Assembly: GCA_024516035.1 (NCBI GenBank)
Contig: CM044962.1
Span: forward strand, 1,216,864-1,280,863
Direction: 5' to 3'
Origin: Bactericera cockerelli
Lineage: Eukaryota; Arthropoda; Insecta; Hemiptera; Triozidae
Length of the DNA stretch: 64,000 bases
The notes beneath the pieces are model-generated. The model made no database searches, had not been told where the DNA came from, and saw only the letters and a list, made by a program, of their open reading frames with translations. Position 1 is the stretch's first letter. The number at the start of each line of letters is the position of its first letter. This document shows positions 1-64,000 of this stretch, piece after piece. The translations under genes were made by a program, and so were the position numbers.

Positions 1-205
1 AACATATTTAGACACATTTTAAGGGATCAGGAACATTTTCATTTTAGAAAAACCTCCCAATAACAGAAACTGTTTCCTTTAAGGAACTGGAAATATAAGA
101 TATTTTCAAAGATAGAGCTGATGCTGAAATGTTTCAATTGAGCTTTGTGTGTGATTGTTGTTTGTTGAAGCAATGTCAAAACAATGTTGATATCTCTAAT
201 GGCAA

Positions 206-1139
206 GATAATTGACATTGAAGATACCTACTGAGAAAACAAGAAAATATCTTAAATTTGAACTTCTGTGTATTTTTGTACATATTGTGCTGCTGAATCTT
301 TACTAGATAATTGACATTAAAGAATCCAAGAAAACAAGGAAATATCTTAAAATTCAACTTTTGTGTTTATTGTGCTGCTGAATCTAATTCCTGAACACAC
401 ATTTGAAACTGAAATATTCCTAATTTTGCCCTAAAATTGCAGCACAAAGCTTGCTGTCCAAACTACACATTTATCTTGATATTTTTAACTGTTTTGCCAT
501 AAATGCTAAATTACACTCACTACAAAAGCCACCAAAAAATTTAAACTGGTGTTTGTTGGCTAAATCTCTTCCACTTGAGGGTTGGGTGGAAGAGATTGCC
601 ACAGGCAATATTTTAGTAAGGATATTATTATTTTCCTCTTTAATTTTTATTAATTTGCAAACAATTTTATTATGTAAATATTGTAAAATTATGTCCCTCT
701 TATAAAGCATAGTATAATAGTATAAGATAATTGACATTAAAGAATCCAAGAAAACAAGGAAATATCTTAAAATTCAACTTTTGTGTTTATTGTGCTGCTG
801 AATCTAATTCCTGAACACACATTTGAAACTGAAATATTCCTAATTTTGCCCTAAAATTGCAGCACAAAGCTTGCTGTCCAAACTAGACATTTATCTTGAT
901 ATTTTTAACTGTTTTGCCATAAATGCTAAATTACACTCACTACAAAAGCCACCAAAAAATTTAAACTGGTGTTTGTTGGCTAAATCTCTTCCACTTGAGG
1001 GTTGGGTGGAAGAGATTGCCACAGGCAATACTTTAGTAAGGATATTATTATTTTCCTCTTTAATTTTTATTAATTTGCAAACAATTTTATTATGTAAATA
1101 TTGTAAAATTATGTCCCTCTTATAAAGCATAGTAGAATA
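206..1139. repeat. 420-bp tandem duplication plus a diverged partial copy
   Basis: Two units (about 305-724 and 725-1139) match nearly base for base at a constant 420-bp offset. A shorter, more diverged copy of the unit start lies at 206-300. Each unit carries an S6 SINE-like core (the motif gggttgggtggaagagattg, near 580 and 1000). Small open frames in the units are duplicated with them and look non-coding. The stretch 1-205 shows nothing recognisable. Confidence 0.92.
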
Positions 1140-1424
1140 ATAATAAATGGTTAAAAGATATCAAAAAATGTATCAGATTTAAGCCCCCTTAACCATTGAT
1201 GAAAATTACAAGGTGAGCCTCAGACTTTATAAAGACTAAACTACACACACTGTAAGTATATTAGAAAGATGTAAATTATTTATTTATTGTTATGGTTTTT
1301 TTCAGGATTGAAAATATCTCCCAAAACAATAAAATTTTAAAAGAATTATTTTAATCATCCAAATACCTATGAATTAATTAATTAATAAATAAATATTAAA
1401 AAACAGCATAGTCACTACAGGAAT

Positions 1425-4400
1425 ATGGACAGTAAGGAATCAGAAGAATTTGACATTGGTTATGAAACAATGGATGGAAATTTACCCCAAAATATGCTAA
1501 GGAGTCAAAACCAAGCACTTTCAAACAGGGAGTCATCTTCAATTGCTTTGAGCAGCAGTAACTCAGCTAGTGGTAATTATTATTTTAGAATCAAGTGTTC
1601 TTATTCAATGTGTCATAAATGCTGGTTTTCTGGATATATAGTAGGATAACACTATTGTATTGTTATAATGAACAACAACAAAGGGGTCTGCTCATTCTTA
1701 AAAAAAAAAATAGAAATTTACCTTCCCTTCTCCAAGGCATGCCACCAAAGTCCAATAAAAATGTGGTTTTGATTGTATTTTCTGATTTTACCTTTGAATT
1801 AGAGAAATATTTCACCACACCATACTATCATTAATGTGATTATTTCATGTGATTCCAAACCAGCAAGAATAACCAGGGGCATAGTTATGGGGGCTGTCTT
1901 GTGTTAGACACCCACTTTTTACTATCATTAAAATTCAATAAAATTGAGACTTTAAAAAACAGTCACCCCCATATCTATGCTTGCCATTATAAGGTCAGAG
2001 TAGTCACCATGGCCGAGTGAGTTAGTGTGCTAGGCATTGCATGCACGGTGACCTAGGTTTGATCTCCAGCGGAGTAGAATATTTTCTGCTCTGTACTTGG
2101 GTGTTTGGGGTCCACTCATACCTCATAAGGAAAAATGAGTAGCTGCTTTAATTATAGAAGCAACCAATGGCGGAATCATAGGCAAAACAATAAGATATTG
2201 GGATATTTAAGATTTGGAAAAGTCCTATAATTCTGCGCTACCCACTAAAATTGTGATATAATAACATAAAAAAACACATTTATTTATTTATTATAAGGTC
2301 AGGATTTTCATCAAAACAGCATTTAAATGTCATTAAGGGTTTACAAAGCTCATTTTTTTAAAACAATATGTATAATTTATTCTCATATTCCAGAGAGGCA
2401 TTATACAATATACAAAGTGTCTATTTTTCACACTAAATATTATAGCTCGGGTAATCTTGTGCCAATTTTTGAACTCTTTTTTTTTTTTATGTAAAATTTG
2501 AAAAAAAAATTCTGATCTTAACCATCATCCAAATTTCTACATTATAGATGACACAGATCCCTCTGAAACGGGTTGCCCTGAAATAAGTCTACACCACTCT
2601 AAAATTACCACAGGGCAAATAAATGCAGTAGCTAACACACCAGGCATGACCCCAGCTCCAGCTTCAGCTGCAATTGAGTGTGTGAACCGGCCCACCACTC
2701 AACGGAGCACTAGTGAAGCTGCGTATAACTGGCAAGCAACAAAAACAACAGTTAAGGAGAGGTTTGCGTTCATGTTCAACAATGAGATCTTGTGTGATGT
2801 TCACTTTGTTGTTGGGCGGGACAGAGAGTTGCAACGCATCCCAGCTCATCGGTTTGTTCTGTCAGTCGGGAGTGTTGTGTTTGATGCAATGTTCAATGGA
2901 ACCTTATCTACTCAGGAGGAAGAGATAGAATTACCGGATGTGGAACCTGCTGCTTTTCTCGCCTTGCTTAGGTGAGAACAACACACACATATATATTACG
3001 AGTGCTTATTATTTATTTGAATTAATTAGAAAAAAATGAAAGATACAAGAAAATTGATTAAAATTATAAAAATATTTTTGATTTATTTGTTTACACTTTA
3101 TTTAGGAAGGGTCGTTTGAGTGGCAATTCAAAGGGAAGTGGTAAAGTGACTTGTAAAGCTTTATGAAGCGGAAATACTTTACACTTAAGCTATTTGTAAC
3201 TCATCAAGTATGAAGTGTAAAGTTTTTTTTTATGAAACGAGCCCCAGATAGTTGAAAACCACAGACCTCCTGACGCCATACTCTTGAACAGACAGTCAGC
3301 TAAATAGAAAAAAAAAAGATCTTATGGGAAATCGAGATCCTCGTGCTACTGTTAGAAGAAGAAGGGTTGGGTGGAAGAGATTGCCATAGGCAATATCCCC
3401 GCCCTTTAGTTGTGACATATGTTTCTATCTATTTTTCTATTCTTTTTCTTTTTTATTGTATATATATTATTGTTTCCATTTTTTCATTGTTAAAATAATT
3501 ATTTGTACTGTACATATCGTCGCTTAAGAAGAGGTACCTCGTAAGTCCGATTTTTGAACTTTTCAGGAGACAGTAAAAACTGATTATAAAGTTGTGGGCA
3601 GGTTTAAAAAAAATAAAAAAAATCAGTTTAACCATAAACATATACCTGTTTTATCGATTGAAATTACTATTTTTTTGATAAAACTTGTATTTTTACGAGA
3701 TATCGGACATACGAGGTACCTCTCAAGTGATTCTTGTAAAATTTTCAGAAAAGCATGTGTGCATTTTTTGTAGAGGTACCTCGTCGTATCTCTGATTTAT
3801 TTTACACAATACACATATATTACTGATTGGAGATACGAGGTCTCACCAGAAATTTTCTTCAAAACAAAAATATCGATTTACGAGGTAAACTTTAATCGAT
3901 TATTGTGGCATTTTTTGTATTTGAATGGTCATATAAAACCGATTTTAAAAAAATCGATATTTTTTTCTGATTCCAACGATACCAAAAACGTATTATCGAA
4001 AAATTCGGACTTACGAGGTACCTCTTCTTAAGCGACGATATGTCCATTTGTATCTAATAAAATGTTGAATAATAATAATAATAATAATACTGTTTGAAGA
4101 AGAGAAGAATCCTCCCTATGATTTGAAAATCTATGAAACATCAGTCAACTCTTTGAGAGATAAACTTCTCAAGCCATCACATGTTCCACTGAAAGACTAG
4201 AGCATTGTTGGCAAAGTTTTTATTTTTTTAGGAGGTTTTTTTTCAATTTTCGATTATTATATTTTTTATATAAGCTAGGATATTTCTAATTATATTAATA
4301 TTTGTATTAATGTAAGTCACGGTGGCCGAGTGAGTTAGGGTGCTAGGCATTGCACGCACGGTGACCTGGGTTCGATTCCCAGCGGGGCAGGATTTTTTCT

Positions 4401-7400
4401 GCTTTGTACTTGGGTGTTCGGGGTCCACTCATACCTCGTGAGGAAAAATGAGCAGCTGCTTTAATGTTAGCAGCGACCAGTGGCGGTATGATAGGCAAAA
4501 ATAAGATTTTGGGATATTAAAGATACGGAAAAGTCCTATAATTCTGTGCTGCCCACTAAAATTATGATATAAGAACACAAAGAAACACATTATATTATTA
4601 TTAATATTTTTAGTTTTGTATAAATATGTAAAAAGGAAAAATTGTGTAAATATGTAGTTTCCCTAAGTTAATATAAAATTAAAAAAAAAAAAAAAAATCC
4701 GATAACGAGTCCGCCGCCTTATGGATCGATCACCTCTTTCACAGGTTCCTGTATTCGGACGAGGTCCACATCGGCCCTGAGACTGTGATGACCACCCTGT
4801 ATACAGCCAAGAAGTACGCCGTGCCTGCCCTGGAGAGACACTGTGTGGACTTTCTCAAAAGCAATCTCAGCTCGGACAACGCTTTCATGCTGCTCACTCA
4901 GGTTGGTTGCGGTCAGTTGTGTAGGTGCTCTGACTACTGCTCTATGTCCAGACTTCCAGGGTTCAAATCGCCGGTCAAGCAGATTTTTTGTTTGTTTTTT
5001 TTTTTAATTTTCAAAGTTTAACAAAAAAAATTTTTTTTTTTTTAATAATGTATATTTATTTATTTTAGTTTTTCATTACAATTTTTGTGGCTCTCTCCCT
5101 AAGGAATTCTTCTAAGGAGAGACCTTACAATGACTTTTACAATAGAGAAACTTAAAAATACAATTTCATATAAATAGGATTGAAAAGTAAGGGAAAAAAT
5201 TTACCTATTTTAAACAGTACAATATTTTATTATTTTAAGGATAAATTCTGAATAATTTCAAATACCTACTTTAGCTTTTAACGTTGAATGACAATTTTGT
5301 TCTATAGCGAGCATTGACTCATCCATACAATTAAGAAACTTAGGAACGAAGTAGTCGGGTAATCTGCTCCCGTAGTTTGAATTAATTCTGGCAGATTGAA
5401 AATTTTGATGTCTTAAATTATAATGCGTTGGTGTCTTTTGTCTAAATTCTTGATGATAGAAGTATAGATGATTTAGGAATAGTATTTTTCTATTTTCAAT
5501 TTAAGTTCAACGTTGCTTTGAACTTCATGGTCATATCACCACGTTAATAGTTTTATATATTTTTATCCTCCCTTTTTTTATAGCTTTGTGCTTTGGCCTG
5601 ATTAGATTAAATAATATTATTTCAATGCCGCCACTGGCCGTTACTGATACAAGTAAATACTCATTTTCCTCACGAGTTATGAGTATACCCCAAACATAAT
5701 AACACTCTTTAGTAGAAGGTAACCACCAGGCGAGGTTAATGCTCAAAGCATTTTCTACCACCTAACCTACAGAGTCTTATTTTTATATGGTCACAAACTC
5801 AAATGAAAGGGGAAAAATTCGTGCATTGGGTGGGATTTGAACCAACGGAACCCTACGCTACCTGAAATACTAGACTAGCGCGTTAACCACTTTTTTTTTA
5901 TTAACAATGTTGGATTTTTACAAAGGTTCTTTTCCTAAGCTAATGATAAAAGCTTCTAAGAAATCAGTGACTATCAGTGCACAATAATATTGTAATATTA
6001 TGGTAATATTGCAAGAAAAATGTTTAATAACAATAATCTTTTCACAGGCGCGTCTGTTAATAACAATAATCTTCTCACAGGCGCGTCTGTTAATAACAAT
6101 AATCTTCTCACAGGCGCGTCTGTTAATAACAATAATCTTTTCTCAGGCGCGTCTGTTAATAACAATAATCTTTTCACAGGCGCGTCTGTTAATAACAATA
6201 ATGTTTTCACAGGCGCGTCTGTTTGACGAGCCCCAGCTGGCCTCGCTGTGCCTGGACTCCATAGACAAGAACACCCCCGAGGCTCTGGCGGCTGATGGCT
6301 TCACTGATGTGGACATTGACACTCTGAGCGCGGTGCTGGAGCGAGACACGCTGCGCATTCGCGAGATCAAACTCTTTCAGGCTGTGATACGGTAAGCTGT
6401 TGTTGTAGCGGCAAAGCTATACCGAGGGAGGTGTGATGGTCGCTAACCGGGTTACTATTTTTTTTTTTTTTAAAGATGAGTGTTCCACAGCCGTTTTTAT
6501 TTCGTAGCCATGAAACAGGAGCTACTGCAGACGCTTGTGGTCTGTGTTGTAGCCTGCCCATCCCGTAGTATGCATCCCCTCTGATGGGCGAGAAGTGACA
6601 CAATACTTCCCAAATAATAGCTCAGATGGAGTATCGTAGTCAAGTGGTTAACGCTCTAGTCTGGTAATCCAGGTAGCGTAGGGATCAGTTGGTTTGAATC
6701 CCACACAGTGCATGAAATTTCCTCATTAATTTGAGTTTGTGAACACATAATAATGAGACTCTGAAGGTTAGGTGGTAGAAAATGCTTGCAATTAATTTAA
6801 TCATTTTCGGAGCATTGTCCCGTTATTCCTAGCTCGTCCCGGCCCCCAAACGTTGAGTTTAGACTCTTTGACCAAAGATCAGTTCTAGGCACCCTACCAA
6901 CACTTTCATGTCCTTTTAACGGCATGGTCTTCATGACGGAATTACAAAGCTTTAATGGTTCATAAAAAAAGGTTCTGTTTTAACTTAGATACTGGACGAT
7001 TTGGCTTCCGTTTGTCTGTCTGTCTGTTCCGAGATAACTCCTGACCGGATTCTTCAAAATTGATGAAAATTTGTATACATGTTTATTGGGGTCCTAGAGT
7101 CTGGTCCTCTGGTCCGAATCGAGTGGGGTATTGAATGAAAGGTCTCAATGTCCTCATGCTTGATTGAACATTTAAAATGCGATAGTTGAATCTGTGTGAG
7201 GTTTACAGTTCACAGAACTACTAGATATATAGTGTCTGGCTGGGGGACGATAAACAGGGAGAAGACCAGTGTCCCGCTAGAGGACTATAAACAGAGAACA
7301 GACTAGCCAACCCTTACAAGCCAGGCTAGCTTGCAGTTTCCTAAGGGTTTAATGGCTTAAAAAGAAAAGTCCAAGTCCTCATGATGGTTGATCGCACATA

Positions 7401-10400
7401 GAAATATGTGCTCCTTGACTTACCCATGAGTCAAAGACTAGCCTCGTGAGGTCAGCGTTAGCGTGCACGGTACTGGAGAACAGCAGTAGCGTGTGGAGAG
7501 CGGGCATGCGCAGAGAGTTGACGAGGAAGGGCTTGCTGGTCTCTAGCAGGGACCTGGCATCAGGTTCCGGGAGAGAACACACAAATAATTAGGGTTGGGT
7601 GGAAGAGATTGCCATAGGCAATAACCCCACCCTTTAGTTAGAATATCTTTATATTCTAACTGGGGTGGGGTTTAAACTGGCTGGGGGACTTTAAACAGGG
7701 AGAAGACCAGTGTCTCGCTAGAGGACTATAAACAGAGAACAGACTAGCCAATCCTTACAAGCCAGGCTAGCTTACAGTTTCTTAAGGGTTTAATGGCTTA
7801 TAAAGAAAAGTCCAAGTCCTCACGATGGTTGATCGAACATAGAAATATGTGGTTCAGGACGAGCCAACTTTGAAATACAGTTGGCTGGAGACCATCACTC
7901 ACCCATCCAGCTGTAGCCAAGCTGGCTACAACAACAACTAGATATATAGTATATACAATTATACACACATACGTCCTAACCCCGCCCTGTAGTTAGGACA
8001 TAATATGTGTTATTATTATTATTATTCTACAACGCTTTATTAGGTATAAATGGACATTATGTACATACAAATAATTAATTTAACAATGAAAAAAATGGAA
8101 ACAATATAAGTATAAGTAGTGCTTTAATTAGACTGTCGGCGCAAGACAGGTAGTCCCATTATGCCAACATTTTTATACAATGTATATACAATGAAATATA
8201 TATACAATGTATACAATAAAATATATACAATGAAAATGAAAAAGAATAGAAAATATATAAAAACATAAGTCCTAACTATCTCTTCCACCCAACCCTTTAT
8301 GTGTTCATCAGCTTTTATATAAATTTTCACCCCCCCCCCCCCCCCCCCCCCCCCAGATGGTCGGAGGCGGAGTGCGCGCGTCGTCAACTCCCCCTCTCCC
8401 CCGAGAACCAGCGCTCCGTGCTGGGGACCGCGCTGCACCTGGTTCGATTCCCGCTCATGTCCGTGGAAGAGTTCGCGGCAGGGCCCGCCCAGTCCGGCCT
8501 TCTCAGGTGAGTTTTCAGTCTTCTATTACGAGGCCTTCTCAGGTGAGTGTTCAGTCTTCTATTACGAGGCCTTCTCAGGTGAGTGTTCAGTCTTCTATTA
8601 CGAGGCCTTCTCAGGTGAGTGTTCAGTCTTCTATTACTATGGCCTTCTCAGGTGAGTTTTCAGTCTTCTATTACTATGGCCTTCTCAGGTGAGTTTTCAG
8701 TCTTCTATTACGAGGCCTTCTCAGGTGAGTTTTCAGTCTTCTATTACTATGGCCTTCTCAGGTGAGTGTTCAGTCTTCTATTACTATGGCCTTCTCAGGT
8801 GAGTTTTCAGTCTTCTATTACGAGGCCTTCTCAGGTGAGTGTTCAGTCTTCTATTACTATGGCCTTCTCAGGTGAGTTTTCAGTCTTCTATTACGAGGCC
8901 TTCTCAGGTGAGTTTTCAGTCTTCTATTACGAGGCCTTCTCAGGTGAGTGTTCAGTCTTCTATTACGAGGCCTTCTCAGGTGAGTGTTCAGTCTTCTATT
9001 ACTATGGCCTTCTCAGGTGAGTTTTCAGTCTTCTATTACTATGGCCTTCTCAGGTGAGTTTTCAGTCTTCTATTACGAGGCCTTCTCAGGTGAGTTTTCA
9101 GTCTTCTATTACTATGGCCTTCTCAGGTGAGTGTTCAGTCTTCTATTACTATGGCCTTCTCAGGTGAGTGTTCAGTCTTCTATTACTATGGCCTTCTCAG
9201 GTGAGTTTTCAGTCTTCTATTACGAGGCCTTCTCAGGTGAGTGTTCAGTCTTCTATTACTATGGCCTTCTCAGGTGAGTTTTCAGTCTTCTATTACGAGG
9301 CCTTCTCAGGTGAGTTTTCAGTCTTCTATTACTATGGCCTTCTCAGGTGAGTGTTCAGTCTTCTATTACTATGGCCTTCTCAGGTGAGTGTTCAGTCTTC
9401 TATTACGAGGCCTTCTCAGGTGAGTTTTCAGTCTTCTATTACTATGGCCTTCTCAGGTGAGTTTTCAGTCTTCTATTACTATGGCCTTCTCAGGTGAGTT
9501 TTCAGTCTTCTATTACTATGGCCTTCTCAGGTGAGTTTTCAGTCTTCTATTACTATGGCCTTCTCAGGTGAGTTTTCAGTCTTCTATTACTATGGCCTTC
9601 TCAGGTGAGTTTTCAGTCTTCTATTACTATGGCCTTCTCAGGTGAGTTTTCAGTCTTCTATTACTATGGCCTTCTCAGGTGAGTTTTCAGTCTTCTATTA
9701 CTATGGCCTTCTCAGGTGAGTTTTCAGTCTTCTATTACTATATTACGACCCCCGACAGCTTGATGGCGGACTTTTTTCTGTTTGTTTGACAAATGGTCTT
9801 GACTTATAATTTATTATGAATGACCCGTCAGAAAAAAAGAGACAAAGAAAAGATTCGAAATTAGATATCATATAATTATGACAAATGGTCTTGACATATA
9901 ATTATGAATGACCCTTCAGAAAAAAGAGTTATAGAAACGATTCGAAATTCGATATCATATAATTATGACAAATGGTCTTGACATATAATTATGAATGACC
10001 CGTCAGAAAAAAAGAGTTATAGGAACGATTAGAAATTAGATATCAAGGGAAAAAATTGGTTTATGATTATTCGATTTTACTATGTTTTTGTTATCTTTGT
10101 ATTTAAAACAATCTGTTATAAATTTCTTGTTAAACTACATATTATTTAATATAATTTAAATATTTTTGTAACCTGGAGATCATGAAAATGATTAACACAA
10201 TTATATATCTCCCTTGCCTTTATCCCATATTAGCTTGTGTTGCTATTGAGGTCGGCATTGTTCAACCTCATGGTTGAGATTGGTAGGGTGGAGCAAGTTT
10301 GTTTTACGGTTGGATGCCCTTCCTAACGCGGCGTTAGCCTCCATTCGCTTTGAATCGTACCAGCTACGGCATTGTCGGCATTGTTCCAACCGGAAATGCC

Positions 10401-13207
10401 AACCTCACATGAAACAAGAGCTACTGTAGACGCTTGTGGTCTTTGTTGTAGCTTGCCCATCCCGTAGTATGCCTCCACTCTGATGGGCGAGAAGTAACAC
10501 AATACTTCCCAATTAGGTGCTGTGTCAACACGAGCGCACCGGAAGGTATCCCTTACAAACAACTGTAACCAAATTAAAAATGCATTTTTCTGGGGATCGG
10601 CACGGGGGATCGAAATCGGGCCCTTCCGCATGACATACGAGTGCTTAATCACTAAGCTAATCACGCGCTATTAAGTGAAATTAAAAATATAATTATTATT
10701 TTTATTTTTTTTAAACCTGTTTTCCCCAGTGACGCCCTGCTGGTGCGGCTTTTTCTGTACTTCCACGTGACGCCCAAGCCCGCCATTCCCTTCCTGGATG
10801 GCGCCCGCTGCTCCATGACGGGCAAGGAGCAGATTGTGACTCGCTTCACGCACATTGAGAGCCGCTGGGGCTACTCGGGGACCAGTGATAGGATCAGGTG
10901 AGCAGGGTTTATACACACACACACACACAAGGAGCAGATTGTGACTCGCTTCACGCACATTGAGAGCCGCTGGGGCTACTCGGGGACCAGTGATAGGATC
11001 AGGTGAGCAGGGTATACACACACACACACACACACACACACAAGGAGCAGATTGTGACTCGCTTCACGCACATTGAGAGCCGCTGGGGCTACTCGGGGAC
11101 CAGTGATAGGATCAGGTGAGCAGGGTTTATACACATACACAAGGAGCAGATTGTGGCACCTTTTTTAATACTTTATTGGCAAACTACATAATACTTACTG
11201 CAACATCGGACTCAGTTTTAGTTTGGACTGGCGCATTATTTATTTTATTTATTCATTAATTTATTTATGTATTCATTTTATTTTTTTTTCATTAATTTAT
11301 TTATTCAATAATTTATTTATTTATCCTCAGGTTCAGTGTGGACCGGCGCATATTCGTGGTTGGGTTTGGTCTGTACGGGTGCATCCACGGTCCCCAGGAG
11401 TATGAGGTGCAGATGCAACTGGTGCGAACAGCCAACGGGAAGGTTGGTCGGGTTGAATAATAATAAATCATAAATAATGAATTATAAATCATAAATAATC
11501 TCTATAATATATAAAACTCAAATCTGTGTGTCTGACTGGCAGACTATGTCGTATATGTATAATTAAAAGTATCCTAGTTTTATATAATATTACATACATA
11601 TACCTAACAATTTGGATTTCTAATATGAACCTAATGACAAATAAGACTATGTCTCGTCTTAGGGTTTGTCTGTTTACAATACCACAGCCCAAACGGTAAC
11701 AGATATTGTAAAATTTCATGAGAGTTGTGACCCCTCTTAAACCACCGTCAAACTACCTAGAAAATTATCAAAATAAAAATACCTGTTACCATTTTCAAGG
11801 TATGAGGATTTTTTGGTCCAATAATAATTCAAATAGGACTCCAGCCACGGACAAAGTGCCGAGATTTAGCTAGTAAATTATGAATTATGAATAATTATCA
11901 ACTATGTAAAAATAAAATAAAAATAATAATGAATAATAAATCATATTTTCTCGAGTTCGATCCCCGATCGTAGCAGATTTTTCACACAGAAAATTTTGTT
12001 CCTCCGTACATGTGAGGCTGGCAGTTCTCAAAAGTTTAACAGCTGTAAAGAAAGAGTCCAATTTCTCACGATGGTTGATCGCACATAGACATAAGGGTTG
12101 GGCGGAAGAGATTGCCAAAGGCAATAAACCCGCCCTTTAGTTAGGCCATGTGAATATATTTATTTATTTATTGTCAACTTTTTCCTGTTGTTTATCTTTT
12201 CTTGTTTTTTTTTTTTTTTTTTTTTTTTTTTTTCTTTTCTTATATTGTATATTAATTTGTAATTATCCGTTGGTATATAATATGTCCTTATGAATAATGA
12301 GTATAATAATAATGGTTGAGAACGAGCGCCACTTTTCTCTTGAGTTGGTGGAGACCATCATTCCCTTCTCCAGCTGTAGCCAAAGCTGGCTGCAACAAAC
12401 AACAAAAACAACAACATGAGATAATAAAGTAAAAATAAATCGATTTCCTCTTCTTGTCTTTGCAGGTGATAGCAAGTAATCGAACCTCGTTTGCGTGCGA
12501 CGGGTCGACCTTTACGTCTCGTGTGATGTTCAAGGAACCTGTGGAGATTATGCCGAACATTAGCTACACAGCGTGCGCCACGCTCAAGGTAAGTTTTTTT
12601 CCTTCATATAATAATAATAACAACACTCTTTAGTGGAAGGTAACCACTAGGCGAGGTTAATGCTCAAAGCATTTTCTACTACCCAACCCTCAGAGTTTTA
12701 TTACAAATGCATGCACTGTTTGGGATTCGAACCAACGGATCCCTACGCTACCTGGATTACCAGACTAGCGCGATAACCACTTGACTACCAGTGCACGAGA
12801 TCACTTGGCTCGTGGGACTAGGTAAAAACATTTATTATCTTTTTTATATATTATATTATCTCTATCTTCACCGACTTCAATTGCTTGATCGATGAGGCGG
12901 CGGACTTATAACATGGAGGTCCGTGGTTCAAGTCCCGGTTTCAGCGTGGATTTAGTAAAGCGAGTTTGAGGAGTTATGATACCACGAAAGTGATTAACAT
13001 AATTATGATAACTTTTATTATTTATTATTATCTCCATCTTCCCCCCAGGGCCCCGACTCACACTACGGCACTAAGGGCCTCCGCAGTGTCACCCTGGACT
13101 GTCCAAGTGGCGGAAAGGTCACCTTCCAGTTCTCCTACGCATCGGGCAACAACAATGGCACCTCAGTGGAGGATGGACAAATCCCGGAGATCCTGTTCTA
13201 CTCGTAG
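1425..13207 (+). CDS. BTBD2-like: BTB-BACK-PHR protein, BTBD1/BTBD2-type (nine exons)
   Basis: Coding exons: 1425-1572, 2548-2971, 4745-4901, 6213-6391, 8357-8506, 10730-10897, 11331-11442, 12466-12588, 13049-13207. They total 1620 nt, giving 539 aa. All junctions are GT-AG and phases agree throughout, with TAG at 13205-13207. The N-terminus (1-105) is Ser/Thr-rich and low in complexity. The BTB/POZ domain runs about 125-225 ([39 protein letters not shown]). A BACK-like region follows at about 235-350 ([35 protein letters not shown]). A PHR domain covers about 393-539 ([50 protein letters not shown]). Length and domain order match BTBD1/BTBD2, substrate adaptors for Cullin-3 ubiquitin ligases; this role is known for the family and is not visible here. 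Start choice: the first Met of exon 1, which may itself begin after an AG at 1419-1420. Exons 4-7 have multiplied splice junctions, described separately. Upstream non-coding exons cannot be excluded. Confidence 0.93.
2003..2290 (+). mobile_element. SINE family S1 (Ser/Leu-tRNA-like head)
   Basis: The head starts gtcaccatggccgagtgagt (A-box-like) and has a B-box-like tttgatctcc. The body includes a conserved block about the tRNA-unrelated words 'ggggtccactcatacctc' and ends in an AT-rich tail. Copies at 4316-4605, 36118-36400 (minus) and 53146-53430 define the family. It lies in intron 1 of the BTBD gene. Confidence 0.85.
3363..4090 (+). mobile_element. SINE-like family S6, split by a MITE
   Basis: The head is gggttgggtggaagagattg followed by a CCGCCCTTTAGTT block, the hallmark of a family seen about ten times in the window. 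The tail resumes after the 520-bp insertion at 3518-4037 and ends in AATAAT repeats. The intact copy at 8040-8300 (minus) shows the same tail uninterrupted, which proves the interruption. No tRNA-like head is visible, so the class is uncertain. Confidence 0.8.
3518..4037. mobile_element. MITE with long terminal inverted repeats and ATAT target duplication
   Basis: The ends are inverted repeats: cgtcgcttaagaagaggtac inwards from 3518 and its complement ending at 4037, extending about 34 bp. ATAT flanks both sides (3514-3517 and 4038-4041). The word 'acgaggtacctc' recurs inside. There is no coding capacity. The uninterrupted S6 tail near 8040-8100 acts as an empty-site comparison and supports the 4-bp duplication. 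Confidence 0.8.
4316..4605 (+). mobile_element. SINE family S1, second copy
   Basis: It is collinear with the copy at 2003-2290 and has a better preserved B-box-like gggttcgattccc. It sits in intron 2 of the BTBD gene, about 140 bp before exon 3. Confidence 0.87.
5030..5624. other. AT-rich intron sequence without recognised features
   Basis: This follows exon 3 of the BTBD gene. It holds poly(A/T) runs and no open frame with recognisable protein. I see no feature I can support. Confidence 0.6.
5625..5893 (-). mobile_element. S1 fragment followed by SINE family S3 (minus)
   Basis: 5625-5695 matches part of the S1 body in reverse. 5698-5893 is a full S3 copy in reverse, with the tRNA-like head at the right end (gttaacgcgctagtctgg-type sequence and a ttggttcgaatccc-type B box, both read on the minus strand). 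S3 recurs at 6630, 12615, 13926, 20652, 36778, 39986, 42225 and 45962. Confidence 0.8.
6014..6226 (+). repeat. Six-copy tandem array of the exon-4 splice acceptor (33-bp unit)
   Basis: AG dinucleotides at 6046-47, 6079-80, 6112-13, 6145-46, 6178-79 and 6211-12 are spaced exactly 33 bp apart. Each is preceded by aataacaataatcttttcac or a one- or two-base variant and followed by gcgcgtctgtt, the first 11 bases of exon 4. The last copy runs into the real exon. Because 33 is a multiple of three and the unit has no stop in the coding frame, any of the six acceptors would keep the frame. Each earlier choice adds the 11-residue peptide [11 protein letters not shown], up to five times. Known repeats of this kind are minisatellites; real use of the upstream acceptors is untested. 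Confidence 0.97.
6485..6800. mobile_element. SINE S2 fragment (minus) then S3 (plus)
   Basis: 6485-6620 is the 3' half of S2 in reverse (gatgggcgagaagtgacac block, no tRNA-like head). 6630-6800 is an S3 head and body in plus orientation (caagtggttaacgctctagt; a B-box-like ggtttgaatcccac). The first element begins about 95 bp after exon 4. Confidence 0.8.
7232..7410 (+). mobile_element. Dispersed repeat family S9, copy 1
   Basis: It shares gataaacagggagaagacca, the 'gctagaggactataaacagag' block and the 'ggtttaatggctt' block with 7675-7960, 43640-43800 and 43850-44215. Family S9 is non-coding, with a tail rich in aacaacaac. Copy 1 is cut short where the minus-strand exon-like segment begins. 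6985-7140 just upstream resembles a divergent repeat also seen near 17.8 kb. Confidence 0.7.
7424..7553 (-). CDS. Orphan exon on the minus strand (tentative DHX34-like helicase C-terminal region)
   Basis: Read on the minus strand, 7553 to 7424 is an open 130-nt segment bounded by a CAG acceptor and a GTAAGT donor (entry phase 2, exit phase 0). It is clearly more GC-rich than its surroundings. The peptide includes [19 protein letters not shown] and [11 protein letters not shown], which looks like conserved protein. It reminds me of the C-terminal part of DHX34-type DEAH helicases, but I cannot confirm that from memory. No neighbouring exon of the same protein is visible on either side. Repeat copies (S9 before, S6 and S9 after) flank it, so it may be a captured or misplaced exon rather than part of a nested gene. 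Confidence 0.5.
7592..7960 (+). mobile_element. S6 core followed by S9, copy 2
   Basis: 7592-7640 holds the S6 core and its CCACCCTTTAGTT block. 7675-7960 is the longest S9 copy and ends with the 'agccaagctggctacaacaa' tail. Together with copy 1 they bracket the orphan minus-strand exon. Confidence 0.75.
8040..8300 (-). mobile_element. SINE-like S6 (minus) carrying an inserted LINE 3' tail
   Basis: Read on the minus strand from 8300, the S6 head is followed by its T-rich body and the tail ending near 8040. About 66 bp (8103-8168) inside it match the 3' end of the LINE at 32.4-34.6 kb, including the terminal tataagtataag-type tandem repeat. This is a 5'-truncated LINE insertion within S6, not a shared tail: the 3363-4090 copy lacks it. 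Confidence 0.78.
8330..8354 (+). repeat. 25-base C run serving as the exon-5 polypyrimidine tract
   Basis: An unbroken run of C immediately precedes the AG at 8355-8356 that opens exon 5 of the BTBD gene. It would function as the pyrimidine tract. The exact length is likely to vary and to be error-prone in sequencing. Confidence 0.9.
8496..9735 (+). repeat. 34-copy tandem array of the exon-5 splice donor (36/37-bp unit)
   Basis: The unit is ggccttctcag|gtgagt(t/g)ttc followed by agtcttctattac and either ga (36 bp) or tat (37 bp). I count 33 intervals, 12 of 36 bp and 21 of 37 bp, which equals the 1209 bp between the first donor (after 8506) and the last (after 9715). That gives 34 perfect CAG|GTGAGT donors. 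The 11 exonic bases are the true end of exon 5. In the coding frame the next codons after the first donor are AGG TGA, so read-through stops at once and only donor 1 gives the full protein. Each unit also holds ttttcag, an acceptor-like word, 12 nt after each donor. The last eight units are all the same T/37-bp type, the mark of recent local expansion. Confidence 0.98.
9787..10045. repeat. Three-copy tandem repeat (about 90-bp unit)
   Basis: The word tgacaaatggtcttgac starts at 9787, 9879 and 9966. Each copy continues with a gaatgaccc-gtcagaaaaaa block and gatatcatataatt. It lies just downstream of the donor array in the same intron. 10046-10379 shows nothing further. Confidence 0.9.
10380..10680 (-). 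mobile_element. SINE family S2 (full-length, minus)
   Basis: The tRNA-like head is at the right end (minus strand: a gcttagtgattaagcactcg-type A box and a B-box-like region). The body contains the cttctcgcccatcagag block. Other copies: 23255-23530, 30230-30555, 44958-45232 and 53052-53608. It ends about 50 bp before exon 6. Confidence 0.83.
10824..11157 (+). repeat. Exon-6 end and donor present three times, separated by CA repeats
   Basis: The last 74 or so coding bases of exon 6 plus donor and about 12 intron bases (gtgagcagggt) recur. Donor positions follow 10897, 11002 and 11115, periods of 105 and 113 bp. (CA)n tracts of differing length account for the difference. A fourth copy breaks off after aaggagcagattgtg at 11142-11157. 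The copies look identical through the coding part. Only the first is contiguous with exon 6. Copies 2 and 3 follow an acaag dinucleotide context and could act as 71-nt pseudo-exons, which would shift the frame. Confidence 0.96.
11211..11330 (+). repeat. Degenerate upstream copy of the exon-7 acceptor
   Basis: 11211-11236 (ctcagttttagtttggactg and on) matches the true exon-7 boundary at 11326-11351 in about 22 of 26 positions, 115 bp upstream. The sequence between is built of ttcattaatttattt-like repeats. This is an older, decayed analogue of the arrays at exons 4, 5 and 6. Confidence 0.65.
11945..12300 (+). mobile_element. S8-like fragment, S9 fragment, then S6
   Basis: 11945-12035 carries a B-box-like gagttcgatccccgatc and the 'ttctgttcctcc..gtgaggctggca' style block of family S8. 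12040-12090 is an S9 piece. 12092-12300 is S6 with a T-rich tail containing a run of about 29 T. 12300-12420 continues with S9 tail sequence. Confidence 0.65.
12615..12795 (-). mobile_element. SINE family S3 (minus)
   Basis: A full copy in reverse between exons 8 and 9 of the BTBD gene. The B-box-like sequence (minus strand ttggttcgaatccc) is intact. Confidence 0.87.
12870..13012 (+). mobile_element. SINE family S5 abutting the exon-9 acceptor
   Basis: The tRNA-like head (gatgaggcggcggacttat, then ggttcaagtcccgg) is followed by the family's agtaaagcgagtttgag body and a tail ending in ttatgataac. The exon-9 AG lies only about 36 bp further on. Any branch point of this intron is therefore likely to lie in or right next to SINE sequence. 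Other S5 copies: 26265-26395, 27381-27520, 44226-44370, 62178-62320, 63504-63640. Confidence 0.87.
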
Positions 13208-13640
13208 GAAACCCTAAGAATAGTTGGGAACCCTAAAAACAATTGGGAACCCTGAAATTAATTTTGGGAACTCAAAATTAATTGCTCACCCTTGAAACTA
13301 ATTTTGGAGCTCAATATTAATTGGGAACCCTTGAAAATAATTTGAAACTCTTTAAAATAATTGGAACCCTAAAATCAATTGGGAACCCTGAAAATAATGG
13401 GAATCCTGAAAAATCATTTTTAACCTCGAAAAATTATTTGGATCTTTTGGAAATAATTGAGAACCCTGAAAATTATTGGGAATCCTATAAATGGTTGGGA
13501 ACCTTTGAAAATGATTGGGATCTTTGAAAATAATTTGGAACCCTGGAAATGATTGAGAACCCTGGAAATCATTTTAAATACTAAAAATCATTAAACATAA
13601 TTGAGAAATGGAAAATTAATTGAGAACCCTGAAAAAATCG
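13208..13640. repeat. Degenerate tandem repeat in the BTBD 3' flank
   Basis: Beginning directly at the stop codon, variants of 'gggaaccctgaaaataatt' repeat about every 18-22 bases for roughly 430 bp. Sparser related words (aaccct, cctgaaaat) continue to about 14460. It probably forms the 3' UTR. The units are too diverged to be a recent expansion. No clear polyadenylation signal can be singled out. Confidence 0.8.
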
Positions 13641-13925
13641 TCACTCAAAACAATATTTTGTGTGTCAATATTATTCAGCACTTTGTGTTTTGAGTCACTA
13701 TTAAATACGTCTTATTAGGTATTACCCTCCCTCATTAGGAACCCTGAAAAAAATATAATCCTGGAAATACTCTGTTCTACTTCTAGGAAACCCTAAAAAT
13801 ATAGGAACCCAAAGAAAATAAATATCTGTGTTATAAAGAATCTCAAATAAAAACTGGTCCAATTTTTGCTCTAATTCTATTTGCTCATCAGAAACCCCGC
13901 ATAATACAATGAGAAACCACTGCAC

Positions 13926-14130
13926 TGGTAGTCAAGTGGTTAACGCGATAGTCTGGTAATCCAGGTAGCGTAGGGATCCGTTGGTTCGAATCCCACACAG
14001 TGCATGAATTTTGTCTCATTAATTTGAGTTTGTGACCACATAATAATAAGACTCTGAAAAAAAATTTAGGTGGTAAAAAATGCTTCGAGCATTAACCTCA
14101 CCTGGTGTTACCTCCCTTTAAAGTATATTA
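13926..14130 (+). mobile_element. SINE family S3 (plus)
   Basis: Clear tRNA-like head (caagtggttaacgcgatagt, ggttcgaatcccac) and body. It interrupts the degenerate 3'-flank repeat described for 13208-14460. Confidence 0.88.
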
Positions 14131-14469
14131 TTATTATAAACCCTAAAAAAAAATATGTTTAGTCCTGAAAATACTCTGTTCTACCAAGAACCGAAACGAT
14201 ATAATCTCTGTGTTAAGATCTTTACTCCATACGGTGTGCTTTTAGTAAGTCCTAACAAATTTAAAATTCATAAAATACAGTTTTTTTCTTTTAGAAACAC
14301 TTCTATAATTAAGAACCCTTTGATATAATACCTGTGTTACTAGGATACCTAATAAATTATAATCCTGAAATACAGTTCTTATTTTAGAAAGCCCTGTTTA
14401 ACTAAGAACCCCAAGGTAAAATATCTGTGTTACTAGGATATCTAACAAATGTACAATCCTGTTTGCTGT

Positions 14470-16270
14470 AGATTTCCATTCTAATTCGCTTTACATGAAA
14501 GTTATTTATTTAATTTTATTTTAAAAATGTTACGTGTCTACTTCTTACTGTCTGAAAGGTATATGGATTTTTGGTTTGGCATGTAGTTAATAGTATGCTC
14601 CTCGAAAACGTTCGTGGAAAACCGGCCCTTTTGTTTGTTGCTTATATCTCGAAAACCAAAAGAATTTCAAGTATCTCGTAAACAAGAACGATTTTTTTAA
14701 ATGAGACTGTCTGTCATGATGATTTTCTACAGATTTTACATATTGTGAATTTCAATTTATGCCATTTTTGATATTTTCCCCATAAGGACGTGGGTCAAAT
14801 TTTACACAATATTTATTTATTTATTTTTATTTATAAACATTTGGATCAAGCTTTATTTACATATTTTATATACAATGTACATTGTACATGGTAACAATTT
14901 AGAAATAAATATAAACAAAGCCTGATCAAGGGTGGTGATAAAGCCTACGGCATTCTCTTCCATAATTAAATATGTGAAAATATCTCGTAAACTATAAGAG
15001 ATGTGTAAATTTTTCATTGATAAAATTGTTTCAAATGGTGAGTTTACACATAATTTTAATACTTTGATTATCAATTTCCCACATTTTTCTCATAAGACTT
15101 TTTCAATTATAATAGAAATTCGTATATTGTAATATAAAGTCGTGTGATGTTAACAGTTTATTTAGTCTCATCTACTGCGTTAAAGAAGAATATAATGGCT
15201 TGTCGTTTACATCAGTGGTATTGCGTTTGTACTGTTTGTCATTGTGTATTCCGCAAGAAATAAAATGAATACGAAGTGACTACGACTGGGCCTCAGAAAG
15301 ATCCGTTTTCTTTTTTTAAGGAAGGGCGCGGAATTTTTTTAAAGACCTGGGTGTCTTAGCCTGGGGTGTGGGATTTCCACCCACAAAACCCACCTTTATT
15401 GCAAAATTATTGTTCCTTTTTTGCTTAAAATCTTTGATTTTGTTTGCTTAAATTAGTTTTTCTTTACAGATGTATGGCAATAAGAGTTTTCGAGATTTTT
15501 GTTTTAAAATGTCCTGTACAGAAATTAAAGTTTTATTTGCTATGTAGGTACACCTAGTTTGACTTTTGTCAAAAATAAAAATGATTTGTGATATCCAATT
15601 GAATCGTTTTATTCTTTCAACTTCTCTCTCTATATCTCTATTCACACACTTTTCAGACTGCCTATGTTGTAATGATTCCTAGTATTATTATTATTATCTG
15701 ACCTGGTTGCAGGATTTTCCATGAAACCCTTAAAATTAAAACTGCGACCCACTGAAATCATAATTATAACATAGAGGGAACCCGATGTTTCAAAATTTGC
15801 GTCCAAGAGGGACCATCAGATAATTTAAAAATCAGTGCCGCATCCGTAATAATTTTTCTCTCGCGAAGGAGTGGGTACCTAAACTACATAATTCTTCTAA
15901 TATAATATTTTTACATTTTTCATACTTACCTATTAGTTATTTTTGTCTTTACTTCCTCTTTTACTTTCCTTATTTTCCACTTATTATGTAGGTAGTTATA
16001 TAAAATTTGGTATCTGACGTGAAGGGATTGGTAAGCCAGGGATCTGAGATTTTCTCTAGCCAGTTGTCTATTACACAAATTACACATAAACAGGTGACGC
16101 AGGGAGATTTCCTCTATTATTAAGAGTTCTCTATTATATCCGAGTCCATTATATCCAGGTTCCACTGCATTGTTTTTTGTGTTATTATTATTAACCTACG
16201 TTTGTTAGTCCGGCCCTGAATGTAATCACAATTTTTTCAGACTGCCTATGTTGTAACGATTCCTGGTAAG
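14470..16270. other. Intergenic region, AT-rich
   Basis: No gene is visible. 15310-15420 carries a dispersed block ('ggatttccacccac..aacccacctt') that recurs at 28345-28500 and 28560-28720. A TTATTT-rich tract lies near 14812. Two related words, 'actgcctatgttgtaacgatt', occur at 15657 and 16240. The remainder shows nothing I can support. Confidence 0.6.
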
Positions 16271-16295
16271 TCTTAAGTGTTATGTCCTTACCCCC

Positions 16296-16345
16296 TCCCT
16301 TTCCTCTCTCTCTCTCTCTCTCTCTTTCTCTCTATCTGTCTCCTC
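16296..16345. repeat. CT-rich microsatellite
   Basis: A (CT)n tract with interruptions, about 90-140 bp upstream of the proposed first coding exon of the CSP-like gene. It could be 5' UTR or promoter-proximal. Confidence 0.85.
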
Positions 16346-16433
16346 TCATCTATTTTATGTCTGAATCTTTATAATCTCCTTTCCCTTTCTATCTTGCTGA
16401 GCAATCACTTTTATTATTCAATCCTCAGCAACC

Positions 16434-19400
16434 ATGCAGGTAAGTTCTCCAAAGACGTCTTTATTTTTATTTTTTAATTAATTTTTCAAGGCGTATTTAT
16501 TTGGGTTTTTTTTTATTGGTTTTTGTGCATCTTCGATATTTTAAATTTCTAAATGAAAATACAATAAATTTTTATTGTATTTTCATGGCCAAATATTTTG
16601 TCGTCATATTATGTATATTTTTTCATCCTAAATTAGTATCGCTAATTGAATTAGTCGATAAATATCTGTTTTTGGGGGATGAAAAAAAATTGTCTTTAAA
16701 ATTAGTTTGAAAATTAGAAAATTCTTATTTTGTTAAGTATTTTTGCCAAATTTTCTTTTATATGCATGACACTATACCTAAATTATTTTCTTCGATGTTA
16801 GATTTTGTAGAAATCATTTTTGTCGCATAATCTACTGATTTTGTAACTTAAAGTACTCTTTTCTTTTATAAAATAATATAAAATGTAGAAGTTCGTCTTT
16901 GAAAAGGATAACAGGTAGGTCCATAAAATATTTAGGTAGCTTACCTGCTATAGATCAACTCAATTTATTACTCTACATTTAGATATTTTTTATGTCCATT
17001 TTCTTACATAGAAAAAACATAGAAACTTCAAGAAAGCCAAGAAGAAAGTAATGGTTGTGACTACTGCCCGTTGTCCAGAGTTCGACTCCCGGTTGGGGTA
17101 GACTTTTCGACGAAAATTCTGTTCCATCCAAACACGTGAGGCTGGCATTTCCGGCCCTACCCAGGCTGGGTGAGGTAGCTGGAGGGTAAAACCCCCGCCC
17201 TGACTACTTCAAATCAGGACGTATATCAGAATTAGAATTAACTGGTCACAATAGATCTAAATAGAGGTCGATGTGATAATTGGTGCTCCTCTTGTGGAAC
17301 TCCAACCAGTCTATAATAATAATAATTTCAAGAAATAAAAGAAAATTTCAAAATATTGTGATATGAGAAACTATAACTTTGTATGATTCAGTTTGAAATA
17401 TTGTAGCAGATCATGTAGTTAATAAATATATCAAAAGTTAAGTTAATATATCAAAAACAAATAAATATAAACTAAATGAAATTACACATATTTCAAGCAT
17501 AGTCCCAATAATGGGGGGGGGGGTAATAAACGTCAGTCTATGGACTACAAAGCAATGTAGACGACGCGACGGTAACAAAGGCTTGGTATGGATCATTGGT
17601 TACATTTCTTCTGACAAAATTTTACTTCCAGAGAAATTTCTAATATTAGAAATCGGAAGTATTGTGTTCGTTTTTGTAAAAAAAAATATTTTTTTTGCTC
17701 CGATTTTAATTTCATATTTCTGGACGTTTCATAACCTCCTGAGCAACTTTGGTATTGTGTCGGTCTGTCGGACCGTCGGTCTGTTAAAAATATTCCTTAT
17801 AACGCGCAAATCTCGGAAACTACTCAACGGATTTTGATGAAAATTTGCACAAATATAGAAGACGTTTTGTAAACGGTCCCATTTTGAATTCATCAAATTC
17901 GTACTAGCGGTTCTGTGTGAAAGAGACCATGCGCCTGACCATTAACTTTTTACTTAAACGCTTATATCTCGTGAACGGTACAACCGATTTTGATGAAATT
18001 TTGTATGTATATGCATAGTATTGTTTTACATAGGCTATTTATATTTATTTTTTAATTAATTATAATTTAATTTTGATATTTAAGAAAATCCGAAATTTTG
18101 GACAAAAAAGTCAAAAAATAATAAATAAAAAAAATTCTAGAATGTAGAAAATATAGTATTCTACCATAAAAAATAAATTTGAAGAAAATCGGTTAAGCGG
18201 TTTTGGAGATACAAGTGATTTAGTATAAAATTTCTAAATTGGCAGGTGTATACAACGTGAAACAATCACGAGGAAGTATTGTGTCCATAATTGGCAGTGT
18301 TTTTTTAATAATATTATTATTAGCTTTTTCTTCTTATTATTATTAGTAACCCCGGTAAATCGGGTGCTAATGCCAGGTGCTGGCTCCAGCATCGCCTTGG
18401 TGACTTGCTTCTGTGTTCTTGTTCTTGTTATCTGGTGCACGGTTCCGCTTTGAAACCAGATCGATATCACAACTAAAGATAATAAATACAGGGTGACTGC
18501 AAAGTAGTGGGTGCCTAGCGTCGATGGCGCGTTGCGTTGAATGCACCCGTTCTCGTCGGATCACCGGAGGTAGCGAGGTGAAGACTTCGTGATGCTGGCA
18601 TTCCGGTCCAACCCAGGCTGGGTGAGGTTAATGGGGGTAGCAGGTTTGTATGTTGCCTGCGAATGGAGGGTAACTCCCCCGTCGTAATATTGAAATCGCT
18701 TTACAACAACAATAAAAAAATATTTGGACTCTACTTATTTTTACTTTCTATTACCTATAAGGTGTAGAAAGTATTGTAATTACTTTCGTTATCCTATAAA
18801 GGAAATTATTGTTTTTTTTCGTCCGTTTAGTATCTAGGACCAAAGTTATGTCCGGTCTCGTGATTCCTGAGATGAGACGTGTTTGGTTTGGTCTCATCTC
18901 CTCCAGTCCACACCATTCTTCGATAAACATCAAGGGATCAGGCCCTCGTTCCAGAAACACTCTCCACTCTAAAAATTCCCAAATCTCGCTGTCAATCGTC
19001 ACACAACGCACTCTGAATGGTTATTTCGTTCGTATTAACCAATCAGAGTGCGTTGTGTGACGGTCGAAAGTTGAAATGGAGATTAACCTGCTACCCACAT
19101 TAACCTCTCCCAGCCTGGGTTGGGCCGGAATACTAGCATCACGAAGTCTTTAGGTGACTAACTTGCTTAACTTCGGTGATCCTTCGAGAACCGGTGCATT
19201 CAACGCGCCCATAGAGACGCGTGGCTCGTACTTAAGTTTAAAGATACAATTATAATTGTATCGGTCTCAGATTGTAGTAGTCTGTCGAAAGGACATTCAT
19301 GAATCATACTGTAATTACTATATTGTATACAAAACATACATGTTATATATTCCTCTACATTGTTGACATAATAGTACCACTGAAGTTTAATGTCCCAGAT

Positions 19401-22400
19401 TACGTACCACTATATGTACCCCCTACCCACTGTATGTACACCCCTTTAACCCTTTATTGCACAACATTCGTAATAAATCGAAAAAACTCCACAGAATACA
19501 TAAAATAAATAAATAAAAGGCCAGCGTCGATGCACGTTGATTGCACCGGTTCTCGTAGGATCACCGAAATTAAGCAACGTTCAGCGAGGTGAAGACTTCG
19601 TGATGCTGGTATTCCGGCCCAACCCAGGCTGGGTAAGGTTATCTGGTTAATGACTGAGAAATAAAGCAAATAATAATAAAATAAGGGCGAAATTAATAGA
19701 CAAAATCGATCACTTGATTCATTTTTTAGCATCGTTTTTCCCTTAGACCAGCGGTTCCCAACCTTTTTTGCTTGGGCACCCAATAATATTTTTAAAACAA
19801 TTTTGCGGCCCACCCCTACTTATTTTGAACTATTTTAATATTATTTCTTGAGTTTCGGCCAGCATCCGCGGCCCAGTAGCGAGCTGTAGTGCTGTACGCG
19901 GCCACAAGTGGGCCGCGGCCCACCGGTTGGGAACGGCTGCCTCAGAGAGTATGCAGTCCGAGACTTTGCGCCACAGATTACAAAAACGTAAATTAAGTTC
20001 GCCCTAAACCAATTCAAACTTCCCAAAAGAAATATCTGTGTAGATCTATTGAAAAGAAAATTAGGCTTATTTTTGGTTGTAATCGTGTCACGGAACTGCT
20101 TTTCCATTATTTCTATTACAAGAACATCTTGTACAGACTTGTCCAACCTGCGGTCCGAGGGCCGCATGTGGCCCGCGAGCTCCTTGTTGTGGCCAACCAA
20201 ATAGCAAAACGAGACAACATAGGTCAAGTTATATTTTTTATATATAAAAACCCTAGAGTGGTAAGTTTTAAGATTTTTTTTTAAATTGTTTTACACAATC
20301 CCTTTCTTTCTCCTTATATACTTACCTAAAATGGCATTTTTACCTCTGCGGCCCTCGAACTTTCTAGATTGATCCCTTGCGGTCCAAGGTGGCTCGAAAG
20401 TTGGACAACCCTGATCAAGTACAACTTCTCACTTTTCTGTTTATACTTTTATAGTTCATAGTACTCGGAAAATCACATTACCACCTACTGGCGTAGATAA
20501 TGATTAACCAGTTGAATCTCTTCACTTTTTGGCGTTAAAGGGTTAATGTAATTTTCGATGCAGATAATGACCACCTAACCACCTACCTAATCCTCATCCA
20601 GTAACCTACTGACTGACAACTGAGGGACAAGCATAATGATGTTGTCAAGTGGTGCACTGGTAGTCAAGTGGTTAACGCGCTAGTCTGGTAAACCAGGTAG
20701 CGTAGGGATCCGTAGGTTCGAATCCCACACCCAGTGCATTAATTTTTCCTCATTAATTTGAGTTTGTGGCCACACAATAATATGACTCTGAGGGTTATGT
20801 GGTGGAAAATGCTTTGAGCATTAACCTCGCTCGGTGGTTACCTGGTTACATTATTAATGATGATTATTTTTTACTACTAACTAACCTCTGTCAGTAGCCT
20901 GATCGTGGTGATAGCGGACTCGTAATCTGAAGGTCGCTGGTTCGGGTCCCAGACTTTAGGAATTTAATAAAGCTAAGGTTGGTTGAAGAGATTGTAATGT
21001 AATGTAAAAAGCCTTTATTTGTACAGTTAAATTTACACACAACATAAATACATGAAAAGATTGCCACAGGCAATAACTCCGCCCTTTAGTTAGGACATTA
21101 TTGTTTTCTTCTTTATTATTTATTTATTTTCAAACAATTTAATCTTTTATTAATTTCAAACTATTTTATTTCTTAAATATTGCACCTATATAGGTATATA
21201 TGTCCTTCTAATAAAATAGGTATGATATAATAATAAAGCTATGATAATTATCTATTATTATTAAATTAATGTTGCCTGAAATCAAATTACAGTCCAAATA
21301 ATTATTATAATCAGCACTGCCAGCGTCGATGGCGCGTTGAATGCACCGGTTCTCGTTAAGCAATGGTTAATCAGCGAAGTTAAGCAACGCCAAGAGAAGT
21401 GAAGACTTGCGGCCCAACCCAGGTTCGGTGAGGTTAACGTGGGCAGCAGGTTAGTGAGTTTCCTGCGAATGCATCAGGGTAACACCCCCGTCTCGAGATG
21501 ACCTGTTGAATGGGACGTAAAAACCCAGTAAACAATAATAATAACTTAATGAATTGCGTTGCTGGGTTCTCATGAACTGAAGTAGGTTAGACGTTCGATC
21601 TGTCTCATGTGTATACAACACGAGGACATTGCATAGGGGATTCAAGTGTCTTATGATTCTGTTCTGATCAATAAGTAAATTGGTTTTACCCGACCGTTCC
21701 GACCGACACATCAAGGTGTGCCAAGGTCTCGCTCATATACAGGATCAACCAGAAAAACAAACAAATACTTTTATATGTTACATGTATATTTTATATTATT
21801 TTTAGATTTTACCTTTTTAGATATATTTTTTACATAGATACAGAAATAGATTGTACACCTATTTTAGATTTGATATCTCTTTTTCTATAGCGCTCTTCAC
21901 ACCATTTCGTTTCCATAAAAAAATCACACAAAGATGATATCGTCAACTGGACAACAATAAAGTGATCGATGGCACCCAGTACATAGATCTTTCAATAAAA
22001 GGACAATGGGATAAATATGTTGTCATTCGAAATCGATTAGCAAATAAACGTTAGATACCTACGACATATCTACTACTAGCAGGCTTCATAGCACACACAC
22101 GTACACAACACACACATTCGCACACACACGCACACACACACGTACACCACACACTCTCTCTCCCTCTACCACACACACAGACTAACGCTCACACACACAC
22201 GCGCACACACACACACAAACACACACACACTCGCACACACCACACACACACACAGCGTCACACACGGACCAATTAGTTAAATCAATTTCTTTTGCCAAAA
22301 CCTCCAGCTTGGATGCACACTTTCATTCGGCATAATGTTTGATTTATTTCATCCGTAAATCGAACTTTCTTTGAAGGTGATGTTTGCAAAACAAACATGA

Positions 22401-25400
22401 TTTAAATCTTGGTCGTTTTGATGTAAATCTTGTAAATCGTTTTGAGCTGTCTTGGTATACACGTATACAGTCAAACCCAGATACAAGAGAACTCAAGGGA
22501 CCGGAATTTTTTCTCTTATATCCAGGTTTCTCTTATGAACAGGTCATTTATTTTAGAGAGTTAAAATTGACCTTTAGTTTGTAATCTTATAACCAGGTTT
22601 ATTTTATATCCAGGTTCTACTGTACTTGTATTCTATGTTTTAAACTAAAAAGAGACCAAAAACATTCAATCCCAATTTTCTGCTCTCGCCAGCTCTCCTC
22701 CACCACATTCTGTCTCTGTTCATCCCTCCTCCTCGTGGTGATCCACGCGGCGGTCACCCCCAAACCCTCCGACAGCAGCAGCAGCAGCAGCAGCTGACTC
22801 AAAACCCTCCGCTGACTCAAATCCGCCCGCTGACACCAAAGCCGTGACGTCCACCAGTTCCAGTTCCTCGTCCAGCAAGTCAGCAGCGCCCAAAGCTCCG
22901 CCCAAGTCAGCCACTGCTGCTCCAACCAAGGACAGTGCGGTGTCGGACGATCAGCTCGAGAAACTGCTGCTCGACCGGCGCTATCTGTCGAGGCAGCTCA
23001 AGTGTACCCTCGGGGAGGGTGTCTGCGATCCTGTCGGTAGGAGACTGAAATGTAAGTAACGCTCACCACTCACCACCCTTACTCAAAGAGAAGTGAAACC
23101 ATACCTGACTGAGACCATGCCTGATTTATCCTTCATTTGCTGGAAACTCATAAATCAGCTACTCCGCTACCCTAGGTTATACCTTTATGTTCACAATGTG
23201 CCCCCGAGGATTTCTGGTAGAAATATTTTATTTTTAAATATCAGTGTTTTACAGCTCTTTTTCATTTTGTAGCTATGAAACAGGAGCTATTATGTGGTCT
23301 GTGTTGAAGCCTGTCCATTCCACCGTAGTATGCCTCCCCTCTGATGGGCGAGAAGTGACACAATACTTCCCATTTAGGTGCTGGGTCAACACGAGCATAC
23401 CGGAGGGTATCCCTAAGAAACAACTGTAACCAAATTAAGTATACAAATTTTTGTCGTCACGGGGGATCGAACCCGAGACCTTCCACATGGCAAGAGAGTG
23501 CTTAACCACTGAGCTAATCGCTATTTGTATCACATTTTCATTAGTCACTATCAAAAAGCAACATTACTAATCACTACAGCCGGGACTTGACAAGTTATCC
23601 TCCCATTTGGGATTTTTACATTGGGACTTTCTTATCGGGCAGTATAAATAAGGCGATATTATTATTGTTTGTATACATATTGTTCTTGTGTACCAGACCT
23701 ACACCACTTCAATGTACTTATTGTATACAATTGTTCTTGTGTACCAGATCTACACTAGTTCTATGTACTTATTTTACATATGTAGAACTTTTACGTAATG
23801 ACATAAGATCAGCATCTGGTCCGTATGGACACCAGGAGTCGGGTGAGGCTAAGATATCATTATATAACTGTCCCATATCCTAGAATTACTTTGACTGGTA
23901 ATCTCAATCACCTTCTGTTTGACCCTTTCTTGTTGTGTTCCTTGAATTCGTCGTCTACGTTATTATGTGTGTCTCCAGGATCAGGCAGGCATGGCCTCAG
24001 GACAAACTTGAGGGCTGGGAATTATTTGTTTTTAACTCATACTGACAAACAGGCATTTCTTTGTAATTACCGGAAAGCAATATCTGAAAGCATATGGCAC
24101 TTTAGTCTATTAGGGTCGAATTATGAAACGGGGTTAGTTAATCTTAGTGGACACTATCTTGACAACAACTGCAGAGGTCATATCTGAGCCGGGCTTCGTA
24201 GCTGTATATTAACTCTGTGGCGTAACGGAGCTGTATACCTGTCGGTCAGCTGATAAAATCTAAGGGCGAAATTAATAGACAATTTCTGTATCACAAGTCA
24301 TTGCTAAGCGTCGGTTTTCCCTATCTTACACATTACACAATCCGTGACTCAGCGCCACAGAGGTATTACAAAAACGTTTATTAATTCCGCCCAAGATTCG
24401 GCTTGGATTTTCTTATTATTATTTAACACTTTATTGATAAACTACATGATATATTCTGCAACATAGGACATGGAAAAAATAACACAATAGAATACCTATA
24501 TAGTTGACCAATGGGCGAGGTTAAAGCCTGTGGCTCTCTCTTTCACCGAACCCCATTCTGTTACTTATTCTGTTTCATAATACGGCCTTAGTTTCTTAGT
24601 TATGAAATTTGATAGGACATCATACCCTCCTTGTATTGATGCCTGGATCCAAGTAAGTGAGTGAACATAATTATTCAACAAATTCAGTATTCACAATGAA
24701 CTTAACCCAGATAAAGCGGTGAAATTTTTTGTTTTATTTTTTTGGAGTGATATAAATTGAGTCCTGAATCAAAATAAGTACTGTCAACTTATCACTCGGA
24801 CTCAAAACAAAGAGCTTAAGGTCTCGCCAACTAACCTCAACAAGCTGAGTTAATTAGAAAAATCCACAATGTAGTACCTTTCACCAGATGGGGCTGACGT
24901 CCTTCCAGAAGGACGTCCTTCTGGAAGGACGTCCTTCTGGAAGGACGTCAGCCCATCTGGGTTAAGGAGGACAGATAGTGCTTTACAAGCATTTATTTTA
25001 AATTTATTATCGTTTGGGTATGGTTCGACCGAGGTGACGTTTCATTTTGTGTCGTAGGTATCTTCATATTTTGTGTCGTATGTTCAAATTTTGTGTCGTC
25101 TATTATGATAATAATAATGCCGTGTCCGTGAGATAGGGACAGATACCTAAATCACGGTGGTGAGAGGATTATAAAAAATATGGACGCCCATATCCAATGT
25201 CTAGGATCCTTTCATGTCCATTCTATATGGTTTTAACGTTCTGACTTCGGACAATCAGGACGGAGGTTTTACCCTCCAGTTCCTGGGAATCGTACCAGCT
25301 ATCCACATTAACCTCACCCAGTCTGGGTAGGGCCAGAATTGCCAGCCTCACGTGTTCGGAGGAACAGAATTTTCTGTGCGAAAAGTCTGATCTAATCGGA

Positions 25401-28258
25401 AATCGAACTCAGGATCTCTGGACTACGGGCAGTAGTCACAATCTCTACGCCACGGAGGCTGACATTTCGTCTATTCATATTTTTTGTCGTCCAAGTGGAG
25501 TTGTATATCATCTATGAGTCTACCGTTCAAGTTGTCTGGATATCGATACATGAGTTTGCTCTTTCTATGTCTTATCAAAGAGGATGTGTCGATCAACATT
25601 AGTATTTCAACTCAGCAGGAGATTGTTTGTTTCTTCTTTGGATAACCTAAACACTAGGGCGTACAACTTCTCACTTTTCTGATTATGCTCATCAAAATAG
25701 AGAGGTTAGTTGACGACATGGATATTCAGAAGTATTACCTGCTGATGAGAGCAAATAAGATCGAAATAGCTGTCTAGGACTTGAGTACTCAGATATGTTC
25801 TGATATTTTTGTATGCGTCTAGTTCAACTTCTCACAGGAACTTCTCTAAAGCTTCAGATATTAATAATAAATATTGGTATATTAAAAGTAGATAACAGGT
25901 TATCCGGCCCATCTTCATAAGGTAGACTCCTAACAATTTTCCTGGTTCAACTTTTCATTGTTTTGTTTTTCCTGAATAAATAGACATTTTTGTTATACCT
26001 CTGTGGATCTATGTCCAGGTTTTGCGTATTGTCTTAGATGAGGAAAACTAATGCTAAGTCATGACTTGAGTTCTCGATTTTGTCTATTAATTTCGCCCTC
26101 GTAGTGTAGAACAAGATAGAATTTGTTTCAAGGAATCGGAAACCTATGTCTATTTTCTGTGGTTATTGTACTGGAAGCCGTAGGCTGACAACACACTTGA
26201 TCAAGTTTTGTTTTGATAAATCAATTTGTATGAAAATATTCCATGTAGGTATGTTGTTAAAACAGACCTCAGTAGCTTGGTCTATAAGGCGGCGGACTTG
26301 TAGCCTGGAGATCGGTGCTTCAAGTCCCAAGATTTAGTAAAGCGAGTTTGAATAGTTGTGACATCACGAAAGTGACACAAATATGATAACTGTAGGTATG
26401 CTGTTAATATTGTGGTTGTAACCAGGTTGGCTGCAAAAAAAAAATGGTCTCTAGCCAACTTCAGTTAAATGTCCTGGACCAAATACAAGGGGCGTCTCAA
26501 AAGTAAGGTTCCCTACGCTATGAAATTCATCCGATCTGGCAGCAAGTGACTTTCACTTGTTTTTCCATCCTGATGGCCGGGTCGAGACTCGACTGCTGGA
26601 TCCCAGCTCATGTAGAGCTCCAAATTGATCACGTGACGCTAAATCTACATGAGCTGGGACCCAGCAATCAAGTCTCGACCCGGCCATAAGTGTTTCTATT
26701 TTCTATTGTATCCTGAAAATATCCCGAATTAAGTTTGTCTCCATTGGCAATATAGTTGTGTCTCCACTTCCATTAAATTTTACTGGATAAGATATCTCCC
26801 TGAGTGGTTAATAGGGAACTTGTGTTTATGTTATCAATGTCACTATGATCCCTCCGTGGCACCTTTCCAGACAGAGGTTTCGCTTGTAGACAAAGGGAGT
26901 TATTGTGGAAGTCTGGGTATCAATATAAGCCGTATTTTTCTTTCTAACCAAAGTGGGGATTCAACTGGAATAAAATGAACGAACTGGAAGAAAGTCATTT
27001 TTCTTTTGGAAGAGGAAAAATCTTCTTCCGCTTTGGCCAAAATGGATTTATAAAATGCTTGCTTCCAGTTTTTTTTATAGGTTAAGTCCATTGTTTATTT
27101 TTAAAAGTACCGAAAAGCATTTTTTTTCTCACGAATAGTGGGGAAGAACAATGATCTTCCAAATCACAATGATCTGTTGATGACCATGATGCATCAATGT
27201 CATCATAGTAATGTACATTATTATATGCTAGTTATACGTCACGTGGGAATTCATTCAGGTTCAACGCCGTCGCTTTGATTTAGCTATCCAACCAGTTTAT
27301 GTTACTGAGTTACTATTTTTAATGAACACGACAAAAAACCTAACTTTGAAATTATGTACTTTTGGATATTTTAAAAAATATATCATATTTGTGTTTATCA
27401 CTTACGTGATATCATAACAACTCAAACTAGCTTTACTAAATTAACGCTGAGATCGGGACTTGAACCACCAACCTCCTGGTTACGAGTCCTCCGCCTTATC
27501 AATCAAGCTGCTGAGGTCGGTGAATACAATAATACAATACAATACAATAATATCGCCTTATTTATACTGCCCGATAAGGACTATTAAAGTCCCATTATTC
27601 CAGCAGTAAGCCCAAGACATATTATTATGTGGTAAAAATCCCAAATGGGAGGATAACTTGTCATGTCCCGGCTGGGTTTCGAACCCACGACATCTGGATT
27701 CTCTTGGTTCACAGAGTGCCGCCTTTACCACTGAGCTACCGGGACAGAATACCTACCTGATGAAAAAGCTATCAACGATAATGACTATTTTTAGAGTTTT
27801 GTTCATAATTTAGAAGAAAATTAAGGTCTCTTCATTGATCATATTTAAATAAACATTATCTACCGCTTGACCTGGACACATGGATACTATTGTTTACAAA
27901 AACACATATACGTCAGTACAAGCCTAAAAATTCTTTTAGTAGAAAGATATTATGTTAATCTTAATTTTTATCTATTTACTACTGTATTATGTATGTATAT
28001 TTTATCATTATATTGTTGGAATACCCTAGCAACACTTAAATGCAATATTATTATTATTATTGTTTCCGGTAATATTGGTCTCAAAATGCCCTACTTTTAT
28101 TTATGTTCCAGCCTTCGCCCCCTGGTGCTCAGAGGCAACTGCCCCAATGTACCCCCACCGAGACGCGTCAGATCCAGAAAGTCCTCTCCCATGTTCAGCG
28201 CAACTACCCTAAGGAGTGGTCCAAAATCATTCAGCAGTTCACCGGCAATCGGAAATGA
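16434..28258 (+). CDS. Chemosensory protein (CSP/OS-D)-like gene, frame interrupted
   Basis: Proposed coding exons: 16434-16439 (ATG CAG, then gtaagt), 22693-23051 and 28112-28258. The six-base exon 1 joins exon 2 in phase 0 to give a signal peptide (MQLSSTTFCLCSSLLLVVIH). A low-complexity Ala/Ser/Pro segment follows, then the CSP core (LEKLLLDRRYLSRQLKC, CDPVGRRLK). Exon 3 supplies LRPLVLRGNCP and QCTPTETRQIQKVLSHVQRN, ending QQFTGNRK. Cysteine spacing C-X6-C-X18-C-X2-C and an intron one base after the conserved Lys are CSP hallmarks. CSPs are small secreted carriers of hydrophobic ligands. Three places need a one-base correction: the AGC tract at 22771-22795, the exon-2/3 junction at 28112, and the CCCC near 28147. 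It is therefore either a decaying pseudogene or carries consensus errors. The exon-1 assignment is inference. The stop is TGA at 28256-28258. Confidence 0.7.
17048..17325 (+). mobile_element. SINE family S8
   Basis: The tRNA-like part is degenerate (gagttcgactcccggttggg as B-box region). The middle has 'acccaggctgggtgagg', the same core found in the 5S-headed family S7. The tail contains 'ctcttgtggaactccaacca' and ends in AATAAT. Other copies: 25256-25470 (minus) and the tail at 48480-48625. Confidence 0.75.
17620..18110. repeat. Dispersed non-coding repeat
   Basis: The block 'ggaagtattgtgttcgtttt' and the following 'tttctggac..aacctcctgagcaac' recur at 28800-28960 and, in part, at 43170-43270 (minus) and 55300-55370. 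The element type is not recognised. A phrase on 'cggattttgatgaaaatttg' appears twice. Confidence 0.6.
18510..18705 (+). mobile_element. 5S-rRNA-derived SINE, family S7
   Basis: The head resembles 5S rRNA: gcgttgaatgcac, then ccgttctcgtcggatcaccg (compare the conserved 'ggttctcgtccgatcaccga' of 5S). The body holds the 'acccaggctgggtgaggtta' core and a 3' part ending 'gggtaactcccccgtcg'. Other copies: 19085-19225 (minus), 19520-19655, 21316-21540, 51820-52030 (minus). Confidence 0.85.
19001..19062. repeat. 26-bp inverted repeat hairpin
   Basis: The left arm cgtcacacaacgcactctga and onward is complementary to the right arm ending at 19062, with one mismatch and a loop of about 10 bp. Related sequence at 41946-42200 carries the same arms further apart. 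Surrounding words (ccagaaacactctccactct) recur near 28280, 29290 and 42170, so it belongs to a mobile repeat family. Confidence 0.75.
19085..19225 (-). mobile_element. 5S-derived SINE S7 (minus)
   Basis: Reverse copy with a well preserved 5S-like head at the right (minus strand: gcattcaacg complement region, ccggttctcgaaggatcacc, gaagttaagcaag). Confidence 0.85.
19520..19655 (+). mobile_element. 5S-derived SINE S7 (3'-truncated)
   Basis: The head ccggttctcgtaggatcacc then gaaattaagcaacgttcagc is the closest of the set to 5S rRNA. It is truncated after the 'acccaggctgggtaagg' core. Confidence 0.87.
19683..20005. mobile_element. MITE M1 (GGGCGAAATTAAT ends) with a nested hAT-like MITE
   Basis: The ends agggcgaaattaatagac and (right) aattaagttcgccct are imperfect inverted repeats. 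Uninterrupted relatives at 24263-24392, 25985-26099 (minus) and 44801-44898 are only 100-135 bp long. The extra length here is the insertion at 19749-19939. Confidence 0.8.
19749..19939. mobile_element. hAT-like MITE
   Basis: Terminal inverted repeats: cagcggttcccaacc on the left and ggttgggaacggctg on the right. The flanking 8-mers ccttagac and cctcagag agree at 6 of 8 positions, as expected for an aged 8-bp hAT duplication. The interior is GC-rich (cgcggcc words) and non-coding. Confidence 0.83.
20134..20413. mobile_element. Second hAT-like MITE, different family
   Basis: Ends cagacttgtccaacctgcgg and agttggacaaccctg are inverted repeats. Flanks atcttgta and atcaagta match at 6 of 8 positions. 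The interior contains 'ggccgcatgtggcccgcgag', typical of this kind of nonautonomous hAT. Confidence 0.8.
20652..20850 (+). mobile_element. SINE family S3 (plus)
   Basis: Full head and body: caagtggttaacgcgctagt, ggttcgaatcccac, then the 'cattaatttgagtttgtggc' block. Confidence 0.88.
20897..21230 (+). mobile_element. tRNA-like SINE head fused to S6
   Basis: 20897-20975 has tRNA-like boxes (gatagcggactcgtaatctg, ggttcgggtcccag). An S6 core follows; it is interrupted between 'gaagagattg' (about 20995) and 'gattgccacaggcaataact' (21058) by about 60 bp, then runs to the AATAAT tail at 21230. The repeated gattg could be the target duplication of the small insertion. Confidence 0.6.
21316..21540 (+). 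mobile_element. 5S-derived SINE S7 (long copy)
   Basis: The head contains gcgttgaatgcaccggttct and a small internal change (tcgttaagcaatggttaatc). The body and 3' segment are complete, ending with 'gacctgttgaatgggacgta'. Confidence 0.83.
22088..22265. repeat. CA-rich microsatellite
   Basis: Interrupted (CA)n with CGCACA and CTCTCT variants, in the second intron of the CSP-like gene. It is not associated with the repeat that carries the CA tracts at 37.7 and 49.4 kb. Confidence 0.93.
23255..23665. mobile_element. SINE S2 (minus) then an S4 fragment (plus)
   Basis: 23255-23530 is S2 in reverse with head at the right (aaccactgagctaatcgc on the plus strand). 23577-23665 is an S4 3' piece (tcctcccatttgggattttt, cagtataaataaggcgatat). 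Confidence 0.8.
24263..24392. mobile_element. MITE M1, uninterrupted copy
   Basis: Ends agggcgaaattaatagac and ttaattccgccc. It shows the empty state at the position where a hAT-like MITE is nested in the 19683-20005 copy. Confidence 0.78.
24702..24965. mobile_element. piggyBac-like MITE (TTAA/CCCAGAT ends)
   Basis: The element is bounded by TTAA at both sides and has CCCAGAT...ATCTGGG terminal repeats. A second copy in inverse orientation sits at 40026-40275. The right part is a run of 16-bp units (gacgtccttctggaag), themselves nearly palindromic, with one more unit here than in the other copy. TTAA duplication is the piggyBac hallmark; family membership is inferred from ends only. Confidence 0.88.
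25256..25470 (-). mobile_element. SINE family S8 (minus)
   Basis: Reverse of the 17048 copy: 'cacattaacctcacccagtc' core, then 'gaggaacagaattttctg' and a degenerate tRNA-like end. Confidence 0.72.
25640..26099. mobile_element. Fragments of the 46.5-kb foldback family, then MITE M1 (minus)
   Basis: 25660-25870 repeats words of the foldback at 46452-46905 (acctgctgatgagagcaaat, acaacttctcacttttct). 25985-26099 is M1 in reverse, ending 'attaatttcgccctcg'. Confidence 0.65.
26265..26395 (+). mobile_element. SINE family S5 (plus)
   Basis: The head (taaggcggcggacttgtagc, gcttcaagtcccaag) and agtaaagcgagtttgaatag body match the family. The B box is degraded. Confidence 0.83.
26574..26686. repeat. 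Long hairpin (about 43-bp stem, 27-bp loop)
   Basis: The left arm tggccgggtcgagactcgac and onward pairs with the right arm ending gtctcgacccggcca. There are about three mismatches over 43 bp. It is non-coding and may be a small foldback MITE; a transcript would fold into a strong stem. Confidence 0.85.
26935..27150. repeat. Dispersed repeat shared with 36935-37160
   Basis: Both copies contain 'gaactggaagaaagtcattt', 'cttttggaagaggaaaaatc' and 'cacgaatagtgggga'. It is non-coding and of unknown class. Confidence 0.78.
27381..27750 (-). mobile_element. SINE S5 (minus) then SINE S4 (minus)
   Basis: 27381-27520 is S5 in reverse. 27532-27750 is a complete S4 in reverse, with head at the right (minus strand tcccggtagctcagtggtaa, gggttcgaaacccag) and an AATAC-rich tail at the left. 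Both lie in the last intron of the CSP-like gene. Confidence 0.85.
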
Positions 28259-28344
28259 TCGGCAACCTTCGGGCCTCATTCCAGAACTCTCTCTTGAAAT
28301 CCCCGAATCTCCTTTTCAACCGTCCAACTTTTGTTTAAGTAATG

Positions 28345-28730
28345 CATCCTTTTTTTAAGGAAGGGCGGGGAAAAATCTTTTAAAGACACCCAGGTGTGTG
28401 GGATTTCCACCCACTAAAAACCCACCTTTCCTGATAGCATACTGCACTTGGAACAGAAATATTTTCATTACTTCAATGCATTCTTAAGACAAGGTTTTCC
28501 CCCCTGAACATCTAGAAGGTATATGTTCACTACAGATGCTATCCAAATGAAGGATTTTTTTTTACTAATAAATGTTATTTTTTGGTTCTTTAAGGACACC
28601 CAGGTCTTCCTGACTTTGAGTGTGGAATTTCCACCCACTAAAAACCCACCTTCTCAAAGAGCTTACCGCACCTGGAACCGAAAAATATCATTACTTCAAG
28701 TTAATAAATATTATTATCTTGTTGATTTGA
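28345..28730. repeat. Two tandem-spaced copies of a dispersed block
   Basis: 28345-28500 and 28560-28720 share 'gacacccaggt', 'ggaatttccacccactaaaa' and 'cttcaa' ends; a third copy lies at 15310-15420. They follow the CSP-like stop codon. Part may be its 3' UTR, but the dispersed copies argue for a mobile repeat. Confidence 0.7.
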
Positions 28731-29079
28731 CATAAAGGCTACTTTGAATGTTTAGAAGTAAAAGCAATGCGTTCAGCAAATAAGCTGAATTGGAAACAAT
28801 CATTTCGATGTACATTTTACTTCCAAAAATTTTCCAGCATTCGAATTCGGAAGTATTGTGTTCGTTTTTGTACAAGAAATAATATAGTTTTGCCCCGATT
28901 TCTATTGCTTTCATATTTCTGGACTTTTGTTAACCTGCTGAGCAACATTTTTCATTTGTATGTATGTGTTATTCCAAATAAAGGATTTTTTTCGGTTCAA
29001 CGTCGCTTTCAACTGCATGGTCATGTCACGACAGTGTTTACTTATTGCTTTCAGAGAATGCGTTATTTGAACGAACTAT

Positions 29080-29272
29080 GACCGACTTACGTGGCTCAGT
29101 GGTTAAGAACATTTGTTGCTGACCCGGAGGTTGCGGGTTCGAATCCCGGCCGGAGCGGAAAATTCTAAGTGAGTTTTTCCGTTTGCGGAATGACATGGAT
29201 GTAAAGGTGAAGTGCCCTGAGGTAATGCGAAAGCGGTTTCGGGGCAAAACTACCTTTAAAAAAAAAAAGATA
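29080..29272 (+). mobile_element. tRNA-derived SINE S10
   Basis: The head acgtggctcagtggttaaga and gcgggttcgaatcccggcc gives clear A and B boxes. The body runs to an A-rich end (aaaaaaaaaaga). It is the only full copy in the window. Confidence 0.87.
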
Positions 29273-29432
29273 GTTAAAAGACAATTTTCTGGATTCGGAG
29301 AGTGAGATCGCTTTCTGGAACGAGTGTCTAGGTCCGCAGATTGGATTTTCTAGTGCTGATCATTAGGCTCCAGAAGTGAAACGTCCTCTACAAAATGTTC
29401 CTATTACGACTTTGTTGATGTGTTCGTTGTCC

Positions 29433-29605
29433 GTCCCGCCAGCTCAGTGGTCAAGGCCTCCATCTGTTAATCCAGAGGTCGTGGGTTCGAAACCCAGCAG
29501 CCACGACATGACAATTTATTCGAATATTCTGGATTTTGAACACGTAATAACACGTCTTGGACTTGCTGCTGGAATAATTGGACTCGTTAGACCAGTATAA
29601 ACAAA
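29433..29605 (+). mobile_element. SINE family S4 (plus)
   Basis: The head gtcccgccagctcagtggtc and gtgggttcgaaacccag is well preserved. The tail is short with TTATTATT. Confidence 0.85.
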
Positions 29606-29619
29606 ATTATTATTAACTA

Positions 29620-30229
29620 GTGGATGTATCTTGGCTAATTGAGCTTTCATGTATTCATTTTTTCAATCATTCCATTTTTGAATATTCATACCTGACAGCA
29701 CTGTTTTATTGTTTCATATATAGGTACATACCTACATACATTACATACATACATTAAAAAACAAAGAAGAAAAAAATAAATACAATTTCGTATTTACTTT
29801 TTATAAATACAATTTTTTTTGTAATATATACTATTTATTAATACTGTTATATTAATACTATAGGTAATATTAATGTTTTTTATTTGTGATATTATTAAAA
29901 AATAAAAATATAAGAAGTTCACAAGTAGGTGTTTGTTTAATAACAAGGTATTACAAGATAAGTTTTGGATTACCTAGATAAAAATGTACTTGTTCTTTCT
30001 AAATTTTACAAACTTTATGTACTTTGGTGTTTTATTCCATTTTCGTGTTCTTTCAGCATGGCGCATTCTTTTACGGAGATAATTCGGTTTCATAACCTGT
30101 CACGTTCTAAATTACACAATATCTTTGGCTACACTGACACAATATGGCTAAGACACAATTTATCTTCAAAAACATTTTAAGTACATCGTAAACGAATGTC
30201 ACACTTACAATGCAAATTGCCAATCATAC
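29620..30229. other. AT-rich intergenic stretch
   Basis: Only TACATA and TTTATTA microsatellite-like words are visible. I see no gene or recognised repeat. Confidence 0.6.
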
Positions 30230-30555
30230 GAGCTTGCAATTAGCTTAGTGGTTAACCAGTCGCTTGCCATGCGGAAGGTCCCGGATTCGTTCCCCCGTGC
30301 CGACAAAAAATTGTTTTCTTAATTTGGTTACAGTATTATTTGTAAGGGATACCTTTCGGTGCACTCGTGTTCACCCAAAGGCCAAGGGTTTGAACCTCCG
30401 AGCCGACAAAAGAAGTACATTCAAAATTTTATTACAGTTGTATAACATACCTTCCGGTCCACTCGCGTTGACCCATCACCTGAAATGGAAAGTATAGTGT
30501 CACTTCTCACCATCGGAGGGCAGGTATACTACGGGATGGACAAGCTACAACTTGT
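30230..30555 (+). mobile_element. SINE family S2 (plus)
   Basis: A plus-strand copy: 'gcttagtggttaaccagtcg', 'gcggaaggtcccggattcgt', then the body to 'gggcaggtatactacgggat'. It contains an internal duplication of about 90 bp around the 'ttatttgtaagggatacctt' block (30340 and 30440). Confidence 0.82.
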
Positions 30556-31019
30556 TTCACACATTTTTTTTTTTACTGGATTATTCCAGTATCATGTTGA
30601 CGTAGATCGTGTGTCGACTTCTACATCGATTATTATCTTCACAGGAAGTCCGACCTTGGCCTTTCATGTCCGGGCTAGAGTCAACCTTGCGGCCATCTCA
30701 ATGCTGGAGCAGATGGAATTCAATGTTCTATCAGATAGGTTTCTATGTATGATCTTGGGTAGTTAGGTCTCTGATAGGTACAAAATGTAGTGTCGATATT
30801 TTCGTCATAACATACCTACATATATGTATTAGTGTCATAAGTTCATAACATACAATACATATATTAGTATGTACAGTTGAATAAGGTGGAGCTAGGGAGA
30901 CAGATGGAATTGGTAGAGGCGCAATGCTCTGCCCATGTGCAGCATGGGTCTGGTAGGAGGTTCATTTCAAAATGGAAAATTTTGATTTGTAGCTAATCAG
31001 ACCCCGCAATGTTTTAGTC

Positions 31020-31330
31020 TGTGGAACATCGTACGTTTTGCGTTAGAGCCTACTTTGAGAACAGCTGCTCGATTGTACGCGTGCAACGTGCGCGGTCGCC
31101 ATATTTGGCCCCTTGCGATTTTTTCCTTTGGTGCCACCTTAAATCCAAGGTTTACAATGATCGTCCCAGGACCATAGAAGACCTTAAGATCAATATCAGG
31201 GCCAGCATCGCCGAAATTTCTGTGATTTCCACAGGAAATTCGGAAGAGTTACCAAAAACTTCAGGAATCGGCTTGATCAGTTTATTCAGAGTGAAGATGC
31301 CCATTTGCCATAAACGCTGCTCAAAATAAA
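31020..31330 (+). pseudogene. DDE transposase C-terminal fragment
   Basis: An open segment carries RSPYLAPCDFFLWCHLKSKV and RPRTIEDLKINIRASIAEIS, the C-terminal catalytic block of a Tc1/mariner-superfamily transposase. The third acidic residue (usually S-P-D-L) reads Y here. There are no matching ends or upstream domain, so it is a dead fragment. Confidence 0.75.
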
Positions 31331-31450
31331 ATGAATCTAAATTTCCAATGCTTACATGTGAGAAAAAATAAATAAAAGCTTTGAGATTTTTTCAATAATA
31401 AATTAGTTTTTTTTTATAATCCATTTGTATCCCGCGCTTCACCCTATATA

Positions 31451-32364
31451 TACGAGGTCTGTCCCGAAAGTTCGTATAAAAATGAAATAAAAATTTTATA
31501 TTACAATTAATCGGGTAATTCAATTTTGTCTCCTTCAAAATACTCTCTCTGGGACACAATGCACTTCTGCCATAGCCGTTTCCACTGTTTGAAGGTTTCT
31601 TAAAAGTCCTCAGTTTGAAGGCTTCTCAGCTGACTCGTCGTTGCTGTTTTAATGGCCTCAACGTCCCCCAAATGCCGCCCCTGAAGCACGAATTTTGTTT
31701 TTGGGAATAAAAAGAAGTCACAAGGTGCCAAATCCGGTGAATAAGGGGGGTGTTCAGTCGCTATGATCGAATTGTCAGCCAGAAACTCATGCACAACGAG
31801 GGGGTGTGAGCGGGGGCATTGACATGGTGGAGGATCCACCGCCCCTCTCGCGCCAAATAGTTGTTTTGTTCAAAGAAAGCTCTTCAGACACCTGTCTGAC
31901 GGTTAAACGACGGTCCTGCAGGACACAGGATCGAATTCTTTCCACATTGTTAGAAGTGCTGGAAGTGGAAGGACGTCCTGACCGAGGGTCATCTTCGAGA
32001 CTTTCTCGGCCCTCACGAAATCTTTTTAACCACTTGTGGACTGTTGGTTCCTTGAAAACATCATCTCCATAAACTTGGTTGAGATCATTAAAAATTTCGC
32101 GGCCATTCTTGCCGAGTTTCGCGAGAAATTTGATGATGACGCGCTGTTCTTGAATGACTGAGAGCTCCGACGCCGACGAGTGGTAGAGAGAGGGGTCACT
32201 TCACAGGTACCGGGACGATCCAGTTTTTATCGTAAGGCGATCGAACGCACACTGAGAATTGTTTGGATGTTGTAGAAGGGGAAATAGCCCAAATTGCCTC
32301 CCCACTTTGCCTTCCAGCGTTGCCAGAACACTTTTATACGAACTTTCGGGACAGACCTCGTATA
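31451..32364 (-). mobile_element. mariner element, internally deleted and inactive
   Basis: The ends are inverted repeats (cgaggtctgtcccgaaagtt with its complement near 32360), each next to TA. Minus-strand coding: the N-terminal helix-turn-helix part (REGRESLEDDPRSGRP, LTVRQVSEELSLNKTTIW) leads abruptly into the HHxNAPAHT block. The first catalytic Asp region is missing. In HHxNAPAHT the second Asp codon reads GTC (Val). A frame change then precedes HPPYSPDLAPCDFFLFPK, which keeps the third Asp. Length is about 0.9 kb against about 1.3 kb for a full mariner. The element can at most be mobilised in trans. Confidence 0.92.
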
Positions 32365-34627
32365 AGTATAAGTATAAGTATAAGTAGTGCTTTATTTAGA
32401 CTGTCAGCGCAAGACAGGTAGTCCCATTATGCCAACAGTTTAACAAAGCACCTCTTTATTTATTTGAGTATAAATACAATATATATAAAATAACAATTAG
32501 AGTAAAGATAATAGAAAACAAGAAATGGAAATAATAGTAGAAGATAGTGTAACAATAGTAGTAATAATTAAAAAAAAAAAAAATCACATTCATTCACACA
32601 TTCACACCAGGTACGGTAGTCATTAAGGGAGGAGGAAGGATAATAAGGATTAGAGGGGGATTGTTTTTTTGCCAACAGCTTCAATAAGGGAAGATCTAAA
32701 ACGAAAGAAAGATTTACAGTTGAGGATGGGGGTCGGAATGGAGTTCCAAAGGGCAATTGAGGATGACAGGAATTCCTTGTGATATGCTTCTGTTCTACAG
32801 GATGGGATTTCAAGGAGGAGATGATGAGACCTTGTTTCTCGAGAGCTGATGTTGGAGCGGAAGCAATATTTTTCGAACAGATATGAAGGAGAATTTGAAT
32901 ATATAATTTTGTAGAGTAGGAATAGAGTGAGGAGTTTTCTCCTGTCCTCGACTTTAGACCATTGAAGACGGTTAAAGTAAGGAGTTATGTGATCCCGACG
33001 CCTAGCGTTGAAAATAAAACGGACACAAGCATTTTGTGCCCGTTGTAATCTATTCGCTTCTACCTGAGTAATTCCCAGGAGAAGTGGGGCACAGTATTCG
33101 AAAAGTGGCAAGACGTGGAATTTAATTAGAAGCTTCTTAGTGTTTAACGAGAGATATTTTTTAAGACGACCTAAAGACCAGAGTGCCCCAAAGACTTTTT
33201 TCCTGATGTTATTTACTTCAAATTTCCAGCTGAGGGTGCGGTCAAATATAATACCAAGGTTTTTGGCTGATTCGACAACCTCTATATCGTCTCCATCTAC
33301 CTGAATGAATGGAGATGGAACAGAAATGCGCCGAAGAGTGTGATGGCTACTGATTAGAAGTACCTTGGTTTTTGAAGAGTTGATTTTAAGACCGTTGTTT
33401 TTCGACCAGGTAACGAGATTACTGATTTCATTATTGATGACTTGGGCTGCCTCGGCTGTCTCGGAAGGATCGAAGGAGTAATAGATTTGTAAGTCATCGG
33501 CGTATAGATGAAAGCGAGATGACGAGAAACAAGAAGGAATATCGTTGATGAATAACGAGAACAGTAGGGGTCCTAAAACAGAGCCCTGAGGAACCCCTGA
33601 AACCACGGGCATCCATTTAGATTTTTTTTGGTCGACTCCCAACACACATTGAAATCGTTCAGTAAGGTATGATCTGAACCACGCAATGACTTCGGGGTCA
33701 AAACCAAAGATGTTTTGCATCTTTGAGAGCAGCAGGCGATGGGAAACGAGGTCGAAGGCCTTTGAAAAGTCGAATAGAACGAGGACGGTAGCCATTTTGT
33801 TGTCCCTAGAGAGCTGTATGTCATTTGTAACTTTTAACAATGCTGAACAAGTACTATGACCAGACCGGAATCCTGACTGAAAGGGACTCAAAAGATTGTG
33901 AGTATTGATATATTTTGTTACTTGATGATGAATCATACGCTCCAAAACCTTAGATAAGGAGCAAAGAAGACTGATTGGCCTGTATTCGGAAGGTCCAGAG
34001 GGGTTTTTTGTTTTGGGAATCGGTCGAATCAGTCCTCTTTTCCAGACAGCGGGAAATATTTTAAGATGAATGGAGCAGTTGAAAATGTGAAGTATGATGG
34101 GGGACACTATGTGCAACATACGTGTTAAATAATTCAGGGGAATCTGGTCATAGCCCATAGAAGAAGGATTTCCTTTTTTCAAGTGTCTAACCAGATCTGA
34201 GTAGGTGAATTCTTCGAATTTGAACTTAGGTATATCTGGCGGAGGCAGAGAAGAGTAATGATGTGATGCGGTTTCCATTGCTTGTCGGTCAGGTTGCGGA
34301 GTGAGAGAGAAGAAGTCCACAAGACTGTTCACATCTGCATCAGGGGGGTCTTCCTTGATCTTTGGACGGATTTTTTTGACGTTTTTGTGAAATTCGTTAA
34401 TAGGGAGATCAGGAGGAAACAGAGCATGTGTGTGACGAATTTTTCGCATTTCGGATCGCTTGTTTGGCTTTGTTACGGGCTACACGGAAATACTCAAAGT
34501 ACAAACTGGAACCCGACCTGACGAATTTTCGTCTTGCTCTGTCTCTCCTATTTAGTAAACGTTTTATTTCACTCGTCATCCAGGGTGCAGGTGGGTGGTG
34601 AGCCACAAAAGTCGTACATACATACAT
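32363..34627 (-). mobile_element. CR1/L2-like LINE, 5'-truncated
   Basis: The element ends at its 3' side in (tataag)n rather than poly(A), directly next to the mariner. The main open frame runs from 34449 to 32650. The part upstream of it, 34627 to about 34440, continues the protein in another frame (MTSEIKRLLNRRDRARRKF), so there is one frameshift. There is no endonuclease domain: the 5' end is lost. An S6 copy lies right upstream. Confidence 0.9.
32650..34449 (-). CDS. Reverse transcriptase of the CR1/L2-like LINE (599 aa, N-terminally incomplete)
   Basis: RT motifs in order: YRPISLLCSLSKVLERMIHH (fingers), FDFSKAFDLVSH (motif A, first Asp), SGVPQGSVLGPLLFSLFIND (motif B), LYADDLQIY (motif C, catalytic Asp pair), then KINSSKTKVLLIS. 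The C-terminal third is the usual thumb and connector region. The family performs target-primed reverse transcription. Without the N-terminal endonuclease and with a frameshift at about 34440 this copy cannot move by itself. The frame is otherwise open for 1.8 kb, so the insertion is fairly young. Confidence 0.92.
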   Translation of the reverse strand: MRKIRHTHALFPPDLPINEFHKNVKKIRPKIKEDPPDADVNSLVDFFSLTPQPDRQAMETASHHYSSLPPPDIPKFKFEEFTYSDLVRHLKKGNPSSMGYDQIPLNYLTRMLHIVSPIILHIFNCSIHLKIFPAVWKRGLIRPIPKTKNPSGPSEYRPISLLCSLSKVLERMIHHQVTKYINTHNLLSPFQSGFRSGHSTCSALLKVTNDIQLSRDNKMATVLVLFDFSKAFDLVSHRLLLSKMQNIFGFDPEVIAWFRSYLTERFQCVLGVDQKKSKWMPVVSGVPQGSVLGPLLFSLFINDIPSCFSSSRFHLYADDLQIYYSFDPSETAEAAQVINNEISNLVTWSKNNGLKINSSKTKVLLISSHHTLRRISVPSPFIQVDGDDIEVVESAKNLGIIFDRTLSWKFEVNNIRKKVFGALWSLGRLKKYLSLNTKKLLIKFHVLPLFEYCAPLLLGITQVEANRLQRAQNACVRFIFNARRRDHITPYFNRLQWSKVEDRRKLLTLFLLYKIIYSNSPSYLFEKYCFRSNISSRETRSHHLLLEIPSCRTEAYHKEFLSSSIALWNSIPTPILNCKSFFRFRSSLIEAVGKKTIPL

Positions 34628-34692
34628 AATATATTATGTCCTAACTAAAGGGCCAGGTTATTACCTATGGCAATCTCTTCCACCCAACCATT
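34620..34692 (-). mobile_element. SINE-like S6 core (minus)
   Basis: Reverse S6 core (gcaatctcttccacccaacc) adjoining the 5' end of the LINE copy. Confidence 0.75.
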
Positions 34693-34879
34693 AAATTCAA
34701 AGCGCCATCGACGTTAATGATGATTTCAACATCCTGAATGATTCAATTGTGCCTAATCAAATCGAATCTCAAATAGAAACGTGTTCGGTGGTTCGGTCAA
34801 ACAACTCTGAGCGAGATGGTCCAGTGTGATAAAGGCGAGAAACAAACTCATCACAGGAAGTGAATCATGGAGTGCCACA

Positions 34880-37800
34880 ATGGTCTTTATTGTGCCCAAA
34901 AGTGTTGTCAGTGTCGTGGTGATCTTTCTGTGTGTTATTTGCGAGCAGTCGAACTTCACGGCGCGATTTCGACTCTCATCATGGCCGAACTTAAAAGAGG
35001 AGCTGGATATGATGGACGTGATCGCGTCCAACACAACACAGAAGACGCTACAGGACATTCACACTGAGCTGAACGCGTTGCTTGTGAAAGTGAGAGCGCT
35101 CAACTCTGCCCAGTCGAGGCTGAAAAGGAAGCGATGTCCGGGTCTAACGAGAGGTGAGTTCTGAGTCAAATGGTAATAATAAACTGCCTTATTTATTTTG
35201 TCCCGGTAGCTCAGTGGTAAAGGCGGCGGTTGGGTAATCCAGAGGTCGCGGGTTTGAAACCCAGGTGGACTTATTGCATTGAAACTTTTGCCGACATATC
35301 GTTTGAACACAATGGCTGATAGTAATGAATAAAATTAATAATAACTTGTTTATACGGTCCGATTAACGCTAATGAATTCTATTATTCCAACTGCAAGCCC
35401 AAGATGCATTTATTTTATAATAAGAATAATTTCGCCTTATTTATACTACCCGATTAAGACTGGTAAGTCCCATATTTCCAGTAGTAAGCCCAAGTCGTAT
35501 TATTTTGTGGTAAAAATCCCAAATGGGAGGATAACATGTCATGTCTCTGCTGGGTTTCGAACCCACGACCTCTGGATTACCAGGCAGACGCCTTGACAAC
35601 TGAGCTACCGGAACATACTAATCTAGGTATTTCTAATACTCATTTTGGAATAGTAACTAACTTTGAATAGCGTTTACCAAAATCTCAGAGAAGAATTAAA
35701 AATAAAACATTTAAGTATTTTTAACGTCTTCCCCTATTTATACAGGGTGTTTTTTTTAAACTTGCCACCCCTAAAACTCGAGAACCTTTTGAAATTTGAA
35801 AAAAAACCCTTATCGCTTTATTTTTTAAAGCATTATGTTCTTGCAAGAACAAAAACCAAAACGAATTGCCTACAGCGCCTCAGTCAAGCTAGGCACCATT
35901 TAACCATTTTCTCATTATTTCATAGTACTTCGTCAGAATTTTTCTCTCCGGTCGAGATTAAAACCCGCAATCCCATCAGTAACCTATGCTCTTAACCACT
36001 GAGCCCCGAAAGTGTTAATCAACGTCGACGTTGATCTAAGAGTGCGTTCTTAGAAGTGCATAAATATACCATAGATTCAAAAGTAGATAACGAACTCAGA
36101 TCGAGATAAGAATATAATAATGTTTTTCTTTGTGTTATTATGTCACAATTTTAGTGGGTAGCGCAGAATCATAGGACTTTACCAATTCAATTTTCAATAT
36201 CTTGTATTATTTTTTTTGCCTATGATTCTGCCACTGGTCGCTGCTTCACATCAAAGCAGCTACTCATTTTTCCTCACGAGGTATGAGTGGACCCCGAACA
36301 TCCAAGTACAGAGCAGAAAAAATCCTACTCCGCTGGGAATCGAACCCAGGTCACCATGCGTGCAATGCCTAGCGCGCTAACTCACTCTGCCACGGTGACT
36401 ACAAGAATATGCCATTTGCATTTCAAATGCCATACCGGGGTGAAGTGACAGAGAATGGTTAAGGCAATAACTTCGCCCCGGATTACAAAAAAAAATGTAA
36501 TTAAAAGTAAATAATGTGTTTTATTTTTTTGTACATGTTTTCAAGATTTTTTTTAAATTAATTGTTATTGTTTGAAAAAAAAATAAAGTATAGAAAAAAT
36601 CTACTTCTATAGAAAATGGCTGACACCATGCTAATAGCATATGGTGTCCGCCATTTTCTATTTAGGAAGTGCTTTACATAAGATGCCCATAGATCATTAG
36701 GAGTTCTTATTCCATTCATTGTTTTTAAATCTATGAAATATGCATATGAAAAAAAAAAAAAAAATAATAATAATACTCTTTAGTGGAAGGTAACCACCAG
36801 GCGAGGTTATTGCTCAAAGCATTTTCTAATACCTAACCCTCAGAGTCTTATTAGTATGTGGTCACAAAATCAAATCAATGAGAAAAAATTCATGCACTGG
36901 GTGGATTTCGAACCAACGTATCCCTACGCAACCTGAGTCGTATTTTTCTTTCAAGCAAAGTGGATTCAAATGGAATAAAATGGTCGAACTGGAAGAAAGT
37001 CATTTTTCTTTTGGAAGAGGAAAAATCTTCTTCCAGTTTGGATTTATAACATTCTTGCTTCCATTTCTTTTATAGATTAAGTTTTCATTTTTCCATTGTT
37101 TATCTTTAAAAGTACGAAACGCATTTTTCTTTCACGAATAGTGGGGAAGCTAAACTTGGAAGAAAGTGGAAATATTTGGAAATACCGAACCTGGATTTTT
37201 TTTTTCCAAAAGAATAACACGACTTTGGATTACCAGACTGAATATGTTGAGCCTCGGATAAACGAGGCCCGCGTTATAACGAATTCTTTGCTAATGTATT
37301 TCGTCCTTTAAAATTATTCTACTTATGTGACCCCCTCTCCCCACAGCCATCAACTCTGCCGACGCCGTGGAGCGGGAATGCCTCATGAAGATCATCGGCA
37401 TCCCCGGCCTGTCCCGCTACTACTACGACACGGTCATGAGCCAGCTGGCCAGACAGATCGGCGTCGAGTACAAGGAGGGCGACGTGGTCATGTTGAAGCG
37501 ACTGAACGCCCAGCCCAACTTTGTGGATCTGCCTGATGTGAGAACCCACGCGACTCTCTGTGGAGAGTTTTTTTTTTCTTTCTTTTTTTTTTTGGGGGTG
37601 GGGGGGGGGTTCATTTTGAATTTTTATTTTATTTATTTACTTACTAGCGGGCTGCACCCGCTTCGCCAAGCCATCACACAAACACCACCCATACATCACA
37701 CACCACACCCACACACCACATACACACACCACACACACTCACACACACAAACCACACACACACACACACACACACATCGACACACACACACCCATCCACA

Positions 37801-37961
37801 CACAAACACATCCACACACACACACACATCACACACACACATCCACATCCACACGCACACCCATCCACAGACACCCACCCAAACACACCCACACACACAA
37901 CACACCCACACACATCACACCTACACACACCCATCCACAAACACACACACATCCACACACA

Positions 37962-38025
<64 letters not shown>

Positions 38026-40636
38026 CACAACACACCACAACACACCACACACAAACCACACACAAACCACACACATACACACACACCCATCCACACACAC
38101 AGATCCACACACACACATCCACACACACACACACACACACAACACCACCACACCACCACCACCACCACCACCACCACCACCACCACCACCACCACCACCA
38201 CCACCACCCCACCACCACCACCACCACCACCACCACACACACACACATCATCGCTGTAAATTTCAAAATCCCGAGCCAAATCTATCATAGCGGATATTGA
38301 TAATGTAGCAAACTGGCCTATATTTTGAGAACGGTTTGTCAGAATATGGCAACAAAGGCCTCAAATAAAAGCATGTGATGTTCTGAGACAGTTTTACTAT
38401 ATAAAAAATATAGGTCCTCGCGATAAATTTTAAGTTCCGCGCTGGAATTTGTAAAAAAACGTGAAAAGTCTGAATAAAAGGTAGAAATTTCGAACATTCT
38501 GGCTTATATCTCCAGAACGGTACGTCAAAATGTGGCCTAAAATGAATTAAATGAAAGCTAATTTTGTCTTATGTGTTATTAAATAATAAAAAATATAGGT
38601 CCTCGGGATAGATTTCAAGTTCCAGGGCAAAGACTGTCTTAAAATCGGACCCTTCCTCAAGGAAATACTTGAGGAAGGTCATAACTCAAGGACGGTTTGG
38701 AATTTCGGACTTTTGATAGTTTTCCTGATACCGTACGGCCATTTTACTTGGGGTCATCTCTCATCAATTTTTCGCTATCTCTTACCGTTTCGTCTAAACA
38801 ATTCCTGCACACAAAGATACAAAGCCCGTCCATATTTCTCATTTATGTTTTTTTTTTTTTTTGGTCAATGGTCAAAATTCGACAGTTTTTTTGGTCAATG
38901 GTCATACCACAACTGAGGTGTTACCCTCCATTCGTAGAAAACTCACAAACCGGCTACCCACATTAACCCCACCCAGCCAGGGTTTGGACGGAATGCCAGC
39001 AACACTTACTCATTAGAATTTAATATAGTAAATGTGAACTGGTAGTCAAGTGGTTAACGCACTTAATTTGGATTTAACTTCGCTTTCAACTGCGTGCTTA
39101 AATTACGACCATGGTTTTTCCTTCCATTCATTGAAAACTCACAAATTAGCTCAAATCAATCTCACCCAGCCTGAGTTTATGTTTATCAGATTTTTTTGTA
39201 TATGTTATTGCTATCTTTTTAAATTAAAATTCCTGATAAAGTACCTACTATTTCATACAATCGAAATATACTTTTGCATACACTATGAAATTATTTGAGT
39301 TTGCACAAAGTATTGCTCATTGCATAATCGAAATATATGTCAGGCGTGCATACATATTTTTAGTTCCGGTATTAACGTCGCTTACGACGGCTTGGTCATA
39401 TCACGACGGTGATGGTTTTAGCCTCCGTTTCTCAGAAAATTTCAAACGAAAATCGCGGAAAATACTGTACTCGAGATAACGTGTTCACACACAGGCAGAC
39501 AGACAGACTCACGGACGCATGGACCAATGGCCGAAAACAACATTTTTGGTATCCTGGGGCTATGATTCGTCCAGAAATGTGAAAAATTGGGTTCTCTGTG
39601 TTGGTCAAATTTTCGACGAATACCTTCTTTTCTATAAGAGAAGGAAAGCAAAAATGTTAAAATTCATTTTCAGATAACCGCCTCAAACATGTCCTACCCG
39701 GTGTTCCTAAAGTTCCGCGACACCTCCAAGCAAACATTCCTGAACTGCTGGGAGAACACCCTGTATCAAAAACGGGACCCGGAGTATCTCAACAAAATCT
39801 TCGGTACCAAGCTCTACATAGATGAGATGGACCACACGGACAAAATCCAGATCCACGGCTTTCGGACCATGAATGTGCCCCTTCTGTACAAAATGCTGGA
39901 TACTTTAAGCAGGATGATCAACTTTCTAGACTGGAAGACCAAAGTGATGACGCTGTACCAGTCCAGGTAAGATAAGGATTGAAAATACTCTTTAGTGGAA
40001 GGTAACCACCAGGCGAGGTTCATGTTTAACCCAGATGGGGCTGACGTCCTTCCAGAAGGACGTCCTTCTGGAAGGACGTCAGCCCCATCTGGTGAAAGGT
40101 ACTACGTTGTGGAATTTTTCTAATTAATTCAGCTTGTTGAGGTTAGTTGGCGACACCTTAAGCTCTTTGTTTTGAGTCCGAGTGATAAGTTGACAGCACT
40201 TATTTTGATACAGGACTCAATTTATATCACTCCAAAAAAATAAAACAAAAAATTTCACCGCGTTATCTGGGTTAAGGAATTTTCTACCACCAAACCCTCA
40301 GAGTCTTATTATTATGTGGTCATATACTCAAATAAATGAGGAAAAATTCTTGCATTGGGTGGAATTCGAACCAACGGATCCCTACGCTACCTGGAATGCC
40401 AAACTAGCGCCTTAACCACTTGACTAGCATAGCACGATTCAATGATATTGATGATTTGAAAGAGGACTTCAAAGGATCAAAAAGACTCAAAATTAATTGT
40501 TGTTTGTAAAGAGGCCAAACCTAGATAATTATGAGAAAACTGGATATAAAAGAAACCCCGATGTAGTAGGCTATGCAGGAAATTTGTGCAGCGAGTAGAT
40601 GAGTCGAAAAAATGGCTTTTTAGCTAGAGGTAGAGA

Positions 40637-40687
<51 letters not shown>

Positions 40688-41500
40688 AGTACATCAAGGT
40701 CATGCACATCTACATTCAACTGCTGATACTAATGCGTCCATGACATAACTCAGGTAATGGCTATCCTCTGGTCATGGGTTCGATCCCATGGGTTCTGGAC
40801 ACAAGATAGAGAAAATCACTTATTTATTTAATTAGAAACTCTTCCTTAGTAGAACATAGATCATATTATATACAGACAAATAATGGTAAAAAATAAATAT
40901 AAAATTGACAATATTAATAATATATAAACAAGAAAAAAAAAAAAAAACAAAATATACACATATGTCATAACTAAAGGGCGGGGTTATTGCCTATGGCAAT
41001 CTCTTCCACCCAATCACTTGCGTGCAAAAAGATAATAACATGAATTGGTCTAGCATTGTTGACCTGTCAGACCTGAAGCTCTAAGAAAACCACCCCCCGT
41101 CTCTGTCCGCAGGTACACCAAACACCTGGACACGGCGGGGTACGAACAGCTCCAAACCGAGGGAATCATTGTCAAGCTGCGCACGCGCGCTCTCAAGTTC
41201 GAGTGGATGCGACACACTCGCCTTCTGATGCTCGCACGACCCAAGAGCGAACGCAAGGTCGGCTTCACCGTCCATCTTGCGAACCACGTCAAGTACAAGC
41301 ACAGGAACTTTACGGTTTACATAGACGAGCACCTGTCCACGCACAAGAGGAACCTGTTCCTCATCGCCCGCGGACGTTGTCAGATGAAGAACTGGCTGCA
41401 CTGCTGGACCTGGGACGGCCACATCTACATCAGGAGACGCTCCAATGAGGAGACGCATCGCATTGACACGTTTGCCGACATAGACAAGCTTATCGTTTAA
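34880..41500 (+). CDS. FP25K-like secreted protein, four exons (gene FPL-1)
   Basis: Coding exons 34880-35153, 37347-37537, 39674-39966 and 41113-41500 total 1146 nt (381 aa) with matching phases (1, 0, 2) and GT-AG borders. Start chosen so that the signal peptide (FIVPKSVVSVVVIFLCVIC) is N-terminal; an in-frame ATG lies 54 bp upstream. Residues 35-85 look like a coiled coil. Two segments of the form I-x-G-x-x...L...L (KIIGIPG near 105, KIQIHGFR near 212) follow. The C-terminus (VYIDEHLSTHKRNLF near 320, WTWDGHIYIRR, ADIDKL) resembles the conserved end of baculovirus FP/FP25K-like proteins, a domain also spread through insect genomes. The function of this family in insects is not known to me. 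A paralog runs towards it at 45.7-48.4 kb. Homology to FP is inference from motif shape. No frame breaks. Confidence 0.85.
35200..35617. mobile_element. SINE S4 head (plus) and a second S4 (minus)
   Basis: 35200-35275: plus-strand head (tcccggtagctcagtggtaa, gcgggtttgaaaccca), starting only 46 bp after the FPL-1 exon-1 donor. 35425-35617: full reverse copy. Between them, partial S4 3' sequence appears again near 35360-35410. Confidence 0.83.
36118..36400 (-). mobile_element. SINE family S1 (minus)
   Basis: Full reverse copy with the head at 36340-36400 (plus strand: ctgggaatcgaacccaggtc as B-box complement). Confidence 0.88.
36610..36661. repeat. Perfect-looking short hairpin
   Basis: The arms atagaaaatggctgacacca and its complement (one mismatch) flank a 10-bp loop. 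It lies in the first intron of FPL-1. Confidence 0.85.
36778..37160. mobile_element. SINE S3 (minus) followed by a dispersed repeat
   Basis: 36778-36940 is S3 in reverse, truncated at its head. 36935-37160 is the partner of the repeat at 26935-27150. It ends about 190 bp before FPL-1 exon 2. Confidence 0.78.
37644..38850. repeat. 1.2-kb dispersed repeat with internal CA/CCA microsatellites, copy 1
   Basis: It starts actagcgggctgcacccgct and passes into about 560 bp of (CA)n with CCA/ACA interruptions, then a (CAC)n block (about 38140-38240). After 'catcatcgctgtaaatttca' it continues as unique-looking sequence shared with copy 2 at 49410-50583. Copy 1 lies in intron 2 of FPL-1. Long open frames across the microsatellites encode only His/Thr/Pro or Val/Cys strings and are not genes. 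Confidence 0.9.
38895..39060. mobile_element. S7-type 3' fragment (minus) and an S3 head scrap
   Basis: 38895-39005 matches the 3' half of the 5S SINE in reverse (cacattaaccccacccagcc). 39035-39060 is the start of an S3 head (actggtagtcaagtggttaa). The bridge to exon 3 of FPL-1 (39061-39673) shows small pieces of the same families and nothing else. Confidence 0.65.
39986..40435 (-). mobile_element. SINE S3 (minus) split by a piggyBac-like MITE
   Basis: The two halves, 39986-40025 and 40276-40435, rejoin into one S3 copy with the TTAA target at the break. This dates the MITE as younger than this S3 insertion. Confidence 0.88.
40026..40275. mobile_element. piggyBac-like MITE, copy 2 (inverse orientation)
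   Basis: Same TTAA-bounded CCCAGAT ends and interior as 24702-24965, reversed, with one fewer 16-bp internal unit. Confidence 0.88.
40620..40690. repeat. GA microsatellite
   Basis: (GA)n with a few GGGA and GCGA interruptions in the last intron of FPL-1. Confidence 0.95.
40815..41015 (-). mobile_element. SINE-like S6 (minus)
   Basis: Reverse S6 with head at the right (gcaatctcttccacccaatc) and an A-rich body. It ends about 100 bp before exon 4 of FPL-1. Confidence 0.82.
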
Positions 41501-41734
41501 AGGCAGTACCGTAATTTAAAACCACATCATAATAAGACTCTGAGGTTTCATCATCATCATCATCATCATAGGGTGACGTCATCGTGAACCATGGTTGCCA
41601 GACAGTGGAGGAATGACTCAATAGTTGTACCACTGTCTTTACAAGGAGGCTAATAATTGACAAGGCCCCCCAGAACCAAATCAGGTTTAGGTGGTAAAAA
41701 TGCTTCGAGCATCAATCTTGCCTTCCACTTCTTC

Positions 41735-41975
41735 TTCTTTCACTTTGCCTTTTCCCAAACCTACTTGGGGTCGGCATTTGTTCCATGAATCATTTCCTTC
41801 CATATGTTTCTATTTAGAGCGTCCTCTTTTCTCCAGTTTTTCTCTCTTAGGTCTTCTTCAACTTTGTCTCTCCATCTCATCTTTGGTCTTCCTCTCTTTC
41901 TTTTACCGCCTATTTGAAGTTCCTGTATTCTCTTACTCACATAGTTTTCGTCAACTACCACACACCTCATTCTGA
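41735..41975 (-). pseudogene. LINE ORF2 C-terminal fragment
   Basis: Minus-strand peptide with KRKRGRPKMRWRDKVEEDLR and NWRKEDALNRNIWKEM, the typical basic C-terminal block of RTE/CR1-type LINE proteins. It sits inside an older, rearranged S3 copy (fragments at 41515-41560 and 41690-41735). The 3' phrase 'gccgaccccaagtag' recurs at 43520, marking a related tail. Confidence 0.72.
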
Positions 41976-42380
41976 TTGGTTAATTTGAACGCAATAACAT
42001 GGAGCACTGGAGCAGGGGTGCCTTACCATTAGGTTTAAAAAAAATGAAACCAGAGCAAACCCTTTTCAAAGATGTTTTAATTATTGTTGAAAAAAAAAAA
42101 TGTTTGTTATTATTAATAAAAATCAGAGTGCGTTATGTGACGGTTGAAACGGAGACTTGGGGATTTGGAGAGTGGACAGTGTTCCTGGAACGGTCTACTG
42201 ATGTATCATCCGAAAGGAATTATGATAATACTCTTTGGTGGAAGGTAATCAAACCACCAGGCAAGATTGATGCTCGAAGTATTTTTTACCACCTAACCCT
42301 CAGAGTCTTATTATTATGTGGTCATATACTCAAATTAATGAGGAAAAATTCATGCACTGGGTGGGATTCTAACAAACATA
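41946..42380. mobile_element. Inverted-repeat element and SINE S3 (minus)
   Basis: 41946-42200 carries the arms of the 19001-19062 hairpin about 140 bp apart. 42225-42380 is S3 in reverse. 42390-42835 is plain AT-rich sequence with nothing I recognise. Confidence 0.62.
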
Positions 42381-42837
42381 TCCCAACTGCGCAGTGACAC
42401 TCAACATCAACGATATTCCATAATTTTTAACATAAAACATCAGCTGTGAGCATGATGAGAAATTATCTGGATATAATAAAACTGACACATCTTAAGTTAT
42501 ATTTTTTGCCAGAAATTCCAGAATAAAAGGTAAAAATGTATTTTTTTAAATCATAAAGTCACCTACATAGGTGGTATGAAATTAAAAATGATTCTCATAA
42601 GAGCTTAAAAAGTTACATGAACAAATTTAAAATTATACCTATTATGAAACAGACATATTATTTATTTGTTTCAACACAAAAATTAATTACATTTTATCAA
42701 ATTACCTTGTGAAAAATATAGTCACAAACAAATTTTTCCAATATTATTATTGCTTGATCAATTTATGTTATTAACTCAAGTGATTTGAAAGAACAAGAGT
42801 CCCAAAAGCGCAATGTCATGTAATAATAATAATAATA

Positions 42838-43024
42838 ATATCGCCTTATTTATACTGCTCGATTAGGACTATGACCCATTATTTCAGCAGTGCCGCCCAA
42901 GACGTATTATTATGTGGTCAAAATCCCAAATGGGAGGGTATCTGTCTAGTCCCGGCTGGGTTTTGAACCTTTGGAACCTCTGACCTCACAGAGTGCCACC
43001 TTTACCACTGAGCTACCGGACAGA
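42838..43024 (-). mobile_element. SINE family S4 (minus)
   Basis: Reverse copy with head at the right (plus: taccactgagctaccggaca). Confidence 0.85.
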
Positions 43025-43079
43025 ATGTTCTGCCAGAGTAACTAATCTATTGTGACCTGTTGCATATTTTCTATTGTGT

Positions 43080-43635
43080 AAGGATATGAAGGAAAGCAAT
43101 AAGAGCCGAATTATTACAAAACAGGATTAAATTTAAAATAAGCCAGACCCTACCTTAAAAAAAAAAAAAAAAAAAATGGAGCAAAAAAATATTTCCTTTT
43201 ACAAAAACGAACACACTACTTTCAATTTCTAATACTAGAAATTTATCGGAAGTAATAATAGATGACGAAATATGAAGCTGATTTAACGTATAGAGGCATA
43301 GATAGAATGTGTCAGTAGGAGTGTCAGAGCCATTGAGCCAAACAACCTCAACCATGAGGAAGAGGTTGACCAATGCCAACCCCAGTCGGTTCGGGAAAAG
43401 TAAAGAACAAGATCCTTTTTTTCTTTTTATTGAAAAAATCTGTTTTTCTTTTTATATTGTTTCCAATTTTGTATATTATTTGTAATTATTTGTTTGTTAG
43501 GAAGGTTTGAGTTAGAACAATGCCGACCCCAAGTAGATTTGGGAAAAGCCAAACTGAAAGAATTATGTCCTTATTAATAAAGTGTATGATAATTATAATG
43601 TATAATAATAATAATAATAATAAGAAGAACCAGGC
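43080..43635. other. Intergenic, fragments of dispersed repeats
   Basis: 43170-43270 holds, in reverse, the block shared with 17620 and 28800. 43500-43600 is a LINE-like 3' tail ('gccgaccccaagtagatttg') ending in an ATAATAATA run. No gene is visible. Confidence 0.55.
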
Positions 43636-43639
43636 ATTC

Positions 43640-44370
43640 GTAGTGTCTGGGGGACCTTAAACAGGGAGAAACGCAATGTATCGCTAGAGGACTATAAACA
43701 GAGAACAGACTAACATAACATAACCAACTCTTACAAGGGTGGCTAGCTTGCGTTTAACAAGATTCAATGGTCTGTCTTCACGTATGGTTAAGAATTAATG
43801 GGCCTATATGGATTTGAACATTATTCCATTCATGTGAAATGATGGATGGAATAGGGGACGTTAAACAGGACGAAGACCAGTGTCTTGCTAGAGGATATAA
43901 ACAGAGTCAACCCTAGCTAGCAAGGTTAGCTTCCACTTCTCCAAGGGTTTAACGGCTTGTAAATGAAAAAGCCCAAGTTTTCTTGGTGGTTGATCGCACA
44001 TAGAAATATAATGGTTGGGTGGAAGAGAATGCCAAGGGATAAACCCCGCCCTTTAGTTAGGACGTGTGTATATGTTTTTTTCTCCAATTTTTACAGTTCT
44101 CATGATATAGAAATTATGTTGCATCAAAATGAGCCAATTTTTCAACAAAAGTTGCATACAGATCACCACTCCCCCAGCACAACCAAGCTGGTTACAACAA
44201 CAACCAATCATTGAAAAATATATAAGTTATCATATTTGTGTTCATCACTTTCGTGATATCACAACTACTCAAACTCGCTTTACTAAATCCACGCTGAAAC
44301 CAGGACTTGAACCACCGACCTCCAGGTCACAAGTCCGCCACCCTATCGATCAAGTTAATGAGGTCGGTTA
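43640..44370. mobile_element. S9 copies, one split by S6, then SINE S5 (minus)
   Basis: 43640-43800: partial S9. 43850-44215: S9 interrupted at 44013-44100 by an S6 core; the S9 tail (aagctggttacaacaacaac) resumes after it. 44226-44370: S5 in reverse. Confidence 0.75.
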
Positions 44371-44800
44371 TCATTGAAAAATATTGTACATCTATTTGAT
44401 TTTTCAAGATACGCCTTCAATTCATTCAGGATACGCCTTCCAATCTGGTCAGGGCTATACGTTGTCATGGTCGTAGTTGAAGATATTTCTTGCGTCGTAA
44501 CGAAACAGAAGATTATCCCGGCTCCAGTGACTCCTGAAAAGAAAGAAAGAATGGGCGTGGCTAAGGCAATGCTGGAGCGTTAGAACTATAGAGAGATAAG
44601 TCAATGAAGACGTAAAAAGTTATTAGACGGGTTAGTGTAAACAGTATTGCGCATTGCATAATCGAGAAAATGTCAGGCGCGCATACAAATTATTTTAGAT
44701 AATAATTTACGGCCGAATTATAAAACAGCGTTGAATTTAAGATAAGCCAGATTATCCCTCATGTCAGGCTATAGTGCGCTGTGATTTTATCTTAAATTTA

Positions 44801-45232
44801 GGGCGAAATTAAGAGACAAAATCGATAACTTAATCGAATGGTACGCAATCCGAGGCTCAGTACCACAGAGGTATTACAAAAACGTACATTAATTCCCAGT
44901 TAATATTGTTTTATCATTCAACCCTTAGTTAATTGCTCATTGCATAATCGATATTGCACAGCCTTTTTTACTTCGGAGCCATGAAACAGAAGCTACTGTA
45001 GACGCTTGCGGTCTGTGTTGTAGACTGCCTATCCCGTAGTATGCCTCCCCTCTGATGGGCGAGAACTGACACTGTACTTCCCAATAAGGAGCTGGGTCAA
45101 CACGAGTGCACCGGAAGGAATCCCTTATAAACAACCAAATTATGAATAGATTTTTTTTCGGCGCGGGGGTTCGAACACGAGACCTTCCGCATGGCAAGCG
45201 AGTGCTTAACCACTGAGATATCCGTGCGCTCT
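44801..45232. mobile_element. MITE M1 then SINE S2 (minus)
   Basis: 44801-44898 is a short M1 copy (gggcgaaattaagagacaaa). 44958-45232 is S2 in reverse with a good head (plus: gaacacgagaccttccgcat, aaccactgagatatccg). Confidence 0.78.
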
Positions 45233-45700
45233 TTGAGCTATTCGTATATTTTGTTCTTTAAAAACTTATTTTTCCTTTGTGTGCCATAGTAAGGAGAGTA
45301 AGAAGAAAAGTAAAATTTTGACGAGATTCATCTTGCATGAAGAAAATAAATAAATAAAAGAACCCAATATTGTAAAATTGTATTAACTAAATTTTTGTGT
45401 TAATCTGATATCACAATAATACTATCTTTTTGCCTAACTTGGGATTCGAACCATCGACTTCCATTTTACATGTCCGCAACCTTATCTATGAAGGGTTTTA
45501 GTTGAAATTTCATACACTGCGACCTAAAGAGATCTCTTGTAACCAAATAGAAAGGAGGTTTCAAGTTTCAAGGAGGACATTCTTCTAAATCTTCGATAGG
45601 ATGTAGGATGGAAGTTCAATCTTCTTACAGTGATAATACATTGAGGGATGAATCGGTTCATTGGTTGAGACAATGATAGGCATGATTATTATTATATTAC

Positions 45701-48374
45701 TTACTTGGTGATTTTCTTGTACATATCCTCCAGGTTTCTTATCTTGATGGGTGCGTGGTAGCCTCTCTTCTTCACATAGATCTCCGTATCGTTGAACCAC
45801 ATGTCCTGGTAGTCCATATCGGTGCACCTCTTCTTCACCTCCTTGAACAGCTTTCGCTTCACCGGGCTCAAGTGTTCGTGGATTGTCACACCTGGTGTGA
45901 AAGGACAGTTGTGGTAATCACAAGAAAATCGTTCGAAATCAAAGTTTATAATAATAATAATAATAACACTCTTTAGTGGAAGGTATCCACCAGGCGAGGT
46001 AAATGCTCAAAGGCCTCAAAGCATTTTCTACCACCTAGCCCTCAGAGTCTTACTACGAAAAAATTCTGGCCCCTTAAGTTTTCTTATATCCAGGTTCGAC
46101 TGTATGATAATTTATTATCATACAGTCGAACTCTGTGGATTATTATTCAATTATATTATTTTAATTGGTCAGCTTGGGCCATCAAACCCAGTGGCGCGCA
46201 TCTCACCTGAATAGTAAAACTCTTTCCCACCGTCCAGCGTGAGTCGAATGGTCATTCCGTTCTTCTTGTAGTCCTGTTTGTACTTGTGCAGGTACTGACG
46301 TAGCCCTTGCATCCAGCGCCACTTGATCTTGCGGGTCTTCAGTCCCATGATGATCGGGAATACCTTATTCATAGACAGGGAATTAGCACACTGACGCAGA
46401 TATAAGTTTTTTGGGGGCAGGGGGTTTCAGGATCAAAAACCGGTATACATTTTCTGTTTATACTGATTAAAATAGAGAGGTTAATTGATGGCATTGATAA
46501 TCAGATCTATTACCTGCTGATGAGAGCAAATAAGCTTGAAACAGATGTCCAGGTATGTTCTGATTATTATTTTACATCTAATACAACTTCTCACTTTTTC
46601 TATACTCATTATACTGATTCCTGGGGTTCGGGGGAAGAAAAAGCCACAGGCTTTTCCCTCGCCCATTCGTTCACTACATTTCTATTGAGCTCTTTTCATT
46701 TTATGCCCTATATTGCAGTATGTATTATGTAGTTTGCCAATAAAGTATTCAGTATCAGTATAAACAGAAAAGTGAGAAGTTGTACTAGATGTACATGAAT
46801 ATCAGAACATACCTGGACAGCTGTTTCGAGCTTATTTGCTCTCATCAGCAGGTAATAGTTCTGATTATCCATGTCATCAACTAACCTCTCTATTTTAATC
46901 AGTTCCTCCCTTACATGTCTCCCTTACTCTCTCCAGCCCAGATACGTAGCGAGTAAAAAAACCCAGACGTCCCAGACAGGATTTGAACTCAGGTCACTGA
47001 ACTTACAAGCCTTTTATGCTACTGCCGCTACTGCACTCGGCCATGGGGAACTACTAAAGAAGTAAATTAAAAAGTGACCGATTACAATACTTTCTATATC
47101 TTATAGGTAACATAAAGTAAAAATGGATTTCGAACAATTTTTTTTTTGAAGTCTTATTACTAACGGGCGCCGAAAACACACACAGCCAAACCACTGCGCC
47201 CTGCAAACTATCTGCAACATTCCAGGAGCGCGTGGAATCAAACCCCTCTTGTGCCAGAATTCCACAATAAATAAATAAATTTTAATCATCCATATTGTGA
47301 TTTTCCTTGATTTAAAAAAGGTATTTAAGGTACTTGACTTTGTAAATTAATGCATAATTTTCACGATCATTGTTAAATATTGATATATTAATCGAAGTGA
47401 AAGCAACTTTACCTTGCGGCCTTGCTTCGCATAGATATCCGATGTGTATTGCGTCATGGCATGCAGCATGGTGATGTCCTCATCCCTAATAGTTACGTTC
47501 AATGTCTGGAAGAAAGAGATGATCAAGGTCAAATTAAAAAAAATATTTGTATGATCTCTTGGTTTTCCAATCAGAAGCGCATTGCCACGATTCTCGTTAA
47601 CACAAATATGATCTAACCTCAGAAAAACCTAAGCTGGGCTTTATAGCTTTATTATTTGCCCTTATTAGAAATCATATTATTATTATTAAAAAAACTAACT
47701 TGAAAAAACAGTTCATCCAAAACTTGACCTTAACTAGAACTTACCCTTAGTTATGTAGGGATATAATATATTTTATTGTTGTTTTTATAGTAGGTACATT
47801 TTTGCTGTCATAAATCTATCTATGTTTTGATGTCAGGCCATGTAGTAAAATAAATAGCCGCCGAAGCCTATCCTTTAGTCTATCTCTTTTTTTGGGGTTT
47901 AACGTCGTTTTCAACTACATGGTCATATCACGGCGGGGTGTTACCCTCCATTCGCAGGAAACTCACAAATCTGCTACCCACATTAACCGCACCCAGCCTG
48001 GGTTGGGCCGGAATGGCAAGTTCTCTACAAGGATAACTCACATCTGCCAATCCCTCCAGCACTCTGTACAGCAGACTCGCGTCAATCTTCGGCATCCCAT
48101 TGATCTGAACAATCAATCGTCTGTCTTCGTCCTGGTAGTTCCCAATCTTCACTTGCAGATCATTCAGCTTGCCGGAGAACACAAAGTAGTCAATGTTCTT
48201 CCTGTTGACCTTCTTGCTCATAAAACTCAATCGGTCATCCAACTTCAGGAGATCATTCCGGAGATCGGGGTCATCGCAGTCCACTTGGCACGAAAGGAAC
48301 ATGATCAGCATTCTCGCCCAAAACAGGAATCGAAGGGCGGGCGTTGGTAAGTCCGTCCCTGACCACAGGTTCAT
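45701..48374 (-). CDS. FP25K-like secreted protein, four exons (gene FPL-2)
   Basis: Coding exons on the minus strand: 48374-48042, 47505-47413, 46363-46207 and 45891-45701. They total 774 nt (257 aa) with consistent phases (0, 0, 1), GT-AG borders and TAA at the end. The N-terminus has a hydrophobic stretch usable as a signal (LRFLFWARMLIMFLSC). A I-x-I-x-G-M-P segment lies near 88-95 (LIVQINGMPKIDASLLYRVL). Exon 3 (GLKTRKIKWRWMQGLRQYL) aligns with IIVKLRTRALKFEWMRH of FPL-1. The C-terminus (VTIHEHLSPVKRKLFKEV, WFNDTEIYVKK, IKIRNLEDMYKKI) has the FP-like end. It is a shorter paralog of FPL-1: one G-P segment where FPL-1 has two. The two genes converge with 4.2 kb between stops. The weakest point is the exon-3 acceptor (aataag, poor pyrimidine tract). 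Function unknown. Confidence 0.82.
45962..46050 (-). mobile_element. SINE S3 fragment (minus)
   Basis: 3' part of S3 in reverse (actctttagtggaaggtatc) with a small internal duplication (ctcaaaggcctcaaagc), in the last intron of FPL-2. Confidence 0.78.
46452..46905. mobile_element. Small foldback element, about 150-bp arms
   Basis: The left arm (tttatactgattaaaataga, acctgctgatgagagcaaat, acaacttctcactttt) returns as reverse complement at 46755-46905. The loop holds a SINE-like piece (aagccacaggcttttccctc, ending 'gccaataaagtattcagtat') also seen at 24430-24560 and 11160-11205. Confidence 0.82.
46935..47275 (-). mobile_element. Two degenerate tRNA-like SINE fragments (minus)
   Basis: 46935-47048 contains a B-box complement (caggatttgaactcaggtca) and an A-box-like right end. 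47157-47275 has 'ccaaaccactgcgccctgca' and 'gtggaatcaaacccctcttg'. Each is single-copy here, so the assignment is tentative. Confidence 0.5.
47890..48020 (-). mobile_element. 5S-derived SINE 3' fragment (minus) beside the FPL-2 exon-1 donor
   Basis: Reverse of the S7 3' half (cacattaaccgcacccagcc, gttaccctccattcgcagga). It ends about 20 bp from the exon-1 donor of FPL-2. Confidence 0.75.
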
Positions 48375-48479
48375 GCTTGATCACGACATTTGACCCTGAA
48401 GAAAATTCACTGGGGAAATTTGTTCGCCATGAAACTGTCGGACTCTTATATGACCTGGTTGTAGGGTTTCAGGTGAAGC

Positions 48480-49400
48480 GCCATACAATAATGCGACTTA
48501 GGACCAGGATTGTAATCGAAGCCTTGACACGACCACTAGTGGGAATTTAGTGAGATCTATAGATCTAATAGAGGTCTGTGTTATAAGTGGGGCTTCTCTT
48601 GTGGAGCTCCAACCAGTCTATAGTGAGATCTATCCTGACTGTCGGACTATCGGTGGTGGAATATGGTTGTAAACTTTGTGCTGACACTTTTACCTCTAAT
48701 AATTGTGGGACTAATAAGATCCAATCCGAGGTTTTATCCAGGTTATTCGAAAGCTGTCAAAAATTTTCAGATGCAAGAACTTTTCCCGTCACGTGCATTG
48801 CATGACATTTATAAATATTTAAGCTTATTAATTTACCAGTTTTGGCATGGTTATTTTATTTCTCACTGAGTACTTTTATAAAAATTATCCATGCTAGACT
48901 GTTTAACGGGTCAAACTTGTATTTTTGGTTTTTTAATGATATATGTGTCTTTCACATACAGTTATTGACAAAAAAAAACACGTTTCTTTAACAGACACAC
49001 AGAAAAAAAGGTTCGAAAATTAATTATTGCAGTAGAAATTACCAAAACGTGGCCTTTTGACTTGCAGTAGAAATCCGACTAACCTTTACCAGAAACAAAG
49101 TTATTCTGTTTTTTTTCTGTCAGCTTGTAACTTCTTCAGTAAGAGTACTTTAATAGTAAACTTTATTTCAAAATTGAGTACTTTTCTATGTCAAATTATT
49201 CTACAACCTTCGGCAATAAGAAAAAGAGTTTATGACGAGAACTAAACTTGATTGCTGTGTTTACTTTCTCGGTATTACTAATCCAATGAAACAATAGGAC
49301 TGATAAAAATTCAAAGAAAAAAAGCTATCAATTTGATTCAATTGATTAGAACTCATGACATCATCAAAATGTGACGTATTTATAATGAAGTTTTTATTTA
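48480..49400. other. Intergenic 5' flank of FPL-2
   Basis: 48480-48625 is the tail of SINE S8 ('ttctcttgtggagctccaac'). The rest, to the start of the next repeat, is AT-rich with no gene or recognised element; it should include the FPL-2 promoter. Confidence 0.6.
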
Positions 49401-49409
49401 TTTTTATAC

Positions 49410-49690
49410 TAGCGGGCTGCACCCGCTTCGCCAAGCCATCACACACACCACACCCACACACACACACACAACACACCCACACACATCACACACACATACA
49501 CACACCCATCCACACACACACACACACACACCCACTCTCTCACACACACACACACACAACACAACACACCACACACAAACCACACACATACACACACACA
49601 CCCACTCACACACACTCACACACACACACACACACACACAACACAACACAACACACCACACACAAACCACACACATACACACACACATCA

Positions 49691-49785
<95 letters not shown>

Positions 49786-50583
49786 ACCATCATCGCTGTA
49801 AATTTCAAAATCCCGAGCCAAATCTATCATAGCGGATATTGATAATGTAGCAAACTGGCCCATATTTCGAGAACGGTTTGTCAGAATATGGCAACAAAGG
49901 GCTCAAATAAAATCATGTGATGTTCTCAGACAGTTTTTACAATAAAAATATAGGTCCTCGCGATAACTTTTAAGTTCCGTGCTGGAATCTGTAAAAAAAA
50001 ACGTGAAAAGTCTGAAAAAATGGTTGAAAATTCGAACATTCTGGCTTCTATCTCGAGAACGGTACGTCAGAACGTGGCCTAATATGAATTAAATGAAAGC
50101 TAGTTTTGTCTAATGTGTTATTAAATAATAAAAAATATAGGTCCTCGCGACAAATTTTAAGTTTCGCGCTGGAATCTGCTAAAAAAACGTGAAAAGTCTG
50201 ATAAAAAGGTCGAAATTTCGAACATTCTGGCTTATATCTCCAGAACAGTACGTCAGAATGTGGCCTAAAATGAATTAAATGAAAGCTAATTTTGTCTAAT
50301 GTGTTATTAAATAATAAAAAATATAGGTCCTCGCGATAGATTTCAAGTTCCAGGGCAATGACTGTCTTTAAATCGAACCCTTCCTCAAGGAAATACTTGA
50401 GGAAGGTCATAACTCAAGGACGGTTTGGAATTTCGGACTTTTGATAATTTTCCTGGTATTTTCCGGCAATTTTACTTGGAGTCATCTCTCATCAATTTTT
50501 CGCTATCTCTTACCGTTTCGCCTAAACAATTCCGGACACACAAAGATACAAAGATACAAAGCCCGTCCATATTTCTCATTTAT
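49410..50583. repeat. 1.2-kb CA-bearing dispersed repeat, copy 2
   Basis: Same ends and order as 37644-38850: actagcgggctgcacccgct, about 350 bp of (CA)n, then the shared flank. Here a block of about 180 bp ('ggtcctcgcga..cgtgaaaagtctga..attctggctt') is tandemly duplicated (about 49959-50137 and 50139-50320). The (CAC)n block of copy 1 is absent. Confidence 0.9.
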
Positions 50584-50589
50584 ATACAG

Positions 50590-50854
50590 TACTAGCCGTT
50601 TGCCCGTGCTTTGCAACGGGACTAAATTTCAAATTTACTAAGGCATGGCCGTACTGCTGGACAGCAATGCCTTTTTGAACTTTTTATAATTTTTCTGGAC
50701 AAAAACGATAATGGTTTTGGGGGGGTCAATTCTGAGACATTTTTCGCTATCTCTTACCGTTTTGGCTAAACAACTCCGGACAAACAAACAAACAAACATA
50801 GGTAGGTAGGTAGGTAGGTAGGTAGGTAGTCCTTTTTTCTGTTTTATATATAGA
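50590..50854. repeat. Related retroposon tail with TAGG microsatellite
   Basis: It begins actagccgtttgcccgtgct, resembling the start of the 1.2-kb repeat, and shares 'tttttcgctatctcttaccg' with its 3' part. (TAGG)n covers 50801-50829 and it ends in 'ttttatatatagagat'. Class unknown. Confidence 0.65.
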
Positions 50855-50857
50855 GAT

Positions 50858-52976
50858 GTTTCAGAAAAGGTGGCCACCCCTCGTAACTTTTGAACGCGAC
50901 GGAATTTTTCAATTCTGTAAAGTCCTAGGTATAGGAAGTGCCCTAGGGCCCATCCTGTGGTCATATTTATTTTTGGTCCCGGTCGGCCCTTCCGGCTTTT
51001 AGGCCATATTTTTTCATTTTTCTCGCGAATTTTAAATGGAATGCTATATTTTTTATTCCTGTTAATTAAAGTCTAAGTTAGGTTGAGTATAATGAGCTTT
51101 TCAAATTTTCAAAAACCATATCAGGGGCGGAGCTAGTAGGGTGCAACTTTCAAAACTGTTACACCCTGTATTTCAGTGTTAGTTAGATTTTTTAGTACTT
51201 TTATAATGTTCATAGGTTCAAAATATTGTTTTACACCATATGAAATCAAAAAAAATATTCCTGTTTACTTCTAATCAGGGTCATAGTAAGGTTTTTGTAA
51301 AAGTACTTTTTTTCTCACGTCAATTTTTCCGTAAATTAATGGTGTTCTCGAAATTGGCATTTTTAGAGGTGAAAGTCTGCAGTGACATATGTTTTTTATG
51401 CTTTAAATCGAAAGAAAACTTAACGGAGAAGCGATTAAGATCATAAAAAAAGCCATTTAACCTGCTAGTTTTTTCACGACAGTGTCCGGTAAAGTGGGTG
51501 AATTTCGTATTGGATTTTTTTGTTGTTGAGGAAACACAATTGGCATAGAAAATAAATAATACCTAATAAGGGAATAATACTAAACATAACTAAATGCGAA
51601 ATTAAATGAAGATTATTTCTTCTAAATCAGTGCCGGATATTTTTTTTTCTCTCTCTCTTCTCCTCTTTAAAATAATTGAATTGGTTTAATTTTCACCCTC
51701 AAGAGTTTGGTACTTGACTTAGTATTTTTTTCTCTTAAATTTCGAGATAATTAGATTTTTATTTAGAGACCTGGTATTCATTACTAGCAACACCAGTATG
51801 ATTTTTTTTTTTTTAATTTGGGTTTAATATGGCGTTTCAACTGCATGGTCATATCATAACGGGGGTGTTACCCTCCATTCGCAAGAAACTCACCAACCTC
51901 CTAAACACATTTATCTCACCCAGCCTGGGTTAGGCCGGAATACCAGCATCACGAAGTCTTCTCCTCGCTAGACGTTGCTTAACTTCGGTGATCCTACAAG
52001 AATCGTTGCATTCAAAGCGCCATCGGACTGACTCCAGAATTATTGACAATGTGTTTTCTACAGATTTTACCAACTTACCAACTAAAATTGTCTCAAGAGG
52101 GGACCCCTAGGCCGACTTTAGAAGCAGCATTATCCGATAATTATTTTTGATACAACTTGAACTTTGAAAAGTGAAAAAAAGAGATAGAGAAAAAAAAAAT
52201 AAATAGAATAAATAATTTTCATTTAATTTCGCATTTAGTTATGTTTATTGAAGTATTATTCCCTTATTAGATATTATTTATTTTCTATGCCAATTGTGTT
52301 TCCCCAACAACAAAAAAATCCAATACGAAATTCACCCACTTTACCGGACACTGTCGTGAAAAAACTAGCAGGTTAAATGGCTTTTTTTTATGATCTTAAT
52401 CGCTTCTCCGTTAAGTTTTCTTTCGATTTAAAGCATAAAAAACATATGTCACTGCAGACTTTCACCTCTAAAAATGCCAATTTCGAGAACACCATTAATT
52501 TACGGAAAAATTGACGTGAGAAAAAAAGTACTTTTACAAAAACCTTACTATGACCCTGATTAGAAGTAAACAGGAATATTTTTTTGATTTCATATGGTGT
52601 GAAACAATATTTTGAACCTATGAACATTATAAAAGTACTAAAAAATCTAACTAACACTGAAATACAGGGTGTAACAGTTTTGAAAGTTGCACCCTACTAG
52701 CTCCGCCCCTGATAAGGTTTTTGAAAATTTGAAAAGCTCATTATACTCAGCCTAACTTAGACTTTAATTAACAGGAATAAAAAATATAGCATTCCATTTA
52801 AAATTCGCGAGAAAAATGAAAAAATATGGCCTAAAAGCCGGAAGGGCCGACCGGGACCAAAAATAAATATAACCACAGGATGGGCCATAGGGCACTTCCT
52901 ATACCTAGGACTTTACAGAATTGAAAAATTCCTTCGCGTTGAAAAGTTACGAGGGGGTGGCCACCTTTTCTGAAAC
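50858..52976. mobile_element. 2.1-kb foldback element with arms of about 770 bp
   Basis: The left arm 50858-51623 and right arm 52207-52976 are reverse complements with few differences. The outer ends are gtttcagaaaaggtggccac and its complement. The loop (51624-52206) contains a 5S-derived SINE. The word tatagagat lies directly left of the element and again 6 bp beyond its right end, a candidate target duplication. Each arm encodes the same short open frame (up to 89 aa on the right arm) with no recognised motif. No transposase is present. Confidence 0.93.
51820..52030 (-). mobile_element. 5S-derived SINE S7 (minus) in the foldback loop
   Basis: Complete reverse copy; 5S-like head at the right end (minus strand: tgaatgcaac region, gaagttaagcaacgtctagc). 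It is absent from the arms, so it is either the founding loop sequence or a later insertion. Confidence 0.85.
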
Positions 52977-53051
52977 ATACTGTATAGAGATGAACATTGG
53001 TTTGTTTAAAGAGAGGACAGTATCACTCACTATTTTATTATTTTTTTTTTA

Positions 53052-53608
53052 CAGGAGGTACTGTAGACGTTTGTGGTCTGTGTTGTAGCCTGCCCATCCC
53101 ATAGTATGCCTCCCTTCTGATGAGCGAGAAGTGACACGAGAAGTGGTCACGGTGGCAGAGTGAGTTAGCGCGCTAGGCATTGCACGCATGGTGACCTGCA
53201 TTCGATTCCCAGGGGGACAGAATTTTTTCTGCCCTGTTCTTGGGTGTTCGGGGTCCACCCATACTTCGTGAGGAAAAATGAGTACTTACTTGTATGAGTA
53301 ACGACCAGTGGCGGCATTACCAGAGTAAAAAGAAATTAATGTATTAGAATTCGAAAAGTTAAGGAGGCTCTTAGTAATGCTGCGCTACCCACAAAAATTG
53401 TGAAGTGGCCTTGGGCTTCACCACAAATAAATTCATACATACATACTTCCCATTTAGGTGCTAGGTCAACACGAGCGCACCGAAAGATATTCCTTACAAA
53501 CAACTTTAACCAAAATTTTGATACAAATTTTTGTCGGCGCGGGGGTTCGAAACCGCGACCTTCCGCATGGCAAGAGAGTGCTTAACCACTGAGCTATTCG
53601 TGCCCTCA
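53052..53608. mobile_element. SINE S2 (minus) split by SINE S1 (plus)
   Basis: The S2 halves 53052-53140 and about 53440-53608 join across 'gagaagtgacac / acttcccatttag'. The S1 copy at 53146-53430 is inserted between. S1 here is therefore younger than this S2 copy. Confidence 0.87.
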
Positions 53609-53849
53609 TTTTTATTGGTGCAGTCCTTGCTTGCCCTTTTTCAATTTTTATTTAGTAAAATTGACGACCTAGTTTATACTGTCATCAGAATTCTCCTGAA
53701 AATGTCCTTCAATTTTTTGTATACGTCATGTTGTCAAATTATCATCAAGTATTCTCCTAATTTCACTTTGCCTTTTCTTAAACCTTGGGTTTGGCATTGC
53801 CTAAACTCTGTCTTATGGTTGAGGTTTTTTTTTTACATGTTCGATCAAG

Positions 53850-54110
53850 TTTAATTTACAATAGAATCCATAGAATATAATTATGTTAATTATTGACATA
53901 CAAAGAAATTGAATTTAATAAAGTTATTAATATTATACTATGCTCTATTAGGTAAGACAAAGTAAAATATATACAGTAAAACACTATGAAATTATAAAGA
54001 AAAAATCAATAAATTGAACAAAGAAACAAGAACTAAAAAGATAATAAAGCTAATGTCCTACCAAAAGAGCGGGGTTATTGCCTGTGGCAATCTCTTCCAC
54101 CCAACCCTTA
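53850..54110 (-). mobile_element. SINE-like S6 (minus)
   Basis: Reverse copy with head at the right (gcaatctcttccacccaacc) and a long AT-rich tail. Confidence 0.82.
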
Positions 54111-54451
54111 TAAAACTTGATCGAGGGCGGTGTTAATATCAGCGGGATTGTCTTCCACACCAACCTATTAGGTTGGTTGGTTCGGCCGCGCCTGATACAT
54201 TTGTATACCAATATACTATACATACTTGATCTGATGTGTGGAAGACAATTGTTTCATCAAAACCTCCTCACGTCAGTGTCAGGTGAGAAAAGAAGTTCCG
54301 AGTTCCTATCATCGTGAACGATGGTAGCCTGTCTTTACTAGGAGGATAATAATAATAATAACAAGGGCCCCCAGAACCAAGCCAATGCTGGTCTAATCCC
54401 AGTTTATAGTCCCCCAGCTAGACTGCTGGTCTACTCCCTGTTTATAGTCCC

Positions 54452-55130
54452 CCATATTATGGTCTTGTGCATTCTATTTTGTCATATGGAATACTACTAT
54501 GGGGTCATACTACTGCTGCCAGGGACCTTTTTATATTACAGAAAAGAGCAGTACGCATTCGAGGTTCTGCTAAATATTTAGACCACGCAAGACCAGTTAG
54601 GAATACTTACAGTACCATCAATGTTCATACTGCAATGTCTACTTTACCTTAAGAAAAATTCGACCCAGTATGAAAACTTTGAAAATGTCCATAACTACAA
54701 CAAAAAAACAAAAAAAAAAAACAAAAAAAATTTGGTGCCAATTTTCCATAGAATAAACTCGGTTAGAAATGGAATAAATTATCATGGTGTATTATTTTTC
54801 AACAAACTATATATGTCCCTCAACCCGAGAACTGCCAAGTGCCATACCCTGCTTTTAAAATTAAAGTTGAAAATATCCTCCGTAATAACGCTTATTATTC
54901 CATATCTGAGTTCTTGTCTTTTGATTTGAGAGCTGACATGACATAGTGCTGTCCATTAACTGTAACAAGTGTAACATAATTATTCTAATCCTTAACCTAT
55001 GCTGTGATTTAGATAGATAGATATATTATATTTTAAGTTAATTTTAAGTATTTTTTGTTCTTTGTAAAACTGGCATGTGTAACAACTTTTATGTTGAGAA
55101 ACACGAAAAAAATAAAGATTTGAAAGCCAG
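54452..55130 (+). pseudogene. LINE 3' end (RT C-terminal region), 5'-truncated
   Basis: Plus-strand peptide SYGILLWGHTTAARDLFILQ and KRAVRIRGSAKYLDHARPV, then after a frameshift LYLKKNSTQYENFENVHNYN and a final segment, matches the region after the RT domain of Jockey/CR1-like LINEs. A 3' UTR with aataaagatttg follows near 55110. It is a different family from the LINE at 32.4 kb. Confidence 0.8.
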
Positions 55131-55966
55131 GTCACAGTAAAAATTAAAAAGAGTTTCTAAGTTCCTATCACAGTAAAAATTACTTTCAAGAAATTGTTCT
55201 GAATTGTGTATTAGGATTTAATAGTAAACGGGTTTCCGAAACATATCATATTTTTTACTATGGAAATTGGCCTTGACGGGAATTGATGTTTCATGATATT
55301 TACTTCCGAGAATATCGAATATTAGATATAGGAAGTAAAGTGTTAGTTTTTGTAACTTAATTATCATTTTTTGGTCCAATTTATGGTGTGGACATACTTT
55401 ACTTCAGGGCATTACTTCAGACCTTACTTCAGGGATTATGAGAAATACTAATGGTGCAGAATATACATAATATATATTGATAGTGGAAATAAAGTAATTT
55501 TTTTATAGCACTTGGCTATGTGAACCATTTACGAGGAAGTCTTGTGTCACATAATGGGAAGTGTATTTTTTTATAATAGCTAAGGGAAAAAATCAGGAAA
55601 GTTATTTTTGGGGGTTTGGAGAGTTTTTATGTAGCCACTAAGGGTAATTACTATCGATGAGAGAGTCACAAAAAGAATATTTTTTTCTTCTTCCTATTAT
55701 TTTATTTATTTTTATTTGTTTACACTTTTTTTTACAAATCAATCAACAACAACAAATTAATAACAATATTTAAAAAAAACATAGAATTATGTACAAAAAA
55801 AGAACATTATTAATTTTTAATTACAATTGTACTGTAATCCGGGGCGAAGTTAATGCCTTAGGCATTTTCTGCCACGTACTCATTCTCCTATTAGGCACTT
55901 TAACCAATGTCTGCTTAAGACTTGATCGTGAGATATAATGATGTATTAAAAAAAAAAAAAAAAAAA
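55131..55966. other. Intergenic, ending in a 19-base A run
   Basis: 55300-55370 echoes the dispersed block of 17620. 55840-55930 resembles a fragment seen at 36420-36490 in reverse ('ccggggcgaagtta'). A19 at 55948-55966 directly precedes the retrotransposon and was probably its target. Confidence 0.6.
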
Positions 55967-56350
55967 GTCATTCCCTTAGCAACCGTTGTTTGTGCTGTGT
56001 TCTTTTTGATTTCTCCGCAAAATTTGTCTAGAGAAAGCGAAAAATCAAATTATTGAACAGTTTTTATAACTTTTGGACTTTTTAAAAGCCATTTTCTTGT
56101 GTTTTTCTTCATATTAGTGCTAATTTGAACGCATAAAGTGTCCTTTTAAGAATTTGCCCTTTTTCTTAAAGTTCGTGTGATTTAGAGTGACGTCACTGTC
56201 ATTACGTCATAACTATTTGAACATTTGTTGATTAGAATTTTCATTTTAGCCACTCACTTTTTTGTGGAATAAATACTTCTAACTTTTCGTTTTGCCTGTG
56301 TGTCAGCTGACACCATGGGCTGTTGATAGGTTGCTAAGCAACTCATCACG

Positions 56351-57922
56351 ATGGGCGACGGGTCTGATGGTGACCCCGGCGGGGGAAAACCGCCAAATAT
56401 TCAAACTGACATGGAAATAGAAAACACTGCGAATACTCAAAATGGAAACACCTTGGAACAAAGTAATAATAGTAACACTTCAGACACTCAAAACACTCAA
56501 AACACTGAACATTCAAAAAACACTTCCGAGCCTCCTGAGAAGAAAGCCTTGCTGTATAATGCCGGAATGAGATGTGACACCTACAAGTTGATCATCCAAA
56601 TGAAACCAAATCCAACTCCATCTATCAATGTCGGTTCTAAGCGTCCTTATAGCTACATCAAAGGTCTTGTTCTTTCAAAATTACTTGCTGAAATTACAAA
56701 TAAAAGTCCTGACATCCTTGAAATGAGAAGATTAAATCGTAGCAAGTTCCTGGTTGTTTGTGCCACGTCCAAGTGCGCAAATTCAATTGTTGAGAGTGAA
56801 AAGATGAAGCAGCAGTTCGTGGCTTTCATCCCTGGGAACTATGTGTCGCGCGCCGCGGTGGTCCGAGATGTCGATCTGGAGATAACCGAGCAAGAGATTC
56901 GGGACAATATTGATACGGGGGATTTTAAAATAATTCACATGCAAAGGTTAAATAGGAAAACTTTTGTTGAGGGAGTAGCTACATATGTACCTACATCTAC
57001 TCTTAAGATAGTATTTGAAGGTCAAGATATGCCTAATTATGTTTATTTGTGGTACTCTAGACTTCCTTGTGAGCCTTTTATTCAGAACCCTATTCAGTGT
57101 TTTAGTTGTTTCAGATTTGGACACATCACAAAAGCCTGCAAAAATAATAAGTTATGTAACAAATGCTACCAAGAGATGCACGACAATGAGCATATATGTA
57201 ACCTGACTGATATCAAGTGCTTAAACTGCGGTGGAATGCATAATTCCAACAGCAAGTTATGCCCTGAGTACGAACGACAAAAAAATATAAAGTTGCTGAT
57301 GAGTACCCGTAGCCTCTGCTTCCCCGAGGCCGACGCTTTGCTTCCCAAGGAAAGAGATTCTTACTCCGTCCGTACTAAGAATTCATTTGCTGTACTTCAA
57401 ACCTCAGGAAATGAAACATTAAACAACGTAAGTAATCACTATAATAGTGAATATCCTGCACTAAAATCTAACCAGCCTAATCGCAGAACTTTCGATCGCT
57501 ATGTGCCTCCTCCTCTATCTAATATAAACAGGCCTCCCAAGAGAAAAACCGAGGACTCTAATTATAAACGTGAAAAATATTCTATCCAAAATAAAAAAAA
57601 TAGAAATTTATTTGAGAAAATGACTCAAATAACTAAGCCTGAGACACATTACAAAGACAATGAAATTTCAAAAATGATTTACGTAGGCTGTGAAGATAAT
57701 AAAATTGATAAAGCTAATAAGGAAAATGAAAAATGGTTGAACCTCTCGCAGCAACCCGAGATTCAGTTTAGTGGAGACTCCACTATGACGAATACAGGTG
57801 CCCAAATGTCTTCTCCAGTGATAATTAATTACAATACTAAAGACCAGCATTTTAACCAGCAGACTACAAGTTCGCGTACGGGTATGGACTACCAAGAGAT
57901 TGGTAGCCCACACCTAGGATAA
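56351..57922 (+). CDS. ORF1 gag-like protein with zinc knuckles (523 aa)
   Basis: RNA-binding structural protein of the retrotransposon, which packages element RNA with ORF2 product. The N-terminal 70 residues are Asn/Thr-rich. A conserved middle region (about 75-235) follows. Zinc knuckles lie at about 245-310: CFSCFRFGHITKAC (CX2CX4HX4C), CNKCYQEMHDNEHIC and CLNCGGMHNSNSKLC. The C-terminal third is polar and Lys/Asn-rich. The frame is intact. The start at 56351 follows a short leader, gttgctaagcaactcatcacg, containing a small inverted repeat (gttgcttagcaac-like) immediately upstream of the ATG. Confidence 0.9.
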   Translation: MGDGSDGDPGGGKPPNIQTDMEIENTANTQNGNTLEQSNNSNTSDTQNTQNTEHSKNTSEPPEKKALLYNAGMRCDTYKLIIQMKPNPTPSINVGSKRPYSYIKGLVLSKLLAEITNKSPDILEMRRLNRSKFLVVCATSKCANSIVESEKMKQQFVAFIPGNYVSRAAVVRDVDLEITEQEIRDNIDTGDFKIIHMQRLNRKTFVEGVATYVPTSTLKIVFEGQDMPNYVYLWYSRLPCEPFIQNPIQCFSCFRFGHITKACKNNKLCNKCYQEMHDNEHICNLTDIKCLNCGGMHNSNSKLCPEYERQKNIKLLMSTRSLCFPEADALLPKERDSYSVRTKNSFAVLQTSGNETLNNVSNHYNSEYPALKSNQPNRRTFDRYVPPPLSNINRPPKRKTEDSNYKREKYSIQNKKNRNLFEKMTQITKPETHYKDNEISKMIYVGCEDNKIDKANKENEKWLNLSQQPEIQFSGDSTMTNTGAQMSSPVIINYNTKDQHFNQQTTSSRTGMDYQEIGSPHLG

Positions 57923-58039
57923 TGATGTGATATTTTAATCTTTTTTTTTATATAATTATGTAACTTACCCGTTACATTAAAATAGTTCTACATTTTAAAT
58001 AGCTTTTACCAATTTTTAATTTTTATTTATTTATTTTAA

Positions 58040-61000
58040 ATGACAAATACTACAAATAATATGTCTCTTGACAGTATTATTCAGTGGAATATAAACGGGT
58101 TTAAAAATAAAAAAGATGAATTGAATGTTATTATGAAAGATAATTTACCTGTCGCCTTTGCCATACAGGAAACACATCTCCTACCTAAAGATCCAGTTAC
58201 ATTCACCAATTATCAAGTTTTTCGTCAGGACTTCAGTTCCGGTCAGATAGCTTGCGGCGGTGTCATGATTCTAGTACACAACTCCTGCCATGCACAACTC
58301 ATCAGTACTAATCATTCAAGTAATTTACAAGTGATTGTGGTACGTATTACTTGTAATAAACTTAAGCAAGATGTTACACTATGTAATGTGTACGTTCGCC
58401 CTGGCAACAGTAGCAGCATCGTGAAAGAAGCTGAATTTTCTCAATTGATATCTCAGCTAAGTCAACCTTATATACTTTGTGGTGATATGAATGCTCATCA
58501 TTACCTTTGGGGAAGCGAGAAAGTGGACACTCGCGGCAAAGAAATTGAAAAATTTATAAATTTGAATGATATATACCTACTCAATACTGGGTCTCCCACA
58601 CATTTGAATAATTCCTATGGTACCCTATCAGCCATTGATCTCACCTTCACATCACTTTCCTTAGCCACTGAACTAACTTGGTCTACCTGTGAAGACACGC
58701 ACTCTTCTGATCATTTTCCAATTATTATTCAATTACATTTACATCAAGATTCAGGCTATACTGATACCAGATGGTTATTCAGTAAAGGAAAATGGGATCA
58801 ATATCAATCTCTGATAAAATTTCACTTGAGGTCAGAGTGTTCACCCTTTACATCAGTTGACAATATTGATGAGATATTTTTAATTATGAATCAGAATATT
58901 TTAGATGCCGCTGACAAGACTATCCCTAAATTTCATATGCTACCTAAGAAAAAGTATACTCCGTGGTGGAATAATGAAATAAAAGATCTCATTAAACGGA
59001 GGAAAAAATGTTTAAGAACCTACAAAAGAAATCCAGTACCCATTAATTTCATTGAATATAAAAAACTAAGAGCTCAAGTTCGACTGAAAATTAAGGAGAG
59101 CAAAAAAAAGAGTTGGATTAATCTTATGGATACGATGAAATACAACTTAGATAGTAAAACCATGTGGGATCATATGAAACGTTTCAAAGGTAAAAGGACC
59201 TTTAGTTCGATTCCAGCACTTCTGAATGATGAGGGAGAAAAAATTAAAGATCAGGATGAAATGGCTAATATGTTGGCTAATCACTACCGTGATATTTCGG
59301 CAGATAATATGTATTGTGCCAGTTTTAGATCATATAAGAAAGTGAAGGAATCTCAACCTATTGATCCTGGTCTTGGTAACTATCCTGAATCCAATTTACC
59401 ATTCACAATACACGAACTGAAATTCGCTTTAAAAGGCTGCAAATCGTATGCTTGTGGTCCTGATAGAATCAGCTATCCCATGCTTATTAATCTGCCAGAA
59501 GCCGCACTAGAATTTTTACTTAAAATATTCAATATTATTTGGTTGAATGGGCTTTTTCCTGAGTCATGGAAAGCCTCCTACATTGTGCCAGTACTGAAGC
59601 CTGGTAAGAACCCCCTTGACACTGCCTCATACCGACCGATCGCTTTGATGAGTTGTTCCTGTAAAATATTCGAGAAGATGATAAATAAAAGGCTAACGTG
59701 GATATTAGATACTTTCCATCTTATCAGCGACTTTCAAAGCGGATCAAGGAAAATGAGATCAACTGTTGATAATTTAATAATACTAGAAGATGAAATTAGT
59801 AAATCTATTCAGAACAGACAGATTACTGCTGCAATAGTACTGGACATTGAAACCGCGTACAACAGAGTATGGGGAAGAAAAGTATTAAATAAATTAGCAG
59901 AGTGGAAAATAGGAGGACCTCTCTTTCAGTACTTATACCACTTTCTTAGAAACAATTATATTATTGTCAAATCTAATAAATTTCATTATTCTTCTCTGAT
60001 TCAGATTGAGAACGGAATTAAACAGGGTTCCTCGCTGAGCTGTAGCATATTCAGCATTGCGACATGTGACTTAGCTGATAACCTGCACCCTTCAGTGAAG
60101 CATGTCATGTATGTGGACGACTTCGGAATATTTATATCGGGAAAGGATGTTGAATCTGTACAGCAGCCTCTTCAAGAGTCGCTGAAAAGTCTTCAAGCCT
60201 GGACAAGGACAAATGGTTTAGATTTTTCTGCATCTAAAACATGCGGTTTGATTTTTAGTAGATGCCATAAACAAAAAACTCGACCACCTCCATTACGATT
60301 CAAGGATCGACACATCAATTTTGTTCAATCTGTGAAATGGCTAGGTATAATACTTGATAGTCGATTTTCTTTTGATCAACACATCAAATACATTAAATCT
60401 AAAAGTCTAAAAGCACTCAATATCTTAAAAATATTATCACATTCAGTGTGGGGATTAAATAGAAAATTATTATTACGACTGTATCAAGCTTATGTCCGCC
60501 CTATTTTAGATTATGGCTGTGTGTTGTACAGCTCTGCTTCTGACTCATGCATATCAAAGTTGGAACCTGTGCAAAATGCAGCTCTTCGATGTATCACTGG
60601 AGGTTTTCGATCATCACCGGTTGTAAGCTTACAGGCGGAATCCGGACAGATGCCACTCAAGTATAGAAGACAAGCCCTTATTATTAATTATACTTCAAAA
60701 TTAAAATGTAATCCTGATAACCCGGCCTTCCACCTAGTATTTTCAGATGATCCTACCCTGTTAACCATGTCTGATAGGAAACCCCTGCCGCTAGCTGCTA
60801 GAATAAATAAAATTGAAAATTTTCCGATACGTGAACTAAAATGTGTAAAGGTGATTAAGCATAATCCCCCGTGGACTCTAGTAATACCGGAAGTTGGATT
60901 TCTTTTTAAACGCCAGAAGGAAAGTATATCACACACTGAATGTACTCAAAAATTTCTTGAATATCAGAATGAAAATAAGGAATATCTTCCTTGCTTTACA

Positions 61001-61813
61001 GACGGTTCTAAATACGATGATTCAACAACTTGTGCTTTTACATTTAAAAATGAAGCACACAAGATTAAACTCAGTTCCATATCCTCTGTATTTTCTGCTG
61101 AAATGTTCGCCCTATTTTATTGTCTGAAATATATCTATGATAAAACACATCAGCCCAAGCTAAAGTTTGTAATATATTCCGATTCAAAAAGTGCACTCGA
61201 ATGTATTCAGCAAGTTTTCCCAAAGAACCCAATCTGTATTAATATACGAACCGTACTGATTCAACTTCAAGAGGAGCGCGGAGTGGAAGTCAAGTTCACC
61301 TGGATACCCGGTCACCTCGGCATAGCCGGTAATGTCCGTGCTGACTCTGCTGCTCGGGCCGCTCATGTTTTTTACGACAATATGTACTTGTCCGTTACAT
61401 CAGATGACATCAAGAGTGCTCATAAAAATATAACTCTAAACGAATGGAAAAATGTATGGCAGTTGATTTCAATTCATAATAAGTTGAAAAGAGTAAAAGA
61501 AGATGTTCATCTATGGCCAACCTCAAATCGTCATAACAGAAAAGAAGAAGTTGTTATATCTAGACTAAGAATTGGGCACACGGCTCTGACTCATAAATAT
61601 TTATTAGATAGGGTAGACCCTCCCTTGTGCACAGTCTGTAATGTCCTCATTACTGTTAAACATATTCTATCTGAATGTCCGGCTCTGGAAGTTTACAGGA
61701 AAAAAGTAGGATTCACTTCTAATTCTTTGAAGGTCATCTTATCTAATGAAAATAATAATTCTGATAAGGTTATTCGATTTCTCAGAATGGCTAAAATATT
61801 TAGTCAAATTTAA
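58040..61813 (+). CDS. ORF2 endonuclease / reverse transcriptase / RNase H polyprotein (1257 aa)
   Basis: APE-type endonuclease at about 10-235: QWNINGFKNK, AIQETHL, CGDMNAHH, SAIDLTFTS and SSDHFPI supply the expected N, E, D/N, D and H residues. The RT at about 470-770 has YRPIALMSCSCKIFEKMINK, motif A (VLDIETAYNRVWG), motif B (IKQGSSLSCSIFSI) and motif C (MYVDDFGIF, near 690). RNase H at about 985-1110 has FTDGSKYDD, SAEMFALFYCLKYI, YSDSKSALECI and PGHLGIAGNVRADSAAR, retaining all four acidic positions. A terminal CX2CX7HX4C knuckle (CTVCNVLITVKHILSEC) follows. All catalytic residues appear present, so this copy may be active or very young. It nicks target DNA and reverse-transcribes its own RNA at the nick. 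Confidence 0.95.
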   Translation: MTNTTNNMSLDSIIQWNINGFKNKKDELNVIMKDNLPVAFAIQETHLLPKDPVTFTNYQVFRQDFSSGQIACGGVMILVHNSCHAQLISTNHSSNLQVIVVRITCNKLKQDVTLCNVYVRPGNSSSIVKEAEFSQLISQLSQPYILCGDMNAHHYLWGSEKVDTRGKEIEKFINLNDIYLLNTGSPTHLNNSYGTLSAIDLTFTSLSLATELTWSTCEDTHSSDHFPIIIQLHLHQDSGYTDTRWLFSKGKWDQYQSLIKFHLRSECSPFTSVDNIDEIFLIMNQNILDAADKTIPKFHMLPKKKYTPWWNNEIKDLIKRRKKCLRTYKRNPVPINFIEYKKLRAQVRLKIKESKKKSWINLMDTMKYNLDSKTMWDHMKRFKGKRTFSSIPALLNDEGEKIKDQDEMANMLANHYRDISADNMYCASFRSYKKVKESQPIDPGLGNYPESNLPFTIHELKFALKGCKSYACGPDRISYPMLINLPEAALEFLLKIFNIIWLNGLFPESWKASYIVPVLKPGKNPLDTASYRPIALMSCSCKIFEKMINKRLTWILDTFHLISDFQSGSRKMRSTVDNLIILEDEISKSIQNRQITAAIVLDIETAYNRVWGRKVLNKLAEWKIGGPLFQYLYHFLRNNYIIVKSNKFHYSSLIQIENGIKQGSSLSCSIFSIATCDLADNLHPSVKHVMYVDDFGIFISGKDVESVQQPLQESLKSLQAWTRTNGLDFSASKTCGLIFSRCHKQKTRPPPLRFKDRHINFVQSVKWLGIILDSRFSFDQHIKYIKSKSLKALNILKILSHSVWGLNRKLLLRLYQAYVRPILDYGCVLYSSASDSCISKLEPVQNAALRCITGGFRSSPVVSLQAESGQMPLKYRRQALIINYTSKLKCNPDNPAFHLVFSDDPTLLTMSDRKPLPLAARINKIENFPIRELKCVKVIKHNPPWTLVIPEVGFLFKRQKESISHTECTQKFLEYQNENKEYLPCFTDGSKYDDSTTCAFTFKNEAHKIKLSSISSVFSAEMFALFYCLKYIYDKTHQPKLKFVIYSDSKSALECIQQVFPKNPICINIRTVLIQLQEERGVEVKFTWIPGHLGIAGNVRADSAARAAHVFYDNMYLSVTSDDIKSAHKNITLNEWKNVWQLISIHNKLKRVKEDVHLWPTSNRHNRKEEVVISRLRIGHTALTHKYLLDRVDPPLCTVCNVLITVKHILSECPALEVYRKKVGFTSNSLKVILSNENNNSDKVIRFLRMAKIFSQI

Positions 61814-62149
61814 TTTTGACTTTCTTTCATTGAAATTTTCAATTATTCTTTATTGTATATATTCTAATGGATACATACATACGTATATATTTCCCTTTTT
61901 TAAATTAATTTCTCTACTTTATATATTTGTTTATTTACTTTTAATACTATTTTGTTCACTTATCTTTTATACTATTGTCAATGATGTAAAACAATCGGAG
62001 TTCTTGATCCAATACTTGTAATTACCTTTAACTTATTATATTTTTAATTATTTTATTTTAAATTTTATTTGTGTGTTGCGCTTTGCAACCAAGTAATTGG
62101 AGGAGCAAGGACTCTGATTGTTAAGTCTCCTCTGTAAATAAATATCAAT

Positions 62150-62177
<28 letters not shown>

Positions 62178-62180
<3 letters not shown>

Positions 62181-62320
62181 ATCATATTTGTGTTCATCAC
62201 TTTCGCGATATCACAACTACTCAAACTCGCTTTACTAAATCTTGGCTGAAACCTGAGACTTGAACCACCGACCTCCAGGTTACAAGTCCGCCGCCTTATC
62301 TAGCTACTGAGGTCGGTTAT
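62178..62320 (-). mobile_element. SINE family S5 (minus), right flank of the retrotransposon
   Basis: Reverse S5 beginning at the first base after the poly(A) of the I-group element. The head is at the right (tccaggttacaagtccgccg). Confidence 0.85.
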
Positions 62321-63102
62321 ATAATGATCTAATAATTACCTAGTTGAGAAAGTACATGGAAAAGAAGATTTTAGATCTATTATCGGATGTAAAATTGTCT
62401 TTCGTCATAAATTGATAGGTACCTACGTTTGGATAATCTCCCTCTTTTCACATGCCTGTTATAAAGAAAATTCATGTTTCTATCCCGTTATACATAGAGA
62501 AATAAACTTGTAATATTTATTAAATAAAATATCCCACTTCTCACAGTTTTACCTTCTCAGTTAGTATTAATTATTTTTCGCAAAGTGTTGATTCTTAATC
62601 ATGGATTACAGCTAAAGTAAATATTTATGTAATCTGAAGCTTTTGTACGAACTTTTTTGTCCAATTTCAGTTTATATAGATTTTTTTTTGCCAAAAAGCT
62701 TTTAACTATAGTTAATCTATGTGAAAATCTAAAAACTAATGTAACCTTCAAGTGACTTATAGAATTTCATTGTGAAAATAATTTAAACTGGGGCTGAATG
62801 AAATTTAATAAACTATCCACAATATATAGAAATATATTTTTTGAAAATTATTCTAGAAATTTAGTTTTTTTTTCCAAGACCTACCCATTAAAGTTAATTG
62901 TGGAAATAACACAAACAACAATTTAAAAATAAATCTACAGTAAAATTAAAAATAGATAACTATAATGTATGCCTACTAGAAATTTGATGAAATAAGTAGG
63001 TATTATCTATAATATCTTATATTTTGTGTTTCCTTGTTCGGATATCTACTAAGAGAACTCTCAAGAGAATAAATGAATAAATCCTAAAACTATCAAAACT
63101 TC
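62321..63102. other. AT-rich intergenic stretch
   Basis: No gene or recognised repeat. A run of about 15 G occurs just downstream at 63132-63146 with cccccc near 63158-63163. Confidence 0.6.
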
Positions 63103-63225
63103 ATGCTGTGGCGTTGCCAGGATTTCATTTGGGGGGGGGGGGGGGTCCAGTTGGGACCCCCCCCTGGCTACCCCACTGCCTTGAGGCAAATAGTTGGTGA
63201 AAATAATGAATCGAAGTTTTATTTT

Positions 63226-63640
63226 CATTATCCTCCTTGGTCTAGCGGTAGCATGCGCGACTTGATTCCAGGTGACCCGGGTTCGGATACCGGCGGGGTC
63301 GGAGTTTTTTCGGCTACTTTGGATGTCGGGGCCTACCCTAGCCTCGTGAGGACATTTGGGGTAGTTATAGAGTGGGCAACGACCAGTGGTAGCATTACGA
63401 GATAGACATTGGATTATGATGTTTGGTTCGAGGTATAATACAGAACACTAGTACTCGTAATGTCGGTGCTACCCTCTAAAAATCGTGACATTTGAATTTT
63501 TGAATTATCATATTTGTGTTAATCACTTTCGTCATATCACAACTGCTGAAAATCGATTTACTAATTATATATACGCTGAAAGCAGGACTTGAACCAGCGA
63601 CCTCCAGGTTATAAGTCCGCCGCCGTATCGAGTGACATAA
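63226..63640. mobile_element. tRNA-like SINE S11 (plus) then SINE S5 (minus)
   Basis: 63226-63490: head ccttggtctagcggtagcat and ccgggttcggataccggcgg; the body is laid out like S1 ('gcctacc..agcctcgtgagga', 'caacgaccagtggtagcatt') but diverged. 63504-63640: S5 in reverse. Confidence 0.78.
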
Positions 63641-63710
63641 TAACACAGATAACTAAGCCTTTATCTTCTCTTTTATTTATTTTTTCTTAACCTACACTTG
63701 AAACTTCCAG

Positions 63711-64000
63711 TGGCGGCATTTATTCGTCTGGTGTGGGGTCCTGACTGGACAGGCTCCATAACCAGCCATTCGAAAGCGAAGGACCACATTCCTGCTAACG
63801 CCTTAGACACAATGGACCAAGTCCGTGCATATGTAGATGATCAAGCCACCTTGAGCAGAGACAACCAAATAAGTAGAGGATCACTCCGAATGTTCGACTC
63901 GGGAACTTTGAGATACGACAAGACAAGAAATGACCTCTTCCAGAGTTTGGATCAAAGTTTGAGCAAGGAACCAAATCATTTGGAGCAAGCCCTGTTGTCT
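63711..64000 (+). CDS. Probable exon of an unidentified gene, cut by the window edge
   Basis: A pyrimidine-rich tract with cttaacc and a CAG (63708-63710) precede 290 bases that stay open in one frame to the window end (first full codon at 63713, entry phase 1). The peptide includes AAFIRLVWGPDWTGSITSH, MDQVRAYVDDQATLSRDNQ, SRGSLRMFDSGTLRYDK and a polar end. Base composition is richer in GC than the flank. I do not recognise the family. Confidence 0.5.

Follow-up and report, generated by a model that had tools for sequence, protein, structure and literature searches.

The end of exon 5 of a BTBD1/2-like gene, together with its splice donor CAG|GTGAGT, is repeated in 34 tandem copies (array A), and analysis of the reading frame for all 34 donors showed that donor 1 alone restores the conserved BTBD protein of 539 aa. 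Array A is probably a boundary-spanning minisatellite (a 'mirage'), a tolerated duplication that grew non-adaptively while splicing stayed exon-proximal. Units spanning a splice boundary were also found at other junctions of the same gene and at other exon ends in the genome.

Array A and the host gene

The window, i.e. the whole stretch of 64,000 nucleotides that was analysed, corresponds to C8:1216864-1280863 of an assembly of 565 Mb in 1032 contigs. Judged from its sequence, the source gene is an intact psyllid BTBD1/2-like gene. Its product has BTB, BACK and PHR domains (Pfam), matched the human BTBD2 structure 3no8 (E=1.8e-74) and was closest to a protein of Diaphorina citri (83% identity), while the best named matches of a LINE ORF1 in the window were from Diaphorina, Cyamophila and Cacopsylla. 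The coordinates of the gene and of the repeated junctions are as in Table 1.

Exon 5 (8357-8506) terminates in GGCCTTCTCAG|GTGAGT in phase 2, and the gene and junction named by the sequence-only reading were correct, with an intact frame of nine exons and the end of exon 5 at 8506. A total of 34 CAGGTGAGT were counted on the plus strand of the whole window, every one within 8504-9721, and 0 on its minus strand; 0 of 100 dinucleotide shuffles of the window contained 34 copies (mean 0.45, largest 3). The copies were spaced at 12 × 36 bp and 21 × 37 bp, which adds up to 1209 bp as read earlier. Tandem Repeats Finder (TRF) placed the array at 8496-9741 with 34.0 copies, 96% match and a score of 2240; the start claimed by the sequence-only reading was retained, but its end at 9735 was not. 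The units varied at two places, T or G after GTGAGT and CGA or CTAT at the unit end. Each of the four possible combinations was present, which indicates that units exchanged sequence or that the same changes recurred. The claimed run of identical units at the 3' end is present, with nine units (26-34) instead of eight (permutation p=0.001), and a six-unit word was repeated at units 3 and 13 (p=0.03). Exchange and recent growth are suggested by the four unit types together with this run, in line with the minisatellite-like expansion proposed earlier. The donors had also been called strong. CAG|GTGAGT is the consensus donor, yet it is below the strongest possible U1 match, with a computed U1 duplex of -12.3 kcal/mol versus -13.3 kcal/mol for CAGGTAAGT.

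Table 1. Features of the BTBD1/2-like gene (window positions) and donor arrays opened elsewhere in the genome
Feature	Position	Strand	Remarks
BTBD1/2-like gene, nine-exon CDS	1425..13207	+	uninterrupted 539-aa frame
Exons 1-5	1425-1572, 2548-2971, 4745-4901, 6213-6391, 8357-8506	+	
Exons 6-9	10730-10897, 11331-11442, 12466-12588, 13049-13207	+	
Array A	8496..9741	+	34 copies of exon 5 end and donor CAG|GTGAGT, 36/37-bp units
Array B	6024..6223	+	six 33-bp copies of exon 4 acceptor; score 72 vs null maximum 31
Array C	10823..11141	+	three copies, each with the 3'-terminal 75 nt of exon 6, donor CAG|GTGAGC and the start of the intron
Decayed copy of exon 7 acceptor boundary	11211..11236	+	22/26 nt; out of frame
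L001 with L012	C1		41 donors across both loci; adjoins exon; gene not named
L009	C1		12 donors; adjoins exon; gene not named
L010	C1		32 donors; adjoins exon; gene not named
L011		-	51 donors; Rap_GAP exon (Pfam 3.6e-30)
L033			CAGGTAAGT array; 46-nt exon, by eye; weak member
L035			CAGGTAAGT array; foreign sequence between the exon's donor and the array; weak member; gene not named
L036			CAGGTAAGT array; begins 194 nt past the exon's donor; weak member
L037			43-bp array, units with CAGGTGAGT or CAGGTAAGT; 1.1 kb with 25 donor-like sites; exon end not reached

Units spanning the exon-intron boundary were found in arrays A, B and C. Both boundary types were repeated, donors in arrays A and C and the acceptor in array B, and a DNA ligase 4 exon described below had repeats on either side. 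The array B unit runs from a TTAAT that resembles a branch point through a pyrimidine tract to CAG|GCGCGTCTG, with nine bases on the exon side. The frame is kept by all six acceptors, and use of an upstream one would lengthen the protein by 11 residues per copy. Array C has a partial fourth copy at 11140-11156, and its second and third donors run into a stop. The decayed copy at exon 7 compares with a best match of 18/26 nt among 200 dinucleotide shuffles. Unit length and sequence differed between junctions. At 13 junctions belonging to the window's other genes, the alignment score showed no such repeats.

Other repeats and elements were present in the window. A 420-bp tandem duplication with 99% identity lies 5' of the BTBD gene (305-1139), and a degenerate tandem repeat with a unit of 19 bp (AACCCTGAAAATAATTGGG-like, 13210-13573) starts 3 bases past its stop codon. 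The exon 5 acceptor has a pure run of 25 C as pyrimidine tract (8330-8354) and the Rap_GAP exon acceptor of L011 (minus strand) a pure run of 27 C; both exons bear donor arrays at the opposite end. The LINE at 56330-61813 has two long open frames, and the named relatives of its ORF1 were mostly psyllid. Two opposed exon sets (37346-41500, plus strand; 45700-48100, minus strand), each with a Baculo_FP_2nd final exon (Pfam, E about 1e-6), are probably related genes or retroelement-derived copies.

Reading frame and choice among donors

Splicing from any of donors 2-34 of array A meets a TGA straight after AGG and truncates the product to 353 aa, and 3 or 4 exon junctions follow this stop at a distance of at least 50 nt; 0 of the 33 downstream donors were productive. 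The sequence-only reading had correctly placed the read-through stop right after donor 1. Any phase-2 GTGA donor produces this TGA, hence no special design is involved. Since the 33 downstream donors meet TGA at once, donor 1 would have to win. Because no other donor yields the protein, we infer that the spliceosome takes the exon-proximal donor and that donor 1 is used near-exclusively. Exon 5 stays below 300 nt only with donors 1-5, and such limits on exon length also favour an exon-proximal choice. The sequence-only reading had offered two options. Strictly exon-proximal splicing appears to be the better one given the intact frame and the lack of a productive downstream donor, while tuning of gene output by unproductive splicing has no support in the present data. 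That reading had overlooked the duplications at three further junctions of the gene, the presence of like arrays elsewhere in the genome and the published examples of the kind.

Taking nine arrays together, all 178 downstream donors were unproductive; 174 hit a stop and 4 were out of frame. The nine were arrays A and C, L001 (which contains only part of its array), L009, L010, L011 (read in the Rap_GAP frame), two of the 7B2 gene and one of DNA ligase 4.

Masking of the decoy donors by RNA structure was considered and rejected. The probability of an open GUGAGU was low in all 34 copies (0.001-0.016) and donor 1 (0.006) was not singled out, and the first 255 nt of array A had no extra folding (-53.3 versus -58.0, sd 4.5, for 50 mononucleotide shuffles).

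Recurrence at other exons

A count of tandem pairs with a period of 29-43 bp in the genome showed an excess of donor words over four control words, with 1916 places for CAGGTGAGT and 586 for CAGGTAAGT versus 22 for reversed CAGGTGAGT, 6 for reversed CAGGTAAGT, 92 for the scrambled word AGGTCAGTG and 10 for its reverse. One array of AGGTCAGTG, the highest control, reads CAGGTCAGTG, which is itself donor-like. Each place is a unit pair and thus the arrays are far fewer than the places for every word. The approximately 100 CAGGTGAGT places listed, all within the first 15.7 Mb of C1, corresponded to four arrays (L001 with L012, L009, L010 and L011), each of which adjoins an exon. Overall, 7 of 9 opened donor-motif arrays on C1 adjoin an exon, one was without a visible exon and in one the exon was not reached. 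For CAGGTAAGT arrays the figure was 3 of 5 (L033, L035 and L036), with no exon visible at L034 and none reached at L037. At L036 the exon showed a weak resemblance to alpha-catenin/vinculin, with a Pfam match (E=0.0016) that did not pass the cut-off. The 300 nt that precede donor 1 are identical in L009 and L010 (300 of 300), yet these have 12 and 32 donors; the two are not independent and could be recent duplicates or unmerged haplotypes. Donor arrays with a common unit were also seen as pairs 130-200 kb apart (L009/L010; C1:45.92/46.05 Mb; C1:47.55/47.75 Mb).

In a random sample of C1 (20 pieces of 10 kb, 200 kb), a 7B2 gene (Secretogranin_V, 9.6e-14) had an array of ten donors at the end of one exon, while the following exon end had a repeat of two copies. 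The sample also included a DNA ligase 4 exon that is preceded by four copies of its acceptor and followed by three of its donor; the match to 2e2w (1.4e-15) extended over the joint between its first donor and the next exon. There were 67 merged tandem arrays with a period of 15 or more in the sample, so the majority of arrays lie away from exons. L017 has a donor-like array with no exon seen.

The word counts are the basis on which junctions might be regarded as hotspots beyond the repeat load of the genome; the direct count of junctions is suggestive only and does not demonstrate hotspots, with 5 of 45 junctions inside tandem repeats versus a background of 4.6% (216 of 4682 random positions; P=0.055). 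The 45 comprised 3 of 16 in the BTBD gene (4 of 16 with shifted windows), 0 of 13 at other window junctions (chosen by eye, several one base off, and scored by alignment) and 2 of 16 in the random sample (exons from an ORF scan, with names by eye except 7B2 and DNA ligase 4); the DNA ligase 4 exon flanked by two arrays was omitted as it had been discovered via its arrays. In the random sample, MAGGTRAGT was in tandem at 2 of 8 sites versus 1/12, 0/4, 0/5 and 0/11 for controls and a background of 5%, numbers too small to be informative; one of the two sites, L025, belongs to an array that lies within an intron, 17 nt ahead of an acceptor, and does not span the boundary. Within the BTBD gene, 3 of 4 TRF arrays with a period of at least 30 straddled a junction with at most one exonic unit; the probability of this placement (P=0.0016, or 0.006 given tolerated places) is post hoc, from few arrays, and is not relied on.

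Origin of the arrays and comparison with known systems

Tolerated non-adaptive growth is the simplest account of the arrays. A short tandem duplication across the exon 5 donor and the adjoining end of the exon would have arisen and been tolerated if, by exon definition, the spliceosome stayed with the exon-proximal donor. With that donor in use the extra copies would be plain intron, free to multiply, and could have grown to 34 by unequal exchange or slippage. The process may have repeated independently at other BTBD junctions and at other exon ends in the genome. Support comes from the CDS, which is intact and conserved with donor 1 only, from the 178 unproductive downstream donors, from the excess of tandem donor words, from the unequal unit lengths and sequences, from the 7 of 9 arrays located by exons and from the 12 versus 32 donors of L009 and L010.

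U1 is known to protect transcripts from early polyadenylation, and the donors might be kept because a row of U1 snRNPs strengthens exon definition or blocks early polyadenylation while the cut is still made at donor 1. We consider this unlikely. The donor 9-mer was variable at 3 of 54 sites versus 27 of 93 in the flanks across six arrays (p=0.0005; p=0.014 without L009), a low variability that plain neutrality does not predict and that counts against pure neutrality, but 5 of the 6 arrays were selected via an intact motif, which biases the comparison, and array A alone, with two variable places, has too few variants to be informative on donor selection. Regulated unproductive splicing would have some transcripts use donors 2-34, end at 353 aa and decay, with copy number setting the output. 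The uniform outcome of the 33 alternatives, a stop with junctions downstream, would suit such regulation, but this stop is inevitable for a phase-2 GTGA donor, there was no sign of decoy use and the unrelated Rap_GAP, 7B2 and DNA ligase 4 genes bear similar arrays, which makes it very unlikely.

Recursive splicing, in which each CTTCTCAG|GTGAGT would be acceptor and donor at once and the array would be removed stepwise with internal splicing harmless, appears highly improbable. Ratchet points consist of a pyrimidine run followed by CAG|GTGAGT and the psyllid unit has a like arrangement, but its acceptor score on an ad hoc scale is middling (2.8-5.0, where true acceptors reach 3.8-11.4), such values were equalled by 6.8% of 471 intronic AGs and no good branch point was seen. 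Near-identical units are easy to miscount in assembly; nevertheless, the order of variants was non-random, the flanks were unique and unrelated arrays were present at other exon ends, so there is very little chance that the number of 34 copies is an artefact. A broader reading is conceivable though doubtful, namely that exon edges are hotspots of tandem duplication via a process tied to splicing or transcription (e.g. R-loop breaks in GC-rich exon ends) that has amplified exon-donor joints again and again across the genome, with intact donors as U1 platforms and the exon 4 array able to add 0 to 5 inserts of 11 residues to the protein.

Identical donors by the dozens at several exons of one insect provide a natural dose series for the choice among equal 5' splice sites, in which the use of each donor could be related to its distance and to the length of the exon. 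They also document intron growth that starts at the exon edge, and both gene prediction and assembly can be misled by them.

Boundary-spanning minisatellites are already known as a kind. The name 'mirages' was introduced for tandem repeats across the exon-intron boundaries of amphioxus Adh3. Such repeats were also described in the globins BflGb6 and BflGb9, TnC and PGBD5, at 5' or 3' boundaries with repeated splice signals, and were reported to vary in length without disturbance of splicing (PMC3087553, PMC3902484). These two properties support the tolerated-growth account. Minisatellite-like units over 5' or 3' boundaries are common to the amphioxus and psyllid arrays; mirages were described in cephalochordates, and the psyllid arrays differ in place of description, not in structure. 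The reported amphioxus globin cases have 3 to 6 units compared with 34, 41 and 51 in the psyllid. The psyllid case further differs in being in an insect, with several junctions per gene and donors counted genome-wide, and with splicing predicted from DNA.

Human IFI6 (6-16) has an in-frame unit of 12 bp, and Turri in 1995 reportedly described it as a donor minisatellite whose units are splice donors. Both IFI6 and array A thus have a minisatellite with donor units at an exon end. In IFI6, two downstream repeats are reported to be used as donors and three mRNAs result (PMC4526556), which counts against a purely exon-proximal view. IFI6 downstream donors yield variant mRNAs, whereas donors 2-34 of array A are all predicted from the frame to lead to TGA. 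Intron gain by tandem genomic duplication is likewise a tandem duplication involving splice signals (PMC2812944); it makes a new intron, whereas the nine-exon BTBD CDS is complete without one and its structure is kept. A search of open-licence PMC papers listed no insect case of such arrays. Compared with these known systems, what is new is the insect host, the copy numbers in the dozens, the involvement of more than one junction of a single gene and the recurrence across the genome.
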